Shown: positions 1-64,000 of the stretch, piece by piece
How positions within the stretch are numbered: position 1 is the first letter of the stretch
How the letters are laid out: each line of letters opens with the position of its first letter
Assembly (NCBI RefSeq): GCF_027812955.1
Contig: NZ_JAPYZV010000014.1
Location: forward strand, 1 to 64,000
Length of the DNA stretch: 64,000 nt
From: Pedococcus sp. 5OH_020
GTDB taxonomy: Bacteria; Actinomycetota; Actinomycetes; Actinomycetales; Dermatophilaceae
Direction: 5' to 3'
Program-made: the position numbers and the translations under genes
Notes under the pieces: model-generated
What the model was told of the DNA's origin: nothing
What the model saw: only the letters and a program-made list of their open reading frames with translations
Databases searched by the model: none

Positions 1-93
1 GATCCCGCCGATGGCCCCTACAGTTCCGGAGCCCCGCCGATCACTCCCAAAGTCCACCACTGGGCGGGACGCTCACCAAGGCCAAGCTTCGGC

Positions 94-849
94 TCAACGG
101 CCAGCAGCATCGGATCGACGTCCTGGCGCGCGAGCGATCGGATCCTCGACACACGTGGTCGGGCGGGCCGCCGAACCTGCGCCTCCGCCGAGCAGGAGTG
201 CGGCGACCGCCTCGGGGGCCTCGTGCATTGCGTCGTGGCCGGTGGGGAGGTCGTGAACCTGCCAACCGGGATCGGCTTGGAGCCGGGTGCGGAGTTCAGC
301 GAACGGCGTCCGGTGTTCCCATCCCGAGCAGTAGATGAACTCCCGACGAGGGACTTGGGCGAGCGTGCCTGCGAGCCGGATCGTTTGTAGGAACGAGGCC
401 AGGGGATGGGGACGGCGGCGGGGATCGCCGCCCTTCGGTGGGCGGACGGCGTAGCCGGTGGTCGCAGCGCCGGCAACGAACGCTTCCCGGTAGCGCTCGG
501 TCGTCGACGACCAGCACGACTCGCCGTCGCGCGGGACGTAGGCGTCGAGATGCACTAGTCGTGAGACCCGGCCGTCAGCGCGATCGGCGGCGGCGGCGAT
601 CACCATTCCGCCGTAGCTGTGGCCGACTAGCGTCGCGCTCGTGATGTGGGCGCGATCAAGGAGCCGCAATACGTCGTCGGCATGCGTGTCGAGGTTGGTG
701 GTCGCCACCGTCGCGTTGTCGTCGTCTGACCGCAGACCGGTCAGGGTCATGGCGTGAACGGCATGACCGGCACGCTCCAGCAGCGGAACCACGGCCTCAA
801 ACGACCAGGAGCCGTGCCAACCGCCGGGCACGAGCACGAACGTCGCCAT
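94..849 (-). CDS. alpha/beta hydrolase
   Basis: Alpha/beta-hydrolase fold esterase or amidase of about 251 residues; substrate unknown. The nucleophile elbow GHSYGG places the catalytic Ser near residue 78, an HG-type oxyanion motif (GGWHG) lies near the N-terminus, and the catalytic His is probably in GHDAMHEAP near residue 205. The family normally ends soon after this His. The last 30 or so residues are Ala/Arg/Pro-rich and may reflect a changed stop. A perfect palindrome 27 nt upstream of the start suggests repression by a TetR-like regulator that is not in the window. No neighbour is co-directional. Confidence 0.85.
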   Translation of the reverse strand: MATFVLVPGGWHGSWSFEAVVPLLERAGHAVHAMTLTGLRSDDDNATVATTNLDTHADDVLRLLDRAHITSATLVGHSYGGMVIAAAADRADGRVSRLVHLDAYVPRDGESCWSSTTERYREAFVAGAATTGYAVRPPKGGDPRRRPHPLASFLQTIRLAGTLAQVPRREFIYCSGWEHRTPFAELRTRLQADPGWQVHDLPTGHDAMHEAPEAVAALLLGGGAGSAARPTTCVEDPIARAPGRRSDAAGR

Positions 850-875
850 ACGCTTCTCCTTCTCTCAAACCGCGG

Positions 876-898
876 CATCGAGGCACGCTGCCTCGATG
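876..898. promoter_or_regulatory. perfect 10-bp palindrome, probable repressor operator
   Basis: CATCGAGGCA, a 3-nt spacer (CGC), then the exact complement TGCCTCGATG. It lies 27 nt upstream of the hydrolase start, where a promoter-blocking operator would sit. The size and symmetry suit a dimeric helix-turn-helix repressor. The regulator is inferred, not seen. Confidence 0.6.
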
Positions 899-1303
899 AC
901 ATGTGGTTCGGTCGGGCGCTCTGCAGACTGAAGACCACGGCGCATGGAGCCAGTTTCACCAGATCAAGTTCTCGCTTGCGACCGATAGGGTGCCAACTTG
1001 TGCGTGTTCGCCGCCAACCTCGCCGGTCACCGGTGTGACGTCGCATGTGTGGCCCTCTGGCGGGTCACCTCTGGCCATCCGGCGAACAAGCGCAGTGCAG
1101 TCGCACGCACGGGGACACTGGAGTACGCGGCCAGCTGCACCAACACCACCCAACCAGCACCCTCATAACGAGTGCAGCCAGCGCCTGCCCTGGGCAGTGA
1201 CAGGCTCAGTGCATGGATCTGGTCAAGAGCCTGGGGTTCTCCAGACCCGTACAGGAGCGCTGGACTAGCCTCGGCTCCACCGGCGAAGGGCCGGCTGTGA
1301 ACT
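899..1303. other. intergenic, no gene recognised
   Basis: About 400 nt between the divergent hydrolase and the SpoIIE-type gene. The reading frames here have shadow-like composition with no recognisable domain. Beyond the palindrome at its left edge I see no clear promoter or hairpin. Confidence 0.5.
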
Positions 1304-3250
1304 GTGTCCGGGCTGGTGAGCACACGTGTCGGCTCCCTGCGCGGACGAGGCGCCCAGGGGGTGAGTGTGCTCGGTCTGCTGACGGCCTCTGCTGTGGCAG
1401 CCGCGGTCGTGCTCGCCGTCATGGCCGGCTACGTGTCGCGTCGGGGCGGCTCACGCGCCGGGGTGACCCTGGCCGTCATGCTGCTCTCGGTGGCGTGGTG
1501 GGCCGCCGCATACGCCATGGAGCTGTCCAGCACCGACGGGGTCCAGAGCCACTGGGGCGACGCCAAGTACGTCGGCATCGAGCTGCTTGCCCCGGCGTGG
1601 CTGGTGTTCGTGGCGCTCTACACCGGGCGCGAGCACCTGGTGACCCGAACCCGGATCCTGCTGCTGGCCGTCGAGCCGGTCCTGGTCTGGGTCCTCCTGG
1701 CCGTGCCCGCGACGCACGACCTCATCCGCTTCTACCGAGCGAGTCCTGGACCGAACGGCCTACCGGTGGTCGGGGCAGGCCCGCTCTTCTGGGCCACCCT
1801 CGTCTACGGCAACGTCATCCTCCTCATGGCGACGGTGATGTTCGTCCGGACGATGGTGCGGCTCTCCCGCACGTACCGCGTCGCGGCCGTCGTGCTCGTG
1901 ACCGCGGCGCTCGCCCCCTGGGCCGTGAACATTCTCTACAACTTCGAGGTCGGCCCGTTCGCGCGGCTGGACCTCACGCCGTTCGCCTTCGTACTCACCG
2001 GCGCTGTGCTGGTCTGGGGCCTGTACCGGGAGCGGCTGATCGACCTGTCGTCCGTCGCCTGGGGTCTGGTCGTCCACACGATGGCCGACGGGGTGATCCT
2101 GTGCGACGCGTTCGGACGGGTCAACGACGCCAACCCTGCCGCGGTGACGGCGCTGGGGCTGCGCCGAGCCGACCTCGTCGGACGCCAGCTGACAGAGGTC
2201 CTTCCGCTGCCTGCCGACCCCACGGCTGCCCCCGCGTCAGAGACGCCCGATGGCCCTGTACGGCACGACACGGAGGTGACCCTCGGGGCCGGGGAGGATC
2301 TGCGCTACCTGGAGCTGCGTCGCCAGCGACTCACCGGACCGGTCGGAGCGCGCAAGCTGGGCGAGCTGGTCCTGCTGCGCGACGTGACCGAACGCCGGCA
2401 GGGGGAGCACCGGACGGCCGAGCTGCTGGCCGAGCGGACCCGGATCGCCGCGACCCTGCAGTCGAGCCTGTTGCCGGTCGGCTTGCCGTCGATCCCGGGC
2501 TGCGAGCTGGCCGCGGTGTACGAGCCGGCCGGTGCCGCGCACGAGGTGGGTGGTGACTTCTACGACGTCTTCCCCCTCGACGGCAGCCGCTGGGGGGTCG
2601 TGCTAGGCGACGTCAGCGGGAAGGGCGCCCCCGCGGCGGCCGTGACCGCTCTCGTCCGCTACACCTTGCGCACCCTGGCGCTCGAGCATGACCGGCCCAG
2701 CGAGGTGCTGCGACGGCTCAACGACGTACTGCTGCGCGATGGGGACGGTGAGCGCTACTGCACCGTGGCGTACGCCGTGGCGCGCGTGACTGCGGCGGGG
2801 GTGGACCTGCGGCTGTGCCTCGGTGGCCACCATCCGCCGCTGTTGCGTTCCGCCGCGGGGCGGGTTCGCCCCGTCGGCGAGGTCGGCACCGCCATCGGAC
2901 TCATCGACGAGCCGGAGCTCACCGACACCGCGGTCCGGCTCGGGCCCGGCGACCTGCTCTGTCTCTTCACCGACGGCCTGGTGGAGGCGCGTCGCGGGGG
3001 CGTCTTCTTCGGCGGTGACCGGGTGGCCGACCTGTTGGGCGCCGCGGGCGGCGGGGCTCCCGAACCCGTTCTGGAGGGGCTGGCCCGGGCAGCGCGGGAG
3101 TTCCACAGCGGTCCACTGAGCGACGACCTCGCCCTGCTCGCGCTGTCCGTGCCGGCTGGGGCCACCGCGTCGGTCGCCGCCTCAGCGCCGTGGACAGGGA
3201 GCCTCTCGGCAGCGCGTGAGGACGCTCGCAGCGTCTCGTCAGGAGAGTGA
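1304..3250 (+). CDS. membrane sensor with PAS and SpoIIE-type PP2C phosphatase domains
   Basis: A 648-residue protein with about seven hydrophobic segments (residues 20-250) like the N-terminal 7TM region of some histidine kinases. A PAS-like domain follows (about 255-365, ending LLRDVTERRQ), then a SpoIIE/RsbU-type serine phosphatase (about 385-630) with the metal-binding EVGGDFYDVF and GDVSGKG motifs, FTDGLVEAR and a terminal DDLALL. Such proteins dephosphorylate anti-sigma-factor antagonists in partner-switching stress pathways, but no antagonist or anti-sigma gene is adjacent. The start is GTG; an in-frame GTG at 1361 is also possible. Confidence 0.85.
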   Translation: MSGLVSTRVGSLRGRGAQGVSVLGLLTASAVAAAVVLAVMAGYVSRRGGSRAGVTLAVMLLSVAWWAAAYAMELSSTDGVQSHWGDAKYVGIELLAPAWLVFVALYTGREHLVTRTRILLLAVEPVLVWVLLAVPATHDLIRFYRASPGPNGLPVVGAGPLFWATLVYGNVILLMATVMFVRTMVRLSRTYRVAAVVLVTAALAPWAVNILYNFEVGPFARLDLTPFAFVLTGAVLVWGLYRERLIDLSSVAWGLVVHTMADGVILCDAFGRVNDANPAAVTALGLRRADLVGRQLTEVLPLPADPTAAPASETPDGPVRHDTEVTLGAGEDLRYLELRRQRLTGPVGARKLGELVLLRDVTERRQGEHRTAELLAERTRIAATLQSSLLPVGLPSIPGCELAAVYEPAGAAHEVGGDFYDVFPLDGSRWGVVLGDVSGKGAPAAAVTALVRYTLRTLALEHDRPSEVLRRLNDVLLRDGDGERYCTVAYAVARVTAAGVDLRLCLGGHHPPLLRSAAGRVRPVGEVGTAIGLIDEPELTDTAVRLGPGDLLCLFTDGLVEARRGGVFFGGDRVADLLGAAGGGAPEPVLEGLARAAREFHSGPLSDDLALLALSVPAGATASVAASAPWTGSLSAAREDARSVSSGE

Positions 3251-3347
3251 CCGCACGGCGTACCGTCACCTCGGCGGGCACCAACCGCTTCGGTCGTCCA
3301 AGCGTCCTACAGGGTGCATCGTGCGGCAGGCTTCCCGGGAGGGTGAC

Positions 3348-4802
3348 ATGAACGTGCTCCGCGTACCGCTGGTGATGGTGACGGCCTCTGCTGCGATGGG
3401 CGCGTTCGCGCTGGCGGCGCCGAGGGAGGACCTGGTGGGTCCTGCATCGACCAGCTCCTCCATCGCGGGTATGAGCACGACGGCGGCCACGACCGCGTCG
3501 CTCGCTCAGGCGGCCTTCGACCGGATGACCCCGGCTCAACGGGTGGGCCAGCTGTTCATGGTCGGCACCCCCGTGACCGGTATCTCCCCGGCGACTGCGT
3601 CCCTGGTGACCAGGTACCACGTGGGGAACGTCATCCTCACCGGTCGTACGACGTCGGGCGCCCCGCCGGTGAGGGCGCTGACCGCACGGGCCGACACGCT
3701 CACCACGGGCGCGGCCACTGCGGGCGTCCCGGTGTTCGTCGCGACGGACCAGGAGGGCGGGTACGTCCAGGTGCTGCAGGGGCCGGGGTTCTCCCGGATG
3801 CCGACCGCTCTCACCCAAGGCACCTGGTCGGACACCACACTCGCCGGGAAGGCCTCGACCTGGGGCGGGCAGGTCAGGCGCTCCGGCGTGGACGTGGACC
3901 TCGCGCCCGTGATGGACACCGTGTCCGCGGCCTTCGCACCGCAGAACGCCCCCATCGGCCGCTATGACCGGGAGTACGGCCACACCCCGTCGGTCGTGGC
4001 GGACAAGGGCACCACGTTCCTGCGCGCGATGCGTTCGCGAGACCTCGCCATGACGGCGAAGCACTTCCCAGGCCTGGGCCGCGTGACGGGGAACACCGAC
4101 ACGACCGCGGGGGTCACCGACCGGGTCACGACGCGGACTTCTGCAGACCTCGTGCCGTTCCGCGCTGCGGTGGCGGCGGGCGCCCGCTTCGTCATGGTCT
4201 CCTCGGCCTACTACGCCAAGATCGACCCGCACAACCCGGCCGTCTTCTCCCCGACCGTGGTGACCGGCATGATCCGCGGCGACCTGGCGTTCCGAGGCGT
4301 GGTCGTCAGCGACGACCTGTCCAACGCGCGGCAGGTGCAGGCGTGGACGGCTGGCTCTCGGGCACTGAAGTTCCTGGACGCCGGAGGTGACCTGGTCCTG
4401 GCGGTGAACCCGGCCACGGTGCCGGCCATGGTCTCAGCGGTGATGTCGCGGTACCAGAGCTCGGCCTCGTTCCGCGCCCGGGCCGAGGCATCGGTGCTAC
4501 GCGTCCTGCAGGCGAAGGCGGCTGAGGGACTGCTGGCACCCCGACTGAGCGCCGACGGACACTTGGGATCCGTGACGGTCACCGCCCTCCAGCGATGGCT
4601 GGGGGTGACGCGGACAGGTCGCCTGGACGCCACCACAGTGCGGGCCCTCCAGCGGCGTGTCGGCACTGTCGCGGACGGCGTCTGGGGACCGGCGTCGATG
4701 GCGGCCCTGCAGAGCTATCTCGGGACCTACCGCGACGGCGCCGGAACGTGGAACAGCCGCACGGTGACCCTTCTGCAGCGGTACCTGAACACCCAGCTCT
4801 GA
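3348..4802 (+). CDS. secreted GH3 glycosidase (beta-N-acetylhexosaminidase-like) with peptidoglycan-binding C-terminus
   Basis: Glycoside hydrolase family 3, 484 residues. The ATG at 3348, just after GGGAGGG, opens a signal-like hydrophobic N-terminus. The catalytic domain (about 55-390) contains ATDQEGG, the KHFPGLG loop near 238 that carries the acid/base His in NagZ-type enzymes, and SDDL near 320 with the Asp nucleophile. The last 85 or so residues contain repeated LQRWLG / LQRRVG / LQSYLG units typical of peptidoglycan-binding domain 1. The likely role is trimming GlcNAc from cell-wall fragments outside the membrane. Confidence 0.85.
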   Translation: MNVLRVPLVMVTASAAMGAFALAAPREDLVGPASTSSSIAGMSTTAATTASLAQAAFDRMTPAQRVGQLFMVGTPVTGISPATASLVTRYHVGNVILTGRTTSGAPPVRALTARADTLTTGAATAGVPVFVATDQEGGYVQVLQGPGFSRMPTALTQGTWSDTTLAGKASTWGGQVRRSGVDVDLAPVMDTVSAAFAPQNAPIGRYDREYGHTPSVVADKGTTFLRAMRSRDLAMTAKHFPGLGRVTGNTDTTAGVTDRVTTRTSADLVPFRAAVAAGARFVMVSSAYYAKIDPHNPAVFSPTVVTGMIRGDLAFRGVVVSDDLSNARQVQAWTAGSRALKFLDAGGDLVLAVNPATVPAMVSAVMSRYQSSASFRARAEASVLRVLQAKAAEGLLAPRLSADGHLGSVTVTALQRWLGVTRTGRLDATTVRALQRRVGTVADGVWGPASMAALQSYLGTYRDGAGTWNSRTVTLLQRYLNTQL

Positions 4803-4857
4803 CTGCAGCGCTCGCCGGGGGCGTCCGTAGGGGTACCCGTGGATGGGAGGATGGAGC

Positions 4858-5541
4858 GTGACCTCGCCCGCCGACCCTCTGGACGACCCGGACGGCCTCG
4901 AGCACCTGGACGACCTCGAGCGCCTGGACCACATCGAGGACCTGGCCTACCCCGACCCTCTCGATGTCGCGGACTGGAGACGCGAGGTGCATGCGCTGTA
5001 CGCGCGGGTCCGGGCGGAGACCGATCCAGCCACAGCGCATGACAGGTGGGTCGAGACGCGGTCCCGGCTGTTCCATGAGCACCCCGCCTCGCCTCGCCGG
5101 GCGGGGCAGCGCCTGCGACATGCGCCGTACGACCGGGCGTACCGGTTCGTCGTGCCGATCGAGAGGGCCGACCAGGAGCGTTGGGAGTTCACGTCCGGCA
5201 GCGACGGGACCGTGCCGTTCGCAGGTGCAGGCCGGGTCCGGCTAGAGGGGCTGGGCACGCTCGACGTCTGGTGGCTCGACTCCTACGGCGGTGGCCTCTT
5301 CCTGCCGGTGCGAGACGGCTCCGCGGGGGCGCAGACGTATGGTGCCGGTCGCTATCTGCTGGACACCGTCAAGGGCACCGACCTCGGTCGCGACGAGACC
5401 GGGCGTTGGGTGGTCGACCTCAACTTCGCCTACAACCCGTCGTGCGTCTACGACTACCGCTGGGTATGTCCGTTGGCCCCGGCGACCAACCGTCTCGCGG
5501 TCCCCACGCCGGTCGGGGAGCTTCTTCCTGACGGCTACTGA
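4858..5541 (+). CDS. DUF1684 family protein
   Basis: A 227-residue protein with the conserved DUF1684 C-terminal signature (YGAGRYLLDTVKG, then NFAYNPSC and RWVCPLAP). Biochemical function is unknown. The GTG at 4858 is preferred because GGGAGG ends 7 nt upstream; the in-frame ATG at 4843 has no comparable ribosome-binding site. The first 35 residues are rich in Asp, Leu and Pro, with a repeated H-L-D-D-L pattern, and are probably disordered. It is followed by the CoA-transferase on the same strand. Confidence 0.8.
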   Translation: MTSPADPLDDPDGLEHLDDLERLDHIEDLAYPDPLDVADWRREVHALYARVRAETDPATAHDRWVETRSRLFHEHPASPRRAGQRLRHAPYDRAYRFVVPIERADQERWEFTSGSDGTVPFAGAGRVRLEGLGTLDVWWLDSYGGGLFLPVRDGSAGAQTYGAGRYLLDTVKGTDLGRDETGRWVVDLNFAYNPSCVYDYRWVCPLAPATNRLAVPTPVGELLPDGY

Positions 5542-5581
5542 GGCCCTCTGACGGGTGGGAGCCGCGGCTAGCATCGGAGCC

Positions 5582-6964
5582 GTGAACCCGCTGCTGCGCG
5601 AGGTGCTTCCCGCCTTGGGCCTGGAGCCCGGGTACGTGGCACAGCGCCTCGACGTGCGGCCCGGTAACGCGCTCGCCGCTGCGCTTCCCGTGGGCACGCT
5701 GGCCACCGGGGCTGTCGCGGCCGCCGCGTTGGCGGGGCTCGCCCTCCGATCCGTGCCCCCGGGTTCGCAGGCTCCCCTGCCGGCGGACGCCCGGGCGCAC
5801 GTCGACCCCCGGCAGGTCGCGGTGGCGTTCCGCAACGACCAGCTCCAGACCGTCCACGGCGTCCGGGAGGCCGGGTTCGCACCCCTGTCCGGGTTCTTCG
5901 AGGCACGCGACGGCTGGGTCCGGACCCACGCCAACTACCCGCACCATCTGGACCGCCTGGTGCGAGCCCTGGGACTGCCGTCGAGCGCCACCCGCGAGGA
6001 CGCCGCGGCGGCCATCGCCACACGGGCGGCCCAGGACGTCGAGGACGCGGTGACCCGAGACCACGGGATCGCCGTTCGGGTGCGATCGCTGCGGGAGTGG
6101 ATGGAGGGTGAGCCGGCCGCGGCGGTGGACACCCACCCGCTGCTCGCGGTCACGCGGCTGGGTCACGCGCCGTCTCGGCCAGTGCCCGAGCGCCCCAGGG
6201 TCCTCGACCTCACGAGGGTCATCGCGGGCCCTGTGGCCACCCGGACGCTGGCCTACCTGGGGTGCGACGTCCTGCGCGTGGACAGCCCACGGATGCCCGA
6301 GCTCACCGCTGCCCACCTGGAGACCGATGCGGGAAAGCGCTCGACGCTGCTCGACCTTCACGACGAGCATGCGCGCCGCCGGTTCCACGAGCTGCTCGAC
6401 GGCGCGGACGTCCTGGTGACGGGGTACCGCCCGGGGGCGCTGGACGCGTACGGGCTCGAGCCGCGGCGGTTGGCGCAGTCCCATCCGCAGGTGGTCCACG
6501 CCGCGCTTTCCGCCTGGACCCCCGACGGGCCGTGGGGAGACCGCCGCGGGTTCGACAGCATCGTCCAGGCCGCCACGGGGATCGCCCTGCTCGAGTCGCC
6601 GGACGGGAGCCGCCCTCGGGCGCTTCCGGCGCAGGCTCTGGACCACGCCACGGGATACCTGCTGGCCGCCGGGATCCTGGCGGCGCTTCGCCACCGAGGC
6701 GCCACCGGCGGCACCTGGCACGTGGCCGCCCACCTGGCCCGGACTGCGCACTGGCTGCTGCGCACCGACGCTGTCGACGTGCCGGCGCAGCCAGTGCGTG
6801 ACCCAGGGCCGTGGCTCGTGCGTGCTCGCACGGAGCACGGGACGGTCGTGCAGGCGCGGCCCGCGTTCGAGCTCGACGGCGGGCGTGACCGGTTCGCCTG
6901 GGTCGGTAAGCGGTGGGGAGGCGACGAGGCACGGTGGGCGGACGTGCCCCAGGTGTCGTCCTGA
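5582..6964 (+). CDS. CaiB/BaiF-type (class III) CoA-transferase
   Basis: About 460 residues with the class III CoA-transferase core in the C-terminal half (VLDLTRVIAGP, then LGCDVLRVDSP, AGKRSTLLDLHD, and ADVLVTGYRPGALD). The N-terminal 190 residues look like a partial second copy, with FFEARDGWVRTHANYPHH, as in fused or duplicated members. Substrate is unknown. The GTG at 5582 follows GGAG; an upstream in-frame GTG at 5555 is possible. It converges on the cobalt/nickel transporter genes, with only 3 nt between stop codons. Confidence 0.8.
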   Translation: MNPLLREVLPALGLEPGYVAQRLDVRPGNALAAALPVGTLATGAVAAAALAGLALRSVPPGSQAPLPADARAHVDPRQVAVAFRNDQLQTVHGVREAGFAPLSGFFEARDGWVRTHANYPHHLDRLVRALGLPSSATREDAAAAIATRAAQDVEDAVTRDHGIAVRVRSLREWMEGEPAAAVDTHPLLAVTRLGHAPSRPVPERPRVLDLTRVIAGPVATRTLAYLGCDVLRVDSPRMPELTAAHLETDAGKRSTLLDLHDEHARRRFHELLDGADVLVTGYRPGALDAYGLEPRRLAQSHPQVVHAALSAWTPDGPWGDRRGFDSIVQAATGIALLESPDGSRPRALPAQALDHATGYLLAAGILAALRHRGATGGTWHVAAHLARTAHWLLRTDAVDVPAQPVRDPGPWLVRARTEHGTVVQARPAFELDGGRDRFAWVGKRWGGDEARWADVPQVSS

Positions 6965-6967
6965 CCG

Positions 6968-7717
6968 CTAGGGCGCTGGGACCGTGCGGGGGTCGAAGCC
7001 GAAGGGGAGCTCCAGCCGGTGGGCTTTCATCAGCGCGTCGTCCACCAGCACCTCGCGCGTCGGCCCGTCGGCCACCACGACTCCGTCGGAGAGCACCACA
7101 GAACGCGGACACAGCTCGTAGGCGTAGGGCAGGTCGTGCGTCACCATGAGGACCGTCACGTCCAGGGAGCGGATGATGTCCGCCAGCTCTCGCCGGGAGG
7201 CCGGGTCGAGGTTCGACGACGGCTCGTCCAGGACGAGGATCTCCGGCTCCATCGCCAGGACTGTGGCCACGGCCACCCGCCGGCGCTGCCCGAAGGAGAG
7301 GTGGTGCGGCGGGCGGTCGACGTAGTCGCTCATGCCGACGCGCTCCAGGGAGCTCACCACCCTGCGTTCGAGCTCGGCTCCGCGGAGGCCGAGGTTGGCG
7401 GGACCGAACTCCACGTCCGCCCGCACCGTGGGCATGAAGAGCTGGTCGTCGGGGTCCTGGAACACCACCCCGACCCGCCGCCGGACCTCCCGGAGGTTCT
7501 CGGGGCGGACCGGCAGCCCGGACACCTCCACGGTGCCAGCGCCTGGCGTGAGGATCCCGTTGAGGTGCAACACCAGGGTCGTCTTGCCGGCACCGTTGGG
7601 GCCGAGCAGCGCGACACGCTCCCCGTGGTGGACGTGCAGGTCCACGCCGAAGAGCGCCTGGTGGCCGTCCGGGTAGGCGTACGCCAGCCCCCTGACGTCG
7701 AGGACCGGATCCGTCAC
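6968..7717 (-). CDS. cbiO: ECF transporter ATPase CbiO
   Basis: ATP-binding component of a cobalt/nickel ECF importer. It has a Walker A (GPNGAGKTT), Q-loop (VVFQDPDDQLF, characteristic of CbiO/EcfA), an LSFGQRRRVAVA signature, Walker B (ILVLDEPSSNLD) and the switch His (VTHDL). The start is the GTG at 7717, whose GTGA overlaps the stop of cbiQ by 4 nt, indicating translational coupling. It is the last gene of the cbiM-PDGLE-cbiQ-cbiO operon. Confidence 0.92.
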   Translation of the reverse strand: MTDPVLDVRGLAYAYPDGHQALFGVDLHVHHGERVALLGPNGAGKTTLVLHLNGILTPGAGTVEVSGLPVRPENLREVRRRVGVVFQDPDDQLFMPTVRADVEFGPANLGLRGAELERRVVSSLERVGMSDYVDRPPHHLSFGQRRRVAVATVLAMEPEILVLDEPSSNLDPASRRELADIIRSLDVTVLMVTHDLPYAYELCPRSVVLSDGVVVADGPTREVLVDDALMKAHRLELPFGFDPRTVPAP

Positions 7718-8475
7718 CGGGACACCGCGACGAGGAACGTGACCAGGGCTGCGGCGGGAACGGTCGCGGCCAGCCGCCACTGGGCGACGGACGCGCTGAG
7801 TGGGTGCGCGACGGGCAGGCGGCCGGTGTACCCCCGCGACACCATGGCCAGGTGGATGCGCTCGCCGCGCTCATAGGAGCGGATGAACAGAGCACCCGCT
7901 GTGGACGCGAGGACGGGCCACGAGCCCAGGGACCGCGGGCGGAACCCGCGCGACTCCCGGGCCACCTTCATCCGCGCGAGCTCTCCGGTGACCACCTCGA
8001 GGTACCGCACCATGAAGCTCATGATCTCGACGAGCTGGTGGGGAAGCCGAAGCCGGTCGAGCCCGGCCACCACGTCGGACGGCTCGGTGGTCGATGCGAG
8101 GAGCAGGGAGGCCACCACGCCCAGGGTCCCCTTCACCAGTAGCCCCCGGGCTCCGAGAAGACCTGGCTCGGACAGGGACAGAGGGCCCCAGTGCACCCGG
8201 GGCCCTGCCGCGACGAAGGGCATCAGCACGGCGAAGAGGACGAAGGGCACCTCGACGACCATGCGACGCCCCATATAGCCGAAGGGCACGCCGCTGGCTC
8301 GGACCGCCACCACGAGGAGGGCGGCGTACACGGCGAAGGCCCAGGTGGCCTGTGCGGGGGTGGCCACCACCACCAGGACGAAGCAGAGGAGGGCGGCGAT
8401 CTTGGTGTGGGCCGGCAGCAGGTGCACCGGCGAGTGTCCGTGGTAGTGCAGGCGATGGCCGTGTCCAGCGCCCAC
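7714..8475 (-). CDS. cbiQ: ECF transporter transmembrane component CbiQ
   Basis: T-component of the metal importer, 253 residues with five or six hydrophobic segments. It carries the coupling-helix signatures ARESRGF and MVSRGYTGRLP that contact the ATPase. The N-terminus is His-rich (MGAGHGHRLHYHGHSPVH), suiting metal handling and more pronounced than in typical CbiQ. It lies 2 nt downstream of the PDGLE gene and overlaps cbiO by 4 nt. Confidence 0.92.
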   Translation of the reverse strand: MGAGHGHRLHYHGHSPVHLLPAHTKIAALLCFVLVVVATPAQATWAFAVYAALLVVAVRASGVPFGYMGRRMVVEVPFVLFAVLMPFVAAGPRVHWGPLSLSEPGLLGARGLLVKGTLGVVASLLLASTTEPSDVVAGLDRLRLPHQLVEIMSFMVRYLEVVTGELARMKVARESRGFRPRSLGSWPVLASTAGALFIRSYERGERIHLAMVSRGYTGRLPVAHPLSASVAQWRLAATVPAAALVTFLVAVSR

Positions 8476-8477
8476 GG

Positions 8478-8873
8478 CTACGACCGGTCGGCTCGGTCGA
8501 CGTGCTCACCGCGCCGTCGCAGGAACAGTGCCAGCGCACTGCCCAGCGACGCCACGAGCAGCACGCCGACGACACCGGCGACGCCACTGGAGAGCCGCCG
8601 GTCGGAGACGCCCTTGGTGGTGTACCCGGCGAAGGGGGAGCCGCTGGCGGGGTGCCGGTGCTGGCTCGCCAGACCCAGCTTCTGGGCGACGTAGCTCAGG
8701 CCGTCCGGATGGCGCGAGGCGTAGAACGACACGACGCCGGCCAGGAAGAGCGCAACCAGGAGGCCCGCGACGACCACCGCGCGGGTACTGACCGTGCCAG
8801 GACGCCGTGAGCCCTGCCGCGAGTCCTGGGCTGAGTCACGCACGTCCGTAGGTGCGCCGGTCCTCCACGTCAT
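8478..8873 (-). CDS. PDGLE-domain (CbiN-like) metal transporter subunit
   Basis: A 131-residue protein with two membrane segments (about 30-52 and 95-118) and the motif HPDGLSYVAQKLG that defines the PDGLE family. That family replaces CbiN or is fused to CbiM in many nickel/cobalt ECF importers. A His-containing loop lies between the helices. The ATG overlaps the stop of cbiM in an ATGA, so it is co-translated with it. Confidence 0.88.
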   Translation of the reverse strand: MTWRTGAPTDVRDSAQDSRQGSRRPGTVSTRAVVVAGLLVALFLAGVVSFYASRHPDGLSYVAQKLGLASQHRHPASGSPFAGYTTKGVSDRRLSSGVAGVVGVLLVASLGSALALFLRRRGEHVDRADRS

Positions 8874-9559
8874 GCCGGTACCTGTTCCCGGATGGTGAGC
8901 TCACGCCGCTGGAGGACGCGGCGGGCCCCGTACACGAGGTCCGGACGGACGGCCAAGATCGCGGACAGCGCCAAGCCGGTGATGACAGCCTCTCCGACGC
9001 CGATGAGCAGGTGCCATCCCAGCATCGCGACGGCGAGGGACTCCAGCGGCAGCTGCGTTCTGCCGCCCACGGCGTACAGCAGCACGAAGGCCAGCGCCGC
9101 GACCGGGACGGACACGAACGCACCGACCACCCCTGCGGGCACCACTGAGGAGACCCGGCGAGGAAGGATGGACTGGGCGCCCCGGAACACGGACCAGCCG
9201 ACCCATACGCCGACCAGGCCCATCAGCGTGACGTTGGTACCCAGAGCGGTCAGGCCACCGTCAGCGAAGAGGAGCGCCTGCACGAGCAGCACGACGCACA
9301 GGCACAGTGTGGCGCTGCACGGACCCGCCAGGACGGCGGCCAGGGCGCCACCGAGCAGGTGCCCCGACGTGCCGACCCCGACAGGGAAGTTGAGCATCTG
9401 CGTGGCGAAGATGAAGGCCGCCACGAGCCCCACCAGAGGAGCGGTCCGGTCGTCCAGCTCGCGACGCGCACCGCGCAGCGCCAGGGCGACGCCCGTCGCG
9501 GCGACGACCCCGGTCCCGATCGATGTCGGTACGTCGAGGAAGCCGTCGGGAACATGCAT
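8870..9559 (-). CDS. cbiM: ECF transporter substrate-binding component CbiM
   Basis: S-component that binds Ni2+ or Co2+. The N-terminal MHVPDGFLD is the hallmark of CbiM/NikM, where the free amino terminus, His2 and a later His (in GTSGHLLGG) form the metal site. Seven hydrophobic segments are visible over 229 residues. The ATG at 9559 has AGGAG 5 nt upstream and must be exact because residue 2 is a ligand. A Nur-like box 73 nt upstream suggests nickel rather than cobalt as the regulated substrate. Confidence 0.93.
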   Translation of the reverse strand: MHVPDGFLDVPTSIGTGVVAATGVALALRGARRELDDRTAPLVGLVAAFIFATQMLNFPVGVGTSGHLLGGALAAVLAGPCSATLCLCVVLLVQALLFADGGLTALGTNVTLMGLVGVWVGWSVFRGAQSILPRRVSSVVPAGVVGAFVSVPVAALAFVLLYAVGGRTQLPLESLAVAMLGWHLLIGVGEAVITGLALSAILAVRPDLVYGARRVLQRRELTIREQVPA

Positions 9560-9631
9560 GGGGTCTCCTTGCCTGCTCAGGTGCTCGCGCTGCGGCTGGG
9601 ATAGGTTGGCCGCAGTGACCTGTCCACCTTA

Positions 9632-9648
9632 TTGCAAACCATTCGCAA
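9632..9648. promoter_or_regulatory. Nur-like operator (nickel uptake regulator box)
   Basis: TTGCAA-N5-TCGCAA, one mismatch from the published Streptomyces Nur consensus tTGCaa-N5-ttGCAA. The symmetry extends outward as ATTGC...GCAAT (9631-9649). It lies in the 119-nt divergent region, 73 nt upstream of cbiM and 31 nt upstream of the peroxiredoxin start, so one Fur-family repressor could control both. No nur gene is in the window. Confidence 0.7.
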
Positions 9649-9678
9649 TTAGACAAGCCCCCTGAGGTGAGGAGCTCC

Positions 9679-10149
9679 GTGACCGCACGACTCAGCCCCG
9701 GCGATACCGCCCCCGACTTCACGCTATCGGACGACGAGGGTGACCGCGTCAGCCTGTCAGGCCTGCGTGGGCAGAAGGTGATCGTCTACTTCTACCCGGC
9801 GGCCATGACGCCCGGCTGCACCACCCAGGCGTGCGACTTCAGCGACAACATCAGCTCCCTGCGACGGGAGGGCTACGAGGTCCTCGGCATCTCCCCCGAC
9901 TCGCCGGAGAAGCTGGCCGCCTTCCGGGAGAAGGACGGCCTGACCATCAGGTTGCTCTCCGACCCGGAGAAGGCGGTGATGAACGAGTACGGCGCCTTCG
10001 GTGAGAAGAAGCTGTACGGCAAGACCGTCGAGGGCGTCCTGCGCAGCACCGTCGTCGTCGACGAGGAGGGCAAGGTGTCGCACGCCTGGTACAACGTCAA
10101 GGCCACCGGACACGTCGCCAAGCTGCGCCGTGACCTCGGCCTCGACTGA
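9679..10149 (+). CDS. bcp: thioredoxin-dependent peroxiredoxin, Bcp/PrxQ type
   Basis: Reduces peroxides in the cytoplasm. The thioredoxin fold carries TPGCTTQACDF, with the peroxidatic Cys and a resolving Cys five residues later, the PrxQ/Bcp pattern. APDFTLSD and VIVYFYPAAMTPG are typical. The GTG at 9679 is preferred because GAGGTGAGGAGC lies just upstream; the earlier GTG at 9667 falls within that sequence. It is divergent from cbiM across a Nur-like box, hinting that peroxide defence is tied to metal status. Confidence 0.92.
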   Translation: MTARLSPGDTAPDFTLSDDEGDRVSLSGLRGQKVIVYFYPAAMTPGCTTQACDFSDNISSLRREGYEVLGISPDSPEKLAAFREKDGLTIRLLSDPEKAVMNEYGAFGEKKLYGKTVEGVLRSTVVVDEEGKVSHAWYNVKATGHVAKLRRDLGLD

Positions 10150-10177
10150 CGCCCACCGAACCGGCCGAGGAGCCCCC

Positions 10178-10447
10178 ATGAGTGAGAGCAGCCGCACGAA
10201 GTCCGTGGAGCAGATCGAGCAGGAGATCGCCGAGGCCCGCAGCCGGCTCGCAGGCACGGTCGACGAGCTGCATGCTCGCACCGCGCCGCAGGAGATCGCC
10301 CGACGGCAGGTGGAGTCGGCGAAGACGAAGTTCACCGAGGCCACCCGCACGCCCACCGGTGAGCTGCGGACTGAGCGCATCGCTGCCCTCGCCGCTGCTG
10401 CCGTCGCTCTGATCGGCCTCGGAGTGGCCCGCCGCCGCCGTGGCTGA
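10178..10447 (+). CDS. DUF3618 family protein
   Basis: An 89-residue protein with the DUF3618 signature: an acidic/basic helix (VEQIEQEIAEARSRLAGTVDEL) followed by a C-terminal membrane anchor (about 68-84) and an Arg cluster. Function is unknown. GAGGAG precedes the ATG at 10178. The gene follows bcp by 28 nt and overlaps the GroES-like gene by 8 nt, so the three are probably one transcript. Confidence 0.8.
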   Translation: MSESSRTKSVEQIEQEIAEARSRLAGTVDELHARTAPQEIARRQVESAKTKFTEATRTPTGELRTERIAALAAAAVALIGLGVARRRRG

Positions 10448-10769
10448 GGAGGTCGGCCGGCTGCCGATCAGGATGCTGCACGACCGAGTGCTGGTCTCCC
10501 TGGAGGGCGAGGGGGGCGAGCGCCGGTCCGGTGGCGGCATCGTCATCCCGGCGACGGCGAGCATCGGCAAGCGACTCGCCTGGGGCGAAGTCGTGGCGAT
10601 CGGCCCGACCGTCCGTCAGCTCGAGGTCGGCGACCGGGTCCTGTTCGACCCGCAGGACCGGGCGGAGGTCGAGCTGCAGTCGAAGGACTACCTCCTCCTG
10701 CGCGAGCGGGACATCCACGCAGTGGCCGCCGCCCGGGTCAGCGACGGGCAGACGGGGCTGTACCTGTAG
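10440..10769 (+). CDS. GroES-like co-chaperonin family protein
   Basis: A 109-residue Cpn10-fold protein: MLHDRVLV, then GGIVIPATA in the mobile-loop position, GEVVAIGP, VGDRVLFDP and KDYLLLRERDIHAV. It is not the main GroES, because no GroEL gene is adjacent and the sequence is divergent. It may be a stand-alone chaperonin cofactor. The GTG at 10440 overlaps the upstream gene by 8 nt; the ATG at 10473 is an alternative start. Confidence 0.78.
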   Translation: MAEEVGRLPIRMLHDRVLVSLEGEGGERRSGGGIVIPATASIGKRLAWGEVVAIGPTVRQLEVGDRVLFDPQDRAEVELQSKDYLLLRERDIHAVAAARVSDGQTGLYL

Positions 10770-10811
10770 GAGTCACGCCGCTCGGGGGTCACGCCGCGAG
10801 ACGTAGGGGCG

Positions 10812-11363
10812 TCAGGACGCGACCGGGAGCCCTGCCTCCCGCCAGGCCCGAAACCCTCCTACCACGTCGGTGGCACGCCGGATGCCCAGCCGAAGCAACG
10901 AGTCTGCGGCCAGCGAGGACGTGTAGCCCTCCTGGCAGAGGACGACCACCCGGGCGTCGAACGTCGCCACGGGGAGCCGGGCCTCGTGGCGAGGGTCGAA
11001 CCGCCACTCCAGCACGTTGCGCTCCACGACCAGGGGTGAGAGGTGCCGGGCCACCTCGCCCTCAGCGGCACGCTGCGCCGCGGGACGGATGTCGACCAGC
11101 AGGGCACGGCCGTGGAGCGCCTCCTGGTACGCCGCCCGTGCGCTGACCCGCACGAGCCGACCTCGCGCGTCGGCCAGCAGGTCGTCGACCCCGTCGTAGG
11201 ACGGCGCGGCCCACCGCCGCCCCGGTAGGTCGGGGTCGCTGAACAGCCGTGTCTCCCAGTGCCGCCCGACGCCAGCCCTGGTAACGGCGGTCGCCGTGGC
11301 ATCGGCGGTCGCTGGCGCCACGGCGGTCGCTGGGGCCACGGCGGTGGCTGTGGTGGTCACCAC
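10812..11363 (-). CDS. rhodanese-like sulfurtransferase
   Basis: A 183-residue protein with a rhodanese domain (about 60-180). The active-site loop reads LCQEGYTSS with the persulfide-forming Cys, and the domain ends DVVGGFRAWREAGLPV. It probably handles sulfane sulfur released by cysteine breakdown, since its gene overlaps the cysteine dioxygenase gene by 7 nt. The first 27 residues are an Ala/Thr/Val repeat (units like ATAVAP) encoded by imperfect 18-bp tandem repeats at about 11286-11345, a length-variable low-complexity N-terminus. Confidence 0.85.
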   Translation of the reverse strand: MVTTTATAVAPATAVAPATADATATAVTRAGVGRHWETRLFSDPDLPGRRWAAPSYDGVDDLLADARGRLVRVSARAAYQEALHGRALLVDIRPAAQRAAEGEVARHLSPLVVERNVLEWRFDPRHEARLPVATFDARVVVLCQEGYTSSLAADSLLRLGIRRATDVVGGFRAWREAGLPVAS

Positions 11364-11842
11364 TGCTCCCCGGCGCGCTCGACTCCGACAGCCTCGAGGG
11401 TGTCGCCCGCGACGGCGTACCGCGTCATCCCCCGCAGAGCGGGGGAGTACACGTGGACCGAGAGCGCAGGTCGCTCACCGAGGTTGGTGACGTTGTGGAC
11501 GTGGTGGCCACCGAACGACCGGCCCTCGCCATCCCAGAGGTAGCGCTCATGGAACGTGCCTGCGTTCCAGCTCTGCTCCGCGAGCTGTCCCGTGACGGTG
11601 AGGAAGGCGCCGTCGGACTCGAGGTGGTCGTGCCACCCGGTGCTGGAGCCCACCGGCCAGCCGATCAGCCAGATCTCCAGATGGTCGGTGGTGTCCAGAC
11701 GGCGCCAGGTCCGGTCGTCGCCGTCCAGGTCGACGAGGTCTGCGAGGTGAGGGTCGGTCGCGAAGAGGCGGGCGGTGCGCAGCAGCTGGCTACGCGTGAA
11801 GCGGTTGACTCCGGGAGTTCCGGTGGTGGTGATGGTGGTCAT
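11357..11842 (-). CDS. cysteine dioxygenase family protein
   Basis: A cupin-fold iron dioxygenase of 161 residues, probably oxidising cysteine to cysteine sulfinate. Candidate iron ligands are the two His in GWHDHLESDG and one in HHVHNVTN. The sequence between them (FLTVTGQLAEQSW) matches the bacterial CDO type I pattern. It has a strong AGGAG 8 nt upstream and overlaps the rhodanese gene, forming a sulfur-catabolism operon. Upstream Cys-containing small ORFs suggest attenuation by cysteine supply. Confidence 0.85.
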   Translation of the reverse strand: MTTITTTGTPGVNRFTRSQLLRTARLFATDPHLADLVDLDGDDRTWRRLDTTDHLEIWLIGWPVGSSTGWHDHLESDGAFLTVTGQLAEQSWNAGTFHERYLWDGEGRSFGGHHVHNVTNLGERPALSVHVYSPALRGMTRYAVAGDTLEAVGVERAGEQW

Positions 11843-11972
11843 GGTGCTGCTCCTGTGTCGAGGTTCGGATGTCGGGATGCGTGTGGTGGCAACGCATTCG
11901 ACGACACAGCGAGCCCTCGGTGAGGAGCAGGTCGAGATGGATCCGGCGGTATGCCGTGTGGCTGGTGGCCAT
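11790..11972 (-). CDS. candidate leader ORF overlapping the cysteine dioxygenase start
   Basis: A 60-codon ORF with GGAG 7 nt before its ATG. Its N-terminal part reads YRRIHLDLLLTEGSLC, close to the RRxxxDLLRxxSALC-like pattern of actinobacterial leader peptides found upstream of sulfur genes. It then enters a His-rich stretch and stops inside the dioxygenase gene, so translating it would affect ribosome access to that start (11842). The same frame is open further upstream and holds a second similar patch (RRHAVSLLRLTSA). That it is expressed is inference. Confidence 0.45.
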   Translation of the reverse strand: MATSHTAYRRIHLDLLLTEGSLCRRMRCHHTHPDIRTSTQEQHHDHHHHHRNSRSQPLHA

Positions 11973-12031
11973 GGTCTGTCTCCGGGTTCGGACGCCGCGG
12001 CGGGCGAGCGTCAGGCTGGCGCGGGCTGAGG

Positions 12032-12112
12032 TCAGGCGCAGCAGCGACACCGCATGACGCCGCAGCACAGGGAGGCCATGTGCTCGCGCGTCGCCGCGGT
12101 GGTGGGAGACAT
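12032..12112 (-). CDS. candidate Cys-rich leader peptide
   Basis: A short ORF of 26 codons (15 from the internal ATG at 12079) ending SLCCGVMRCRCCA, with five Cys codons in the last 11 positions. It lies 190 nt upstream of the cysteine dioxygenase gene on the same strand. Poly-Cys leader ORFs are known cysteine-responsive attenuators in mycobacteria; this one fits by content and place. No clear ribosome-binding site is visible, so it could be leaderless. Confidence 0.4.
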   Translation of the reverse strand: MSPTTAATREHMASLCCGVMRCRCCA

Positions 12113-12439
12113 GCGCCCAGTGGAGCACACGCCGGGCCGGCCCGTCCACGGCTGGTCAGCGGTGTCTCGCCTCGTGGACCCGCTGATCGGCCTGGCCCGC
12201 GACCGCGGGGCAGGTGACCGCCGCCCGGTCCGGGGTGGCGGCGTCACCGTTCTGCGAGACAGACGTCTCTCTCCCCGAAGCCTGCTCTGCCAGGTGCCTC
12301 GCAGAGGTGCCTGACCGGGTGGGCCTGCTCGGTCGCGGCAGTGTGCTCCCACAGGTCGACGCGACGGAGTCGGGGGGAGGCTGGTCCCGTCCGGTCGGGG
12401 ACCCGGACGGGACCACGCTTCCCTCTCCCCGGCTCGGCG
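12113..12439. other. intergenic, no gene recognised
   Basis: About 330 nt upstream of the dioxygenase leader region and downstream of the DUF1003 gene. It should contain the promoter of the sulfur operon, but I see no convincing -10/-35 pair, and none of the frames looks coding. Confidence 0.45.
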
Positions 12440-12859
12440 TCAGGAGCCGCCGGTGGTCGGGGGCGCGGCAGACATCACCCGCCGGTGCAGTTCGACGGTG
12501 AGGGCGTGGATCTGGCGGGTGAGCTCGGTGTTGGTCTTCAGCTCAAGCTCCGACTCGATGAAGTCGTGGTCCGCCTTCGCCTGCTGGAAGGCTGCCTGCC
12601 GGTTCTGGCCGATCATCACGAAGGTCGACAGGAAGATCGCCTCGAGCGACACGATGAGGGTCAGCGTGGGCCACGGACTGTGCTCGATCAGCGTCATCCA
12701 GACAACGAAGACGACGGTGTGGAGGTAGACGAACCTCATGGAGCCGGCGAATGACGTGATGTGGTCCGCCAGCTTGAGCTGAAGACTTGCGGCCCTGTTG
12801 GCCCTCAGCGCGGCGTTGACGGGGTGGATGCGATGGGTGGTGCGGTCGGGCAGTGCCAT
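12440..12859 (-). CDS. DUF1003 family membrane protein
   Basis: A 139-residue protein with two membrane helices (about 42-60 and 66-86) around HTVVFVVWM and SLEAIFLSTFVMIGQNRQ, the DUF1003 signature, followed by a charged helical tail. Function is unknown. The gene stands alone between the sulfur operon and the F420-type reductase. Confidence 0.82.
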   Translation of the reverse strand: MALPDRTTHRIHPVNAALRANRAASLQLKLADHITSFAGSMRFVYLHTVVFVVWMTLIEHSPWPTLTLIVSLEAIFLSTFVMIGQNRQAAFQQAKADHDFIESELELKTNTELTRQIHALTVELHRRVMSAAPPTTGGS

Positions 12860-12886
12860 GGGAGCACTATGACCGCTCTTCCCCGC

Positions 12887-13516
12887 TCAGTCCTGCAGCA
12901 GCTTGAACGCGTGGGTCCAGCTACCGCCTCGCAGGCCGGGGATGCACCACAACATGCACAGCGGCTCGATGGCGCGGGCGGCAGCCGCGGTGCCCATGTC
13001 GGCGACCTCCCAGCCCAGACCGTCCAGGAAGGCGATGCTCTCGGCCTTGGCCGCGTCGTGGTTCCCGGCGATGAACATGGTCGGACGTGTGCCGTCGGCG
13101 AACCAGGGCTGCACCATCCGGGCGTTGCCCACGCTGTTGAACGCCTTGACGAAGTGGGCCTCGGGGGCGGCCCGCTGCAACCGCTCCATCAGGGACTCCT
13201 CGAAGGTGGTGAAGTAGGCGAGGACCCCGTCCGTCGGCGGCCGGTCGGCGATGGGGTTGGTGGTGTCCATCACGGTCTTGCCCTGCAGCTGCGCAGCCAG
13301 CGAGGTGACGAGCTCCTCGGCGATGGTGCCCTTGACGGCCAGGACGACACTCTCGGCCCCGAGGGCGGCCTCCGCGAAGGTGGCGGTCGGGCCGTCCCAA
13401 CCAGCCACCGGCTTGCCAGTCCGGCTGCCGACGACAACGGTGTGTCCCAGCTCTGCAAAGCCACGCGCCAGCGTCTGCCCCACGACGCCGCTACCGAGTA
13501 CTGCTACCGAGCTCAT
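12887..13516 (-). CDS. NADPH-dependent F420 reductase-like oxidoreductase
   Basis: A 209-residue Rossmann protein of the NADP oxidoreductase, coenzyme F420-dependent family. It has the GSGVVGQTLARGF dinucleotide-binding motif, then VVVGSRTG and MDTTNPIAD, and FVKAFNSVG, which is typical of F420:NADPH oxidoreductase relatives. Such enzymes move hydride between NADP(H) and F420, but many short homologues are uncharacterised, so the substrate is inferred. A weak inverted repeat (GTCAGG...CCTGAC, 13546-13564) lies upstream. Confidence 0.8.
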   Translation of the reverse strand: MSSVAVLGSGVVGQTLARGFAELGHTVVVGSRTGKPVAGWDGPTATFAEAALGAESVVLAVKGTIAEELVTSLAAQLQGKTVMDTTNPIADRPPTDGVLAYFTTFEESLMERLQRAAPEAHFVKAFNSVGNARMVQPWFADGTRPTMFIAGNHDAAKAESIAFLDGLGWEVADMGTAAAARAIEPLCMLWCIPGLRGGSWTHAFKLLQD

Positions 13517-13712
13517 GCCGAACCTCTTCGTTGGTCGTTGACGGTGTCAGGCGGTCCACCTGACGGGAACCAACCGGACTAGCCACAGCGGTCGTCCGGC
13601 GGAACACCCGTACGGAAGGAGTCGGCCGCAGGGTTGCGGTGACGCCACGCGGCAGGCCACACCACCTGTAGGGACAGGGCCGCTTCACAGCCGGCCGTGC
13701 GGCTTTCCGCCG

Positions 13713-14330
13713 TCAGGCCGCCGTCCAGCCCGAGGTGCCCTGAGCGTCGAGGGCGACCCGCATCCCCAGTCGGGCTCGATGGGCGAGCTGCCGGGTGGCG
13801 GGGATGGTGAGGCCGAGCCTGGAGGCGACCCGGGGGTACGGCTGGTTCTCGAGGTAGACCAGGGCCAGGATCTCCTGCCAGCGACGTGGCAGCGTGCGCA
13901 GCGCGCTGAGCAGCTGGTCGTTCAGCAGCTGTTCCAGCACGCCGTCCTCCGCTGACCGTTCCGCGACCAGCGCGGCGGCGTCCGGATCGGCGGCGGTCGC
14001 CTTCTCCACGTCCGCCACCCAGCGGAAGAGCTCGTCGCGGCGCAGCTGACGCAGGTGCAGGTTGAGGACCGTGGCGCGAAGGTATGCCAGGAACGCGACC
14101 TCTGGGCCTCGACCGAGGCACAGCTGCTGCCAGGTGTTGGTGAAGGCCTCTGCGACGAGGTCGTCGGCCGCCTGCTCGCGGCGCGACAGCCGCAGGGCAT
14201 AGCGACGTACGTGCGGGACATGTCCGCTGTAGAGCCGGGCGAAGGCCTGAGCGTCGCCTGCTCTGCAGTCGAGGATCAGCCGGCGGACCGAAGCCTCGTC
14301 GGCGCGGTCTGAGGTTGCATTCTCGGCCAT
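13713..14330 (-). CDS. sigma-70 family (ECF-type) RNA polymerase sigma factor
   Basis: 205 residues with sigma region 2 (about 30-95, ARLYSGHVPHVRRYALRLSRREQAADDLVAEAFTNTWQQL) and region 4 (about 140-200, LPRRWQEILALVYLENQPYPRVASRLGLT). Region 3 is absent, so it is ECF-like. The ATG at 14330 follows a GGGG run, and upstream in-frame codons look non-coding. No anti-sigma gene is adjacent. The divergent lipoprotein gene and the 10-bp inverted repeat between them suggest a regulatory link. Confidence 0.85.
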   Translation of the reverse strand: MAENATSDRADEASVRRLILDCRAGDAQAFARLYSGHVPHVRRYALRLSRREQAADDLVAEAFTNTWQQLCLGRGPEVAFLAYLRATVLNLHLRQLRRDELFRWVADVEKATAADPDAAALVAERSAEDGVLEQLLNDQLLSALRTLPRRWQEILALVYLENQPYPRVASRLGLTIPATRQLAHRARLGMRVALDAQGTSGWTAA

Positions 14331-14382
14331 GAGTACGCCCCTTTGCGCCCCACGCTGCTGGAGGCGACCTGGCCAGTATGCA

Positions 14383-14410
14383 AAACGGCTCACGAGAGGA
14401 TGAGCCGTTT
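14383..14410. promoter_or_regulatory. 10-bp perfect inverted repeat between divergent sigma factor and lipoprotein genes
   Basis: AAACGGCTCA, an 8-nt spacer, then TGAGCCGTTT. Both neighbouring genes point away, so it is not their terminator. It lies 53 nt from the sigma start and 79 nt from the lipoprotein start, as expected for a shared operator. Confidence 0.5.
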
Positions 14411-14488
14411 GGGCAAAGACGTCGGGCGTGCGTCCTTGCCTGTGCATTCGCCCTCGTCCCGGCCCACCGCTATGCGACGATTCGCCCC

Positions 14489-15238
14489 ATGCATGGCAGT
14501 GGGGGAGTGCGTGGCCTGAAGGTCACCGTAATGTTGGGTGGCCTGCTGCTGGGCCTGACAGGGTGCTCGGGACTCTCGAGCTTGTCCGGCGCGCCGGTGC
14601 CGTCCGCGTCCGCGCCGGCTTCGAGGACCGCCTCCGCACGGGTCTCCGGACCGGCGCCCGAGGCGAAGACCTCGGCGCCGGCCGCCGGCACGGCCTCGGG
14701 CGCGAAGCCTTCCGCGCCGCTGCCTGCGGGGTACCGCTGGCGGACCGTCGCCAAGGCTCACACCAGGTTCGCGACGCCCGACACCTTCACGGCTCTGGAC
14801 GCCAGCAAGCTGAGCGACGCGACAGCGGACTCTCCCCAGATGAAGGAGATGGCAGCGCGCAGCGGGTTCACCGCGCAGCAGCTCACGCAGTACCTGGCTC
14901 ACGTCGACCTGTTCTTGGCCGGCCCGGCTGTGGGCGGGTACGCGCCCAACATCCAGGCCGTGGTGCTCCCTGTCATCGAGCTGCCGAGTGACGCAGCGAT
15001 CACCCTCGACATCGGTCGCGTCGCGACCTCCAAGCCCACAGTGCGGCACGTCAGGACGTCTCTGGGAGACGCCGTCGACGTGACCTATCGCCTCGAGGTC
15101 TCAGGCAGAACCGTCCATGTCCGGAGCCTTCTTCTGGGCAGTGCCGACGGCGTGCTCAACGTGACCATCGCCGCGCCGGACCAGGCGACCGCCTCCACGA
15201 TCGCGCGCACCGTCTTGCGGACGGCACGCCGAGCCTGA
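14489..15238 (+). CDS. putative secreted lipoprotein
   Basis: About 249 residues. A hydrophobic N-terminus ends in the lipobox LTGC, giving an acylated Cys near residue 28. An Ala/Ser/Pro-rich linker (about 35-80) precedes a globular domain of unknown family. The latter half has alternating hydrophobic strands, with no recognisable catalytic motif. The start is uncertain: ATG 14489, GTG 14507 and ATG 14534 are all in frame. It is divergent from the sigma factor and may be part of its regulon. Confidence 0.65.
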   Translation: MHGSGGVRGLKVTVMLGGLLLGLTGCSGLSSLSGAPVPSASAPASRTASARVSGPAPEAKTSAPAAGTASGAKPSAPLPAGYRWRTVAKAHTRFATPDTFTALDASKLSDATADSPQMKEMAARSGFTAQQLTQYLAHVDLFLAGPAVGGYAPNIQAVVLPVIELPSDAAITLDIGRVATSKPTVRHVRTSLGDAVDVTYRLEVSGRTVHVRSLLLGSADGVLNVTIAAPDQATASTIARTVLRTARRA

Positions 15239-15327
15239 CGGAAGACTTCGATGTCGGGCGGGCCGCTCTATATCGAGCTCTCCCTAGATCCGAATGCCAG
15301 CCCAGTCACCACCCGAGGAGCCCCCGG

Positions 15328-15972
15328 ATGTCACGCACACGGATCCACAACCTCTCCATCTCACTGGACGGGTTCGCCACCGGGGAGCCGCAGTCCGCCG
15401 AGGCGCCCTTCGGCCATGCAGGCCAGCGACTTCACGAGTGGATGTTCCGTACGCGCTTCTGGGACGCCGCCGCCGGCACCGCGGGAGTCGACGACGCCTT
15501 CGCCGAGCGCCACAGTGTCGGCATCGGCGCCGAGATCATGGGCGCCAACAAGTTCGGGCCACCGGGCTGGAGCGACGACCCGGACTGGAAGGGCTGGTGG
15601 GGCGAGAACCCGCCGTTCCACACCCCGACCTTCGTCCTCACCCACCGCCCGCGGCCCTCGATCGAGATGCAGGGAGGCACGACCTTCCACTTCCTCGACG
15701 CAGCCCCCGCAGAGGCGCTTGCGACGGCGCGCGACGCAGCGGGAGGTCAGGACGTCCGGATCGGCGGCGGCCCCACCGTCGTACGGGAGTTTCTCGCCGC
15801 CGGCCTCGTCGACCACCTGCACGTCGTCCAGGTCCCGATCCTGCTGGGCCGGGGCGTACGCCTCTGGGACGGTCTGGAGGCGCTCGAGGAGGCGTACGAC
15901 GTGGAGGCGGTCTCTTCCAGCAGTGGCGTCACGCACCTCACCTTCACACGAGAGGTCCCGAGCACGCTGTGA
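15328..15972 (+). CDS. dihydrofolate reductase family (RibD C-terminal-like) protein
   Basis: 214 residues of the RibD C-terminal / bacterial DHFR-like fold: HNLSISLDGFATG at the N-terminus, then GAEIMGANKFG, and GGPTVVREFLAAGLVDHLHVVQVPILLGRG, the family's NADPH-binding signature. The substrate is not folate-specific in most members and is unknown here. GAGGAG lies 7 nt before the ATG. It converges on the rifamycin monooxygenase gene. Confidence 0.85.
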   Translation: MSRTRIHNLSISLDGFATGEPQSAEAPFGHAGQRLHEWMFRTRFWDAAAGTAGVDDAFAERHSVGIGAEIMGANKFGPPGWSDDPDWKGWWGENPPFHTPTFVLTHRPRPSIEMQGGTTFHFLDAAPAEALATARDAAGGQDVRIGGGPTVVREFLAAGLVDHLHVVQVPILLGRGVRLWDGLEALEEAYDVEAVSSSSGVTHLTFTREVPSTL

Positions 15973-16000
15973 GCCGCTGGGCCGGCCGGGGCCCGTGCGC

Positions 16001-17458
16001 CTAGCCCGATGCGTGCCCGAACCAGGTGGTGAGCGCGTCGGTGAGCCCCTCTTGGCTGGTCTCTCCGACCCACGCCACGTGGCCGTCGGGACGGACGAGA
16101 ACGGCGGTCGGGGCGGGAACGGGACCCAGTACCGGTAGCTCCCAGCTACCGGTGTGGTCGGCGTCGAGATGCTGGACGCGGTCGGTCCACCCTTTGAGGT
16201 CGATGGTCGCAGGCTCGCCGAGGTTGAGCAGTACCGGTCGTCCCTGGTGAAGCAGGTCGTAGACGCGTCGGGGTCCGTCCGACGTGACGAGATCGAGGTC
16301 CGGCATGCGGCGCCCGAGCAGGGGGTGTCCCTTGCCGAGGTCGTAGGCGACATCGAGCCCCGAGACCAGCCCCACCATCAGCCTGCGCGGCTGGTCGTAC
16401 GCCAGCATCTCCCCGATGGTGTCGCGCAGCGCCTCCTGCCGTGCGTCGGCGCGCTGGAAGAGCGACTGCCCCATCGTGTACCTCAGCGCGCGAGCCGTGG
16501 CGGGGTGCCGCTCCGCCTGGTAGGTGTCGAGCAGGCTGTTGTCTGCGACGCCCCTGACCACCTCGGCGAGCTTCCACCCGAGGTTCACGGCGTCCTGCAC
16601 CCCTAGGCCGATCCCGAGCCCACCGGTGGGGTAGTGGATGTGCGCGGCGTCCCCGGCGAGCAGGACCCGTCCGTCGCGGTACGCGGCTGCCTGGCGCGTG
16701 GCGTCGGTGAACCTGGAGAGCCAGGTCGGATGGTGGACCCCGAAGTCGGTGCCGTACACGTCGGTGAGGGCCCTGCTGAGATCCGCCAGGGTCGGCTCGG
16801 TGGCGGGGCCGATCTCCTGCTCGGTGACCAGGACCCTCATGGTGCGCCCGTCCTCCATCACGTGGAGCCCGTGGACGCCCACGGCGTCGATGCGGACGCC
16901 CGGCGGCGTCTCCTCGCTCACCTCCACCTCGGCGATCAGGTTGCTCCGGCTTGCCTCGCATCCGGGGAAGTCGATGCCGGCCGTCCTTCGGATGACGCTG
17001 CGACCGCCGTCGGCCCCGACGAGGTAGGCGGTGCGCATCGGTGGACCTCCGGCCAGCTGGAGGTCCACGCCCGTGTCGTCCTGGGAGAACCCGGTGACCT
17101 CCTGCCCGCGGTGGACCGGCACTGCCAGTGACTCCACCCAGCCGAGCAGGATCCGTTCCACGTGGTTCTGGAACAGTGCCAGCGTGTAGGGATGTCGGGT
17201 GGGGAAGTCGCTGACGTCCAGCACCGTGTTTCCGAAGGTCACCGTCTGTACGGTCCGTCCCTCGTCGAGGAACCGGTCGGCGATGCCCCGCTGGTCCAGG
17301 ATCTCGATGGTGCGTGAGTGGAACCCTCCGCCACGAGAGCCGACCAGCTCCGGTGTCGGCCGTCGCTCGACGATCGCCACATCGATCCCCGCCAGGGCCA
17401 GCTCCCCGGCCAGCATGAGGCCTGTCGGCCCACCCCCCACGACGACCACGTCGTTCAT
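16001..17458 (-). CDS. rox: FAD-dependent rifamycin monooxygenase
   Basis: A class A flavoprotein monooxygenase of 485 residues. It has the FAD-binding GGGPTGL (8-14), the GADGGRS motif near 150 and GDAAHIHYPTGGLGIGLGVQDA near 270, then a thioredoxin-like C-terminal domain as in the RIFMO/PgaE group. Sequence alone would allow another aromatic hydroxylase. However, an exact 19-bp rifamycin-associated element lies 48 nt upstream, which strongly supports inactivation of rifamycins by ring hydroxylation. It therefore probably confers intrinsic rifampicin resistance. Confidence 0.85.
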   Translation of the reverse strand: MNDVVVVGGGPTGLMLAGELALAGIDVAIVERRPTPELVGSRGGGFHSRTIEILDQRGIADRFLDEGRTVQTVTFGNTVLDVSDFPTRHPYTLALFQNHVERILLGWVESLAVPVHRGQEVTGFSQDDTGVDLQLAGGPPMRTAYLVGADGGRSVIRRTAGIDFPGCEASRSNLIAEVEVSEETPPGVRIDAVGVHGLHVMEDGRTMRVLVTEQEIGPATEPTLADLSRALTDVYGTDFGVHHPTWLSRFTDATRQAAAYRDGRVLLAGDAAHIHYPTGGLGIGLGVQDAVNLGWKLAEVVRGVADNSLLDTYQAERHPATARALRYTMGQSLFQRADARQEALRDTIGEMLAYDQPRRLMVGLVSGLDVAYDLGKGHPLLGRRMPDLDLVTSDGPRRVYDLLHQGRPVLLNLGEPATIDLKGWTDRVQHLDADHTGSWELPVLGPVPAPTAVLVRPDGHVAWVGETSQEGLTDALTTWFGHASG

Positions 17459-17506
17459 CTCAAGCCCTCTTTCCGCAGCACGAGTGAGAACTATGAGGCC
17501 TCCCAG

Positions 17507-17525
17507 GGGCCTTGCCGCAAGCCCC
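17507..17525 (-). promoter_or_regulatory. rifamycin-associated element (RAE)
   Basis: On the minus strand this reads GGGGCTTGCGGCAAGGCCC, the 19-bp inverted repeat described upstream of rifamycin-inactivating genes in actinomycetes. It ends 48 nt before the monooxygenase ATG. TTGCGG inside it and TCATAG 18 nt downstream could act as -35 and -10 hexamers, consistent with RAE overlapping the promoter. Confidence 0.85.
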
Positions 17526-17742
17526 CCTCAGGGCTATACGTTGACCATGGCAGGGAGATCTGCTGCCTGCCTTTGCAGTGTCCCGTGCGCGTGGTGGGCT
17601 CCCTCGCCGGCCGGGGACACGCCGGCGCCGGGACGGGATGAAAGCCTCCGTTCACCAGCTCCGCGAGCCTCCACGGCAGTAGCATCGGAAGGCTCGTCGA
17701 CAACGACGCCGGCGGGTTGCGCCGTGAGCAAGGGAGCACACG

Positions 17743-19431
17743 ATGAGCCCAGGAGACCGTCGACGCCGAGGATGGCGCCTCGCTACAGCCACAGCCGCTG
17801 CCGTGACGGTGACCTGGGGTCTGCCCACGGTGGCGTCGAGCGCCCTTGCCACGACCTCGACCACCGACGCCAACCCGACGGCCTGCGCCAACCGCGTCAA
17901 CAACATCCCGCAGAAGCTCGTCGACTGCGTCACCAAGGACGACCTCTGGGCGCACATGGTGAAGTTCCAGGAGATCGCGGACGCCAACCCGGGCGCTGAC
18001 GGTCACCCGTCCCGCAACTCGGGTGAACCCGGCTACAAGGCCTCGGCCGACTACGTGGCCGACGTCATGAGAGCAGCCGGCTACGCAGTGACGTTGCAGG
18101 AGTACAAGTTCCACTACTTCAGCTTCGTCGGCACCCCGGTACTGCGCGAGGACTCGCCCACCCCCCATTCCTTTGAGCTGGGCAAGGACTTCAACCCTGG
18201 GCCGGTCGTGGGCTCGACGACCGCGAAGCTCCAACCCGCGCGCGGCATCGTCGTGCCCGCGACTCCTGCGCCCAGCTCGGCAAGCGGCTGCCAGGCCTCC
18301 GACTTCACCGGGTTCGTCCCGGGCAACATCGCCCTGGTCCAGCGCGGCACCTGCACCTTCGTCCAGAAGGTGGCGAATGCCGAGGCCGCCGGCGCCTCGG
18401 CCGCGATCATCTTCAACGAGGGCAACCCAGGACGTACCAGCCTCTTCTCCGGCTCCCTCTCCGGCTCGGAGCACATCCCGGTCGTCTTCACGACATACGC
18501 CTTGGGCACCCAGCTCCTGGGGCAGTACACCCCCGGTTCAGGCCCGGTCCTCACCATCGACGTCAACGCCATCGATGACCCGAACCGCTCCGACTGGAAC
18601 GTCATCGCCGACTCCAAGGGCGGCGACCCGAACAACATCCTGGTCGTCGACGCGCACCTCGACGCCATCTATGGGGCCGGGATGCTCGACAACGCCTCCG
18701 GCTCGGCGGCGATCCTCGACATCGCGCAGCAGCTGCGGAACACCAACACCCGTAACAAGCTGCGCTTCATCTGGTTCGGCGGCGAGGAGGTGGGCCTGCT
18801 CGGCTCGGACTACTACGTCAGGACCCTCCCGGCCGACGAGCTCGCGAAGATCAAGCTCGACCTCGACGCCGACGTCCTCGCCACCCCGAACTATGTCGCC
18901 GGCGTGCTCGACCCGAAGGACGGGGTCAACCTGTTCGGACGCGCACCGGGCACCCCAATGCCACCGAGCATCTGGGGCCCCTCGGGGATCGCGCGCGACT
19001 ATGGGATCGACTACCTGCGCTCGATCGGCAAGAACCACATCCTCTTCTCGGCCGACGGCACGGATGCCTTCATGTTCCAGCAGGCCGGGATCCCGGCGAG
19101 CGGTGTGCTCACCGGCCAGGACTGCTGCAAGCTGGCGTCTGACGTCGCTCTGTTCGGCGGCTACGAGGGCAACTTCGAGGGCACCGTCCCGGGGGATGAC
19201 GGCGGCTGCGTGGACAACCCCTTCCGGTGGTGCGACAACCTCAGCAACAACGACCCCGAGGTCCTGACCTGGATGTCGAAGACCTTCGCCAACATGGTCG
19301 GCCACATGGCGTACGACACGCAGGTGTTCACGTCCAGCCAGGGCAGCGGCGGTCACGTCAAGGGTCACACCACCCCCGCGAAGGTCACCGCAGCGAAGGT
19401 CGGGACTCTCAAGGGCGCGGTCGACAGCTGA
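17743..19431 (+). CDS. secreted M28 family aminopeptidase with PA domain
   Basis: 562 residues. The N-terminal signal (RRRRGW then a hydrophobic Ala/Val stretch) could be Sec or Tat. A PA domain (about 165-260, with the motif ALVQRGTCTFVQKVANAEAAGA) is inserted before the zinc peptidase domain (about 285-530). Metal ligands and catalytic residues are visible in DAHLDAI, GMLDNASGSA, FGGEEVGLLGS and the Asp of the DLDAD segment. AGGGAG lies 6 nt before the ATG. It resembles Streptomyces-type secreted leucyl aminopeptidases and probably scavenges peptides. Confidence 0.85.
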   Translation: MSPGDRRRRGWRLATATAAAVTVTWGLPTVASSALATTSTTDANPTACANRVNNIPQKLVDCVTKDDLWAHMVKFQEIADANPGADGHPSRNSGEPGYKASADYVADVMRAAGYAVTLQEYKFHYFSFVGTPVLREDSPTPHSFELGKDFNPGPVVGSTTAKLQPARGIVVPATPAPSSASGCQASDFTGFVPGNIALVQRGTCTFVQKVANAEAAGASAAIIFNEGNPGRTSLFSGSLSGSEHIPVVFTTYALGTQLLGQYTPGSGPVLTIDVNAIDDPNRSDWNVIADSKGGDPNNILVVDAHLDAIYGAGMLDNASGSAAILDIAQQLRNTNTRNKLRFIWFGGEEVGLLGSDYYVRTLPADELAKIKLDLDADVLATPNYVAGVLDPKDGVNLFGRAPGTPMPPSIWGPSGIARDYGIDYLRSIGKNHILFSADGTDAFMFQQAGIPASGVLTGQDCCKLASDVALFGGYEGNFEGTVPGDDGGCVDNPFRWCDNLSNNDPEVLTWMSKTFANMVGHMAYDTQVFTSSQGSGGHVKGHTTPAKVTAAKVGTLKGAVDS

Positions 19432-19502
19432 GTCGCTGACCACCTCTGCTGCCGTCTGACAGCTGGTCCGGACGACGGTGCCTGATCGTCATGTCATCGG
19501 TG

Positions 19503-20708
19503 TCAACGAATTTGGGCGTACCACACGGCGTCGCCGCTGGCAGAGCTGCAGCTGGCGAACAGGGTCGACCCGGTAACGACCACCTGGCGGACTGCAGCAT
19601 GATCGGGTGCTTCGATCCAGGACCAACGCCCCTGCCCATCACGAACGACGATGCCCCTGCCGGGAAGCGCCAGATACACGCGATGGTTGCGGACCGAGGG
19701 CGGGGCCGTGGTGGCGGTGGTTGGGAAAGGCAGCCCAACCCGGCTTGCGCTCCCGTTCTGCAACCGCCAGAGGCCGAGCACTTGGCCGTCCAGGCCTGTG
19801 ACCCAGCATTCCGAGCCCTCGCACGTGGCAGCGCCTGCGGAGGCGGAGGAGTGGCTCGCTGGCAGGGTCCACGTCGTCCAGCCGGCACCGTGCGACTGCC
19901 ACACCTCGGCAGTCTGACGCACTTCGGCCTCGTCGAGGTGGACCGAGGAACCTAGGAGCAGGACCCCGGACTGGCTCGCGGCCGCGCCGGCGACCTGCGA
20001 CTGGGTGCCGCTCGTACTCTCCAGGGCCGTTCCCGCCGACGACCTGCGAAGCCATTGCCCGGCTGGCTCCTGGCCCCAGACGGCGATGTCGAGTCGTCCA
20101 CCTGTGCCGTCCCAGGCACCTACGACGACCGGTCGACCGTCGGCGAACGCCACCGCCGACAGCCCTCCGGAATGGGAGCCGCCGAAGGTCTCGGCGGACT
20201 GGGGGAACTCGATGAGCCGGGTCGCGTCGCCGCGCCAGATCGTCCAGCGGGTGATCGAGTGGGCCCCGCCGGCCATCCCGCCGATGGCGACGATGTCCGT
20301 GCCGTGAGTGGCGATAGACCTCCAGCGCGTTCCGGCTGCGTACGTGCTCCTCGCGAGCAGCGGCACCGACACCGTCTCACCGTCGGTTCCCACGTGAACG
20401 ACCTGTGCCTTCGCCTGCCGGTCCACCCCCTGCGCGCCGACGAGGAGCCCGTCCAGGTATGGCGCGATGGTCATCACCCGGACGTTGGGCACCTCCGCGC
20501 GCCTCCAGTCGAGGCGGATGGTGGGCAGCTCCGGCGTCCGATCGTCGTCTCCTGGGCGCCGCGTTGCCAGGAGCGATCCGAGCGCTGCGATGATCATGAC
20601 GACGATCGCTGTCGCCAGCCGTGCCGCCACCACGCGCGCGTCCGCGGTGAGGCGCGGCTTGCCCTGAGAGGGCGACTCAGCGCCGGCACGGGGCGGGCGA
20701 TGGGGCAT
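19503..20708 (-). CDS. membrane-anchored beta-propeller-like hypothetical protein
   Basis: 401 residues with one membrane segment (about 27-47) and a long extracytoplasmic part of repeated short beta-strand units such as HGTDIVAIGGMAGG, DGRPVVVGAWDG and SQSGVLLLGSSV. Such units suggest a propeller of about seven blades. Four Cys in the latter half could form disulfides. No catalytic motif is seen. Cell-surface or exported binding is inference. It converges on the M28 peptidase. Confidence 0.65.
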   Translation of the reverse strand: MPHRPPRAGAESPSQGKPRLTADARVVAARLATAIVVMIIAALGSLLATRRPGDDDRTPELPTIRLDWRRAEVPNVRVMTIAPYLDGLLVGAQGVDRQAKAQVVHVGTDGETVSVPLLARSTYAAGTRWRSIATHGTDIVAIGGMAGGAHSITRWTIWRGDATRLIEFPQSAETFGGSHSGGLSAVAFADGRPVVVGAWDGTGGRLDIAVWGQEPAGQWLRRSSAGTALESTSGTQSQVAGAAASQSGVLLLGSSVHLDEAEVRQTAEVWQSHGAGWTTWTLPASHSSASAGAATCEGSECWVTGLDGQVLGLWRLQNGSASRVGLPFPTTATTAPPSVRNHRVYLALPGRGIVVRDGQGRWSWIEAPDHAAVRQVVVTGSTLFASCSSASGDAVWYAQIR

Positions 20709-21149
20709 AGGTTATGCGACCACGGCTGAGCGACACGCTGTCGGTCCGACCTGGTCGAGCGCCCGCTGACGTGACCGCACTACGAGTGCATCGGTTGTCC
20801 CCACGCCCATCACCTCCAGTCCTCTGATGATCTCAGCCATCGCCCACGAGCTGGCGAACATTCAGCAGGTCCCCCGGGGATCGTGGTGCGTCGGAGCCCC
20901 TTCTGCGTCGTTCGCGAGGCTTCGGCCATGTCGAAAATTGCACCAATCCGCACGACGCCGGACCTTGCTCAGCCTCTGACCTACGGGCGTTGGCTGAAGG
21001 GTCCCGCACGCTTGACGTCGTAGGCGCCGGATCGCGCGCCGAGCCCGTGTCCGCCGAAACGCGGTCGCCGCCCGTGGAACCGCGTAGATTCGCCACTCGT
21101 CAACAGGGGACGAGCCACTTCCGCGGGCGCTCGAGGAAAAGGGACGAAG
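20709..21149. other. intergenic, upstream of the telA-pknG operon
   Basis: About 440 nt with no convincing gene. It must carry the main promoter of the ten-gene operon that follows. A TTGACG near 21013 and a TAGATT near 21086 are possible promoter hexamers but do not form a well-spaced pair. GGGACGAAG precedes the telA ATG. Confidence 0.4.
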
Positions 21150-22388
21150 ATGACCGACGCACAGCCTGCACCGCTCCAGCCTCCCGGTGCCGTCGCGGGC
21201 TCCCTCACCCTGACGGCTCCGCCCGCACCTCAGCCGGTCGCGGCCACGTCAGCACCCAAGATGGCGCCGGCCGTCGACCCGGCTGCCCTGCCCGGTCTCG
21301 ACGCGCGAGTGGACGCCTATCTGCAGTCGCTGCTCACGGCGGCTCCCCGGTCGCCGGAGTTCTCGGCGAAGGCGACCGATGTCCGCACCATGGGGGACGG
21401 CGACATACGGCAGGCAGCCGAGACGTCCAACCGGCTCCTGGCCTCGCCGGTCAAGGCGCTGCAGGAAGGCGGGCTCGCCGAGGGCTCGAAGGTCGGTGCG
21501 ACCCTCATAGAGCTGCGCAGGACCGTCGAGAGCCTCGACCCCAAGGAGGCCGCGGGCGCCCGCAAGCTCCTCGGACTCGTGCCCTTCGGTGACAAGGTCA
21601 CCGACTACTTCCGCAAGTACCAGTCAGCTCAGAGCCATCTCGACGGCATCCTGCACGCGCTGCGGGACGGGCAGGACGAGCTCGGGAAGGACAACGCGGC
21701 CCTCAACCTCGAGAAGCAGCAGCTGTGGGACGCGATGGCCAGGCTCAACCAGTACGTCTACGTCGCCGAGCGGCTCGACGCCCGGTTGGCCGCCGGCATC
21801 GCGGACCTCGAGCCCACCGACCCGGACAAGGCCAAGGCGCTGCGCGACGACGTGCTGTTCTACGTGCGGCAGAAGCACCAGGACCTGCTGACCCAGCTCG
21901 CCGTCTCCATCCAGAACTACCTCGCCATCGACATCGTCATCAAGAACAACATCGAGCTCATCAAGGGCGTGGACCGAGCCTCGACGACGACCGTCTCCGC
22001 GCTGCGCACGGCCGTGATCGTCGCCCAGGCGCTGGGAAACCAGCAGCTCGTCCTCGAGCAGATCTCGGCGCTGAACACGACGACGTCGGGAATGATCGAG
22101 CGCACGAGCGAGATGCTGCGCGACAACTCCGTCCGCATCCAGGAGCAGGCCGCGTCGGCGACGATCGGGCTGCCTCAGCTCCAGGCCGCCTTCCAGAACA
22201 TCTACGCCACCATGGACGCGATCGACACCTTCAAGGTGCAGGCGCTGGACACGATGGCGGCGACCATCGGCACGCTGGAGACCGAGGTCGGGAAGTCGCG
22301 CAAGTACCTGGACCGGGTCGAGCGGCAGGACAACAGGGTGGCGCACGGATCGCTGGACCTCGGCGACTCCGCGCGAGCGGCCCGCTGA
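21150..22388 (+). CDS. telA: TelA-family toxic anion resistance protein
   Basis: 412 residues of the TelA family (KlaA-like; tellurite and other toxic-anion tolerance; biochemical role unknown). The N-terminal 45 residues are a Pro/Ala-rich disordered tail. The rest is almost wholly helical, with the conserved segments RKLLGLVPFGDKVTDYFRKY and LNQYVYVAERLD, and a long stretch of NTTTSGMIERTSEMLRDNS type. It is the first gene of the operon, 27 nt from the XpaC-like gene, its classical partner in other bacteria. Confidence 0.88.
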   Translation: MTDAQPAPLQPPGAVAGSLTLTAPPAPQPVAATSAPKMAPAVDPAALPGLDARVDAYLQSLLTAAPRSPEFSAKATDVRTMGDGDIRQAAETSNRLLASPVKALQEGGLAEGSKVGATLIELRRTVESLDPKEAAGARKLLGLVPFGDKVTDYFRKYQSAQSHLDGILHALRDGQDELGKDNAALNLEKQQLWDAMARLNQYVYVAERLDARLAAGIADLEPTDPDKAKALRDDVLFYVRQKHQDLLTQLAVSIQNYLAIDIVIKNNIELIKGVDRASTTTVSALRTAVIVAQALGNQQLVLEQISALNTTTSGMIERTSEMLRDNSVRIQEQAASATIGLPQLQAAFQNIYATMDAIDTFKVQALDTMAATIGTLETEVGKSRKYLDRVERQDNRVAHGSLDLGDSARAAR

Positions 22389-22415
22389 CGAGCTGCTTCG
22401 GGGGATAGTGAGCAC

Positions 22416-23066
22416 ATGCCCGGTGGAATCTTCGACCGTCTCTTCGGTCGTGGACAGAACGAGGTGCGGCACGAGCAGTTCCTCGTGCCGCCGGTCCCCA
22501 CGAGCGATGACCTGCTCGCCGCCCTGGACAGGGTCGAGGCGATGGTCACGGCAGGTGCCGTGCCCGCCGCCGTCGCCTCGCGGGTGCGGCGCGTCGACGC
22601 CGTCGTGCGCGACACGATTCCGCGACTGTCGAGTCTGGGCCCCGGCAGCGCTCAGGCGTACTCGGTGATGGCCACGGCGACCGACTACCTCCCGGAGGCG
22701 GTGGGCGGCTACCTGCGCCTGCCGCGGCAGTTCGCGGACAGCCGTCCGGTCGATCGCGGCAAGTCCTCGCTGCTGGTGCTTGTCGACCAGCTGGACCTGC
22801 TGGCCGCCACGATGGACAAGGTGTTCGATGCCGTATGCCGCGACGACGCGGCCGCGCTCGTGGCTCACGGGCGGTTCCTCGCGGCGAAGTTCGGTACGGG
22901 CTCCACCGGCGGCGTGCTCGACGTGGGCCCAGCCTCCTCAGCTGCCGTGGCGGCGCAGCCTTCGTCGCCTCCGGTGGACCAGGTGGTCCCCGCCTCGTCC
23001 TCGGTGGACGAGGACACCGGCGACCTCCAACGCCTGCAGCCGCCCGCGGGCCGGGACCCGTCGTGA
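22416..23066 (+). CDS. XpaC-like helical protein, TelA partner
   Basis: 216 residues. A short N-terminal FDRLFGRGQN segment and a helical central region (about 30-165) contain YLPEAVGGYLRLPRQFA and AALVAHGRFLAAKFG. These resemble XpaC proteins, which are encoded beside TelA in Firmicutes. The C-terminal 50 residues are low complexity. The family call rests on pattern and context, so it is moderate. Its stop overlaps the GTG of the AAA+ gene (GTGA). Confidence 0.6.
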   Translation: MPGGIFDRLFGRGQNEVRHEQFLVPPVPTSDDLLAALDRVEAMVTAGAVPAAVASRVRRVDAVVRDTIPRLSSLGPGSAQAYSVMATATDYLPEAVGGYLRLPRQFADSRPVDRGKSSLLVLVDQLDLLAATMDKVFDAVCRDDAAALVAHGRFLAAKFGTGSTGGVLDVGPASSAAVAAQPSSPPVDQVVPASSSVDEDTGDLQRLQPPAGRDPS

Positions 23067-24574
23067 ACGGGGAAACCCCAGGCCTGGAACGACCGGGTCC
23101 CGCGACGAACCCCGGCCTGGCCGCTGCCCTGGACGGTCTCGCGGCGGTGGCGGCGGCGGCCGGCCTCGAGCCTGCGCTCGCCCGTCAGGAGGCGCTGTCC
23201 CTCGCCGCCGCTGTCGCGGAGTCCGCGCCCCGGGCGGCGAACGACTGGGCGCGGGCCTGCGGTGGCGCCAGCACCCGGGACTTCTTCGACGCAGCGAGTC
23301 GCGGTCGTCGGTGGCGTGAGTCACCCACGGACCTCTTGAGCGGCTTGGCTGCCCAAGGCTCCCCGCAGGCCGCTGCCTATGCGCGCGCGCTGGCCGAGGT
23401 CGCCTCGGCCGCCTGCCTCCTGGGCGAGCCGACCATCCGGGTCCTGGGTAACGCCTCGGTGGCCGCCGCCGCGCAGCTCGCGGTCGTCACGTCGGGGATC
23501 GGGTCTGCGACCGGAGGGGACATCCGGGCCGAGAGGACCGACGCGGGCGCGCCCACGGGACCGGCGGACACGCTTGCGCTGGTGGGAGATCCGGGCCCTG
23601 CACCGGCGACGGACGTAGGCGCCGCAGCCCCGCCCTCGCCACCGCAGCGGACGCTCGAGGAGCTGTTGGCCGAGCTCGATGGCCTCATCGGGCTCGGGCA
23701 CGTCAAGCGTGAGATCCACCGGCAGGTCGCCCTCCTTCGCGTCGACAGGCTCCGGGCGGACGCCGGGCTGAGGAGCGCCACCATCACCCGTCACCTCGTC
23801 TTCACGGGCAACCCCGGCACCGGCAAGACGACGGTCGCGCGGCTGGTGGGGGGCATCTACCGGGCGCTCGGCCTGCTGACCCGCGGACAGCTGGTCGAGG
23901 TCGACCGCTCGGAGCTGGTGGCCGGCTACCTGGGGCAGACCGCGACCAAGACCGCCGACGTGGTGGCTTCCGCTGCGGGGGGCGTGCTGTTCATCGACGA
24001 GGCCTACAGCCTCACGGGGGGCCAGGGCGACCAGTACGGCCAGGAGTCGGTGGACACCCTCGTGAAGGAGATGGAGGACCGGCGCGACGACCTCGTGGTC
24101 ATCGTGGCCGGATACCCGGAACCGATGGACAGCTTCATCTCCGCCAACCCCGGTCTGGCGAGCCGCTTCCGGACCACGATCGAGTTCGAGGACTACACCG
24201 ACGAGGAGCTCGTCGCCATCCTGGTGCAGCTGGCTCAGGCCGCGGACTACGAGCTGCTTCCCGAAGCCGTGGACCGGTTCCGGCAGGGCCTCGGTGGCAC
24301 GCCGCGCGGGCGGAGCTTCGGGAACGGCCGGTTCGCACGGAATGCGCTCGAGGCGGCGATCGGCCAGCACGCCTGGCGGCTGCGCGAGGTGAGCGCCCCC
24401 AGCATCGACGAGCTGCGCCGGCTGACGGCCGCGGACTTCGACGACACGGAGTTCGACACAGCGTTCGACGGCACCGAAGGCCACGACACCGATGGCCACG
24501 ACACCGAAGGCCACGGCGCAGCCGTCGACGCCGCGGCTCACGCATCCCGGACCCGAGCAGGAGGTCGGTCGTGA
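23063..24574 (+). CDS. CbxX/CfxQ-type AAA+ ATPase
   Basis: 503 residues. A helical N-terminal region (1-190) is followed by a AAA+ module (about 200-450): GLGHVKREI, Walker A GNPGTGKTT near 250, pore-type YLGQTATKT, Walker B GGVLFIDEAY near 306, sensor 1 in VVIVAGYPEPM, and the Arg finger in GLASRFRTTIEF. This is the family of RuBisCO activase CbbX and ESX EccA. It probably remodels a partner in the operon. The C-terminus has 15-bp tandem repeats (24476-24517) giving GHDTDGHDTEGH, a possible metal-binding tail. Overlaps both neighbours by 4 nt. Confidence 0.85.
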   Translation: MNGETPGLERPGPATNPGLAAALDGLAAVAAAAGLEPALARQEALSLAAAVAESAPRAANDWARACGGASTRDFFDAASRGRRWRESPTDLLSGLAAQGSPQAAAYARALAEVASAACLLGEPTIRVLGNASVAAAAQLAVVTSGIGSATGGDIRAERTDAGAPTGPADTLALVGDPGPAPATDVGAAAPPSPPQRTLEELLAELDGLIGLGHVKREIHRQVALLRVDRLRADAGLRSATITRHLVFTGNPGTGKTTVARLVGGIYRALGLLTRGQLVEVDRSELVAGYLGQTATKTADVVASAAGGVLFIDEAYSLTGGQGDQYGQESVDTLVKEMEDRRDDLVVIVAGYPEPMDSFISANPGLASRFRTTIEFEDYTDEELVAILVQLAQAADYELLPEAVDRFRQGLGGTPRGRSFGNGRFARNALEAAIGQHAWRLREVSAPSIDELRRLTAADFDDTEFDTAFDGTEGHDTDGHDTEGHGAAVDAAAHASRTRAGGRS

Positions 24575-26004
24575 CCAGTCCCACGCCTGCCGCGACGGCG
24601 GAGCCGCTGCCTAGCGGCGCAGGCACGGTGCCGTCGTGGACGCCTCGGCAGCCCACCCTGCCACCGGCTTCTGCGGACACTGGGGCTTCTGCAGGCACTG
24701 GGGCGGGACCCTCGCCATCCTCCTCACCGACACCTCTTCGCGCGTCCCGGGGACGTCTGCATACCGTCTCGTCAGCCGCCCGCGCCGCACTCGCCGGCAC
24801 GCCCGGACGGATGAGGGCGCTGGGCGGCCTCGCGGTCGTGGTGACGCTGGTCTTCGGGCTGGCGGCGGGTCAGGCGTTCCGCGCCGCGGACGGCGCGCTG
24901 GCGCGCGCCGCAGCCAACACCGACCAGCTGGTCCGGATCCAGGCCATCCAGACGCACGTGGTCCAGGCGGACGCCGACGCGACCAATGCCTTCCTGGTCG
25001 GCGGCCTCGAACCGGCCGGCCAGCGGGCCGACTACACCGCTGCCGTCGCCGCGGCCTCCCAGCTCATCGCCGAGGCCGCCCAGAACCAGCCGGCGGACGG
25101 CCGAGCTCTCGGCGCGCTCAACCAGGCCCTGCTCGACTATGCCACGGAGATCGAGCAGGCCCGCGCCAACAACCGCCAGGGCCTGCCCATCGGGGCGCAG
25201 TACCTCAAGGACGCCAGTGCCCACCTGCGCTCGGATGCGGTCCCCCTGCTCAAGAACCTCGTCACCGCCAACACCGCGCGAGTCGGGACCGAGTTCGACA
25301 ATGCGCGGCGTGCCTCGCTCTGGCTCGTGGTGTTCGGTCTGCTGACCCTTCTCGTCCTGGTGCTCTGCCTCGTATGGCTCGCTCGCCGCACCCGGCGCCT
25401 GGTCAACGTGCCCGTGGCCGGCGCCGCCCTGGTGGTGCTGGTCGCCCTGGTCCTGGGCACGGTGGGACTCGCCGGCATCTCCCGCCACGTCGAGGCGACC
25501 CGCAGCGGCGTGTATGCCGCGACGCTCTCCACCGCCAAGGCACGGATCGCCGCCTTCGACGCCAAGTCCAACGAGAGCCTCACCCTCGTGGCACGCGGCT
25601 CCGGCTCCGCGTTCGAGAAGGCCTGGACGTCCTCGGATGCCGCCGTGAGGGCCGAGCTGGCACGGCTGAACGCCAACCCTTCCCCGTCCGGACAGCAAAC
25701 GCTGCCGTGGGCGGGCTACGAGGCGGCGCACCGGAAGATCCGGGCGCTCGACAACGCCGGTGACTGGGACGCGTCGGTCGCGCTGGCCACCGGCACGGGC
25801 AGTGGCTCGGGCAACGCCTCGTTCGCGAGCTTCGACACCGCCTCTGAACGGCAGCTGGCCACCCTCAGCCGGCAGACTGCCTCCGGGCTGCACGAGGCAG
25901 GCGGCTGGCTGCCCTTCGCCGGGGCGCTCGGTGTGCTGGCAGGCCTGCTCGCCGCGGTCCTGTCGTGGTGGGGCGTCTCCCTCCGGCTTGCGGAGTACCG
26001 GTGA
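24571..26004 (+). CDS. glnX: GlnX-like membrane sensor
   Basis: 477 residues with four membrane helices (about 86-106, 250-272, 280-300 and 440-462) bracketing two extracytoplasmic helical domains, like a four-helix-bundle sensor. A 60-residue Pro/Ser/Ala tail faces the cytoplasm. Topology, length, and position directly before a GlnH-like lipoprotein and near pknG match GlnX of mycobacteria and corynebacteria, which relays extracellular amino-acid levels to PknG. GTGA overlaps with both flanking genes. Homology is inferred from topology and synteny. Confidence 0.7.
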   Translation: MTSPTPAATAEPLPSGAGTVPSWTPRQPTLPPASADTGASAGTGAGPSPSSSPTPLRASRGRLHTVSSAARAALAGTPGRMRALGGLAVVVTLVFGLAAGQAFRAADGALARAAANTDQLVRIQAIQTHVVQADADATNAFLVGGLEPAGQRADYTAAVAAASQLIAEAAQNQPADGRALGALNQALLDYATEIEQARANNRQGLPIGAQYLKDASAHLRSDAVPLLKNLVTANTARVGTEFDNARRASLWLVVFGLLTLLVLVLCLVWLARRTRRLVNVPVAGAALVVLVALVLGTVGLAGISRHVEATRSGVYAATLSTAKARIAAFDAKSNESLTLVARGSGSAFEKAWTSSDAAVRAELARLNANPSPSGQQTLPWAGYEAAHRKIRALDNAGDWDASVALATGTGSGSGNASFASFDTASERQLATLSRQTASGLHEAGGWLPFAGALGVLAGLLAAVLSWWGVSLRLAEYR

Positions 26005-27062
26005 CCGCCGGTCGCGTCGCCTCGGCTGTCGCCACAATGGTGGCCGTCGGCCTACTGGCCACGGCGTGCTCGAGCGCGGGGGTGTACAAGCCCACGCCGC
26101 TGCCCGGTTCCGCGACTGCGGTGGCCGCGTCAGGCGGTGGCGCTCCCGCCACGGGTGCCGCCCCGTCCACGGGTGCATCGCCCCAGGGCACCGCTACCCC
26201 CGCCCCTTCGGGGACGGCCGTGGTCACGGCGAACTGCCTCCCGTCGTACGCCCCGCCCGCGGAGCTGCCACCTCCGGGGCAGATGCCGCCGGGCTCCACG
26301 ATGAGCAGGATCCAGAGCCGCGGCCGCCTCGTCGCGGGAGTTTCGGCGGACACGCTCCTGCTCGGGTCCCGCAACCCCATCTCGGGTCGGATCGAGGGCT
26401 TCGACATCGACCTGCTGCATGCCATCTCCCAGGCGATCTTCGGCGACCCGGACAGGCTCGAGCTGAGGGTCATCACCGCGGCCCAGCGACTGCCCGTCCT
26501 TGAGGACGGCAGCGTCGACATCGTGGCCCGCAACATGACGATCACCTGCGCCCGCTGGAAGGACATCGCCTTCTCCAGCGAGTACTACCGCTCCGGTCAG
26601 AAGGTGATGGTCCGCCTGGGGGACACGACGGCCAGCGGCGGACGGATCACCGGCATGCGGGACCTCGCCGGCAAGAAGGTCTGTGCTCCGAACGGCTCGA
26701 CCAGCATGGACGAGCTGCGCACCTTCCCAGGGCTGCAGCCGGTCGGCGCCGACACGCACACCGGGTGTCTCGTGCTGTTCCAGCAGGGGAAGGTCGACGC
26801 GATCACCGGCGACGACACCGTCCTGGCGGGGCTGGCCGCCCAGGACCCCTACGCGCACGTCGTCCAGGCGCCCGCTTTCACGGCCGAGCCGTACGGCCTG
26901 GGCATCGGCAAGGGCAACGTCGACTTCGTGAGGTTCGTCAACGGTGTGCTGGCCGAGCTGCGAGCCGACGGCCGCTGGCAGAAGAGCTACAACCGATGGC
27001 TCGCCGACGCCCTGGGCAAGGCCCCGAACCCCCCGGCCGCCGTCTACGGACGGACCCCATGA
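26001..27062 (+). CDS. glnH: GlnH-like solute-binding lipoprotein
   Basis: 353 residues. The lipobox LLATAC places the acylated Cys near residue 23, followed by a low-complexity linker (25-75). The rest is a family 3 amino-acid-binding domain: LVAGVSADTLLLGSRNP, then GFDIDLLHAI, DIVARNMTITCARWKDIAFSS, and GLGIGKGNVDFVRFVNGVL. In the GlnX-GlnH-PknG pathway GlnH binds aspartate or glutamate outside the membrane. No permease or ATPase gene is nearby, so a sensing role fits better than transport. Starts in a GTGA overlap. Confidence 0.85.
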   Translation: MTAGRVASAVATMVAVGLLATACSSAGVYKPTPLPGSATAVAASGGGAPATGAAPSTGASPQGTATPAPSGTAVVTANCLPSYAPPAELPPPGQMPPGSTMSRIQSRGRLVAGVSADTLLLGSRNPISGRIEGFDIDLLHAISQAIFGDPDRLELRVITAAQRLPVLEDGSVDIVARNMTITCARWKDIAFSSEYYRSGQKVMVRLGDTTASGGRITGMRDLAGKKVCAPNGSTSMDELRTFPGLQPVGADTHTGCLVLFQQGKVDAITGDDTVLAGLAAQDPYAHVVQAPAFTAEPYGLGIGKGNVDFVRFVNGVLAELRADGRWQKSYNRWLADALGKAPNPPAAVYGRTP

Positions 27063-28288
27063 TTGCCGCTCCGACATCGGCGTCCGCTCCGCCCGCTCCC
27101 GGGCGCCTGGGCGTCCCCGTCAGTGCGCAGGACGCCCTGCGCTACCTCGATGCACTCGGGCTCTGGCGGGACCGTCGCAGGTCGGAGCTCGACGCTCTCG
27201 ACGAGGCGGCGCTCGCGGCGACGGACGAGTCCGCGTTCACCGGCGACCTGCTCCTGTCGATGGCTCTATGGAAGGCGGTCGCCGACCGGTACGACCTGCT
27301 CGTCGCGACGTGGGACTCCGGACGGGCGGGGCCCAAGGAGCTGGAGCGGATGTCCACGCTGGTCTGGGGACGGTTGGACACGACGTTCCAGCAGCGCGTC
27401 CAGCCAGCGCCCGCGGCCCAGGCCAGCGCCACACCCGCCGCCACCGGTGGTCTCGCGGTGTCGCTCCCGGAGGCCTGTCGTCTGTCCGACGCGCTCGCCA
27501 CATCCTTGCGAGCGCGGTTGGGCATCGACGCCTCGGAAGCCGACGTGACGGCGCGGCTACGGCAGCTGCGTGCCGGCGCCGAGCGGCTCCGCGACCTGGT
27601 CGACCGCGAGCCGGCTCGCACTCGGCACGCTTCGGCCGAGGTGCTGGTCCGGCTCGACGCCCGGGTCCACGACCTGGCCGCCCGCGTCCAGCGTGGCGCT
27701 GACGTCGGGGGCCTTCTCGGGCCTCTCGAGGAGGCCGTGGCCCGCGCCGAACGGGACCTCATCGTCGCCGCCTCACGGCGTCGCGCCGACGCACGGGACG
27801 AGGCGCGGGCAGTGGCCCTGCGGGCCGAGCTCCAAGCCCGCGGGGCGGCGCTACGGGACCTGGCGGACCGATGCGTGGCACAGGTGGAGCCCGCGCCGCG
27901 CCTGGCCGTCCCGGACGTGGCAGCGCTGGGTGCCGTGCCCACGGAGCCGGAGGCGGTGGACGCCTACCTCGTCAGGCTCGATGCCGTGGCCCGGGCCATG
28001 ACGATGGCTCAGGACGCCTACGCCACGGCGCTGGCCGACCGGCAGTCCCTGCGTGGGGAGCTCGAGGCGTACGCCGCGAAGGCCGCCGTCCTGAGCACTT
28101 CCCCCGGCTTCCCCCCGGCGGCTTCCGGCGACCTGGCCGAGCTCGAGCGGCGGGCCACCGGGGTGCTGGACCACGAGCCGGTCGACCTGCGTCGCGGCCA
28201 GGCCCTCCTCGCGGCATACCGCGCGTATCTCTCGGCGGTCGAGCAGACCCAGCGAGGCAACCAACGCACCCCTGGACGGGCGTCATGA
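27059..28288 (+). CDS. helical hypothetical protein inserted between glnH and pknG
   Basis: 409 residues, almost entirely alpha-helical, rich in Ala, Arg, Leu and Glu/Asp, with several heptad-like stretches (for example about 170-280). No signal, membrane helix or known domain is visible. It overlaps glnH and pknG by ATGA on each side, so it is co-translated with both. It is absent from the three-gene glnX-glnH-pknG order known in mycobacteria. A scaffold or adaptor linking sensor and kinase is a guess from position. Confidence 0.7.
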   Translation: MIAAPTSASAPPAPGRLGVPVSAQDALRYLDALGLWRDRRRSELDALDEAALAATDESAFTGDLLLSMALWKAVADRYDLLVATWDSGRAGPKELERMSTLVWGRLDTTFQQRVQPAPAAQASATPAATGGLAVSLPEACRLSDALATSLRARLGIDASEADVTARLRQLRAGAERLRDLVDREPARTRHASAEVLVRLDARVHDLAARVQRGADVGGLLGPLEEAVARAERDLIVAASRRRADARDEARAVALRAELQARGAALRDLADRCVAQVEPAPRLAVPDVAALGAVPTEPEAVDAYLVRLDAVARAMTMAQDAYATALADRQSLRGELEAYAAKAAVLSTSPGFPPAASGDLAELERRATGVLDHEPVDLRRGQALLAAYRAYLSAVEQTQRGNQRTPGRAS

Positions 28289-30525
28289 GCACCATCGCCT
28301 GCACGCAGCCAGGGTGCACCGGCTCGATCCTCGACGGCTACTGCGACGTCTGCGGCTCACCGCAGGCGACGGCCTCGCCGCCGAACGGGGCTTCGGCCGT
28401 GACGGCCCCCGCGACGGCCCCCGCAGGAGTCTCCCAGACCCCCTCCACGGTGTCCCGCACCTCCGACCGGCTCGCGTCAACGGCCCTTGGCTCAGCGCGG
28501 GCAGGCGTGGGCGGAAGCAAGGTCACCCGCCGGGTCGGCGGGTCGACCAGGCTCCGCGGCGCGCGCCTGGGAGCTGGCCTCACCTCCATCCCCCCGGTGC
28601 CAGCCGTGGATGCCGCCCGCGCGGTCATGGCGGACCCGATGGTGCCCGAGGACCGTCGGAGCTGCCCCTCCTGCGGGTCACCGGTGGGACGGTCGCACGA
28701 CGGTCAACCGGGGCGCACGGAAGGCTTCTGCCCGAAGTGCCGCACTCCCTTCTCCTTCGCTCCCAAGCTCAAGGCCGGTGACGTCGTCGGCGGGCAGTAC
28801 GTCGTCGCGGGAGCCATCGCGCACGGGGGCCTTGGCTGGATCTACGCGGCGCAGGACCGCAACGTCTCAGACCGTTGGGTCGTGCTCAAGGGCCTGCTGA
28901 ACTCCGGCGACCCGGACGCGCTTGCCGCCGCGATCGCGGAGCGGCAGTTCCTGGCACAGGTGGAGCATCCCCTCATCGTCGAGATCTACAACTTCGTGAC
29001 GCACGAGGGCGCCGGCTACATCGTCATGGAGTACGTCGGCGGCACGTCGTTGAAGCAGCTGCTCAAGCAGCGGATGAAAGCCGCAGGCGGCAGGTACGAC
29101 CCCCTGCCGGTGGACCAGGCGATCGCCTTCGTCATCGAGGTCCTGCCGGCGTTCCAGTACCTCCACGACCTCAACCTGGTCTACTGCGACCTCAAGCCGG
29201 ACAACGTCATCCAGGTGGGCGACGCGGTCAAGCTCATCGACCTCGGCGGCGTCCGCCGGCTCGACGACCTGGACTCGGCGATCTACGGGACCGTCGGCTA
29301 CCAGGCCCCGGAGGTGCCGGAGGTCGGCACGTCGGTGGCCTCGGACATCTACACGATCGGGCGGACGCTGACCGTGCTCGCCATGGAGTTCCGCGGGTAC
29401 CAGAGCACCTACGTGGCCTCGCTGCCGCCGGTGGGCGAGACGCCGCTGTTCCAGCGACACGACTCCCTCTACCGCCTGTTGCTCAAGGCCTGTGCGCCCG
29501 ACCCGGCCGACCGGTTCGCCTCCGCCGACGAGCTGCGGGTCCAGCTGCTCGGGGTGCTGCGCGAGGTCGTCGCCCTCGACCGCGGGGGAGCGGCGGAGCA
29601 CTCGACGCGCTCCCTGCTCTTCGAGGCACCCACGGTCTCGGACGACACGCTGGACTGGCAGGATCTGCCGACCCTGCGGCCCGACGACAGCGACCCGCAG
29701 GCCCCATGGCTGCGCACGGTGAGCGTCGAGGACCCCCGGGAGCGGCTCGTGGCCCTGCAGAACGCTCCGTCGGGCAGTGCGGAGGTGCTGCTCGCCCGGG
29801 CCCGAGCAGCCCTGGAGGCCGGCGCGTACCAGCAGGTCGACGAGGCCGGGCAGGCCCTACTCTCCGACGACCCCTGGGACTGGCGGGCCGTCTGGATGGC
29901 CGGTCTGGTGGCCCTTGCCCGAGGCCAGACCTCAGAAGCGCAGAGTGCCTTCAACGCCGTCTACGGCCAGGTCCCCGGAGAGCTGGCACCCAAGCTGGCC
30001 CTGGCCTTCGCGTGCGAGCAGGGCGGCGAGGCCGACGTCGCGGAGTCGCTGTACCTCATCTGTGCCCGCACCGACGCGACCTACATCGCGCCCGCGGCGT
30101 TCGGGCTCGCCCGGATCCGCGCCGCCCGAGGCGACCTCGACGGCGCGGTCCGCGCGCTGGACCTCGTGCCCGCCACCAGCCGGGCGTACACCCCCGCGCG
30201 CCGGCGCCGGGCTACCCTGCTCGCGGAGTCCGATGGCGGCCTGCGGTCGCTCGCCGCGGCGCTGGACAGCCTCGACCAGCTGACCATCGACCCGGTGGAC
30301 CGGTCGCGATTCCGGGTCGACGTGCTGCGGGCGGCCCTGGGCGTCGTCGAGTCGCAGGGAGCGGACCTCAACGTCCAGATCGCCGGTCGCCCGGCTGCCG
30401 AACCGGCGTTGCGCGACGGCCTCGAGTCGGCGTACCGGGACCTCGCCTCGTACGCCACGACCCGCGAGGAGCGCGTCCACCTGGTCGACCAGGCGAACGC
30501 GGTGCGACGGTGGACGCTGCGATGA
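28285..30525 (+). CDS. pknG: serine/threonine protein kinase PknG
   Basis: 746 residues, the length of mycobacterial PknG. An N-terminal zinc ribbon (Cys 6, 11, 20, 23), a low-complexity linker, and a rubredoxin-like pair (SCPSCGSP and FCPKCRTPF) precede the kinase domain (about 168-440). The kinase has an AIAHGGLGWIY loop, catalytic Lys near 200, VYCDLKPDN near 300 and LIDLGG (DLG, as in PknG). A TPR region fills the C-terminal 270 residues. The known family phosphorylates FHA proteins (OdhI/GarA) to control 2-oxoglutarate metabolism. No transmembrane segment, so cytoplasmic. Confidence 0.92.
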   Translation: MSTIACTQPGCTGSILDGYCDVCGSPQATASPPNGASAVTAPATAPAGVSQTPSTVSRTSDRLASTALGSARAGVGGSKVTRRVGGSTRLRGARLGAGLTSIPPVPAVDAARAVMADPMVPEDRRSCPSCGSPVGRSHDGQPGRTEGFCPKCRTPFSFAPKLKAGDVVGGQYVVAGAIAHGGLGWIYAAQDRNVSDRWVVLKGLLNSGDPDALAAAIAERQFLAQVEHPLIVEIYNFVTHEGAGYIVMEYVGGTSLKQLLKQRMKAAGGRYDPLPVDQAIAFVIEVLPAFQYLHDLNLVYCDLKPDNVIQVGDAVKLIDLGGVRRLDDLDSAIYGTVGYQAPEVPEVGTSVASDIYTIGRTLTVLAMEFRGYQSTYVASLPPVGETPLFQRHDSLYRLLLKACAPDPADRFASADELRVQLLGVLREVVALDRGGAAEHSTRSLLFEAPTVSDDTLDWQDLPTLRPDDSDPQAPWLRTVSVEDPRERLVALQNAPSGSAEVLLARARAALEAGAYQQVDEAGQALLSDDPWDWRAVWMAGLVALARGQTSEAQSAFNAVYGQVPGELAPKLALAFACEQGGEADVAESLYLICARTDATYIAPAAFGLARIRAARGDLDGAVRALDLVPATSRAYTPARRRRATLLAESDGGLRSLAAALDSLDQLTIDPVDRSRFRVDVLRAALGVVESQGADLNVQIAGRPAAEPALRDGLESAYRDLASYATTREERVHLVDQANAVRRWTLR

Positions 30526-31697
30526 CCACAGTGGCCTTGACCTGCCCCTCGTGCTCCGGCCCCGTCTCCGCCGGCGACCGGTACTGCGAGGCCTGCGGCG
30601 CCGAGCTGGCGTGCGAGGCACCCTCCGGACCGGCCTCCGCGGCGTCGCCCGTCCTGACTACGGCTCCCCGGGCCGGCTGCCGGGAGTGCGGCGGCGAGGT
30701 CGCACAGGACGGCTACTGCACCCAGTGCGGCGCACGGGCCGTCAGCGCGCGGGACCACTTCAGCGAAGAGCCGGCCCCCTGGGTCGCCGGCGTATGCGAC
30801 CGGGGCATCCGGCACCAGCGCAACGAGGACGCGCTAGCCCTCGACGCGGAGCCTGAGCCGGGCAGTCGTGCCGTCATGGTGGTCTGCGACGGCGTGTCGT
30901 CATCCCAGGACTGCGATGTCGCCAGCCTCGCGGCGGCCCGCACGGCCCGCGACGTGCTGGCCGGCAGCACCCCCCGGGGTGCCGGCACGGTCGCCGGACA
31001 GGTGGCGGCGACCGTTGGAGTCCTCGAGGAGGCGGTCACCGCGGCCAACGAGGCCGTCATCGCCACGACTCCAGCGGGCGCGCCCAACCCGCCGGCGTGC
31101 ACCTTCGTGGGTGCCGTCCTCGACGAGTCGCTGCTCGTCGTGGGGTGGGTGGGGGACAGCCGCGCGTACTGGGTCCCGGACGAAGGGGAGCCGCGGCTGC
31201 TCACCATCGACGACTCGTATGCCGCCGAGCAGGTCGCCCTGGGGGTGCCGCGGGCTGAGGCGGAGGCTGGCCCGCAGGCCCACGCCATCACCCGGTGGCT
31301 GGGGATCGACGCGCCCGACCACGTCCCGCGCACGACCTCCGTGGAGGTGCTCGGTCCGGGCTGGGTGCTCGTCTGCTCGGACGGCCTGTGGAACTACTGC
31401 TCGGAGCCCGGGGACGTCGCGTCGCTGGTCCACGACACGGTCTGGGCCTCGACCGGGGCCGGGCCCCTGGAGCTGGCGAGCGCCCTCGTGGACTGGGCCA
31501 ACCACCAGGGCGGCAGGGACAACATCACCGTGGCCCTCGCGAGAGCCCCTGCCGCGCCACCTCCTCGTGAGGAGCGGGCTGCCGTGGAGGGAACTGCCGC
31601 CGGCGCCCTCGACCCGACGACCGCCCTGCCGACGCTGGAACCCCGGCAGGCGGCATACCGAGAGGAAGGCCCGCCAGATGGCGACGTTCTCAGCTGA
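30522..31697 (+). CDS. PP2C-type protein phosphatase with double zinc ribbon
   Basis: 391 residues. Two zinc ribbons (Cys 8, 11, 22, 25 and Cys 53, 56, 66, 69) precede a PP2C domain (about 85-350) with RNEDA, VVCDGVSSS (metal Asp near 123), GDSRAYW, SDGLWNYC and GGRDNITVA. It should reverse Ser/Thr phosphorylation by PknG or related kinases. The ATG overlaps the pknG stop (ATGA), a writer-eraser pairing. Unlike the membrane PstP phosphatase it lacks a membrane helix. The C-terminal 50 residues are low complexity. Confidence 0.88.
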   Translation: MTTVALTCPSCSGPVSAGDRYCEACGAELACEAPSGPASAASPVLTTAPRAGCRECGGEVAQDGYCTQCGARAVSARDHFSEEPAPWVAGVCDRGIRHQRNEDALALDAEPEPGSRAVMVVCDGVSSSQDCDVASLAAARTARDVLAGSTPRGAGTVAGQVAATVGVLEEAVTAANEAVIATTPAGAPNPPACTFVGAVLDESLLVVGWVGDSRAYWVPDEGEPRLLTIDDSYAAEQVALGVPRAEAEAGPQAHAITRWLGIDAPDHVPRTTSVEVLGPGWVLVCSDGLWNYCSEPGDVASLVHDTVWASTGAGPLELASALVDWANHQGGRDNITVALARAPAAPPPREERAAVEGTAAGALDPTTALPTLEPRQAAYREEGPPDGDVLS

Positions 31698-32955
31698 GGT
31701 CTACCAGAACGAGTTCCTGCCGGACGGCGGGACCGACGTGCATGCCATCGTCACCATCACCTGCTCCGGCGCCGGCGAGGCGGGCAGGTCCGGAGCCGGT
31801 GACGCCGCCGAGGTCGTCATCGTCGACACCTCCGGTTCGATGGGGCGGGAGAAGATCAGGGCTGCGCAGCTGGCGGCAGCGGCCGCGCTCGACCAGGTGC
31901 TCGACGGGGTCTGGTTCGCGGTGATCGCCGGCAGCCACCAGGCGCGGCTCGCCTTCCCCGAGGCGGCTCAGCCCCGGCTGGTCCGGATGGACTCCTATAC
32001 CCGCTCCCAGGCGCAAGCCGCGGTGGCGGGCCTGCGGGCCGACGGCGGCACCGCCATGGGCACGTGGCTGACGCTGGCGACCCGCGTCTTCGCGTCGGTA
32101 CCCGGCCTGGCCCAGAAGCACGCCATCCTGCTCACTGACGGCATCAACCAGCACGAGTCGCCGGAGGACCTCAGCGCCGCCATCGAGTCCGCCCGCGGCC
32201 AGTTCCAGTGCGACTGCCGCGGTGTCGGCTCCGACTGGCAGGTGGCGGAGGTGCGCCGAATCGCCACGACCCTCCTGGGCACCGTCGACCTCATCGCCCG
32301 CCCGGAGGAGATGTCCGCGGACTTCGAACGGATCATGCGGCAGTCGATGGGCCGCGGTGTCGCCGAGGCTGCTCTGCGCGTCTGGGCCCCGCAAGGCGCC
32401 CAGGTCCTCTTCGTCCGCCAGGTGTCACCGACCGTCGAGGACCTGACCACCCGCCGCCAGGAGGTCAACCCGCTCACCGGCGCCTATCCCACCGGTTCTT
32501 GGGGCGACGAGTCGCGCGACTACCACGTCGCCGTCCGGCTCTCGGCGAAGGGCGTCGGCCAGGAGCAGCTGGCGTCCCGGGTGCAGCTCGCCGTGGGGGA
32601 CGAGGTGGTGGCGCAGGGGCTCGTGAAGGCGCTGTGGTCCAACGACGACACCCTCACCACCCGGATCGACCCTGCGGTCGCCCACTACACCGGGCAGGCC
32701 GAGCTCGCCGAGGCGATCCAGGACGGCCTGGCGGCGAAGGCCTCCGGGGACGCGGACGTCGCCACCGCCAAGCTGGGCCGTGCGGTGCAGCTCGCTGCCG
32801 CCACAGGCAACGACGAGGCGACCGCCCGGCTGAGGAAGATCGTCGAGATCGACGATGCCGGCACCGGAACCGTGCGGTTGCGTCGCGGAGTGAACAAGCT
32901 GGACGAGATGGCGCTGGACACCGCGTCGACCAAGACCACGAGGGTCAAGAAGTGA
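31678..32955 (+). CDS. VWA-domain protein
   Basis: 425 residues. A VWA domain (about 45-215) has a complete MIDAS: DTSGS at 50-54, the Thr in GGTAMGTW and the Asp in LLTDG, so it should bind Mg2+ and a protein ligand. A beta-rich domain (220-350) and a short helical region follow. No signal peptide, so intracellular. AGAGGAAGG lies upstream of the ATG, which overlaps the PP2C gene by 20 nt. VWA proteins often pair with AAA+ ATPases (MoxR-type logic), and one is encoded in this operon. Confidence 0.82.
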   Translation: MATFSAEVYQNEFLPDGGTDVHAIVTITCSGAGEAGRSGAGDAAEVVIVDTSGSMGREKIRAAQLAAAAALDQVLDGVWFAVIAGSHQARLAFPEAAQPRLVRMDSYTRSQAQAAVAGLRADGGTAMGTWLTLATRVFASVPGLAQKHAILLTDGINQHESPEDLSAAIESARGQFQCDCRGVGSDWQVAEVRRIATTLLGTVDLIARPEEMSADFERIMRQSMGRGVAEAALRVWAPQGAQVLFVRQVSPTVEDLTTRRQEVNPLTGAYPTGSWGDESRDYHVAVRLSAKGVGQEQLASRVQLAVGDEVVAQGLVKALWSNDDTLTTRIDPAVAHYTGQAELAEAIQDGLAAKASGDADVATAKLGRAVQLAAATGNDEATARLRKIVEIDDAGTGTVRLRRGVNKLDEMALDTASTKTTRVKK

Positions 32956-33809
32956 GCACTGCCACGTGCCCCAACGGCCACGTGTCGGCCTCCACGGACT
33001 ACTGCGACACGTGCGGCGCTCCGATCGCGGCCGGGCAGGTCGGGGCGACCGGGGCCGCCGGGGCCGCGGCCCAGCCGTCCCCGGGGGAGCCGGGCCGGTC
33101 GAGCGCGGCCCCCACCGCACCCCCGGCGGCGGGGGCGGCCTCCACGCAGGCCTGTCCCAGCTGCGGCGCCGAGAACGACGCGGCGGCACTGTTCTGCGAG
33201 GCCTGCGGCTACGACTTCACGACGGGCACGATGCCACGCTCAAGCGGGGCGACCAGCGAGGCGAGCACCGAGGCGCCCGATGGCGCGGCCACCGGAGTGG
33301 CCGGCGCGGCCGGGGAGGCGTCCCCGGCCCAGGCCGTCGCCGGTTCGACGCTCGACCTGGGCACGGCGGCCGAGCAGCCGTCGGTGGCGCCCCCCATCGG
33401 GCTCACCTGGGTCGCCGAGGTATGGGTCGACCCGGACTGGTACGCCTCCCAGGAGAGCGAGGACCCGTGTCCGTCGCCGGGGCTTCCCGTCGTCGTGCCG
33501 CTTCGGGTCCAGAGCGTGCTCATCGGGCGGCCCTCCTCGAGCCGCAACATCCATCCGGAGATCGACTGCACGGGCGACCCCGGCGTCAGCCGCCGGCAGG
33601 CCCAGCTGACCACGGACGGCCAGCGGTGGTGGGTCGAGGACCTGCAGTCCTCGAACGGCACCTACGTCGGCCCGGCGAGCGGCCCGCTGCCCACCCAGGC
33701 AGTCCCGCCCGGCCAACGGCGCGAGCTCGCGGCGGATGACCGCGTCTACCTCGGTGCCTGGACGAGGCTCGTGGTCCGCCGGGCCACTCCGGAGGAGCAG
33801 CACGCCTGA
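32952..33809 (+). CDS. FHA-domain protein with zinc ribbons
   Basis: 285 residues. Two N-terminal Cys clusters (CPNGHVSASTDYCDTCG and CPSCGAENDAAALFCEACG) and an Ala/Gly/Ser linker lead to an FHA domain (about 170-275). The FHA core GRPSSSRNIHPEIDC, SRRQAQL and SSNGTYV holds the phosphothreonine-binding Arg, Ser and Asn. It is the likely phospho-reader of the operon. The ETTS phosphorylation motif of OdhI/GarA is absent, so it is not that PknG substrate itself. It starts in a GTGA overlap and ends the operon. Confidence 0.87.
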   Translation: MSTATCPNGHVSASTDYCDTCGAPIAAGQVGATGAAGAAAQPSPGEPGRSSAAPTAPPAAGAASTQACPSCGAENDAAALFCEACGYDFTTGTMPRSSGATSEASTEAPDGAATGVAGAAGEASPAQAVAGSTLDLGTAAEQPSVAPPIGLTWVAEVWVDPDWYASQESEDPCPSPGLPVVVPLRVQSVLIGRPSSSRNIHPEIDCTGDPGVSRRQAQLTTDGQRWWVEDLQSSNGTYVGPASGPLPTQAVPPGQRRELAADDRVYLGAWTRLVVRRATPEEQHA

Positions 33810-33979
33810 GGCTGGGGGCGCACCGGCCCTTGGTGGCGACGAAGCGCCAGCGATGTCGTGGCTTGTGCGCACCAACGCACCGCGCCGCGCTTCCTCGTCC
33901 TGTGTGCCAGCCGAGCCGTCGTGCCGTCGCGAAGGGGCGCAGTCCCCACCGTCCGTGCAGTTCTGGTGCCGACGGCAGC

Positions 33980-35272
33980 TCAGACATCGCAGCTCGCGGC
34001 GGCTGCCCGGCTCGCGAAGACCGACCTCTCGGCCTCACTGCGCGTCAGGCCGGCCGCCTGCTGGAACGCCGCCGCCGCCTCGGCTCGGCGGCCGGCGCGT
34101 TGCAGCAGGTCGCCGCGCACCGAGTGAAGGTGGGGATAGTCGGACAGTCTGCCAGCGGCCAGTACGGCATCGACGACTGCCAGCCCGGCTTCCGGTCCCC
34201 TCGAGAATCCTACGGCGACAGCGCGGTTGACCTCCACGACGGGTGAGGGCCAGATGGTCGCGAGCAGGGCGTAGAGGTCGGAGATGCGGGCCCAGTCCGT
34301 GTCCTCGGGGCGAAGGGCGCGGGCGTAGCAGGCGGCGACAGCGGCCTGCACGGCGTACGGGCCGAGAGGACCGCCGGTCTGCTCGGCACGCGAGAGCGAG
34401 GCCAGTCCCCGACGGACGAGTAGCCGGTCCCAGCGTCGACGGTCCTGATCGGGCAGCAGCACCGGTTCACCACCTGGGCTGACACGGGCCGCGAGGCGCG
34501 ATGCCTGCAGTTCCCTCAGGGCCAGCAGTCCGTGGACCTCGGACTCGTCCGGCAGCAGGGTGGCGAGCACGCGACCCAAGCGCATCGCCTCCTGGCACAG
34601 TGCGGGCCGCACCCAGTCGTCGCCGGACGTCGCGGCATACCCCTCGTTGAAGATCAGGTAGACGACCTCGAGGACCGCTCCCAGACGTGTGGCCAGCTCC
34701 TCACGCGGCGGGAGTTCGAACCGGACCTGCCTCTGGCTCAACGTCCTCTTGGCGCGGACGATCCGCTGCGCCATCGTCGGCTCCGGGACGAGGAAGGCAC
34801 GGGCGAGCTCGTCGGTCGAGAGCCCGCCGAGGCAGCGAAGGGTCAGGGCGACACGGGACTCAAGCGACAGGATCGGGTGGCAGGCGGTGAGGACCAGACG
34901 CAGCAGGTCGTCACCGACATGGTCGTCCATGGCGTCGACCCGCACATCGGCGTCCACGGCCGGCGCGTCGGATGTCAGGTCAGCCGCGATGACGGCGATC
35001 CGACGGTCGTGCGTGGCGGCGCGGCGATGGGCGTCGATGGCACGTCGCTTCGCCGTCGTCATGAGCCAGCCGCCCGGATTGGGTGGGATGCCGGTCGACG
35101 GCCACTGTTGGAGGGCTGCGACCAGCGCCTCCTGGGCGACGTCCTCCGCGACCCCCACGTCACCGGTGGCCCGCGCCAGGCCCGCAATGAGCCGGCTCGA
35201 CTCAATGCGCCAGACCGCCTCGACCGCACGCCTGGCAGCCGTAGTCCGTTCGTCCAACCCCTCATCGGTCAC
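33980..35272 (-). CDS. ECF42-type RNA polymerase sigma factor with C-terminal TPR-like domain
   Basis: 430 residues, twice the usual ECF length. Sigma region 2 (about 20-90, with DVAEDVAQEALVAALQQWP-like sequence) and region 4 (about 130-190, LTLRCLGGLSTDELARAFLVPEPTMAQRIVRAKRTL) are followed by about 240 residues with DUF6596/TPR-like helices (VVYLIFNEGYAAT, LLLPDQDRRRWD). This is the ECF42 architecture, in which the C-terminal extension replaces an anti-sigma factor. It is co-directional with and directly downstream of the DGPF-domain gene, the hallmark ECF42 partner. Confidence 0.88.
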   Translation of the reverse strand: MTDEGLDERTTAARRAVEAVWRIESSRLIAGLARATGDVGVAEDVAQEALVAALQQWPSTGIPPNPGGWLMTTAKRRAIDAHRRAATHDRRIAVIAADLTSDAPAVDADVRVDAMDDHVGDDLLRLVLTACHPILSLESRVALTLRCLGGLSTDELARAFLVPEPTMAQRIVRAKRTLSQRQVRFELPPREELATRLGAVLEVVYLIFNEGYAATSGDDWVRPALCQEAMRLGRVLATLLPDESEVHGLLALRELQASRLAARVSPGGEPVLLPDQDRRRWDRLLVRRGLASLSRAEQTGGPLGPYAVQAAVAACYARALRPEDTDWARISDLYALLATIWPSPVVEVNRAVAVGFSRGPEAGLAVVDAVLAAGRLSDYPHLHSVRGDLLQRAGRRAEAAAAFQQAAGLTRSEAERSVFASRAAAASCDV

Positions 35273-35365
35273 CGGCCGAGCCTACGTCCGCACACGGCTG
35301 CGTCGGAGGGGTTGCGCCACTCCTGGCCCGGTGGCGCGAGCCCGACAAGCAGGTGGCCTCATGGG

Positions 35366-35737
35366 TCACCGCGGTGGGCCGAAGTCCTCGGGCGCCAGGA
35401 TCTTGATGACGTCGCACTCACCCCTCCAGCCCGGCCACAGCTCCAGGTGAGCCTGCATGAAACGCGAGGTCCACTCGACCGCCTCCTCCTTCGAGCGCAC
35501 CTCGTAGACGGCATACGAGATGTACTCCTTGGCCTCCGCGAACGGCCCGTCCATGACGGACAGCTCACCGCCGGCGACGGTGATCCGGGCTCCGGCCGCG
35601 CTGGGTGAGAGCCGTGCGTTGTCGAGCAGCGCACCGGAGGCAGTGGCCTGCGCGCCGAGGTCCACGATGGCGGCCATCAGCCCTGGAGGCGGCGGGCCGG
35701 CGGGCTGGGTGCCCTTGAGGACGGCGATGTAGCGCAT
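35366..35737 (-). CDS. YciI-like / DGPF-domain protein
   Basis: 123 residues of the YCII-related family with the conserved MDGPFAEAKE motif and a C-terminal LELWPGW segment. DGPF proteins are the conserved neighbours and probable regulon members of ECF42 sigma factors; their activity is unknown. A good GGAGAG lies before the ATG at 35737. It is 93 nt upstream of the sigma gene on the same strand. Confidence 0.87.
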   Translation of the reverse strand: MRYIAVLKGTQPAGPPPPGLMAAIVDLGAQATASGALLDNARLSPSAAGARITVAGGELSVMDGPFAEAKEYISYAVYEVRSKEEAVEWTSRFMQAHLELWPGWRGECDVIKILAPEDFGPPR

Positions 35738-35774
35738 GGTGCTCTCCTCTGCTGTGAAACGTGCTGGGTGGGGG

Positions 35775-36476
35775 TCAGCCGGCGAGCCGGCGGTACCGGT
35801 GGATGGCGACGACGGTGATCCACGAGAAGACGAGGACCACGGCGCCGGTGAAAAGCAGGTTGGCCGCGACGCTACCGGCGCCGGAGGCGACACGGAGGAA
35901 GCCGCCGAGGAAGACCACGCCGGTGACGCGCGAGGACATCGCCAACGAGCCTGCGCCCTCTGCGACGAACCGCCGCGCCAGCACGAAGCAGCACGCTGCG
36001 ATGGCCACGAATCCGGTCGTCGCTGTTGCCAGGTGCCCGATGCCGTGCGCCGTCACCCTGGCCGCGCCCTCCGGCGTGCCGACCGGGAAGCCGAGGGCGG
36101 GGTCGGCCCGCAGCACGCCGGCGGCGACCAGGCAGGCGCCGAAGACCGCGGTCAGCACTGGTGCCCACCGACCACCCGGCCCACCGGCGAGCGCCCGGCG
36201 CAGACCAACGGCGAACGCCAGCAGCATCAGCCCGGTGAGGACGAAGTTGCTGACCTGGACCCAGCCGAGGTTTCCGTTCTCCAGCAGGCTCCACTGGTGC
36301 CGCGTCAGGCTGTAGCCGTCCCGCGTAACGGCCAGGCTGAGTGACACGGCGACGTAGAACGGGCCGGCGACGGCACCCCAGCCGAGCAGGCTACGCGTGA
36401 CGTTCACCGGGCTCCAGCCGTCCTCACACGGAATCAGTTTGGGGCTAGGGGCGGTTTGCGGTTCGGTGGTGCTCAT
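35775..36476 (-). CDS. DUF998 family membrane protein
   Basis: 233 residues with six hydrophobic helices and the DUF998 features SLLGWGAVAGPFYV near the N-terminus, WVQVSNFVLTGLMLLAFAVGLRR and the ADPALGFPVGTPEG loop. Function is unknown. It lies 37 nt upstream of the DGPF gene on the same strand, so it may belong to the ECF42 operon. Confidence 0.82.
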   Translation of the reverse strand: MSTTEPQTAPSPKLIPCEDGWSPVNVTRSLLGWGAVAGPFYVAVSLSLAVTRDGYSLTRHQWSLLENGNLGWVQVSNFVLTGLMLLAFAVGLRRALAGGPGGRWAPVLTAVFGACLVAAGVLRADPALGFPVGTPEGAARVTAHGIGHLATATTGFVAIAACCFVLARRFVAEGAGSLAMSSRVTGVVFLGGFLRVASGAGSVAANLLFTGAVVLVFSWITVVAIHRYRRLAG

Positions 36477-36846
36477 CGTGGCCTCCCGAGATGTGCGCCG
36501 GCCTGGTGCCGTGCGCCGTCACCATCTCCACGAACGGCGCGACGGCGGATCGACATCGCACACCGGGAGACTTGGCCCGGGCCCCCGCGCCCCCGCGAAC
36601 GGGCGAGCCGGGAACGGCCACCAGGCCAGCCCCACGCTCGGCCGCGGCCTCCAGGCACTGTGAGCGTTACCTCCAAGGGCGATATGGGGTGGTCAGCGCG
36701 ACCAAGCTGATGCCGCCTGACCCCGAGATCGTCGCGAATGGCGGCGACTGCTCAAGAGTGTCAGCCTCATCTTCATCCACCCCTTCCGGGGATTCGCGTT
36801 TGGGGAGCCGGCACCGCATACGTCCACTGCCTGCGAGACCTGCCGC
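36477..36846. other. intergenic, no gene recognised
   Basis: About 370 nt between the DUF998 gene and the helical secreted protein, both on the minus strand. No frame shows coding character, and I see no strong hairpin or promoter. It should hold the promoter of the DUF998-DGPF-ECF42 group. Confidence 0.4.
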
Positions 36847-37554
36847 TCAGCGAACTTTGGAGGGGAACTGGGCGATGATTCCGCTGCTGAGCATGTCTGC
36901 CATCTCGAGAATGTGGCGGTGCACGGCGTCATAGTCGGCGACGCTGGCGGCATAGTCGCCGCTGAGCTCGTGGGCTGCCTCCGCGAGCGTCTGGTCGAGG
37001 TGGGTCTTCATGTCGGCCCGCATCACGCTGTCCGGCCAGGACTTCGGGTTCGCCGCCGCCAGGAAGTCGGCGATGTCGTCGGCGTTGGCGTACCAACGCG
37101 CCTTGGCCTCGGCGAAGGCGCCGGCGTTGCCCGTCTTGGCCGCCTGGAGAACCTCGACGGCGATGGTGATGTGGTCATGCAGAAGCGCGGTGAGCCGGTT
37201 GCCGGCCGCATCGCCGTAGAACGGCTTTATGGCGTCACCGATGTCGTCCTGGTTCTCCACGAGGCGCCCTGCCGTCGTCGGGAAGCCCTTCGTGTCGGCA
37301 GCGAAGGTGACGATCGCCAGGCGCGTCCAGGTGATGTGGTCCTCCCAGAGCCGGCGCATCTCGTCATGCAGCGCGAGCCGCGGGTGGGTGCTGATGCTGA
37401 TCGTTGCCTGCGGCATGCCTTCCGACATGGTGGTAGGGGTCTGGGCGCTCGCCTGGGGGATGGCCAAGGCGAAGGCCGCGAGCGAGGCGAGCGCCGCAAC
37501 GATGCGGGGAAGCCGTAGCCGAGAGGGGGACTGGTGGTCGGACGTGTCGGTCAT
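36847..37554 (-). CDS. secreted helical protein with conserved histidines
   Basis: 235 residues. A signal peptide ending ASAQ (about residue 38) is followed by a four-helix-like domain with His and acidic residues in helical positions: LALHDEMRRLWEDHITWTR, then LLHDHITIAVEVL, KTHLDQTLAEAAHEL and YDAVHRHILEMADML. The pattern suggests a ferritin- or hemerythrin-like metal-binding bundle outside the membrane, but no characterised family was recognised. The ATG at 37554 is the first start that gives a clean signal peptide. Confidence 0.6.
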   Translation of the reverse strand: MTDTSDHQSPSRLRLPRIVAALASLAAFALAIPQASAQTPTTMSEGMPQATISISTHPRLALHDEMRRLWEDHITWTRLAIVTFAADTKGFPTTAGRLVENQDDIGDAIKPFYGDAAGNRLTALLHDHITIAVEVLQAAKTGNAGAFAEAKARWYANADDIADFLAAANPKSWPDSVMRADMKTHLDQTLAEAAHELSGDYAASVADYDAVHRHILEMADMLSSGIIAQFPSKVR

Positions 37555-37831
37555 GGGGCTCCTTCGTATGCCTTGCTGTGGACCGCCCGGGCGGCCGCGA
37601 CGCTGAAGGCCGGCCCGGGACATGGTGTTAGCGTCGATGCGTCGCCGGTTCATACCCCGACGAGCTGGATCACGTTCCGAGAGGCTGGAAGTCGGTGGGA
37701 CGAAACGGCCTTCTCCGTCACACACCAGGCATGGGAGCGATCCACGGCAGCGCCGAAGGGTGGAACGTCGAGCGGCCTGGGAAACATTGCGTCCCCCTGC
37801 GAGCGGCCACACTCGCGGGCATGCTGATGGC

Positions 37832-38122
37832 ATGAGCGTCGACCCCGTAGTCACGAATCCCTGAGCACTACACGGTCATCTTCGAGAACGACAAGGTGCG
37901 CGTCCTCCAGTACACGGACCGGCCGCGCGACAAGACGACGCCACATGCCCACCCCGACAGTGTCATGTACACCCTGAGCTCCTTTCGTCGGCGGCTTGTT
38001 TCGGGCGACATGCAGCGCGAGGTGGAGCTTGAGGCAAGGACCGTGGGCTGGCTACCCGCGCAGCAGCACCAAGGAGAGAACATCGGCGAGACTCCGACCC
38101 ACGCGCTTCGTCGATTGAAGGA
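37832..38122 (+). pseudogene. frameshifted small cupin-like protein
   Basis: The N-terminus MSVDPVVTNP is in one frame, and EHYTVIFENDKVRVLQYTD, TTPHAHPDSVMYTL and GWLPAQQHQGENIGETPTH continue in the next. An extra C in the CCC at 37859-37861 explains the shift. The C-terminal strand (expected to end in a VELK-like motif) is also out of phase near 38105. The joined product of about 95 residues resembles small single-domain cupins with an HxHPxS metal motif. Gene decay or sequencing error cannot be told apart here. Confidence 0.6.
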
Positions 38123-38578
38123 AATCGGCCGGGGGAGTCTTCTCACCCCTGACCGGCGCCGCAGGGCTTGTGGCCATCTGTGGGGCGGGTTCGGGGTCTC
38201 CGAGCGGTGCGCATGCCGGCTGGTTGGCGTGCGCCGATCCAGCCACGGGCTACCCCGGCGGCGCCGGCCGGACGAGGAGTCACGGCTGCGCACCATGACC
38301 TCAGCGCCTGGCTCGACGAGGTCCCTAGGGACGCATCGACGCACCGGTCCGGTCACCCGTCCCCTGTCGGACCTAGGCGCACTCAATGCGGCATTTCGCC
38401 GGGAGCTAGGTGGCGTAACACGCCTTGTTCGTACCGACAGAGACGGCGAGGTCGGCCAGCGGGGTCAAATAGTCGATTGGCCCCAAACCTGATGCCCGGG
38501 GGCCGGCCGGCGGTCGGCCAGAGGTGCTGCGCGGCCGTTGCGCCGGTGAGAGGCACACGTCGCGGTCGCTTCAGCGGC
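38123..38578. other. intergenic, no gene recognised
   Basis: About 455 nt between the disrupted cupin gene and the Smr gene. Frames are open in places, but their composition is shadow-like with no domain. No hairpin with a T-run is visible. Confidence 0.4.
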
Positions 38579-38833
38579 CTACTTCCAGCGGAAGTGGACG
38601 AACACCCGGCCGAAGTTGTCCGAGTCCTTCTCGACTCGGTGATAGACCGCCTTGACCTCTTTGCGATCCAGAAAGCGCAGGACGCGCTTCTTGAGCTGCC
38701 CCGAGCCCTTGCCCGGAATGATCTCTACCAGTGGCGCCTTCTTGGCGACGGCTTCGTCAATGACGGTTTGGAGCGCGCGCTCGATCTCGTCGCCGCGGTT
38801 GTAGATGTCGTGCAGGTCGAGCTTCAGCTTCAC
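38579..38833 (-). CDS. stand-alone Smr-domain protein
   Basis: 84 residues forming just the Smr domain found at the C-terminus of MutS2: LDLHDIYNRGDEIERAL, VEIIPGKGSGQLKKRVLRFL and a C-terminal VFVHFRW strand. The LDLH and GKGSG motifs are the putative nuclease/nucleic-acid-binding residues. Stand-alone Smr proteins are proposed endonucleases acting on branched DNA or stalled ribosomes. The start is GTG with no strong ribosome-binding site. It is divergent from the phospholipase D gene, with an 81-nt gap. Confidence 0.82.
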   Translation of the reverse strand: MKLKLDLHDIYNRGDEIERALQTVIDEAVAKKAPLVEIIPGKGSGQLKKRVLRFLDRKEVKAVYHRVEKDSDNFGRVFVHFRWK

Positions 38834-38914
38834 CAGGTCATTGTGCGGCTGCGCGCCGGCTCACGGGGCGCGGCGGCGATCCACGCCGGATCGTGGATGC
38901 GGCATGCTCGGGGC

Positions 38915-40495
38915 ATGGTGGACCCAGCCGAGTGGTTGCTGACCCAAGTGGAGCGCGCGAACCCGCTGACCCGGCTCGACGACCTGCACGATGGCGGCCG
39001 GGCGTGGTCGCAAGGCAACCACGTCCGGCCGCTCATCCACGGGGCGACCTACTTCCAAGCCCTGCACGACGCGCTCGAGGCGACACGCCCGGGCGACGTG
39101 GTCTTCTTCACCGACTGGCAGGGCGATGCCGACGAGCAGCTCACCGGAACGCCCGGTAGTGAGGTGGTCGAGGTGCTGTCCCGCGCGGACCAGCGAGGCG
39201 TCACCGTCCGCGGCCTGGTGTGGCGCTCCCATCTGGACAAGACCGGGTTCTTCGCCACCGAGAACCGTCACCTGGGCGAGCAGCTGCGCAGGCGGGGCGC
39301 GGTAGTGCTGCTCGACATGCGGGTGCGCGCGGGAGGCTCACACCACCAGAAGTTCGTCGTGGTCCGGCACCGTGACGACTCCAGTCGTGACGTGGCATTC
39401 GTTGGCGGTATCGACCTGGCCCACAACCGGCGGGACGACGCCGCGCACCTCGGCGATCCGCAGGCACAGCCCCTGACCAAGGAGTACGGCGCACGCCCGC
39501 CCTGGCATGACGTACAGGTGGCGATCCACGGGCCCGCCGTCCACGACGTCGAGACCGTCTTCAGGGAGCGTTGGAATGATCCCGCGCCACTGTCGCGTTC
39601 CCCGTGGCGGCGAGGGGCCGACAGGCTCCGGGGCCTGAACAGCTCGCCCGACCACCTCCCCGACCAGTGGCCGCCGCCGGAACCTGCAGGCTCCCATACC
39701 GTGCAGCTCCTGAGGACCTATCCCAGCCTCCCTTTCGGCCGCGACTACCCCTTTGCCAAGGGCGGTGAGCGCAGCGTCGCCCGCGGCTACTGCAAGGCCG
39801 TGGGCCAGGCTCAGGACATCATCTACGTCGAGGACCAGTACTTCTGGGGCCACGACGTCGGGCGAGTCTTCGAGGGACAGCTGCGGGCGCGGCCCGAGCT
39901 GCGCCTGATCGTGGTCATCCCGCTCGTGCCGGATCTCGACGGACTCAACCGCGTGCCACAGCTGCTCGGTCGTCACCGAGCGATCGGTCGACTGTTGGAG
40001 GCCGCTCCCGGACGCGTCGCGGCGTACGGCTTGGAGAACCACGCCGGCGTCCCCGTCTACGTGCACGCCAAGGTCTGCATCATCGACGACACCTGGGCCA
40101 GCACCGGCTCGGACAACTTGAGTCGCCGCTCGTGGACGCACGACTCGGAACTCACGGCCGTCGTCCTGGACGAGGACTACGCCCGCGACCTGCGGCTCAC
40201 CCTCGGCGCGGAGCATCTGGACAGGCTCGATGAGGTGGCCAGTCGTGGCCTGCAGGCGACGATGAGTGACTGCGTCGATCCTGCGGGGATGTTCCAAGCC
40301 TACGCCGACTACGCCGCAGGGCTCGACGACTGGCACGCAGGGGGTAGACAAGGAACGCGACCCCCGGGGCGACTCCGCCGGCTGCCACTGCCCCTGCTCA
40401 CTGCGCGTGAGCGTCACTGGGCAGCGTTGCCACTGGACGTGGTCCAGGACCCTGACGGCAGACCACCGGCACTGCGAAGAACTGACCGCTACTGA
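38915..40495 (+). CDS. phospholipase D family protein
   Basis: 526 residues with two PLD half-sites: HQK (His144-Lys146 in SHHQKFVVV) and HAK (near 383, VHAKVCIIDD, followed by GSDNLSRRS). The flanking VFFTDWQGD and FVGGIDLAHNR are typical of the bacterial PLD/cardiolipin-synthase superfamily, GDNLSRR resembling secreted PLDs. It has no obvious signal peptide or membrane helix, so it is probably cytoplasmic or peripheral. It should hydrolyse or transfer phosphatidyl groups. The start is ATG 38915 or the adjacent GTG 38918. Confidence 0.85.
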   Translation: MVDPAEWLLTQVERANPLTRLDDLHDGGRAWSQGNHVRPLIHGATYFQALHDALEATRPGDVVFFTDWQGDADEQLTGTPGSEVVEVLSRADQRGVTVRGLVWRSHLDKTGFFATENRHLGEQLRRRGAVVLLDMRVRAGGSHHQKFVVVRHRDDSSRDVAFVGGIDLAHNRRDDAAHLGDPQAQPLTKEYGARPPWHDVQVAIHGPAVHDVETVFRERWNDPAPLSRSPWRRGADRLRGLNSSPDHLPDQWPPPEPAGSHTVQLLRTYPSLPFGRDYPFAKGGERSVARGYCKAVGQAQDIIYVEDQYFWGHDVGRVFEGQLRARPELRLIVVIPLVPDLDGLNRVPQLLGRHRAIGRLLEAAPGRVAAYGLENHAGVPVYVHAKVCIIDDTWASTGSDNLSRRSWTHDSELTAVVLDEDYARDLRLTLGAEHLDRLDEVASRGLQATMSDCVDPAGMFQAYADYAAGLDDWHAGGRQGTRPPGRLRRLPLPLLTARERHWAALPLDVVQDPDGRPPALRRTDRY

Positions 40496-40644
40496 CGACA
40501 GAACGGAACGTGGTGCGGCTGGGTCCCAGCGGTCGGGTGTTGCGGTCATCGTGACTAGGAGCACAGGGATGCGTGAGACATACGTGAACCAGTCTGAGAA
40601 GACGAGATCGGACCACGTGACCTCCCGGTCGAAGTCGATGTCGG

Positions 40645-40833
40645 CTATGCATCGGTGACCCGCTGGGGTGTGCATTCTCCGTAGGCGCCGCCGCATCGGC
40701 ACCCTTCGGGAACGACGACCGCTGATGCTTCGATCAGAGCCTGGGCTTCGTCTTCCGTGGCGTACTCGGCGACCAGGCCCAACGTGCTGCGAACGGAGAG
40801 AACTCGTCTGCCGCCGTCCGCGCGGGGCGTCAC
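40645..40833 (-). CDS. small Cys-containing hypothetical protein
   Basis: 62 residues starting at GTG: an Arg-rich N-terminus, the phrase GLVAEYATEDEAQALIEASAVVV, and CRCGGAYGEC near the end. The three close Cys suggest a metal site. No family was recognised. It is 40 nt downstream of the response regulator on the same strand. Confidence 0.5.
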   Translation of the reverse strand: MTPRADGGRRVLSVRSTLGLVAEYATEDEAQALIEASAVVVPEGCRCGGAYGECTPQRVTDA

Positions 40834-40873
40834 ACCGCCGCTTGGCCTGCAGGCTCGCCCTCGCCCCGCAAAG

Positions 40874-41572
40874 TCACGGGTCGAGGTGGTGTTCGTAGGC
40901 GTAGCGGACGGCTTGGCTGCGGTCGCGGACTCCGGTCTTGGTGAAGATGTGGTTGATGTGGGTTTTTACCGTCGCGTTGGACAGCACGAGGGTGTGGGCG
41001 ATCTCGGTGTTGGAAAGGCCGCCGGCGATGAGCTTGAGGACCTCGATCTCGCGTGCTGTCAGCCCATCCAGGGTGGCCATGGATGGTTCGCTTGCTCCCG
41101 GGGCCGGGCGGGCTCGGCTGTCCAGTAGGGAGGCGACCAGGCGCTGTTGGATGGTGGGGTCGAGGTGCGTGCGACCGGCGGCGACGTCGACCAGGGCGCG
41201 TTGGATTTCCTCGGCCGTGGCGTCCTTGGTGAGGTAGCCGGTGGCCCCGGCTCGTAGCGCGGGCAGCAGGTCGGCGTCCTCGGCGTAGGTGGAGAGCACG
41301 AGCACCTGCGTCTTGGGGTGGTCGACCCGGATGGTTCGGGTGGCCTCGATGCCGTCCAGCACCGGCATGTGTAGGTCCATGAGGATGACGTCCGGGGCCA
41401 AGGTGGCGGTCTGCTCGATGGCTTGGGCGCCGTCGCCGACGGCTCCGACTACGTCGACGCCGTCGAGCAGGCCGAGCACCAGGGTGAGGCCGTCGCGGAC
41501 GACTCGCTGGTCGTCGGCGATCAGTACCCGCAGGCGCGCCGAGGAAGGGCCCGGCGGGTCCGGGCCGGTCAT
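40874..41572 (-). CDS. NarL/LuxR-family response regulator
   Basis: 232 residues: a receiver domain (about 14-130) with the acidic pair in IADDQ, the phosphoacceptor Asp in VILMDLHMP, the switch Thr/Ser in LVLSTYAEDADLL and the Lys in YLTKDA, then a LuxR-type helix-turn-helix (about 165-228, LTAREIEVLKLIAGGLSNTEIAHTLVLS). It partners the upstream kinase, with which it shares an ATGA overlap (41569-41572). Target genes are unknown. Confidence 0.9.
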   Translation of the reverse strand: MTGPDPPGPSSARLRVLIADDQRVVRDGLTLVLGLLDGVDVVGAVGDGAQAIEQTATLAPDVILMDLHMPVLDGIEATRTIRVDHPKTQVLVLSTYAEDADLLPALRAGATGYLTKDATAEEIQRALVDVAAGRTHLDPTIQQRLVASLLDSRARPAPGASEPSMATLDGLTAREIEVLKLIAGGLSNTEIAHTLVLSNATVKTHINHIFTKTGVRDRSQAVRYAYEHHLDP

Positions 41573-42814
41573 GGCGACCCTGCCGGGGTGGGGACGGCCA
41601 AGTCGACCAGCCAGCCCTGTTCGGTGGGTCCGGCGTGCATGGTGCCGCCGATGCTCTCGATCCGTTCCCGCATCCCGGCCAGGCCGTTGCCGCCCCCGGA
41701 CCCGGACAGGGCAGCCGCTCCGGCGCCGGCCAACCGATCGCGGCCGGGCGCCGGTTGGGTGTTCTCGATGCTCACGGTTGTTCGCTCCGGCAGGTAGGTG
41801 AGTCGGATCTGGGTAGATGCGCCGGGGGGGGTAGCGTGCCGCGTTGGTCAGGGCCTCTTCCACACCTCGATACAGGGCCAACGCGGGTGCGGGTGGCAGG
41901 GGGTGCGGGGCGCCCTGCACGTGGAGGGTGGCGTCGAGCTTCAGGTCACGCCGGCAGTCGTCGACGAGGCGCTCGAGCTGCGCCACCGGTGAGATTCCGG
42001 CGCCCCGCAGCGCTCCCACCGCTTCCCGGGCGTTGACCAGGCCATCGGCCACCAGGTGGGCGGCGCGCTGGATCGCCTCCGTCAACACGGGTCCGGCGTC
42101 CTGTTGCTCGGCGAGCATCCGTGCTCCCTGCAACTGCAACGCCGCCCCGGACAGGGCGTGGGCCAGCACGTCGTGGAGCTCGGCCGCGATCTTGCTTCGC
42201 TCGGCCACGACCGCCGCCTGGGCCTGGGCGTCGCGGGCGTCGGCGAGCTCAGCCAGCAGCACCTCAGTGTGGGCCTGGCTGTCTCTTCCCTGCCGCACCA
42301 TGTACGCGACCAACGCCAAGAGTCCGGTCAGCAGCAACACCGCCAGGACGGTGGACGGGCTGCCGGTGCGGCCTGCCGCGGCCGCTCCGGCGATCCCCAC
42401 CCCGACCGTGATCGCGATGCCGACCTCCACACGCAGCCGGGTGACCGCCATCCACGCGGCGGCGCCGGCGGCAACGTCGGAGGCGCCGCGCGGCTGAAGC
42501 CATGACAGCGTCACACCAGCAAGCGCCATCCCCACCACGATGGCGACCCGTATGGCGTCGGACCGGGCCAGGAAGCGGTTGCTGATTGCGGCCGCGGTGG
42601 CGGCGGCATACGCCAGTGTTGCGACGGTGATCGCGATGCCGGTGGCGCTTCGGCCGGGGCCCGGTTGCTGAGTGAGCACGCCGGCAACCACCACCGCGAT
42701 CACCGCCCAGCCGAGCGGTCGCAGCAGGTCGCGTTGGTGGCGGAGTCGTTCCTCGGCGCGTTCCTGGGCCTGGGCGACCCGCACCGAGATGACCGCTTGG
42801 TCAGAGCTCATCAT
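41569..42814 (-). pseudogene. NarL-type sensor histidine kinase, frameshifted at a C8 run
   Basis: Six hydrophobic segments (about 30-180) precede a HisKA_3 dimerisation domain with the phospho-His in IAAELHDVLAH. The ATP-binding domain starts normally (ALYRGVEEALTNAARY), then loses frame at a run of eight C on the coding strand (41824-41831). The correct continuation, TVSIENTQPAP through GNGLAGMRERIESIGG, is in the next frame to 41569. As given, the shifted frame reads on into the response regulator without a stop. ATG 42814 follows GGAGGG. Either a sequencing error, a pseudogene or a phase-variable tract. Confidence 0.75.
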
Positions 42815-42908
42815 TCTGCCCTCCACGCGACCGATCCGCCTGTCGTGTCGTCTTCATGGAACCTTGTCACGGGCTCGATGGCGAGTCCCTGACGAGGCCG
42901 GGTTCGGG

Positions 42909-43430
42909 TCAGCTGGGCGATCCCGCCGGCACTGCACGCACGAAGGCGGTGCGCCGGTACCCGCGCAGGTGGACCACCACGATGCGGGCGCTCACCTCGC
43001 ACAGAGCCATGGCGACCAGCGCCACAGGCCACGCGGCGGCATCAATGTTGTGGGCGATGCTGAAGGTGCGGATGGCCGGCTCGAACCCGTGGTGTACCGC
43101 GAACACGAATAGCATCCGGGCGCTGATTCCGGCCACCAAGAACCCGCCGGCCACCCACCCCACCCGGGCCCACCGCACGCCGTCCTCGTCGGCCCGCACG
43201 AAGGTGGCGAACCCGCACAGCACCCCGAAGGCCAGTCCCACCGCTGTGAGTGCGGCGACAAGGGCAAGATCGTCGCCGCCCGTGGGGATCGAGCGCACAT
43301 AGTGAGTGGCCACGAACAACACCAGTGCGAGCGGGGCAATCACGCTGCGGACGTCAAGGCGCCGCTCCCGAGACTGGCGCAGCACCACGAGGACGAAGAT
43401 TCCGTTGATCAGATAGTCGGTGAAAGTCAT
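42909..43430 (-). CDS. five-helix membrane protein of unknown function
   Basis: 173 residues with about five hydrophobic helices, the last followed by an Arg-rich cytoplasmic tail (VVHLRGYRRTAFVR). No family was recognised. The ATG at 43430 gives MTFTDYLINGIFVLVVLRQSRERR, a plausible first helix. It lies 94 nt upstream of the kinase start on the same strand and may be a signal-input partner. A 32-bp near-perfect palindrome lies 64 nt before its start. Confidence 0.6.
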   Translation of the reverse strand: MTFTDYLINGIFVLVVLRQSRERRLDVRSVIAPLALVLFVATHYVRSIPTGGDDLALVAALTAVGLAFGVLCGFATFVRADEDGVRWARVGWVAGGFLVAGISARMLFVFAVHHGFEPAIRTFSIAHNIDAAAWPVALVAMALCEVSARIVVVHLRGYRRTAFVRAVPAGSPS

Positions 43431-43493
43431 GACCACACCGTCGCCCGGCCGTGGTGACCCGCGCATCGGCGCCAGGCCCGAGTTCGGGTTGAT

Positions 43494-43525
43494 CCACCGT
43501 CTCAACCCCGGGGATGAGACGGTGG
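43494..43525. promoter_or_regulatory. 32-bp near-perfect palindrome
   Basis: CCACCGTCTCA and its exact complement TGAGACGGTGG flank an inner CCCCGGGG, leaving only one mismatched pair in 32 bp. It lies 157 nt after the marR stop and 64 nt before the membrane-protein start. With no T-run it is more likely an operator or mRNA structure than a classical terminator. Confidence 0.5.
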
Positions 43526-43681
43526 GCGCCGTCCTAGGCCCGCCGGGCAACCCAACCCGCAAGGAACCTGCTGGCGGCGCGTCGTGGCCGCACCATACAG
43601 CGGCCTTGAGGCATGGCCCTTGCATGGGGTCTGAGCTCCGAGCCCCGGGCCCCCGGTTCGCGGCCGATCAGTCCTCGGTGA

Positions 43682-44116
43682 TCACTGGTAAGGGTCGGTG
43701 ATCCTTCGTAGGTCGGTGAGGGCTTCGCGGAGCTGCTGCATGCGCTCAGTGCCGAGGTGTGCGCGCCACTCCTCTTCGATGCGGTCCTCCTCGGCTCGTG
43801 CGTGCGGGATCGCCTCCTTGGCGCGGGCGGTCATGCGCACCAGGCGCCCCCGGCCGTCTGTGGGGTCGGCGACGCGCTCGACGTAGCCGGCGCGCTCGAG
43901 CTTGTCGACCAGGGCAGTCGCCGTCTGCTTGGCGATCTGGGCGCGTTCGGCGAGCACGCTCAGCCGGGTGCCCTCGGGGTCGATGCCCATCATGAGCCTG
44001 CCCTGCGCGATGGTCACGTCGTCGAAGCCACGTTCATGGAGCGCCTCGAAGATGCGGTTGGCGGCCGATCGCGAGGCGATGAACATCAACAGGCTGGCCG
44101 GCAGCTCGCGCTCCAT
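43682..44116 (-). CDS. MarR-family transcriptional regulator
   Basis: 144 residues with a winged helix-turn-helix: LSVLAERAQIAKQTATALVDKLERAGYVERVADPTDGRGRLVRMT contains the recognition helix and wing. It is probably a repressor responding to a phenolic or redox signal. It is transcribed divergently from the thioredoxin-fold gene across 74 nt holding a clear palindrome, so it should regulate itself and that gene. Confidence 0.88.
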   Translation of the reverse strand: MERELPASLLMFIASRSAANRIFEALHERGFDDVTIAQGRLMMGIDPEGTRLSVLAERAQIAKQTATALVDKLERAGYVERVADPTDGRGRLVRMTARAKEAIPHARAEEDRIEEEWRAHLGTERMQQLREALTDLRRITDPYQ

Positions 44117-44132
44117 TGGATCCCTTCACAAA

Positions 44133-44169
44133 GTCCTATCATCGAACTATAGTAGTTCGCCGATGGGAC
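44133..44169. promoter_or_regulatory. MarR-type operator, 37-bp imperfect palindrome
   Basis: The core CGAACTA-TAG-TAGTTCG (44143-44159) is perfectly symmetric, and 14 of 17 pairs match when extended to GTCC...GGAC. It sits midway between the marR start (44116) and the divergent gene start (44191) in an AT-richer stretch, as expected for an autoregulating MarR dimer. Confidence 0.75.
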
Positions 44170-44190
44170 TAGTTTAGCGTTGGAGGCGTC

Positions 44191-44819
44191 GTGGATGCGA
44201 CTTGTGACACGGTGCTCGACTTCTGGTTCGACCCGTGTGCCCCTACTCGTGGACTGGCTCCCGCTGGCTGCAGGAAGTGGGCAGGCGAACGCAGCTCAGG
44301 GTGCGGCACCACGTCATGAGCCTGTACCTCCTCAACCGGGACCGGACGGACGTCGTTCAGGAGGATCGCCGCAACGTCGAGGCGAGCCGGGGGCCTGCCG
44401 AAGTCGCCACGGCGGTGGCGACGCGGTGCGGGCCGGAGGCACTAGCCGACTTCTACACCGCCTTCGGACACCGGGTGCTCGACGTATGGCGCCGACCCGC
44501 CGCTGCGGAGTACCACGAGGCGATCCGCGCGGCCCTGGCGGAGGTGGGGCTGCCTGCTGACCTCGAGGACGCCGTGGAGCCCGAGGAGAACGACGACGCC
44601 ATGCGCGCCAGCCATGACGCCGCGGTGGCCCTGGTCGGTGGCGAGGTCAGGACGCCGATCACCTGCATCGACGGCGTGGCGTTCTTCGGCCCGGTCCTGA
44701 ACGCCATCCCGCGGGGCGAGCATGCGGTCCAGGTGTTCGAGGGCGCACAGCTGCTCGCGGGCTACCCGCAGTTCTACGAGCTCAAGCGCACCCGCATGCA
44801 GCCCCCCGTCTTGACCTGA
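44191..44819 (+). pseudogene. mycothiol-dependent nitroreductase-like (DsbA-fold) protein, frameshifted
   Basis: GGAGG precedes a GTG at 44191 that opens VDATCDTVLDFWFDP. One base is missing near 44236-44238, and CPYSWTGSRWLQEVGRRT onward continues in the next frame to 44819. The joined protein of about 209 residues matches the DsbA-fold family of mycobacterial Rv2466c: HHVMSLYLLNRDR, PITCIDGVAFFGPVLNAIPRGEHA and QFYELKRTR. The active site reads CPYS rather than CPWC. The second frame alone starts at GTG 44235 and lacks the first strand. Regulated by the adjacent MarR protein. Confidence 0.7.
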
Positions 44820-44829
44820 AGGAGGAACG

Positions 44830-45516
44830 ATGCCAAGCCTGACCACCACCGAAACGGACGCCCTGTGGGCCGGGATCGACGACCAACGAGCCAGGACCGC
44901 CGCACTGCTCGAGGCACTCTCACCGGAACAGTGGGAGCACCCGTCGCTTTGCGACGGGTGGACCGTGCGACACGTCGCCGCGCACCTGACCATGCAGCAG
45001 CAACGGGTGCGTGATGCGTTGGGCTTCATCGGCCGCCATCCCCGGATCCTGCTCAGCATGCCGTTGAACACCTTCATCCACGACGCCGGGGTCCTGCAGG
45101 CACAGGCGTTGTCCACGCAGCAGATCGTCGCGGGGATCAGGAACGGCATGGGATCACGTCGACACAATCCCGGCCTCACCTCCCTGGAGACGCTGACCGA
45201 CATCCTCGTGCACAGCCAGGACATCGCCATTCCTCTCGGCGTGGACCTCCCCATGCGGCCCGCACTGGGCGCCCTGGCCGCGACCCGTCGGTGGGACACC
45301 CGCGACACCTGGCTCGCCAGCGTCAACCACCGACTGCCCTGGGCCAACTGCCGGCTCATCGCCACCGACACCGACTGGCGCCGCGGCCAAGGACCCGAGG
45401 TCACCGGCCCGATCGCTGCCATCCTGCTCCTAATCACCGGCCGGACCGCCGCTCTAGAACAGCTCGCCGGCAAAGGCGCGGACGCCCTCCGTCTCACCCA
45501 GACCCGATCCGCGTAG
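44830..45516 (+). CDS. maleylpyruvate isomerase family (DinB-fold) protein
   Basis: 228 residues of the mycothiol-dependent maleylpyruvate isomerase family. LCDGWTVRHVAAHL near 42-55 carries conserved metal-site residues, and VHSQDIAIPLG holds a further His. Most members are uncharacterised mycothiol S-transferases. AAGGAGG lies 6 nt before the ATG, 10 nt after the mycothiol-linked nitroreductase-like gene, so the two form a thiol-stress pair under MarR control. Confidence 0.82.
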   Translation: MPSLTTTETDALWAGIDDQRARTAALLEALSPEQWEHPSLCDGWTVRHVAAHLTMQQQRVRDALGFIGRHPRILLSMPLNTFIHDAGVLQAQALSTQQIVAGIRNGMGSRRHNPGLTSLETLTDILVHSQDIAIPLGVDLPMRPALGALAATRRWDTRDTWLASVNHRLPWANCRLIATDTDWRRGQGPEVTGPIAAILLLITGRTAALEQLAGKGADALRLTQTRSA

Positions 45517-45595
45517 ATAGACGGCACCGACGCTCACGCATGGCAACGTTGGGCGGACACGGTCCGCGACCTGCGCGACTACTTCGCGCAGTGGC

Positions 45596-46062
45596 CGCAA
45601 GAAGCGAGCCCTGCTCAACCCGACGATCAACTCCTACAAGCCGTTCGGCCCGGGCACCTTGGCCCCCTGGCTGATCGACTGGGGCTTGGACAACCGCAGC
45701 GCCATGGTCCGGATCCCGCCAGAGCGCGGCCGCGCCTCGCGGATGGAGCTACGACTGGGCGACGCGTCGGCAAACCCCTACCTCGCGACCGCCGCCTTCC
45801 TCGGCGCCGCCTACCTCGGCATCCGCGACAAGCTTGAGCCCCCGCCAAGCTGGAGGGGTACGGCTACGACACGAGCAAGGCCGAGCTGCTCCCCGGCGAC
45901 CTGTCGACCGCGATCGATGCACTCGAGGCCGACGAGGACCTGCGTGAGCTGCTCGGGCCGGACTTCGTCACCGCGTTCGTGACCTACAAGCGCAACGAGC
46001 TCGAACGGTTCTCGCACTGGGTGACCGACTGGGAGTTCCGTGAGTACAGCTACCACCTCTGA
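45596..46062 (+). pseudogene. glutamine synthetase C-terminal remnant
   Basis: Only the last third or so of a GlnA-like gene is left: RALLNPTINSYKPFGPGT, WGLDNRSAMVRIPP and SRMELRLGDASANPYLATAAF (the substrate-binding C-terminal domain). One base is lost near 45848, after which the other frame carries the end (TSKAELLPGDLSTAIDALE, then FSHWVTDWEFREYSYHL). No start codon or N-terminal beta-grasp domain is present. Together with the amidotransferase and dehydrogenase that follow, the intact gene was probably a gamma-glutamyl-amine synthetase of the GlnA3/PuuA type. Confidence 0.8.
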
Positions 46063-46073
46063 GACAGGACGTC

Positions 46074-46811
46074 ATGCAACTTCTCGTCATCCAGCACGAC
46101 CACGCCTCTCCGCTCGGGCCAGTGGCTGAACGCCTTGTCGAGCGAGGCTTCGACCTGACCGCGCACCCTGTGGTGCCGGAGGCGTCGTTCCTCGCACCCG
46201 GCGTCGAGACCGACTTCCCCGACTTCACCGGCTTCGATGCGGTCGTGTCTATGGGGGCGCCCTGGTCGGCGTACGACGAGATCATCGACAGCTGGGTTCG
46301 CCCGGAGGTCGAGCAATTGCGCCGGGCGGACGAAGCCGGCGTACCGGTCCTCGGCATCTGCTTCGGCGGTCAGCTCCTCGCGGCCACCCATGGCGGCTCC
46401 GTGATCCCCTCCAGTACGCCGGAGATCGGCTGGGCTGAGGTGTGCTCGGATGACGACGCTCCGGTGCCGTCCGGACCTTGGCTCCAGTGGCACTACGACC
46501 GGTGGGAGCTCCCGCGCGACGCAAACGAGCTCGCGCGCAACGCCGCCGGGTCACAGGCCTTCATCCTGCGCGGCAACCTCGCCGTGCAGTTCCATCCCGA
46601 GCTGACCACCACCATGCTCGCCGGTTGGCTCGGCAACGGTGGGTCCGAGAAGGCGGCCTCTGCGGGCCTGGACCGGGAGAAACTTCTGACCGAGACGCGA
46701 CAACGGGAGGGAGCAGCGCGCGTCAGGGCGCACCGGCTGGTCGATGGCTTCCTACGCGCTACGTTCGACACGAGTACACATCGGCCCATGGCCGTGGAGA
46801 GGACGTCATGA
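46074..46811 (+). CDS. class I glutamine amidotransferase-like (PuuD-like) protein
   Basis: 245 residues with an intact class I amidotransferase triad: Cys96 in GICFGGQ, and His and Glu in VQFHPEL. No synthase domain is attached. Next to a glutamine-synthetase remnant and an aldehyde dehydrogenase it probably hydrolysed gamma-glutamyl amines or acids, as PuuD does for gamma-glutamyl-GABA. It starts 12 nt after the glutamine-synthetase remnant and overlaps the dehydrogenase by 4 nt. It is the only intact gene of this putative pathway. Confidence 0.8.
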   Translation: MQLLVIQHDHASPLGPVAERLVERGFDLTAHPVVPEASFLAPGVETDFPDFTGFDAVVSMGAPWSAYDEIIDSWVRPEVEQLRRADEAGVPVLGICFGGQLLAATHGGSVIPSSTPEIGWAEVCSDDDAPVPSGPWLQWHYDRWELPRDANELARNAAGSQAFILRGNLAVQFHPELTTTMLAGWLGNGGSEKAASAGLDREKLLTETRQREGAARVRAHRLVDGFLRATFDTSTHRPMAVERTS

Positions 46812-47809
46812 GCGGTCCCCAGACATCCGGACCGGCCTACCAGGTGGTCAACCCCGCCACCGGTCAGGTGGTCGAGACCTTCGACTACGCGACCGACAAG
46901 GAGATCGAGTCGGCGCTGGCTGCTGTGCACGCTGGGTACGCGGTGTGGCGGGACGTACCGATCGCCAAGCGGGCCAAGACGGTCCAGCTGATCGGCGAGC
47001 TGTTCGCCGAGCGGCAGGCCGAGCTCGGTGCGCTCGCCACGGAGGAGACGGGCAAGCCGCTCGCGCAGTCCAAGGGAGAGGCGGCGTTCTGCGGCGAGAT
47101 TTTCGACTACTTCGCGACCGAGGGCCCCGAGCTCGCTGCGGACCAGCCGATCAAGACGTTCTCGGGTGGCACCGACGACGCGGTCGCGGCCGCCGACCTG
47201 GCCTGGGAGACCCGGATGAGCAACACCCGCCAGGCGTGCAACTCCAACAAGCGGATGATCGTGATGGACGACGTGTACGGTCGGCTCACCGACCTCGCGA
47301 AGGACCTGCGTCCCGGTGATCCGGCGGGGTGCCGAGGGCACCTTCGCGCCGCTATCCTCACGGGCCGCGGCAGAGCGGCTCGCCCAGCAGGTCGAGGACG
47401 CCGTCAGCAAGGGCGCCACCCTGCACGCGGGCGGAGTGCTGAGCGAGGGGCCGGCGGCGTACTACTCCCCGGCGGTGCTGACCGGGATCACCGAGGAGAT
47501 GCGCGCCTACCGCGAGGAACTGTTCGGTCCGGTGGCGGTGGTCTACTCGGTCTCCAGCGACGACGAGGCCCTGGCCTGGCCAACGACAGCGACTACGGAC
47601 TCGGCGGTGCGGTGTTCAGCAAGGACACCGACCGCGCGCGCAAGCTGGCCGAGCCCCTCGAGGTGGGCATGTCCAACGTGAACACCCCGGCCGGTGAGGG
47701 CGCGGAGGTGCCCTTCGGTGGCGTCAAGCGCAGCGGTTTCGGTCGCGAGCTCGGCCCGCTGGGCATGGACGAGTTCGTCAACAAGCGGATGTTCTATGTC
47801 GCTGACTAG
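46808..47809 (+). pseudogene. aldehyde dehydrogenase with internal deletion and frameshifts
   Basis: It starts normally (ATGA overlap; YQVVNPATGQVVETFDY; EETGKPLAQSKGEA). It then jumps from FSGGTDD to AAADLAWETRMSNTRQACNSNKRM, losing 100 or more residues including the NAD site and the catalytic Glu (ELGGSDP segment). The catalytic Cys in QACNSNK remains. Two single-base losses follow, near 47329 and 47577; between them the reading continues in a second frame (AEGTFAPLSSRAAAERL to YREELFGPV). The end, EGAEVPFGGVKRSGFGRELG, is intact. It cannot be active as given. Confidence 0.85.
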
Positions 47810-47838
47810 CTACATCGGGCACAGGCGGGGCACGCGCC

Positions 47839-47862
47839 GACCTGTGACCGACCCGACAGGTC
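47839..47862. terminator. hairpin after the aldehyde dehydrogenase remnant
   Basis: GACCTGT and ACAGGTC form a 7-bp stem with a 10-nt loop. An outer GGGCAC/GTGCCC pair (47817-47822 with 47865-47870) extends the structure. It lies just after the dehydrogenase stop and before the decarboxylase. No T-run, so a weak terminator or regulatory hairpin. Confidence 0.4.
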
Positions 47863-47917
47863 TGGTGCCCGTACTGATCACTGACGGCGCTCAGCACTAG
47901 CCAATAGAGGATGTCTG

Positions 47918-49273
47918 ATGACGGAACTACCACCTGAGATCGTGGCGCGGCTTACCCGCACCGCGCGACTGCTCGAGCCAATGGCCCAACTCTGGGAAGA
48001 GACCACGCTGCTCACCGACCGTCAGCGGGAGGCGGTTGACGAGCTGACGCGTCGTCTCGCGGACAACTACCCCTACGGCGACGTGAGGTATATCGGGCAG
48101 ATTCTCAAGCCTCCTCATCCGGTCGCTTGGATTTCTTACGCGGCAGCTTCCCTGATCAATCCGAACAATCACGCACTCGATGCAGGTCCGGCGACCTCAG
48201 CGATGGAGAAGGAAGTCGTCGGGGACATCGCCGAGATGTTTGGGATGCCGCAGCACCTCGGTCACCTCACATCCTCGGGCACCATTGCCAACCTCGAAGC
48301 GCTGTACGTTGCTCGCGAACTAGCGCCCGACACGGTCGTCGTGTCCAGTCAGGCAGCCCACTACACGCACGGGCGGATGAGCCAGTTGCTTGGAGTGACG
48401 CACGAGACCATCCCGCAGGATCGCCTTGGCAAGATGGATCTGGACGCTCTTGAAGCTCGGCTCGAGGGTGGCGGGGTCGGAACGATCGTTGCCACGCTGG
48501 GAACGACCAGCCTGGGAGCACTCGACCCAGTCGACGAAATCGTCACATTGGCGCGACGCTACGAAGCCCGCGTTCATGTGGACGCGGCGTACGGCGGGTT
48601 CCACACGCTTCTCGCGACCACAGATCCGTGCGTCGACCCGCGGCCGTTTCATGCGCTACCTCACGTGGACTCGATCGTCGTCGACCCACACAAGCACGGA
48701 CTCCAACCGTATGGGTGTGGCTCGATCCTCTTCTCGGACCCCACAGTGGGCCGCTTTTTCGCCCACGACTCCCCATACACCTATTTCACTTCGAGTGAGC
48801 TGCACTTGGGCGAGATCAGCATCGAGTGCTCACGCGCCGGCGCAGCCGCTGCGGCCTTGTGGGCAACCCTGCGTGCTCTCGGCCTTGACCGAGATGGGTT
48901 GGGCGAAGTCCTCTCGAAGGGCCGGCAAGCGGCTGTGATGATCGCGGACAGCGTGAGAGGTTCCGAGACCGCGCGTCTGGTCGCCGAGCCTGAACTCGAT
49001 ATCGTGTGTACCTACGCAGCATCAGGGAGCACCTCCGAGGTCAGCCGACGTTCCGAGTCCGCCTTCAAAAGGCTTCAAAGCTTGGGCTGGCACGTAGCTA
49101 AGCTTCAAGTGAACAGCGAATGGCTCGCAACTGCCGACGAGGCGCTGATCGTCGACAGCGACCAGACCACGGTCTTGCGTTGTTGTGTCATGAAGCCGGA
49201 ACATCTTGTGGTGGCCGAGGAATTTGCGTCCACGCTCGTCGACGCCCTTGCGCCGAGCGGGTCATGTATTTGA
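47918..49273 (+). CDS. PLP-dependent group II amino-acid decarboxylase
   Basis: 451 residues. The PLP Lys lies in VDPHKHGLQPYGCG near 259. Other motifs are HLTSSGTIANLEAL, HVDAAYGGF (the cofactor Asp) and HYTHGRMSQLLG (His stacking on PLP). The family decarboxylates aspartate, glutamate, tyrosine or related acids; substrate cannot be set. The gene is visibly more AT-rich in codon choice (TAT, ATT, AGT, CAA) than its neighbours, suggesting recent transfer. It may supply the amine formerly processed by the upstream remnant cluster. Confidence 0.85.
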   Translation: MTELPPEIVARLTRTARLLEPMAQLWEETTLLTDRQREAVDELTRRLADNYPYGDVRYIGQILKPPHPVAWISYAAASLINPNNHALDAGPATSAMEKEVVGDIAEMFGMPQHLGHLTSSGTIANLEALYVARELAPDTVVVSSQAAHYTHGRMSQLLGVTHETIPQDRLGKMDLDALEARLEGGGVGTIVATLGTTSLGALDPVDEIVTLARRYEARVHVDAAYGGFHTLLATTDPCVDPRPFHALPHVDSIVVDPHKHGLQPYGCGSILFSDPTVGRFFAHDSPYTYFTSSELHLGEISIECSRAGAAAAALWATLRALGLDRDGLGEVLSKGRQAAVMIADSVRGSETARLVAEPELDIVCTYAASGSTSEVSRRSESAFKRLQSLGWHVAKLQVNSEWLATADEALIVDSDQTTVLRCCVMKPEHLVVAEEFASTLVDALAPSGSCI

Positions 49274-49329
49274 CAACGCAGCCCATGCAACGGATTCACA
49301 AGACCTAATGGTGTAATCGTTCTATGGTC

Positions 49330-49506
49330 TTATGGCCCGTTGACATAGGAGGACTCCGGCCGGGTCGGGGAGGCCGGCGCCTGCGGGCCGCGCCGACCTC
49401 CCTGTTCGTAGTAGTGGAGAGTCTCGACCACCTGGTCGAGGAAATCGTCGACTTCGCGCTCGTCGTACCCGCGACGAAAGGACGTCGGAGTGAAGCTGCG
49501 GTTCAT
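49330..49506 (-). CDS. mini DivIVA-domain protein
   Basis: 58 residues. The first 40 are a DivIVA/Wag31 N-terminal domain (FTPTSFRRGYDEREVDDFLDQVVETLHYYEQGG), which binds membranes. The long coiled coil of true DivIVA is missing, replaced by a Pro/Arg tail. The ATG at 49506 is preferred over GTG 49533 because the conserved domain begins right there. It could be an adaptor for polar growth proteins or a remnant. It converges with the decarboxylase. Confidence 0.65.
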   Translation of the reverse strand: MNRSFTPTSFRRGYDEREVDDFLDQVVETLHYYEQGGRRGPQAPASPTRPESSYVNGP

Positions 49507-49805
49507 GACTTCACTCGGCGGGGCCGAAACCACGTCCTTGACATAGACGGGAACCGCAATGACGCATGCTCTGAGGGCGCCAACTCGTTGTCGCCTTCAC
49601 CCCACGCCCTCTGTTCAGCCTGGGGACACTACCCCTTCTGTGGGGTGGGACGGCACGCGGCACTGAGCGGATAGTTCCCCGGCGGTGAGGCGCTACCCGG
49701 CAGGTTTCCCTTCGCCGCGGCTGCCCAACCAGTATCGCTGCCTGAAAGGCACGGGTGGGCGGCCAAGGAGTGCATGACGTCCCAACGCTGGGGTAGGAGC
49801 CGTCC

Positions 49806-50138
49806 ATGAGCGACCAAGAGCCGACGCCAACGGTCGGCGACGAGAAGAGCGACAACATTCCGCATGAGTCCGTTCGGGACCTGAGCAAACCTGACCGCCG
49901 CCTCGAGGGCTCGGGTGAGAACGACGACGCCCCAGAGCTCAACGACGATCAGGTCGCAGCCCTGAAGGAGCGGGAGGAGCCCGCTGCGGTAATGGACTTC
50001 GGCACTGCGTTCAGCGCGGACCCGAGCGACGCCGAGGTCGGGAACGAGGCGGGTGCTCCGCAGACCCGCGAACCGGATACGAGCCTGGGGCGCGAAGGCG
50101 GGCAGCGCTACGAGGACTACGCCGGGGACAAGGACTGA
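49806..50138 (+). CDS. small acidic, disordered hypothetical protein
   Basis: 110 residues, strongly acidic and rich in Asp, Glu, Pro, Gly and Ser, with no hydrophobic core. The phrase AAVMDFGTAFSADPSDAEVG is the only hydrophobic patch. GGTAGGAG lies 7 nt upstream of the ATG. No family was recognised; such proteins are often stress-induced. A weak AGCCC/GGGCT hairpin near 50182 may end the transcript. Confidence 0.6.
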   Translation: MSDQEPTPTVGDEKSDNIPHESVRDLSKPDRRLEGSGENDDAPELNDDQVAALKEREEPAAVMDFGTAFSADPSDAEVGNEAGAPQTREPDTSLGREGGQRYEDYAGDKD

Positions 50139-50292
50139 TCAGTCCCATTCTCCCCTCCTGCGAGGCGCCTGGGTCCCATGAGCCCTTTGGGCTTGGACAC
50201 GTTGAACAGCAGCCCGTGCTGGTACGTGGCGTACTTCCTGGCGGACCGGAACTGATAACGGCCAACCCGTCGCTCAAAGTACGCTCACTGAT

Positions 50293-50671
50293 GTGCCCTC
50301 TCTTGCCGCTCTGCCCGCCTGCGTTCTCCTGGGGGCTCTGGCGGTGTTCCAGGTCCTGCTGGTCTGCGGTTTACCCCTGGGGCGGTTCGCCTGGGGGGTC
50401 AGCTTGAAGTGCTCCCGACGCGGTTGCGGGCCGGCGACCTCGTCTCCGTGGCCGTCTACGTAGTCGTGGGCTGGGTGCTTCTCGCTCGCGCCAGTCAGGA
50501 CAGCGGCGGCCACGGTACTTTGGGCGTGGTCACATGGGTTGTCGCGGGCTTCTTCCTCCTCGCGGCTGCGGGCAACCTGGCTTCGAGGAGCCGTCCCGAG
50601 GGGGCTTGGTCATGACTCCCGTCGCTGTGCTCCTTTGGGCTATGACTGTGGTCGTCGCCGTTCACGGCTGA
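50293..50671 (+). pseudogene. small membrane protein disrupted by frameshifts
   Basis: A GTG at 50293 opens a hydrophobic frame (LAALPACVLLGALAVFQVLL then LPLGRFAWG). It loses phase in a six-G run (50393-50398) and resumes as QLEVLPTRLRAGDLVSVAVY to ASRSRPEGAWS in the frame ending at 50615. A further shift near 50605 would extend it to MTPVAVLLWAMTVVVAVHG, ending at 50671. The joined protein of about 125 residues has four membrane segments. The second half alone could be read from 50409. Family unknown. Confidence 0.5.
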
Positions 50672-51345
50672 CGCCGGAGCTCTTCCCCGCCGACGCCGTT
50701 GGTTCGCGCGGGCAGGCGTCGGCTCATGTTTCCCACCTGATGACCCCTCGACCGGGTCCAGATCGCCGGACGACTCGGGACGCCGGCCTCGACCGTGCAC
50801 GCGGTGCTGTTGCGATGCCGGATCAAGCCGCGGGCCGAATGCAACGGGGGCTGAAGTGCAGCAGGGCTGCCGGCCTACGTGCTCGGCGGCTGCGCCAGGT
50901 GCGGCTGGCTAAGGGATCTGCTGCGAGGGAGCCGACGCCTCAGGTGCGGACGGTGCGGTCGGCTCAGTTGTCGGCGGCCGCAGACAAGCAACGCTGAACA
51001 TGCAACGTCCTGTGAGTCTGTAATGACTTATCTGTTATATGGTCCTTACATCGTTCTGCTGACGTCCTTGCCCGATCCCCCGTGAACATCGTGCCCACCA
51101 CCCTCCCCGCAGATCGGAGCTGACGACCTGCCCGCGACTCGTCCGTGAGGGAGGGCCAGTCCTCGCTCGCTGGGATCCTTCGGGCCGAGCGCGTGCCCAA
51201 GCGGCATGGTCAAGTACCTCTGCTGCCCTCCTCGAGCTAACCAGCCTCCCGGGAAGGATGGCTCGCTCCGAAGTCTGCCCAGCTGGAGGAACCTCCATCC
51301 GGTCTCTGCTATGAGTACTGCTCATTACCCACAGGCGCGGGCGGG
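50672..51345. other. intergenic region with an AT-rich island
   Basis: About 670 nt. The stretch 51000-51060 is clearly more AT-rich than its surroundings, with TATCTGTTATATGG-like sequence that could be a promoter on either strand. Open frames here are Arg- and Cys-rich shadows. One of them (50879-51085) has two CxxC pairs, but neither start nor family supports it. Confidence 0.4.
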
Positions 51346-52965
51346 TCACCGGATGTAGATGGCGTCCCCGACGGGGCGTTCCCCCGTGGCATCGGAGGGA
51401 TGGCTGATGAGCCGGCCGTCGATGGCCATCGCCGTTGAGCCTCCGCCGTCGAGGTTCATCGCGTCCCGCATACCCAGGGCCTTCGACACCTGAGCGGTCT
51501 CGGGAATCGACAACCCCAGATCCTCGAGCTGGCGGCCGTCGACTGTCACCAGAAGCGTACGGCCCCGGGCGTCGACACCTGCGAAGGTGCGTGGGTTCCG
51601 CTGCAACACCCACCCGTAGGCGAAGGACGGGTCCCCGGGGTGCACCATGCCGTCCTGAGCCTGGGTAATGTGCAGGGCGCCATCACGCAGCAGCTGCGGC
51701 CCTCCGTTGATGACGTTGACCCCAGGCCGCACCAGGCGACCGCCCTGCGGCGTGGTCAGGGTGAGGTGGAGACGCGCCACCTCGCCCGTGCGGAGGCCGG
51801 CGATGGCGTCGGCGAGGTTACCGATGCCCTGGACCGACCGCTGCCCCGCGGCGAGAGCGGTGCCGCGCTCGTGGGCGACCTTCACGACCCGATCACGGCG
51901 GTCGAGGACGACCTCGGCCCCGGGGCCGGTTGGCGTGGAGGCTCCGTAGGCTGCCGTGAAGGCGACGAGCTCGTCGGGATCGGTGCAGGTGACGTCGTGC
52001 AGCGGAAGGGAGGTGGGCTGGTCGGAGGTATCACCACCACAGTTGCGGATCAGACCGGGCACCCGGTTGAGGCCGTCAAGCACAAGGCTTCCCGTGCGCG
52101 TGCGCAGGATGCCACGCCACACCGGACGGACCACCGCGGTATGCCGCGCGGTGCTGGGCAGGACGAGGGCGGGCCGGCTGGCGACCGTCTCCGATTCCAA
52201 GACCCCCCCGTAGACGCCGACGCCAGCCGGGTCCCCAGGAGCGCCTGCCTTCGGGTCGAGCACGAAGAAACCTGCGTTGACCGCAGCCTTCGCGTGGGCG
52301 TAGGCGCTCAGCGCGGTCGTCGTCTCCCGGTTTTCCAGGTCGGGTCCGAACGTGCCTCCCAGGCGACCACGGAAGGTGCGTGGATCCACCGTGAGCACGT
52401 TGACAGTCCACCGTCCCTTGCTGGGACTGCCGCCGTCCCAACCGGAGTACCAAGAGCGACCAGAGAACCCCGCGTCTTTGAGCTTTACGACTGCCTCGTC
52501 GGCGTCGGCCTTGCTGGTGAACATCTCGGTGAGGCGGACGCGGTAGCCGATCACCCCCGCGGGAACATCCGCGACCGCCGGTTGGCGGACGGGCTGCGCC
52601 TGGGCGTCGAAGCCGGCCACCTTCAACTGCTGCACCAGATCCTCGGCGCTGGCCCGGTCCTGCACGGACCGAGGCGGCGCATCCGGGTCAGGACTGGACG
52701 CCGACGAGGGGATGCTCAGCTCGACCACCCAGCGCGTGTTGGCGTCCAAGGCGCCCCGCTCGATGCGAGTCAGCGTCACGCCCGGCTGCAGCGTGGTCGT
52801 GGAGCGCGTCTCCCGCAGATCCGGCGAGCCAAGCGGCAACCCCACGCCCACTCCGGTCGCGGCGCGGTAGGCAGGCGACACGGACTGTGCCGAACTGGCA
52901 CCCGGTGCCACACCCCCACACGCCATGACGGTTGCAGCGGCCACGCCCACGACTCGAGAAGCCAT
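51346..52965 (-). CDS. lipoprotein with SPOR and phosphodiester glycosidase (NAGPA) domains
   Basis: 539 residues. The ATG at 52965 gives a signal with the lipobox-like VMAC (Cys near 16). A SPOR-like repeat region (about 80-160: ASAEDLVQQLKVAGFDAQ and SKADADEAVVKLKDAGFSGR) suggests binding to denuded septal peptidoglycan. The C-terminal NAGPA domain (about 180-539) has AAVNAGFFV, GVYGGVLES, GINGGPQLL-like sequence and AMNLDGGGSTAMAIDG. The family hydrolyses GlcNAc-phosphodiester bonds or trims wall polymers, so it is a probable envelope enzyme. Confidence 0.82.
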   Translation of the reverse strand: MASRVVGVAAATVMACGGVAPGASSAQSVSPAYRAATGVGVGLPLGSPDLRETRSTTTLQPGVTLTRIERGALDANTRWVVELSIPSSASSPDPDAPPRSVQDRASAEDLVQQLKVAGFDAQAQPVRQPAVADVPAGVIGYRVRLTEMFTSKADADEAVVKLKDAGFSGRSWYSGWDGGSPSKGRWTVNVLTVDPRTFRGRLGGTFGPDLENRETTTALSAYAHAKAAVNAGFFVLDPKAGAPGDPAGVGVYGGVLESETVASRPALVLPSTARHTAVVRPVWRGILRTRTGSLVLDGLNRVPGLIRNCGGDTSDQPTSLPLHDVTCTDPDELVAFTAAYGASTPTGPGAEVVLDRRDRVVKVAHERGTALAAGQRSVQGIGNLADAIAGLRTGEVARLHLTLTTPQGGRLVRPGVNVINGGPQLLRDGALHITQAQDGMVHPGDPSFAYGWVLQRNPRTFAGVDARGRTLLVTVDGRQLEDLGLSIPETAQVSKALGMRDAMNLDGGGSTAMAIDGRLISHPSDATGERPVGDAIYIR

Positions 52966-53166
52966 ACGCCTACTTTGCCCCGCATTCGCGCCGCCAAGCG
53001 GAATCCTTGGTGAAGGACTTGGCAAAGACTCCACCCGTGGACGGTCGGCTCCACCTGTCAGGCCCCCCGCTCGAGCGGACCCCGGCTCAGGGCCCTCTCG
53101 CCGCTCGACCAGGGGGACCAGGCAGCCGCGCCGTCGCTCGGGCCGGACGGAAACCGTCGGCTGGGC

Positions 53167-53385
53167 TCAGAGGACTGCGCCGCGCGGCGCCAGTTCGACC
53201 GCGGCCACACCCCTGCCGTAGAGCACCATGAGCCGATCTCCATGGCTCGTGCGAAGCACGCCGGAGGGATCCGCAAGGGTTTCGACGACTCGCTCGATGA
53301 CCTCGTCCTGGTCACCCGCAGCCTCAAACCTGACATCGAGTTGGTCGCCGCTCACGAGGCGGACCCGCAGCACCACTTCAGCCAC
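53167..53385 (-). CDS. small hypothetical protein
   Basis: 72 residues beginning at GTG, with an alternating beta/alpha pattern (VVLRVRLVSGDQLDVRFEA, then DEVIERVVETL, GDRLMVLYGRGVAAVEL). It is compact and probably a single small domain. No family was recognised. A 12-bp palindrome lies 69 nt upstream. Confidence 0.55.
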   Translation of the reverse strand: MAEVVLRVRLVSGDQLDVRFEAAGDQDEVIERVVETLADPSGVLRTSHGDRLMVLYGRGVAAVELAPRGAVL

Positions 53386-53453
53386 GCACGCACCTCAGAT
53401 CCTGTCGCGCCGGCCGATCGTGTGGCCGATTGCCACTCTGCCACAACCGGAAG

Positions 53454-53465
53454 CGCTACGTAGCG
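53454..53465. promoter_or_regulatory. 12-bp perfect palindrome CGCTACGTAGCG
   Basis: An uninterrupted 12-bp palindrome 69 nt upstream of the 72-residue protein's start and about 305 nt from the divergent subtilase gene. Possible operator; chance occurrence cannot be excluded. Confidence 0.3.
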
Positions 53466-53769
53466 GTAGACCGGCTTGTTGCTCATTCCTCACGCATGTG
53501 CGTCTGACCCCCGGGGTTCAGCCGTGTTGTACTCGTCGTCGGTGACCGCGTCGGGCGAGGTGCCGACCTGCCCCTGGTCGCCCGCCTCGTTGAAGGCGAT
53601 GTGCGCCATGAACCGGGCGGTGGCGCCGTTCCCAGTGCTCCTCGTCAGGCTCGAAAGGACGTCTGTATGGAATGCGTCCCGCTGATGGGGGTGGTGGCGA
53701 CGCTTCACGGCCGTTATCTTCCGCCCAGGGTGCACACATGGGGCGCTCAGACACTGGAGGATTTAGCTG

Positions 53770-56763
53770 ATGATCCAAACCACTGTGCGGCGGCCCGTCA
53801 CCCGGGTCGTCGCTGCCGCGACGGGAGCCGCGGCCGTTGTCGCCGTCCCGCTGGCGATGATGGTTCCGATGCAGGTCGCCGCCGCGGGTGCCCTGCCGTC
53901 CGGCCGGTACATCGTCATGACGGGGGGCGCCCCCCTTGCTACGTATGCCGGAGGTGTCCCAGGCTTCAAGGCCACCAAGCCGAAGGCGGGCGCCAAGGTC
54001 GACACCCGCAGCGCGAACGCGCGAGGCTACGCGAAGCACCTGTCCGAGGGCCACGCCAAGGCGCTCGCCTCGGTCGGGGCCTCTACGGCGCGACGGCACG
54101 ACTACTCGGTGGCGTTCAACGGCTTCTCCGCCTCGCTGACCGGGGCGCAGGCTGACGCGATCGCTAAGGCGCCGGGCGTCGTCAAGGTCTGGAAGGACGA
54201 GGTCCGCAAGGCGGACACGATCAGCACCCCCGGCTTCTTGGGACTGTCGGGCACTGGCGGTGTGTGGCAGAGGCAGTTCGGCGGCGTAAGCCACGCAGGC
54301 GAAGGAGTGATCATCGCCGACCTCGACACCGGTGTCTGGGCCGAGAACCCAGCCTTTGCAACTCTTTCCAGCCCGCGCCCCGACCAGGGGACGATCAACG
54401 CCAAGTGGCACGGTCTGTGCGACGCCGGAGCCGAAGAGCCGATCACCTGCACGAACAAGATCATCGGCGCCCGCTATTACGGGGCCGACTTCGGGAACAC
54501 GGTCATCCCCGAGGAGTTCGTCGGCCCCCGCGACTACAACGGCCACGGGTCGCACACCGCAAGTACGGCGGCGGGCGCCAACGGCGTGACCGCAGTGATC
54601 AATGGCGGTGTCGTCGGCCAGGCCTCGGGCATGGCCCCGGCCGCCCGGCTGGCGATCTACAAGGTCTTGTGGGAGACGGCCGACCACACCAGCGGCTCTG
54701 GGACGACCTCAGGCATCGTCGCGGCGATCGACGATGCGGTGAGCGACGGCGTCGACGTTATCAACTACTCGATCTCCGGCTCGTCGCAGTACATCGTGTC
54801 CCCCGACGAGCTGGCGTTCTTCGGCGCTGCCCAGGCAGGGGTCTTCGTCTCGGCTTCTGCCGGCAACAGCGGCGACACGGTCGGCGCAAGCAGTGTGGCC
54901 CACAACGCCCCCTGGGAGATGACCGTTGCGGCGAGCACCCACGACCGGGGCAACACCAACACGGTCACCCTCGGCAACGGTGCCGTCTACCACGGCGTGG
55001 GGGTGTCACCCGGCATCGGACCCAAGCCGCTGATCCGGTCGACCGACGCGGTCCTGGCAGGCGCCGACTCCCAGGCCGCCCGACTTTGCTTCAGTAGCGC
55101 CACCCCCGGTGGCAACGCGCTCGACCCGGCCATGGTGGCCGGCAAGATCGTCATCTGTGACCGCGGCGTCAACGCCCGGGTCGACAAGTCCCAGGCCGTG
55201 AACGAGGCCGGTGGCGTGGGCATGGTGCTGGCAAACACGAGCGCCGCTCAGTCGCTCAACGCGGACTTCCACATCATCCCTACCAGCCACGTCAACTCAG
55301 CCGACGGCGCCGCGATCAAGGCGTATGCCGCCTTGGTCGGGTCAAGTGCGACGGCGACCATCTCGGCGCGCGACACCACCCCGGTGCGAGCTCCGGAGAT
55401 GGCGGGCTTCTCGTCGTTCGGTCCGGCCCTGGCGGGCGGGGGTGACCTGCTCAAGCCGGACATCACCGCTCCGGGCGTCGACGTCGTGGCAGCCGTGGCC
55501 CCTCCGGGGAACAACGGCAACAGTTTTGACGCGTACTCCGGCACCTCGATGGCTGCGCCGCACATCACGGGCATCGCCGCCCTCGTCCTGCAGGCGCACC
55601 CTGCTTGGTCGCCGATGTGGGTCAAGTCAGCGCTCATGACGACTGCGTCGCCACTCGACAACAAGGGCCTGCCCATCCAGCGTGGCGGTGCCGACGCGAC
55701 GCCGCTTCACTACGGCAACGGCCACGTCACTCCCACGCCGGCGTTCGACCCGGGCCTGATCTATGACAACGGCGCGGTCGACTGGGTGCGGTACGGCTGT
55801 GGCATCGGGCAGTTCCAACTGGTCTCAGACCCCTCGTTCTGCGCGACGTACGGCTCCATCGACCCGAGCAACCTCAACTACCCGAGCATCGCGGTCGCCG
55901 GGCTGGCCGGCTCACAGACGGTGACCCGCACTGTGACGAACACCTCGCTCGACCAGGCGTCGCAGTACACCCCCACGGTCGTCGCCCCGGCCGGCTTCAC
56001 CGCCAACGTCAACGTCGACAAGCTGACTGTCCCGCCCCTGCAGTCGCGCTCCTTCAGCGTCACCTTCACGCGTACCACGGCGCCACTCACCAAGTGGGCC
56101 TTCGGTTCGCTCACGTGGACGGACAAGCGTGGTCACTCGGTGCGCAGCGCGGTCGCGCTCCAGCCTGTGGCAGCGACAGTTCCGACGGAGGTGAGCGGGA
56201 GCGGTACGAGCGGGTCCACGACGGTCTCGGTCGCCCCCGGCTTCACCGGCACCCTGACAGCGACAGCCGCGGGCCTCACCCCCGCGACGGTCGGCACGGT
56301 GACCGCCTCCAAGGGCGCCGCCGGCACGGCGACGTTCACCGCACCCGCCGGCACCAAGGTCCTCCGCTTCGCCACGTATGACGCGGACTACCCGGCCAAC
56401 ACCGACGTCGACCTCGTCGTCAAGAAGGGGACTCTGGAAGTCGGGTCCAGCGCCGGTGCCACCGCTCAGGAAGCAGTCAACCTCTCGGGTGACGACCTCG
56501 GTGGCACCTACACGATCCAAGCGACCTACTTCGCCGGAGCCACCGCGTCGCTCGGCATCCAGGTCAACAGCTTCGCGGTGAGCGCCACACCGGTAGGCAA
56601 CCTCACGGTCACTCCGGCCACCCAGGCCGTGACGATCGGCCGACCGGCACCGGCCACAGTGGCGTGGACAGGCCTGGCAGCGGGCACCCGCTATCTCGGC
56701 ACCGTCGACTGGAGCGACGGCACCAACTCGGTGGGTCGCACCTTGGTGGCCATCCTGAAGTAG
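53770..56763 (+). CDS. secreted S8 family serine peptidase (subtilase)
   Basis: 997 residues. A signal peptide (about 1-39), an inhibitor I9-like propeptide (about 45-150) and the subtilisin catalytic domain with Asp in IIADLDTGVW (near 186), His in NGHGSHTAS (near 260) and Ser in SGTSMAAPH (near 593). A PA domain is inserted (about 415-540, KIVICDRGVNARVDKSQAVNEAGGVGMVL). Fibronectin-III-like and Ig-like C-terminal domains follow (700-997). The layout is like plant and actinobacterial extracellular subtilases for peptide scavenging. A perfect hairpin terminator follows. Confidence 0.93.
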   Translation: MIQTTVRRPVTRVVAAATGAAAVVAVPLAMMVPMQVAAAGALPSGRYIVMTGGAPLATYAGGVPGFKATKPKAGAKVDTRSANARGYAKHLSEGHAKALASVGASTARRHDYSVAFNGFSASLTGAQADAIAKAPGVVKVWKDEVRKADTISTPGFLGLSGTGGVWQRQFGGVSHAGEGVIIADLDTGVWAENPAFATLSSPRPDQGTINAKWHGLCDAGAEEPITCTNKIIGARYYGADFGNTVIPEEFVGPRDYNGHGSHTASTAAGANGVTAVINGGVVGQASGMAPAARLAIYKVLWETADHTSGSGTTSGIVAAIDDAVSDGVDVINYSISGSSQYIVSPDELAFFGAAQAGVFVSASAGNSGDTVGASSVAHNAPWEMTVAASTHDRGNTNTVTLGNGAVYHGVGVSPGIGPKPLIRSTDAVLAGADSQAARLCFSSATPGGNALDPAMVAGKIVICDRGVNARVDKSQAVNEAGGVGMVLANTSAAQSLNADFHIIPTSHVNSADGAAIKAYAALVGSSATATISARDTTPVRAPEMAGFSSFGPALAGGGDLLKPDITAPGVDVVAAVAPPGNNGNSFDAYSGTSMAAPHITGIAALVLQAHPAWSPMWVKSALMTTASPLDNKGLPIQRGGADATPLHYGNGHVTPTPAFDPGLIYDNGAVDWVRYGCGIGQFQLVSDPSFCATYGSIDPSNLNYPSIAVAGLAGSQTVTRTVTNTSLDQASQYTPTVVAPAGFTANVNVDKLTVPPLQSRSFSVTFTRTTAPLTKWAFGSLTWTDKRGHSVRSAVALQPVAATVPTEVSGSGTSGSTTVSVAPGFTGTLTATAAGLTPATVGTVTASKGAAGTATFTAPAGTKVLRFATYDADYPANTDVDLVVKKGTLEVGSSAGATAQEAVNLSGDDLGGTYTIQATYFAGATASLGIQVNSFAVSATPVGNLTVTPATQAVTIGRPAPATVAWTGLAAGTRYLGTVDWSDGTNSVGRTLVAILK

Positions 56764-56775
56764 CCGCACCTTGGC

Positions 56776-56807
56776 GAGGCCCCCACCGAATCCTCGGTGG
56801 GGGCCTC
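56776..56807 (+). terminator. strong hairpin after the subtilase gene
   Basis: A perfect 14-bp stem, GAGGCCCCCACCGA with TCGGTGGGGGCCTC, and a 4-nt loop, beginning 12 nt after the stop codon. It lacks a T-run, as is common for actinobacterial terminators. Confidence 0.85.
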
Positions 56808-57506
56808 CCGCGTCCAGCTATGCTCTGCGGCGAGTACGAGCTGGGCGCCGTGCCCCCTGAGTCCAGTGCTTCCCGTCCGACTGTGTCGTCCGGGCGACGC
56901 ACGCCCACGAGAAAGGAAGCCGCACAGGACGAGGGCCACGGCCAAGGACAGGGAGCGGCTGAGCGGTGCTCCTCGGTGCACGAACGCCCAGACCCGGCGA
57001 CGCGTGCCTGGTCTGGCTTGCGCCCGGAAGGCTGAGGTGGCGAACTAGGCAACGTTTGGACATGCGACGGTCTGGGATGAGTGGTTGAACCGTCAACTTG
57101 ACACAAGCGCTCTATCGGCGCCGTCGGATCTGACGGTCGCCGCGTACCGGCCACGGCCTGACCGTGCCCGACGTGGACGCATACACCGTCGCACAGGTCC
57201 TAGGCGCGAGGCCGTGGCTGGGACGCGGGCGAACTCGAGCACTGGGCCCACACCCCGGGGATGCTGGTCCCTGTCCTGCTCGACCACGATCCGTGCCAAG
57301 CCGTCGGGTGGGCGCGTCGCGCCCTGCTGCGGCGCGAGAGCCCGTTCCTGTCGGGACCTGGACGACTCGTTCGACCCGGCCGCCCGCGATGCGTGCGCAT
57401 GGATCCGGGCAACGTTCAGGGATTGGGCTCTCACCGGCAGCGCGGGTCAAGGTCCGGACCTGGGTGGGCAGGGGAGCGGTGAGCCGGGTTGGGTTGGCGA
57501 GGTGGC
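56808..57506. other. gene-poor region, possible degraded gene
   Basis: About 700 nt with no intact gene. Between about 57160 and 57450 coding-like phrases occur in different plus-strand frames (PDVDAYTVAQVLGARPWLG; PGMLVPVLLDHDPCQAVGWA; DLDDSFDPAARDACAWIRA). They could be a gene broken by several frameshifts. I do not recognise a family, so this is only suggestive. Confidence 0.35.
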
Positions 57507-58832
57507 TCAGGGGAGGACGATCGTACGGGTGATTTGCTGGTTGGCTTCCCAGTACGTCCGCCGATTGGTGATGTTCGGGTCATCCGGTGCCGGCTGTATC
57601 GCTCCGTGGGTGTCGATCGCGCGAGAGGCCACGGTGTGGCGCCCGCTGTGGGCTTGGCCCCAGTCGTAGGTCCAGAACTTCCACGCCAAACCCTGCGACG
57701 GGCCGCCATGGGGGCCGGCCTTGACCACGTCCGCCTGGCGCCACGGGCCGCCGTCGATGGAGACCTCGACCCGCTCGATGGCTCCACCCCAGGCGACTCC
57801 GACGACCCGATACCTGCTCTCGGTCTCCTTGGCGCTGCGGGTGACCTTGGCCGGTGCCGACTTCAGTCGGTATGGGCCCACCGTCTGGAAGGTCCACGTC
57901 ACCTTTCCTGCCGCGTCGGTTTGCTCCCGGAAGGTGACGTAGTCCCGTGCCATGAACCTTCCGGCGAACCGGTGGTCGATCACCTCGATGCGTGAGAGCC
58001 ACTTCACGTTCGCCACGCCGTACCAGCCGGGCGCGATGAGGCGCACGGGGAAGCCGTGCTCGACGGGTAGCGGCTCGCCGTTCATCTCGTAGCAAAGGAG
58101 GTTGCCCGCCGCCATCGCGGCGTCCATGCTCATGCTGCGGGCGAACTGCTCGGTGATGGTGATGTCCCAGCGACCGGGGATGTCGGGGTCCGGTGTCCCG
58201 CCGCCCGTGGTGCCGGGGCTGAGGATGCCCGAGTTGTCGCGAACCGTCACGGTGCCGGAGTCGGTGCCCCAGAACACGACCTCCGCGGCGGACCCGAGCG
58301 GCCCCGCGCTCCTTAGGACCGGTGCCAGCGCGGCGCCGCCCCACACGGCGTTGCCCACCGCGCCGGTGAAGACGGGGAATGCGGTGTTGCCAGAGCACTC
58401 CAGGGCGAACTCCACTCGCTTGCGAGGACATGACCTCAGGTTGGCGAGCGACAGCGAGCGGGGACGGGCGACCAGCCCGTGGACGCCGAGTCGCCATGCG
58501 GTGGGGTCGATCACCGGGACGCCGTAGTGGCTGACGAAGAAGAAGTCATCAGCTGGGGTCAGGCGCGTGGCCAGTTCCTCCCAGACGAGTTGGTTGCCAA
58601 CGCCCTGGCCCGGCGGGAAGGGTGGTGGCTGATCCTCCCAGAGGATCACCTCCGCGTTCGGGTCGCCAGGGTAGGTCTCGGGTGGGTCGCCCGGGGTGCG
58701 CAACCAGGGCATCGAGTCGGCGCTGTCCACACCGAGAGCCTGCGCTGCCCCCGAGATCTGCAGCACCGAGATCCCTGCGGCTGCCGAGCCGCCCGCCAGA
58801 ACATCGCGGCGACTGATCGACCGTGTGACCAT
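57507..58832 (-). CDS. sulfite oxidase-like molybdenum-dependent oxidoreductase
   Basis: 441 residues. A Tat signal (SRRDVLAGG) precedes the oxidoreductase molybdopterin-binding domain (about 95-300), with the molybdenum-ligating Cys146 in FALECSGN. A Mo-co dimerisation domain (about 310-435) has VGVAWGGAIERVEVSIDGGPW and AHSGRHTVASRAID. It is exported folded and probably oxidises sulfite or a related substrate in the cell envelope. No haem domain or cytochrome gene is adjacent. A tandem 18-bp repeat lies in its promoter region. Confidence 0.9.
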   Translation of the reverse strand: MVTRSISRRDVLAGGSAAAGISVLQISGAAQALGVDSADSMPWLRTPGDPPETYPGDPNAEVILWEDQPPPFPPGQGVGNQLVWEELATRLTPADDFFFVSHYGVPVIDPTAWRLGVHGLVARPRSLSLANLRSCPRKRVEFALECSGNTAFPVFTGAVGNAVWGGAALAPVLRSAGPLGSAAEVVFWGTDSGTVTVRDNSGILSPGTTGGGTPDPDIPGRWDITITEQFARSMSMDAAMAAGNLLCYEMNGEPLPVEHGFPVRLIAPGWYGVANVKWLSRIEVIDHRFAGRFMARDYVTFREQTDAAGKVTWTFQTVGPYRLKSAPAKVTRSAKETESRYRVVGVAWGGAIERVEVSIDGGPWRQADVVKAGPHGGPSQGLAWKFWTYDWGQAHSGRHTVASRAIDTHGAIQPAPDDPNITNRRTYWEANQQITRTIVLP

Positions 58833-58902
58833 GATGACTCCCTTTCCAAACCCTCGACGTTCACGCCGGTTAGGCGCGGCCGCACGGTGAGCGCGACCCT
58901 GG

Positions 58903-58938
58903 CTGTATCTAGTTCCCTCGCTGTATCTAGTTCCCTCG
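58903..58938. repeat. tandem 18-bp duplication
   Basis: CTGTATCTAGTTCCCTCG occurs twice head to tail, 71-106 nt upstream of the molybdoenzyme start. On the minus strand each copy contains GGAAC, the core of many ECF sigma -35 elements, but no matching -10 was found. The rest of the 345-nt gap (58833-59177) shows nothing else. Confidence 0.8.
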
Positions 58939-59177
58939 ACATCGTTGCGACGCCGGCGGTCCGCTCCCCGGCCACCGTTTCAAGGTAAGACCTCCGGAGA
59001 TGTCTCCGGTTCCATCAGATGGCGCCCGTTCGCTTTGGGATGGGGGGCCTACGAGGCTTCGCGTGAGGACGGCCTCATAAGCTCCTGCCCTGAGGATCGT
59101 CGGGGAGCGCTCTGTGTTCGTGGCTGGCGCCCAGGGGTTTCCCGTGCGACGACTGCTCACCGCAGCAGTCTCCCCAG

Positions 59178-60149
59178 CTAGTGGCGACTCACCATGATCC
59201 ATCGCGGCTGGAGGGCTACGCGCGGGCAGGTTGACGTCAGGCCACCGCCGGCCACGAGCCCCTTGCCAGCCTTGACGCTGATGCCGCGGAGCACAATCCG
59301 CGTCCCTTGGGCTGCCGTGCACCCTGAGGGCGGCGCTCCGGAGCTGTCCAAGGTCAGCGTGCCGTCTGGGGCCATCGTGGCCACACCGGAGTCGCGCGGA
59401 CCCCGGTCGAGCCGACCCTGGTCGTCCAGCCGGTAGGTGGCGTGAGCCGCGTCGCGTGCCTCGATCGCCAGCATCATGCCCGTGCCGGGCATGAGCCAGA
59501 CGCCGGCGACCTGGCCGATGCGTCGAGCCGGGCCGGCCCCAGCCATGGAGGGCATCGCGATGGCCATCCCTGCTGGGGATGCCGGCGACAGCCGGACCAG
59601 CGAGATCCCCGGGCCCGTGTTCCTGCAATGGTCGTTGACCGACGCGGTGAGCGTGCCCTGGGTGTACCCGGTGAGGTGATAGGAGAAGTTGCAACCGGTG
59701 GCGTCACGCGCACCAAGGCTTCGAGCGCTCAGGCTGTACTGGAATGGGACGTCCGGCGTGTTGGCGCTGTCGGTGTAGCCACCGGACCCGTCCGCGTTGA
59801 AGGTCCACTTGACAGGCTCCGGGGAGAGCCAGTCAGCGTGCATCAGCCACGCGCCGACCATCTCGCCGGCCGAGATCACGGACGTCCGGGAGGTGGTCGG
59901 TGGCCCCGCAGGCTCCGGGCGGCCGCGATCCCGGTCGCCCAAGGCGCGGAAACCCGCCGCGCCCCCGACGATGAGCAGGACGGCCGCGGCGCAGGCGGCG
60001 ACGAGGCGCTCGCCGCGCCTGCGGCGAGCGGCCCGCACGTACTTGCGCTCGAGCGCCGCGAAGGCCCGGTCCACGTCCCCTTGCGTGACCGGGACGTCGT
60101 CCGCCATGAGCGCCAGCGCCCGCTCGATGTCATGCTCGTGCACGGTCAT
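59178..60149 (-). CDS. membrane protein co-encoded with SigE-type sigma factor (possible anti-sigma)
   Basis: 323 residues: a short cytoplasmic N-terminus (1-45), one membrane helix (about 48-68) and a large extracytoplasmic domain with repeated GAWLMHADWLSPEP / AGVWLMPGTGMML units and four Cys. The ATG overlaps the sigma-factor stop, and the topology matches the regulators paired with SigE-family sigma factors. No zinc-binding anti-sigma (HxxxCxxC) motif is seen. An anti-sigma or sensor role is inferred from context. Confidence 0.7.
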   Translation of the reverse strand: MTVHEHDIERALALMADDVPVTQGDVDRAFAALERKYVRAARRRRGERLVAACAAAVLLIVGGAAGFRALGDRDRGRPEPAGPPTTSRTSVISAGEMVGAWLMHADWLSPEPVKWTFNADGSGGYTDSANTPDVPFQYSLSARSLGARDATGCNFSYHLTGYTQGTLTASVNDHCRNTGPGISLVRLSPASPAGMAIAMPSMAGAGPARRIGQVAGVWLMPGTGMMLAIEARDAAHATYRLDDQGRLDRGPRDSGVATMAPDGTLTLDSSGAPPSGCTAAQGTRIVLRGISVKAGKGLVAGGGLTSTCPRVALQPRWIMVSRH

Positions 60150-60691
60150 CGGCCCTCTCCCATCACAACTTGAAGGGCAGCACGCGCCCGGTGGGTGTGC
60201 TGCTTCACGCTTCCTACGCTCATGGAAAGCTCCGCAGCAGTCTCGGCCTCGCTCATTCCCAGCAGGAACCGGCAGACGAGCACCCCTCGCTGGCGAGCCG
60301 GCAGACCGCGGATGGCCAGACCCAGACGGTGGACCTCATCCAGGCTGATGGCAGTGTCCTCTGAGCTGACGACCGCCTCTGGTGCGCCGAGGTAGGCGAT
60401 TGCCTTGCGGCCCCGGATCAGTCGACGCTGCCGCGACCGACACTGGTTGAAGACCGCCGATCGGACATAGGCCAGGACGGCGCCATGGTCCCTCAGCTTG
60501 TCCCAGTTGAGGTGGAGGGACACGAAGGCCTCCTGCACGGCGTCCTCGGCCGCTTCCCGCTCGCCGAGCAGGCAATAGGCCAGGCGGACCATGCTGGCGA
60601 AGTGCTCGCGGAAGAGGAGCTCGATGACATCGTCCCGGGACCGGTGGGTCGCAAGAGGCAGTACCACCGCTGACTCTTGTCCACCGCTCAC
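60146..60691 (-). CDS. SigE-family ECF sigma factor
   Basis: 181 residues with sigma region 2 (about 22-85, LFREHFASMVRLAYCLLGEREAAEDAVQEAFVSLHLNWDKL) and region 4 (about 125-175, LPARQRGVLVCRFLLGMSEAETAAELSMSVGSVKQHTHRARAAL). This is typical of the large SigE-like group in soil actinobacteria. It is followed by its membrane partner in an ATGA overlap. Its upstream region carries motifs repeated in divergent orientation. Confidence 0.88.
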   Translation of the reverse strand: MSGGQESAVVLPLATHRSRDDVIELLFREHFASMVRLAYCLLGEREAAEDAVQEAFVSLHLNWDKLRDHGAVLAYVRSAVFNQCRSRQRRLIRGRKAIAYLGAPEAVVSSEDTAISLDEVHRLGLAIRGLPARQRGVLVCRFLLGMSEAETAAELSMSVGSVKQHTHRARAALQVVMGEGR

Positions 60692-60708
60692 GTCGGCCTC
60701 CTCGCAAC

Positions 60709-60811
60709 AGTCTCCCGTGTAAGAGTCGCCGCTGAAGCCCGGAGGTTGACACTGGTCAGCACTTCTTACTGCCCCCGCCCTGGCGTCAACCTTTGACTCT
60801 CACGGGCGACT
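60709..60811. promoter_or_regulatory. divergent motif pair between sigma factor and small secreted protein
   Basis: A GACTCT..CACGGGnGACT motif occurs on the minus strand at 60709-60727 and on the plus strand at 60795-60811, and GTCAACC occurs divergently at 60744-60750 and 60785-60791. Together they form a nested inverted repeat around a 34-nt centre. The spacing between the two motifs differs (16 nt against 3 nt), so a simple promoter pair is uncertain. Confidence 0.4.
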
Positions 60812-60818
60812 ACTGCAC

Positions 60819-61070
60819 ATGACTCCAATCACGTTGCGACACAGTCACATCCGTCGTTCGTCGTTGCACGCCCCGGTGCTCGCGGCCGCCATCATCTTCG
60901 CCCTCGGGTCCCCCTCGCCCGCGATGGCCCGGCAAGACCCCGGCCCACGCCTGCCGACGGCGACGCGCACCGCCTGTCCGGTGGAACGCATCGGCAGCCA
61001 GATCGTGCGCTGCGACGACCTGTCAGGCAATGGCGTCGCCGCACCCCTCTGGCTTCCGCAACAGCACTGA
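60819..61070 (+). CDS. small secreted hypothetical protein
   Basis: 83 residues with an Arg-containing n-region, a hydrophobic stretch (VLAAAIIFALGS) and an AMA signal cleavage site near residue 37, leaving about 45 residues with two Cys that could form a disulfide. It is divergent from the sigma factor. No family was recognised and no strong ribosome-binding site is visible. Confidence 0.45.
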   Translation: MTPITLRHSHIRRSSLHAPVLAAAIIFALGSPSPAMARQDPGPRLPTATRTACPVERIGSQIVRCDDLSGNGVAAPLWLPQQH

Positions 61071-61081
61071 TCGGAGACGGC

Positions 61082-61341
61082 ATGCCCACACTGATCGCCA
61101 CCCACGAAGTCGACGAAGTCGCCCACTGGCTCGCCTCGTCCAACCGCGCGGAGGTCTTCGCCTCGGTCGCGACCGACCTTCGTACCTTCGTCGACCGACC
61201 AGGCCCAACCAGGTCGGGCCGAGTGCGGACGTCGCTGACGTGGTCGCCTTCCACGCCATGCTGGAGAGCGACGCCGGCGCGGCGGCAATGAAGTACGACG
61301 GCGTGCGCCCGGAAACCATCGCTGTCTACATCGCGAGCTGA
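61082..61341 (+). pseudogene. small conserved-type protein, frameshifted
   Basis: ATG 61082 follows GGAG and opens MPTLIATHEVDEVAHWLASS and ATDLRTFVDRPG. The continuation PSADVADVVAFHAMLESDAGAAAMKYDGV, which looks like real coding sequence, is in the other frame to 61341. One missing C in the run at 61203-61205 explains it. The joined protein of about 86 residues starts 12 nt after the secreted-protein stop. Family not recognised. Confidence 0.5.
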
Positions 61342-61658
61342 CCGGCGGGCCGTCCTAGGGCAGGCTGGAGATCCCTCGTCTCATGAGCCTTACAGCGACA
61401 TAAGGCTGCTGTCTTATCGGCGCGGAACCTATCGGCGCAGGGCATACGATGTGGCGACGAGGGCGCCGCCAAGGGCGGTGGTCGTACCCGTGAGGTCACC
61501 ATGTAGTGCCACCGGTGACGGACGCTTTGCTCCCAGCATTCAGCTGACGGAGCAATTGGCTTTTCTCAGGACGACCAAATTGTCAATTGCGGGCACGTTG
61601 CCGATCGCGAGGCCTCACAGTGAGTCGTGCTGCCCCGGTGGCGTGAGGTGATGAGCGG
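61342..61658. other. intergenic, no gene recognised
   Basis: About 317 nt between convergent genes. The 61535-61600 part is AT-richer (AATTGG, AAATTGTCAATTG) and contains the short palindrome CAATTG twice. No clear terminator hairpin. Confidence 0.4.
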
Positions 61659-62726
61659 TCAGCCCGGGATCAGGGCGACCTTGATGGAGGATGAGCCGTC
61701 GCCCACGAGGTCAAGGCCCCTCTGGAAGTCCGCCAGCGGGAGCTGGTGAGTCACGATGTCAGCCATCGGGAGGCGGCCGGACTCAATCAGTCGGGCGGCA
61801 GACGGCCAGCAGTGCGGCCCCAGGTGGGCGCCGAGGACGTCCAGCTCCTTGTCGTCGCTGATGATCGTCCAGTCCACCGTGACGTCCGAGCCGAAAACGC
61901 TATATTCCACGAAGCGGCCGAGCTTGCGCAGCAGATTGAGGCCCTGGATGACCGCGCTCGGGTGGCCACTCGCTTCCAGGTAGACATCGGCTCCTAGGCC
62001 CCCTGTTAGTTCCCGGACTGCGGTGACAGCATCCTCGCGACCGATGTTGAAGGTGTGGGTCGCCCCGCACCGACGGGCGAGGTCGAGCTTGTGGTCGACC
62101 GAGTCGAGAGCGATCACCATCGCAGCTGACTTCGCGGCGGCCCCGGCGACCATTCCGAGTCCGATCGGTCCGCAGCCCGCGACGACGACGACGTCTTCGA
62201 AGGTGATACAACCCCGCTCGACAGCGTGGAGGGCGCAACTTAGAGGCTCGACGAACGCCGCATGTGCCGCATCGAGGTCACTCGAGATCTTGTGCACGAG
62301 AGCATCGGCCGGGAAGACCATGAACTCGGCCATGGCGCCAGGCGTGCGCCGCTTGAACCCATAGATGTCGTGAGGGCCGCACATCCAGTAGAGGCCGCGC
62401 TTGCAGTAGTGGCAGTTCCAGCACGGCACGATCTGCTCGGACGTGACGCGATCGCCGACGCCGACGTCCCAGCGGGCGGCCGCGACGTCGTCGATCTCGA
62501 CGACACGGCCGACGAACTCGTGGCCAGGGATGACTTCCGTCTCAGCCCAGGCCGGTCTGGACTCGTCACCCCAAAACTTTGCGGCACCGTGGTAGCACTT
62601 CAGGTCACTCGCGCAGATGCCGACTGCCTCGACCTGCACCAAGGCCTCGCCGGCGCCGACGATTGGCACGGGCACGGTTTCAAGGGCGTATTTCTCCGGA
62701 CCGTGGCTGACCACTGCCTGCATCAT
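61659..62726 (-). CDS. zinc-dependent alcohol dehydrogenase, threitol/erythritol dehydrogenase-like
   Basis: 355 residues of the medium-chain dehydrogenase family. Catalytic zinc ligands are in GICASD and PGHEF; the structural zinc cluster reads CWNCHYCKRGLYWMC. The NAD site is GCGPIGLGM. ASDLKCYHGAAKFWGDESRPAW and FVEYSVFGSDVTVDWTIISDDKELDVLGAHLGP closely resemble erythritol/L-threitol dehydrogenases. It would oxidise a polyol to a ketose. Start choices are ATG 62726 or GTG 62732, the latter better spaced after GAAGGAG. No kinase or transporter partner is beside it. Confidence 0.82.
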   Translation of the reverse strand: MMQAVVSHGPEKYALETVPVPIVGAGEALVQVEAVGICASDLKCYHGAAKFWGDESRPAWAETEVIPGHEFVGRVVEIDDVAAARWDVGVGDRVTSEQIVPCWNCHYCKRGLYWMCGPHDIYGFKRRTPGAMAEFMVFPADALVHKISSDLDAAHAAFVEPLSCALHAVERGCITFEDVVVVAGCGPIGLGMVAGAAAKSAAMVIALDSVDHKLDLARRCGATHTFNIGREDAVTAVRELTGGLGADVYLEASGHPSAVIQGLNLLRKLGRFVEYSVFGSDVTVDWTIISDDKELDVLGAHLGPHCWPSAARLIESGRLPMADIVTHQLPLADFQRGLDLVGDGSSSIKVALIPG

Positions 62727-62787
62727 TCCCACAGCGACTCCTTCGTCGATTGTGTCGGCCTCGAAGATGAAGTCCTGCGAGGTGGTG

Positions 62788-63174
62788 TTAACGCGTTCCA
62801 CGTGATGCCCCTGTGGTGTTGTGAACTATGCCGTGCGGATCGCTGCGGTGTCGATCACCTCGTGTGGGGTGCTGGCCGCGGTGATGGCGGTCCGGGCTGG
62901 CGGGGTCAGCTGTGCCATGGACGCCGGCACCGCGGATGTTCACGTCGAAGTCGGCCAGCAACCCCTCGGTGTTGCCGACCGGGTCGGCGTCATGGTCATG
63001 CCGAAACAGCAGATGGGCCCCCCTGCCGGTCTTGCTGACCCTGGTCGACGACACCTCAAGGCCCAAAGGACCCGCATACGCGGCGAGGTTCCGCACCCCG
63101 TCCTCGTCCACAACCAGCAGACCGGAGGGCCTGCACGCGATGCCGATGTTGCAAGGGCCGTTGGCGAACATGCG
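62788..63174 (-). pseudogene. bifunctional primase-polymerase fragment
   Basis: The segment NIGIACRPSGLLVVDEDGVRNL, followed by TGRGAHLLFRHD and LLADFDVNIRGAGVHG, matches the N-terminal prim-pol domain of mobile-element replication proteins: the DxD-type metal site VVDEDG, then the GRG-HLLF and D-V-RG-G motifs. Both ends are lost: no start codon context upstream and no helicase domain. It is a remnant of an integrative element or phage that ends at the dehydrogenase gene. Confidence 0.6.
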
Positions 63175-63181
63175 TCCCCGG

Positions 63182-63417
63182 TTCAGCTCACCATCGTCGC
63201 ATCTGCCGCGGGCAAGAGCACCACGCCCACGAGCAGCACAACCGCCACGTCCTCCACCTCGCCGTCGGTGGCCGTCGAAGGGGCGTCGCCTGCGGCCGCC
63301 CACACAGGCCACCATCAGCCCTGGCCCTGGTGGGGCATCCTGGCGCTCCTGCTGATCGTCGTCCTAGCGGCGGGAGCCGCAACACGCCTGCGAGGACGCC
63401 GCAAGGAGCAACCGTGA
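63182..63417 (+). pseudogene. C-terminal fragment of a membrane-anchored surface protein
   Basis: A Ser/Thr/Pro-rich linker (STTPTSSTTATSSTSPS), a Trp-rich membrane helix (WPWWGILALLLIVVLAAGA) and an Arg-rich cytoplasmic tail (TRLRGRRKEQP), the usual end of an extracytoplasmic protein. The N-terminal domain is missing: the open frame upstream runs antiparallel through the primase fragment. The break is about 63180. Its stop overlaps the next gene (GTGA), so the original operon order is preserved. Confidence 0.5.
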
Positions 63418-63626
63418 CCCGACCCCCTACCCGGGCAGCCGCCATCCTGGCCATAGCCCTGACGGTGGCAGGGTGCTCGACCGGCACCATCTCCGCAGGC
63501 ACCTCCACGACCCCGAGCGGGAGCCCCACCTCCGCACCGTCCTCGACGTCGCCTGCCGTGACGGTGATCCGGGTCAGCATTAAGCCTCGATCCACCGATG
63601 ATCTCGGGGGTGTGAGCGTGCCGTAA
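63414..63626 (+). pseudogene. lipoprotein truncated at the insertion sequence
   Basis: A GTG in a GTGA overlap starts a lipoprotein signal with lipobox LTVAGC (Cys near 19) and a Ser/Thr-rich linker. Only about 70 codons remain, and the last 15 or so (IKPRSTDDLGGVSVP) read into insertion-sequence DNA. The globular domain is lost. The insertion-sequence left end is probably near 63580, within this ORF. Confidence 0.6.
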
Positions 63627-63630
63627 CGAT

Positions 63631-63700
63631 GAGATGCCCTGCCGTGCTGGGAGATTGGGACTTGCGACGGTCCGATCACACCAACCCGGAAGGGCATCTC
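63631..63700. repeat. 10-bp inverted repeat ahead of the transposase
   Basis: GAGATGCCCT (63631-63640) and AGGGCATCTC (63691-63700) are exact complements, the second ending 4 nt before the transposase GTG. In RNA this would hide the ribosome-binding region, a common way to damp transposase synthesis from outside promoters. The terminal inverted repeat cannot be set without the right end. Confidence 0.5.
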
Positions 63701-63704
63701 TGAG

Positions 63705-64000
63705 GTGAAACTCTCTCACACCCGCGCAGCGACGGTCGCGGTGTTCGATGATCCGAACCTGGTGTCGTCGGCTGGGCTGGTCCCGGTGCTTGCCCTGGCC
63801 GACGCCGCTGGGCTGCGGGACCTGGCCGATGAGCACCTGAGCGTCCCGACGGACAAGGGCGCGAACGCCGGGTTGAAGGTGGCCTCGCTGGTCGCCGGGA
63901 TGCTCGCCGGCGCTGACAGCATCGACGACCTGGCCCTGCTGCGCCACGGCGGGATGGGTCGGGTGTTCACGAACGCCTACGCGCCCTCGACGCTGGGCTC
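63705..64000 (+). mobile_element. IS1380-family transposase, 5' part
   Basis: 98 codons visible before the window ends. The N-terminus (KLSHTRAATVAVFDDPNLVSSAGLVPVLALAD, then LKVASLVAGMLAGADSIDDLALLRHGGM and NAYAPSTLG) matches IS1380 (DDE) transposases of actinobacteria. GTG 63705 follows GAG. The catalytic residues lie beyond the window. It has truncated the upstream lipoprotein gene. Confidence 0.85.

Follow-up and report, generated by a model that had tools for sequence, protein, structure and literature searches.

In Pedococcus sp. 5OH_020, the kinase PknG is encoded as one of ten coupled genes whose content and order are conserved and whose tested catalytic and binding sites are intact. 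These genes very likely form a functional unit, and the best explanation for them overall, which we hold with slightly better than even confidence, is an extended PknG signalling module. The DNA analysed here (the window) comprises 64,000 nt, positions 1 to 64,000 of the forward strand of NZ_JAPYZV010000014.1 (GCF_027812955.1). Following re-derivation of the open reading frames and junctions, the ten genes were all placed on the + strand at 21150-33809, flanked by opposite-strand genes at 19503-20708 on one side and 33980-35272 on the other. The genes and their main features are as follows:

21150..22388, + strand: TelA-family protein, 412 aa (Pfam TelA, 312.7 bits; hydropathy)
22416..23066, + strand: gene 2, small helical protein of unrecognised family (no Pfam or NCBIfam match; AF2 model)
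23063..24574, + strand: AAA+ ATPase from the CbbX/SpoVK/EccA clade, N-terminal region specific to it (Pfam AAA; NCBIfam scores; nearest solved chains)
24571..26004, + strand: GlnX, four hydrophobic segments (NF058618, 303.7 bits; hydropathy)
25396..25407, + strand: GlnX R276 to N279, in the presumed cytoplasmic loop that joins segments 2 and 3 (conservation)
25984..25998, + strand: GlnX R472-x-x-E475-Y476, C-terminal tail, proposed PknG docking site (conservation; docking inferred)
26001..27062, + strand: GlnH, solute-binding protein, signal segment, side-chain pocket altered (SBP_bac_3; M. tuberculosis GlnH chains)
27059..28288, + strand: helical protein, new, all-helical, 409 aa (no Pfam or NCBIfam family; AF2)
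28285..30525, + strand: PknG, with N-terminal Zn ribbon, rubredoxin domain, kinase and TPR (Pfam; 2pzi)
28300..28353, + strand: extra N-terminal putative Zn ribbon of PknG, C-x4-C-x8-C-x2-C (four Cys in 78/80 relatives)
30522..31697, + strand: PP2C phosphatase, two N-terminal putative Zn ribbons (PP2C_2, 49.7 bits)
31678..32955, + strand: VWA protein, complete MIDAS, VWA_3_C (Pfam; 4fx5)
32952..33809, + strand: FHA protein, two N-terminal putative Zn ribbons (FHA, 42.9 bits)

Seven of the junctions are 4-nt ATGA/GTGA overlaps, PP2C and VWA overlap by 20 nt, and TelA and gene 2 are separated by a 27-nt gap; the ten genes and both kinds of overlap in the original prediction were thus reproduced exactly. 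Equal stoichiometry of the products, which had been read from these overlaps, does not follow, as overlaps suggest coupling only. No promoter or terminator was found with a consensus scan. When overlap rates were compared junction against junction across related loci (window included), 4-nt overlaps recurred at AAA-GlnX (65/70), GlnX-GlnH (58/60), Hel-PknG (72/77) and PknG-PP2C (70/77), and were rare where the window lacks them (TelA-gene 2, 5/63; PP2C-VWA, 6/71).

A neighbourhood survey of PknG loci had been set beforehand as a possible refutation; when it was run, the ten families were found to co-occur and the prediction was not refuted. All ten are present in the same order in 46 of the 53 related loci that have room on both sides, and gene order is maintained over many families. 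At the order level (198 genomes, 24 with PknG and 174 without), all ten genes were found in 17 of 24 loci fetched, with 4 further loci cut by contig ends. Three families were compared between PknG-positive and PknG-free genomes of the order using the Fisher test, which ignores the relatedness of genomes: the helical protein (22/24 versus 0/174), VWA_3_C (21/24 versus 1/174) and TelA (22/24 versus 48/174). The ten-gene arrangement is not due to chance, based on the 46 complete loci, the recurring 4-nt overlaps and the restriction of the helical protein to PknG-positive genomes. Among the observations that count against the signalling-module reading, two concern the make-up of the loci. First, shorter PknG loci occur (3/24 at the order level and 12/40 at the class level, some cut by contig ends). 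Second, only one open frame, an unconfirmed PknG-PP2C frame at locus L116, fuses two of the families at more than 60 bits.

At the class level, 40 loci were surveyed, picked by family by the analyst. PknG, PP2C, VWA and FHA lie on one strand in 28 of them, while the TelA-gene 2-AAA+ block is found in only 6 and is absent from all 11 main Streptomyces-type loci examined. The original claim that the unit extends beyond the three-gene pathway is correct, but the TelA-gene 2-AAA+ block is confined to part of the class. Elsewhere in the class, further families carry a smaller core made up of the helical protein, PknG, PP2C, VWA and FHA together with GlnX-GlnH. Second PknG paralogues adjoin a VWA gene in three of four loci (L044-L046, first-profile scores 200-214). 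The open literature searched held no account of the ten-gene unit.

TelA scored 312.7 bits against PF05816 (cut-off 30) and has no hydrophobic segment by hydropathy. In 50 complete sets, pairwise distances correlated with those of PknG from 0.58 for TelA (the lowest) to 0.93 for VWA and 0.94 for the helical protein, a comparison made among operon genes with no outside control gene. Because TelA is found in 48 of the PknG-free genomes and has the lowest distance correlation, it may have other partners; on one PknG-free plasmid, a gene-2 homologue occurs alongside TelA and a VWA protein. Homologues of gene 2 are found near TelA elsewhere (loci L171 and L172, E-values: 2e-25 and 2e-23). Neither gene 2 nor the helical protein had a Pfam match at E ≤ 0.1 or an NCBIfam match at E ≤ 0.01, their relatives gave only scattered Pfam matches (E ≥ 0.0095), and Foldseek against the PDB returned nothing under E 0.5 for either. 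The AF2 model of gene 2 has an overall pLDDT of 78, rising to 85-96 in blocks within residues 21-160, and that of the helical protein 92.4, with a best PDB fold match of E 0.59. The label of XpaC originally given to gene 2 was dropped: none of 14 members matched PF10112 at E ≤ 1, the single PF10112 match in the 198 genomes lies outside the Pedococcus genome, and hhalign to that one remote XpaC-like protein gave a probability of 0.2%. The pairing of TelA with a small neighbour is like that of TelA with XpaC in Listeria or of TelA in Ter systems, as far as these are described in PMC12791056 and PMC7824862, but the searches did not identify gene 2 as XpaC and no TerD or TerC family was recognised in the unit. 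The AAA+ protein matches Pfam AAA but falls below the cut-offs of the CbbX (226 bits, cut-off 459), SpoVK (272, cut-off 423) and EccA (236, cut-off 467) equivalogs; its nearest solved chains are CbbX (3syk/3zuh) and EccA1 (9lur), and its Walker residues are kept in 69/69 relatives.

These data bear on whether the locus could be two separate units joined by chance or regulation, a nutrient sensor (GlnX-GlnH-PknG and the core) and a TelA-gene 2-AAA+ envelope-stress unit, with the promoter alone in common. Such a division would account for the missing front block in Streptomyces-type loci, the rare overlap of TelA and gene 2 (5/63) and the weak correlation of TelA with PknG. We consider it unlikely, since it is at odds with the AAA-GlnX overlap in 65 of 70 loci, with a gene order kept across many families, and with a PknG-free cluster in which a gene-2 homologue accompanies TelA and a VWA protein.

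On the sensing side, GlnX matches its family model NF058618 (303.7 bits, cut-off 250) but falls far below the PknG-activating equivalog NF041460 (106.5 bits, cut-off 780). It has hydrophobic segments at 81-103, 245-274, 276-307 and 445-467. Among 122 aligned sequences, R276 and N279 are conserved at 1.00 and 0.95, respectively, and a C-terminal R-x-x-[ED]-[YFW] motif is found in 120; together, the loop and tail hold 6 of the 22 most conserved columns. It is nearly an even question, tipping slightly against, whether this tail is a docking site for PknG. As stated in the relevant part of PMC9769921, the mode of GlnX-PknG contact is not yet shown; because the loop and tail residues are conserved, this contact is directly testable. 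GlnH has a hydrophobic (signal) segment at residues 5-24, and its nearest solved chains are those of M. tuberculosis GlnH (6h1u/6h20 and 6h2t, E-value: 2e-57). In the numbering of PMC6069109, as given there for the M. tuberculosis protein, the alpha-amino and carboxylate contacts are S164, R169 and D250, which align here with T180 (S to T), R185 and D271 and so are retained. The side-chain contacts R147, T162 and W232 are not retained as a set: the arginine is kept, but T162 is replaced by N178 and W232 by H253. In 59 relatives, the W232 column is His in 49 and the T162 column Asn or Ala in 46. Acidic amino acids had been proposed as the signal; this is not borne out, as two of the three mycobacterial side-chain contacts are replaced and GlnH was undetected in 7 of 53 related loci in which the cytosolic genes remain.

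PknG combines rubredoxin (PknG_rubred, 87.8 bits), kinase (Pkinase, 96.7 bits) and TPR (PknG_TPR, 192.7 bits) domains, all above the Pfam cut-offs, in one soluble protein with no hydrophobic segment by hydropathy, and it matches solved chain 2pzi (E-value: 4e-135). Active-site residues K202, D302, K304, N307 and D319 are kept in 80/80 relatives, a sample that includes weak members and loci on shared contigs. PP2C scored 104 bits with an Stp1-type model, under the cut-off of 230, and its active-site residues are retained in 73-74 of 74 relatives. The VWA protein carries Pfam VWA_3 and VWA_3_C, has a solved relative in 4fx5 (E-value: 1e-117) and keeps the MIDAS residues D-S-S-T-D in 69/69 relatives. 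In the FHA protein, the phosphothreonine-binding residues G-R and S are found in 65/65 relatives and N-G in 64/65, while its N-terminal Cys sets are present in 58 and 61 of 65. As the site residues of these four proteins and of the AAA+ ATPase are kept in relatives, PknG as writer, PP2C as eraser and FHA as reader look functional from their sequences.

Adjacent VWA, PP2C and kinase genes, Zn ribbons and a proposed phosphorylation switch are also features of the TerY-P triads as outlined in PMC11090510. According to the same account, these triads (with a Zn-ribbon kinase) occur alongside restriction systems and modules of TerY-P-like type are reported to act against phage, and PMC7824862 discusses TelA, in the portion concerned, as a sub-membrane Ter component. 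The unit might accordingly be a conflict (anti-phage or xenobiotic) system in which the triad of kinase, phosphatase and VWA protein primes TelA and AAA+ to act against invaders, and its patchy distribution (24/198 order genomes) would fit. We regard this as the least probable of the alternatives. PADLOC matched only its kinase and AAA+ models, no nuclease or toxic effector family was recognised in the unit (Pfam, NCBIfam), and a solute-binding sensor is usually present. Furthermore, the kinase lacks the C-terminal Zn ribbon described for TerY-P, having instead N-terminal Cys clusters and a C-terminal TPR; the VWA protein carries VWA_3_C; and FHA, GlnX and GlnH are added. The locus also resembles actinobacterial genes near GAP1-N2 GTPase systems, described in part of PMC7159879, in which an active, often Zn-ribboned kinase lies by PP2C and a stand-alone VWA protein. 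It differs in that the kinase is PknG and no GTPase was recognised (Pfam, NCBIfam), a distinction drawn from the published description of those systems.

The classical PknG target is GarA/OdhI. PknG could therefore serve only the GarA/OdhI pathway (2-oxoglutarate dehydrogenase control), with the other genes as accessory regulators or hitchhikers. Elsewhere in the genome lies a gene for a homologue (183 bits, under the 200-bit cut-off) that has an N-terminal TT pair, and 167 of the 198 order genomes, including all 24 with PknG, have matches at E ≤ 1e-40, none above the cut-off. The TT pair was found in 20/20 homologues fetched from PknG-positive genomes, on a loose count in which a TT anywhere in the roughly 60 residues preceding the FHA core was accepted. 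However, homologues are also found in 143 of the 174 PknG-free genomes, where 16 of the 18 that could be read have the pair, so the homologue does not depend on the operon. As a marker of PknG action, the TT motif was rejected as uninformative, being found with and without PknG. Since hitchhiking does not account for the collinearity of the set in 46 of 53 loci or for the conservation of its junctions, this restricted role is improbable.

Most likely, the extended PknG module is a membrane-gated kinase, phosphatase and phospho-reader system acting on a TelA-VWA assembly, analogous to TerY-P triads but not a member of them. GlnX, with GlnH where retained, would sense a small extracellular ligand. 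Here this would be an alpha-amino acid, with a side chain that is probably not recognised in the manner of mycobacterial GlnH. The GlnX loop and C-terminal R-x-x-E-Y tail would pass the signal to PknG, which may phosphorylate itself and operon partners (the VWA, helical or FHA protein). Phosphothreonine would be read by the FHA protein and the phospho-state reset by PP2C, with the putative Zn ribbons of PknG, PP2C and FHA helping to keep the components together. We think it probable that such a phospho-cycle runs within the unit. The VWA protein would act as an adaptor linking this state to the output, which in this lineage could be an assembly of TelA and gene 2 at the membrane that the CbbX-type AAA+ ATPase remodels. 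That a TelA assembly is the output is put forward tentatively.

Homologues of all three genes of the mycobacterial and corynebacterial GlnX-GlnH-PknG operon are present in the same order, judging from the accounts in PMC6069109, PMC9769921 and PMC8546545. PknG has rubredoxin, kinase and TPR domains, as those accounts describe for M. tuberculosis, and GlnX likewise has four membrane segments with short cytoplasmic parts. In contrast to the mycobacterial operon as presented there, seven more genes are found here, with the helical protein between glnH and pknG; PknG has an extra putative N-terminal Zn ribbon; the GlnH side-chain pocket is altered; and GlnH is missing in some relatives. On this comparison, the three genes of mycobacteria could represent a reduced form of the unit. 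A more speculative version, which we rate as doubtful, is that the ancestral PknG device was a phospho-controlled machine of seven to ten genes. In it, GlnX would have served as a generic membrane input, with or without GlnH, and the output would have been the ATP-driven remodelling, beneath the membrane, of an assembly of TelA, VWA and gene 2; the mycobacterial pathway would be a remnant rewired to GarA.

The much-studied kinase PknG, familiar from a nutrient-sensing pathway of three genes, belongs here to a conserved ten-gene operon that also supplies an eraser, a reader and what is probably a remodelling machine. The PP2C, FHA reader, VWA adaptor and new helical partner provide a parts list for possible PknG wiring in several families beyond the mycobacterial type, and TelA, which is widespread and of unclear role, gains a defined signalling context. 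The well-studied three-gene pathway may be a trimmed-down version of a larger bacterial signalling system.

All ten ORFs of the original prediction, with their start codons and junctions, were recovered exactly on re-derivation. The operon and its neighbours are as follows:

21150-33809, + strand, ten-gene operon (TelA, gene 2, AAA+, GlnX, GlnH, helical protein, PknG, PP2C, VWA and FHA)
19503-20708, opposite strand, upstream neighbour gene, 441 nt from the operon
33980-35272, convergent to the operon, downstream neighbour, a sigma-factor-like gene

This sigma factor carries DUF6596 and adjoins a YCII-domain protein (33980-35893, other strand, just downstream of the operon). Further along (40874-42826), a single protein combines HisKA_3, response-receiver and LuxR-type DNA-binding domains. 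A scan of the operon found neither a sigma-70-type promoter nor a simple terminator, a result that is little informative as the DNA is approximately 70% G+C.

Family scans of the operon identified TelA, an AAA+ protein, the GlnX family (above the model cut-off), a family 3 solute-binding protein (GlnH), PknG (with rubredoxin, kinase and TPR domains), PP2C, VWA_3 with VWA_3_C, and FHA. The AAA+ protein belongs to the CbbX/SpoVK/EccA clade and scores under all three equivalog cut-offs. No family was matched in these scans by gene 2 or by the 409-aa helical protein encoded between glnH and pknG. Hydropathy analysis predicted four segments in GlnX and one N-terminal segment in GlnH (with a lipobox-like LATAC, identified by eye), while no segment was predicted in any of the eight remaining proteins.

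Parts of this unit have been described previously. The three-gene GlnX-GlnH-PknG pathway is known and its operon has been called widely conserved (PMC6069109, PMC9769921, PMC8546545); the other seven genes are unmentioned in the passages of these papers on the pathway. Earlier work also covers TerY-P triads and kinase-PP2C-VWA genes of actinobacteria (PMC11090510, PMC7159879). In searches of open-licence literature, no title or abstract listed concerns the ten-gene operon, PknG and TelA are named together in a single paper, on EssB, and PknG was not found together with "toxic anion resistance protein". Because the pathway accounts, as far as these passages go, omit the other seven genes and this search was negative, the ten-gene unit is judged to be without an earlier account in the open-licence literature searched.

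Of 591 PknG relatives confirmed when named genomes were scanned, the best 80 were used, a selection that skews the sample to close relatives; at least seven of the 80 contigs (L090, L091, L092, L094, L140, L143 and L146) were already in the order-level set that built the profiles. Room on both sides (more than 8.0 kb before and more than 4.2 kb after the PknG open frame) is available at 53 of these loci. The ten families co-occur in 46 of the 53 (L091 and L136 included), in identical order and strand, so the neighbourhood survey bears out the original prediction of a joint gene set. Two of these complete loci have a weak member, L137 its AAA+ (48 bits) and L153 its TelA (83 bits); in the other seven of the 53, GlnH is undetectable. 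The remaining 27 loci are short of room on one or both sides of PknG. Among them, L125 is without VWA and FHA despite 9,997 nt after PknG, at L109 the VWA gene lies a long way downstream and FHA is unmatched, and six (L102, L131, L141, L148, L152 and L163) have an AAA-to-helical interval without GlnH.

The overlaps recur as well. Counting the window itself, 4-nt overlaps are found at gene 2-AAA+ (43/65), AAA+-GlnX (65/70), GlnX-GlnH (58/60), GlnH-helical (47/60), helical-PknG (72/77), PknG-PP2C (70/77) and VWA-FHA (49/68). They are uncommon at TelA-gene 2 (5/63) and PP2C-VWA (6/71), the same two junctions that lack one in the window. This recurrence suggests translational coupling, and not the equal amounts of product that stoichiometric production, as first proposed, would entail. 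At L116:3-3098, a MAG locus, one open frame spans PknG and PP2C (a true fusion or an assembly indel).

Within the order, PknG_TPR is above cut-off in 24 of 198 genomes. When 24 other PknG loci were fetched from 23 genomes (one with two copies), all ten genes were found in 17; four are interrupted by contig ends (L059, L066, L074 and L075) and three are shorter, namely L068 (GlnX-GlnH-PknG-FHA), L073 (GlnX-GlnH-PknG-PP2C-FHA) and L077 (GlnX-GlnH-PknG). The helical family occurs in 22/198 genomes, all PknG-positive; VWA_3_C also occurs in 22/198, of which 21 are PknG-positive and the exception is a fragmented genome with TelA; and TelA occurs in 70/198 (22/24 PknG-positive genomes versus 48/174 others), with the Fisher tests of co-occurrence treating genomes as unrelated. 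Across 50 complete sets, in a comparison within operon genes only, pairwise distances correlate with those of PknG most highly for the helical protein (0.94) and VWA (0.93), followed by PP2C, FHA, AAA+, GlnX and gene 2 (0.81-0.89), and least for GlnH (0.66) and TelA (0.58). Distribution around the window's own genus is patchy: none of the three other members that were sampled has a PknG match, against one of ten (G438) from other genera of the family. In a PknG tree, the window forms a group (100*) with one MAG labelled Ornithinibacter and one labelled Marmoricola, and Intrasporangiaceae-labelled rows are scattered over several parts, a pattern that fits transfer of the operon.

At class level, 140 of 394 genomes have a PknG_TPR match at E≤1e-15. 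We surveyed 40 loci, picked across families and not at random, together with the earlier 19, using profiles from a wider set that also included Streptomyces-type loci. All ten families are present in only 6/40 (five from family f8 and one from f94), while PknG, PP2C, VWA and FHA lie on a single strand in 28/40. Family f5, which is Streptomyces-type, has 11 main loci, all in the order GlnX-GlnH-helical-PknG-PP2C-VWA-FHA; TelA, gene 2 and AAA+ are unmatched there within the approximately 20 kb examined. Additional PknG paralogues in f5 genomes have a VWA gene alongside in 3/4 loci (L044-L046, 200-214 bits). Family f100 shows PknG-PP2C-VWA-FHA-GlnX-GlnH in 10/15 loci (helical match in six of these) and f101 shows GlnX-GlnH-PknG-PP2C-VWA-FHA in 6/13 (helical match in five), its remaining loci being shorter, split or interrupted by contig ends. 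GlnX-GlnH-PknG is found in 2/2 loci of f120 and 4/6 of the mycobacterial-type f6, where PknG stands alone in the other two. Outside the class, L042 has helical-PknG-PP2C-VWA-FHA with GlnX-GlnH on the opposite strand. Helical-protein matches beyond the order are weak (28-40 bits, E-values 6e-7 to 1.5e-10, at nine loci with the first profile; 31-70 bits in f100 and f101 with the wider profile), and these calls lean partly on gene position. Based on these gene orders, the general core is helical-PknG-PP2C-VWA-FHA with GlnX-GlnH, and TelA-gene 2-AAA+ was found in part of the class.

GarA/OdhI, the classical PknG target, has a homologue in this genome (183 bits against a cut-off of 200). Matches at E≤1e-40, none over the cut-off, occur in 167/198 genomes of the order (24/24 with PknG and 143/174 without). 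Homologues were fetched from 20 of the 23 other PknG-positive genomes and from 20 hand-chosen PknG-negative ones; a TT pair is present in 20/20 of the former versus 16/18 readable sequences of the latter (two had no readable frame). As the motif is found in both groups, it is uninformative on whether PknG writes to GarA, and the occurrence of homologue and motif with and without PknG means that GarA is independent of the operon.

Acidic amino acids were originally proposed as the signal. Aligned with M. tuberculosis GlnH (numbering of PMC6069109), the operon's GlnH keeps R169, D250 and R147, while S164 is T, K161 is R, T162 is N and W232 is H. With the latter two changes the proposal is not supported for this operon, although such a signal may still be read, as R147 is kept. 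Among 59 GlnH relatives from named loci, the W232 position is H in 49, K161 is R in 55, and T162 is replaced by N (29) or A (17) and kept as T in 11. Thirteen further loci come from other families: the four mycobacterial-type ones retain W together with T or S, eight carry Q at the W232 position, and 12 of the 13 have T at position 162. GlnH is undetectable, and GlnX divergent, at six Propionibacteriaceae loci that have enough room, with the eight other genes retained. Similarly, at L161:5752-8815 (Ornithinimicrobium), GlnH's place is taken by a further membrane protein, whose N-terminal part is long and charged, and GlnX is barely recognisable (22 bits), again with the other eight retained. 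Such absences and replacements indicate that the input end is exchangeable.

The catalytic and binding residues are nearly invariant: kinase residues are kept in 80/80 relatives, the PP2C residues examined in 73-74 of 74, the VWA MIDAS in 69/69, the AAA+ Walker residues and R368 each in 69/69, and the FHA G-R and S in 65/65. Putative Zn-ribbon cysteines are kept in 78/80 at the PknG N-terminus, in 65/74 (first ribbon) and 72-74 of 74 (second) in PP2C, and in 58/65 (three of the first) and 61/65 (four of the second) in FHA. GlnX is the most divergent operon protein (mean p-distance 0.62). Among 122 GlnX sequences scoring >30, a set that excludes the most divergent, the 22 most conserved columns include two that lie between segments 2 and 3, R276 (1.00) and N279 (0.95), and four at the C-terminus, G468 (0.99), R472 (1.00), E475 (0.95) and Y476 (0.93); extracellular parts also hold conserved columns (A197, 1.00; Y190, 0.98). 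We propose that the loop and C-terminal residues may form a dock for PknG.

AlphaFold2 (AF2) gave a confident all-helical model for the 409-aa protein (pLDDT 92.4, pTM 0.68, 72 sequences) and a helical one for gene 2 (pLDDT 78.4, pTM 0.61, 62 sequences); a Foldseek search of the PDB returned no match under E 0.5 for either. Profile comparison of gene 2 gives no XpaC, and the XpaC identity first assigned to it was rejected. In another genome of the order (L169:12-3260), VWA-like and solute-binding-like proteins (both by eye) and an XpaC-like protein (PF10112) are encoded just upstream of a TelA gene. Gene-2 homologues also occur elsewhere: in Nonomuraea (L171), one lies approximately 1.6 kb after TelA, and a PknG-free cluster on a Sphaerotilus plasmid (L172:5722-10438) groups a gene-2 homologue with TelA, a VWA protein and, by eye, a solute-binding-like protein. 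A set made up of TelA, gene 2 and a VWA protein can thus occur in the absence of PknG; this offers the strongest hint that the VWA protein may act on TelA-gene 2.
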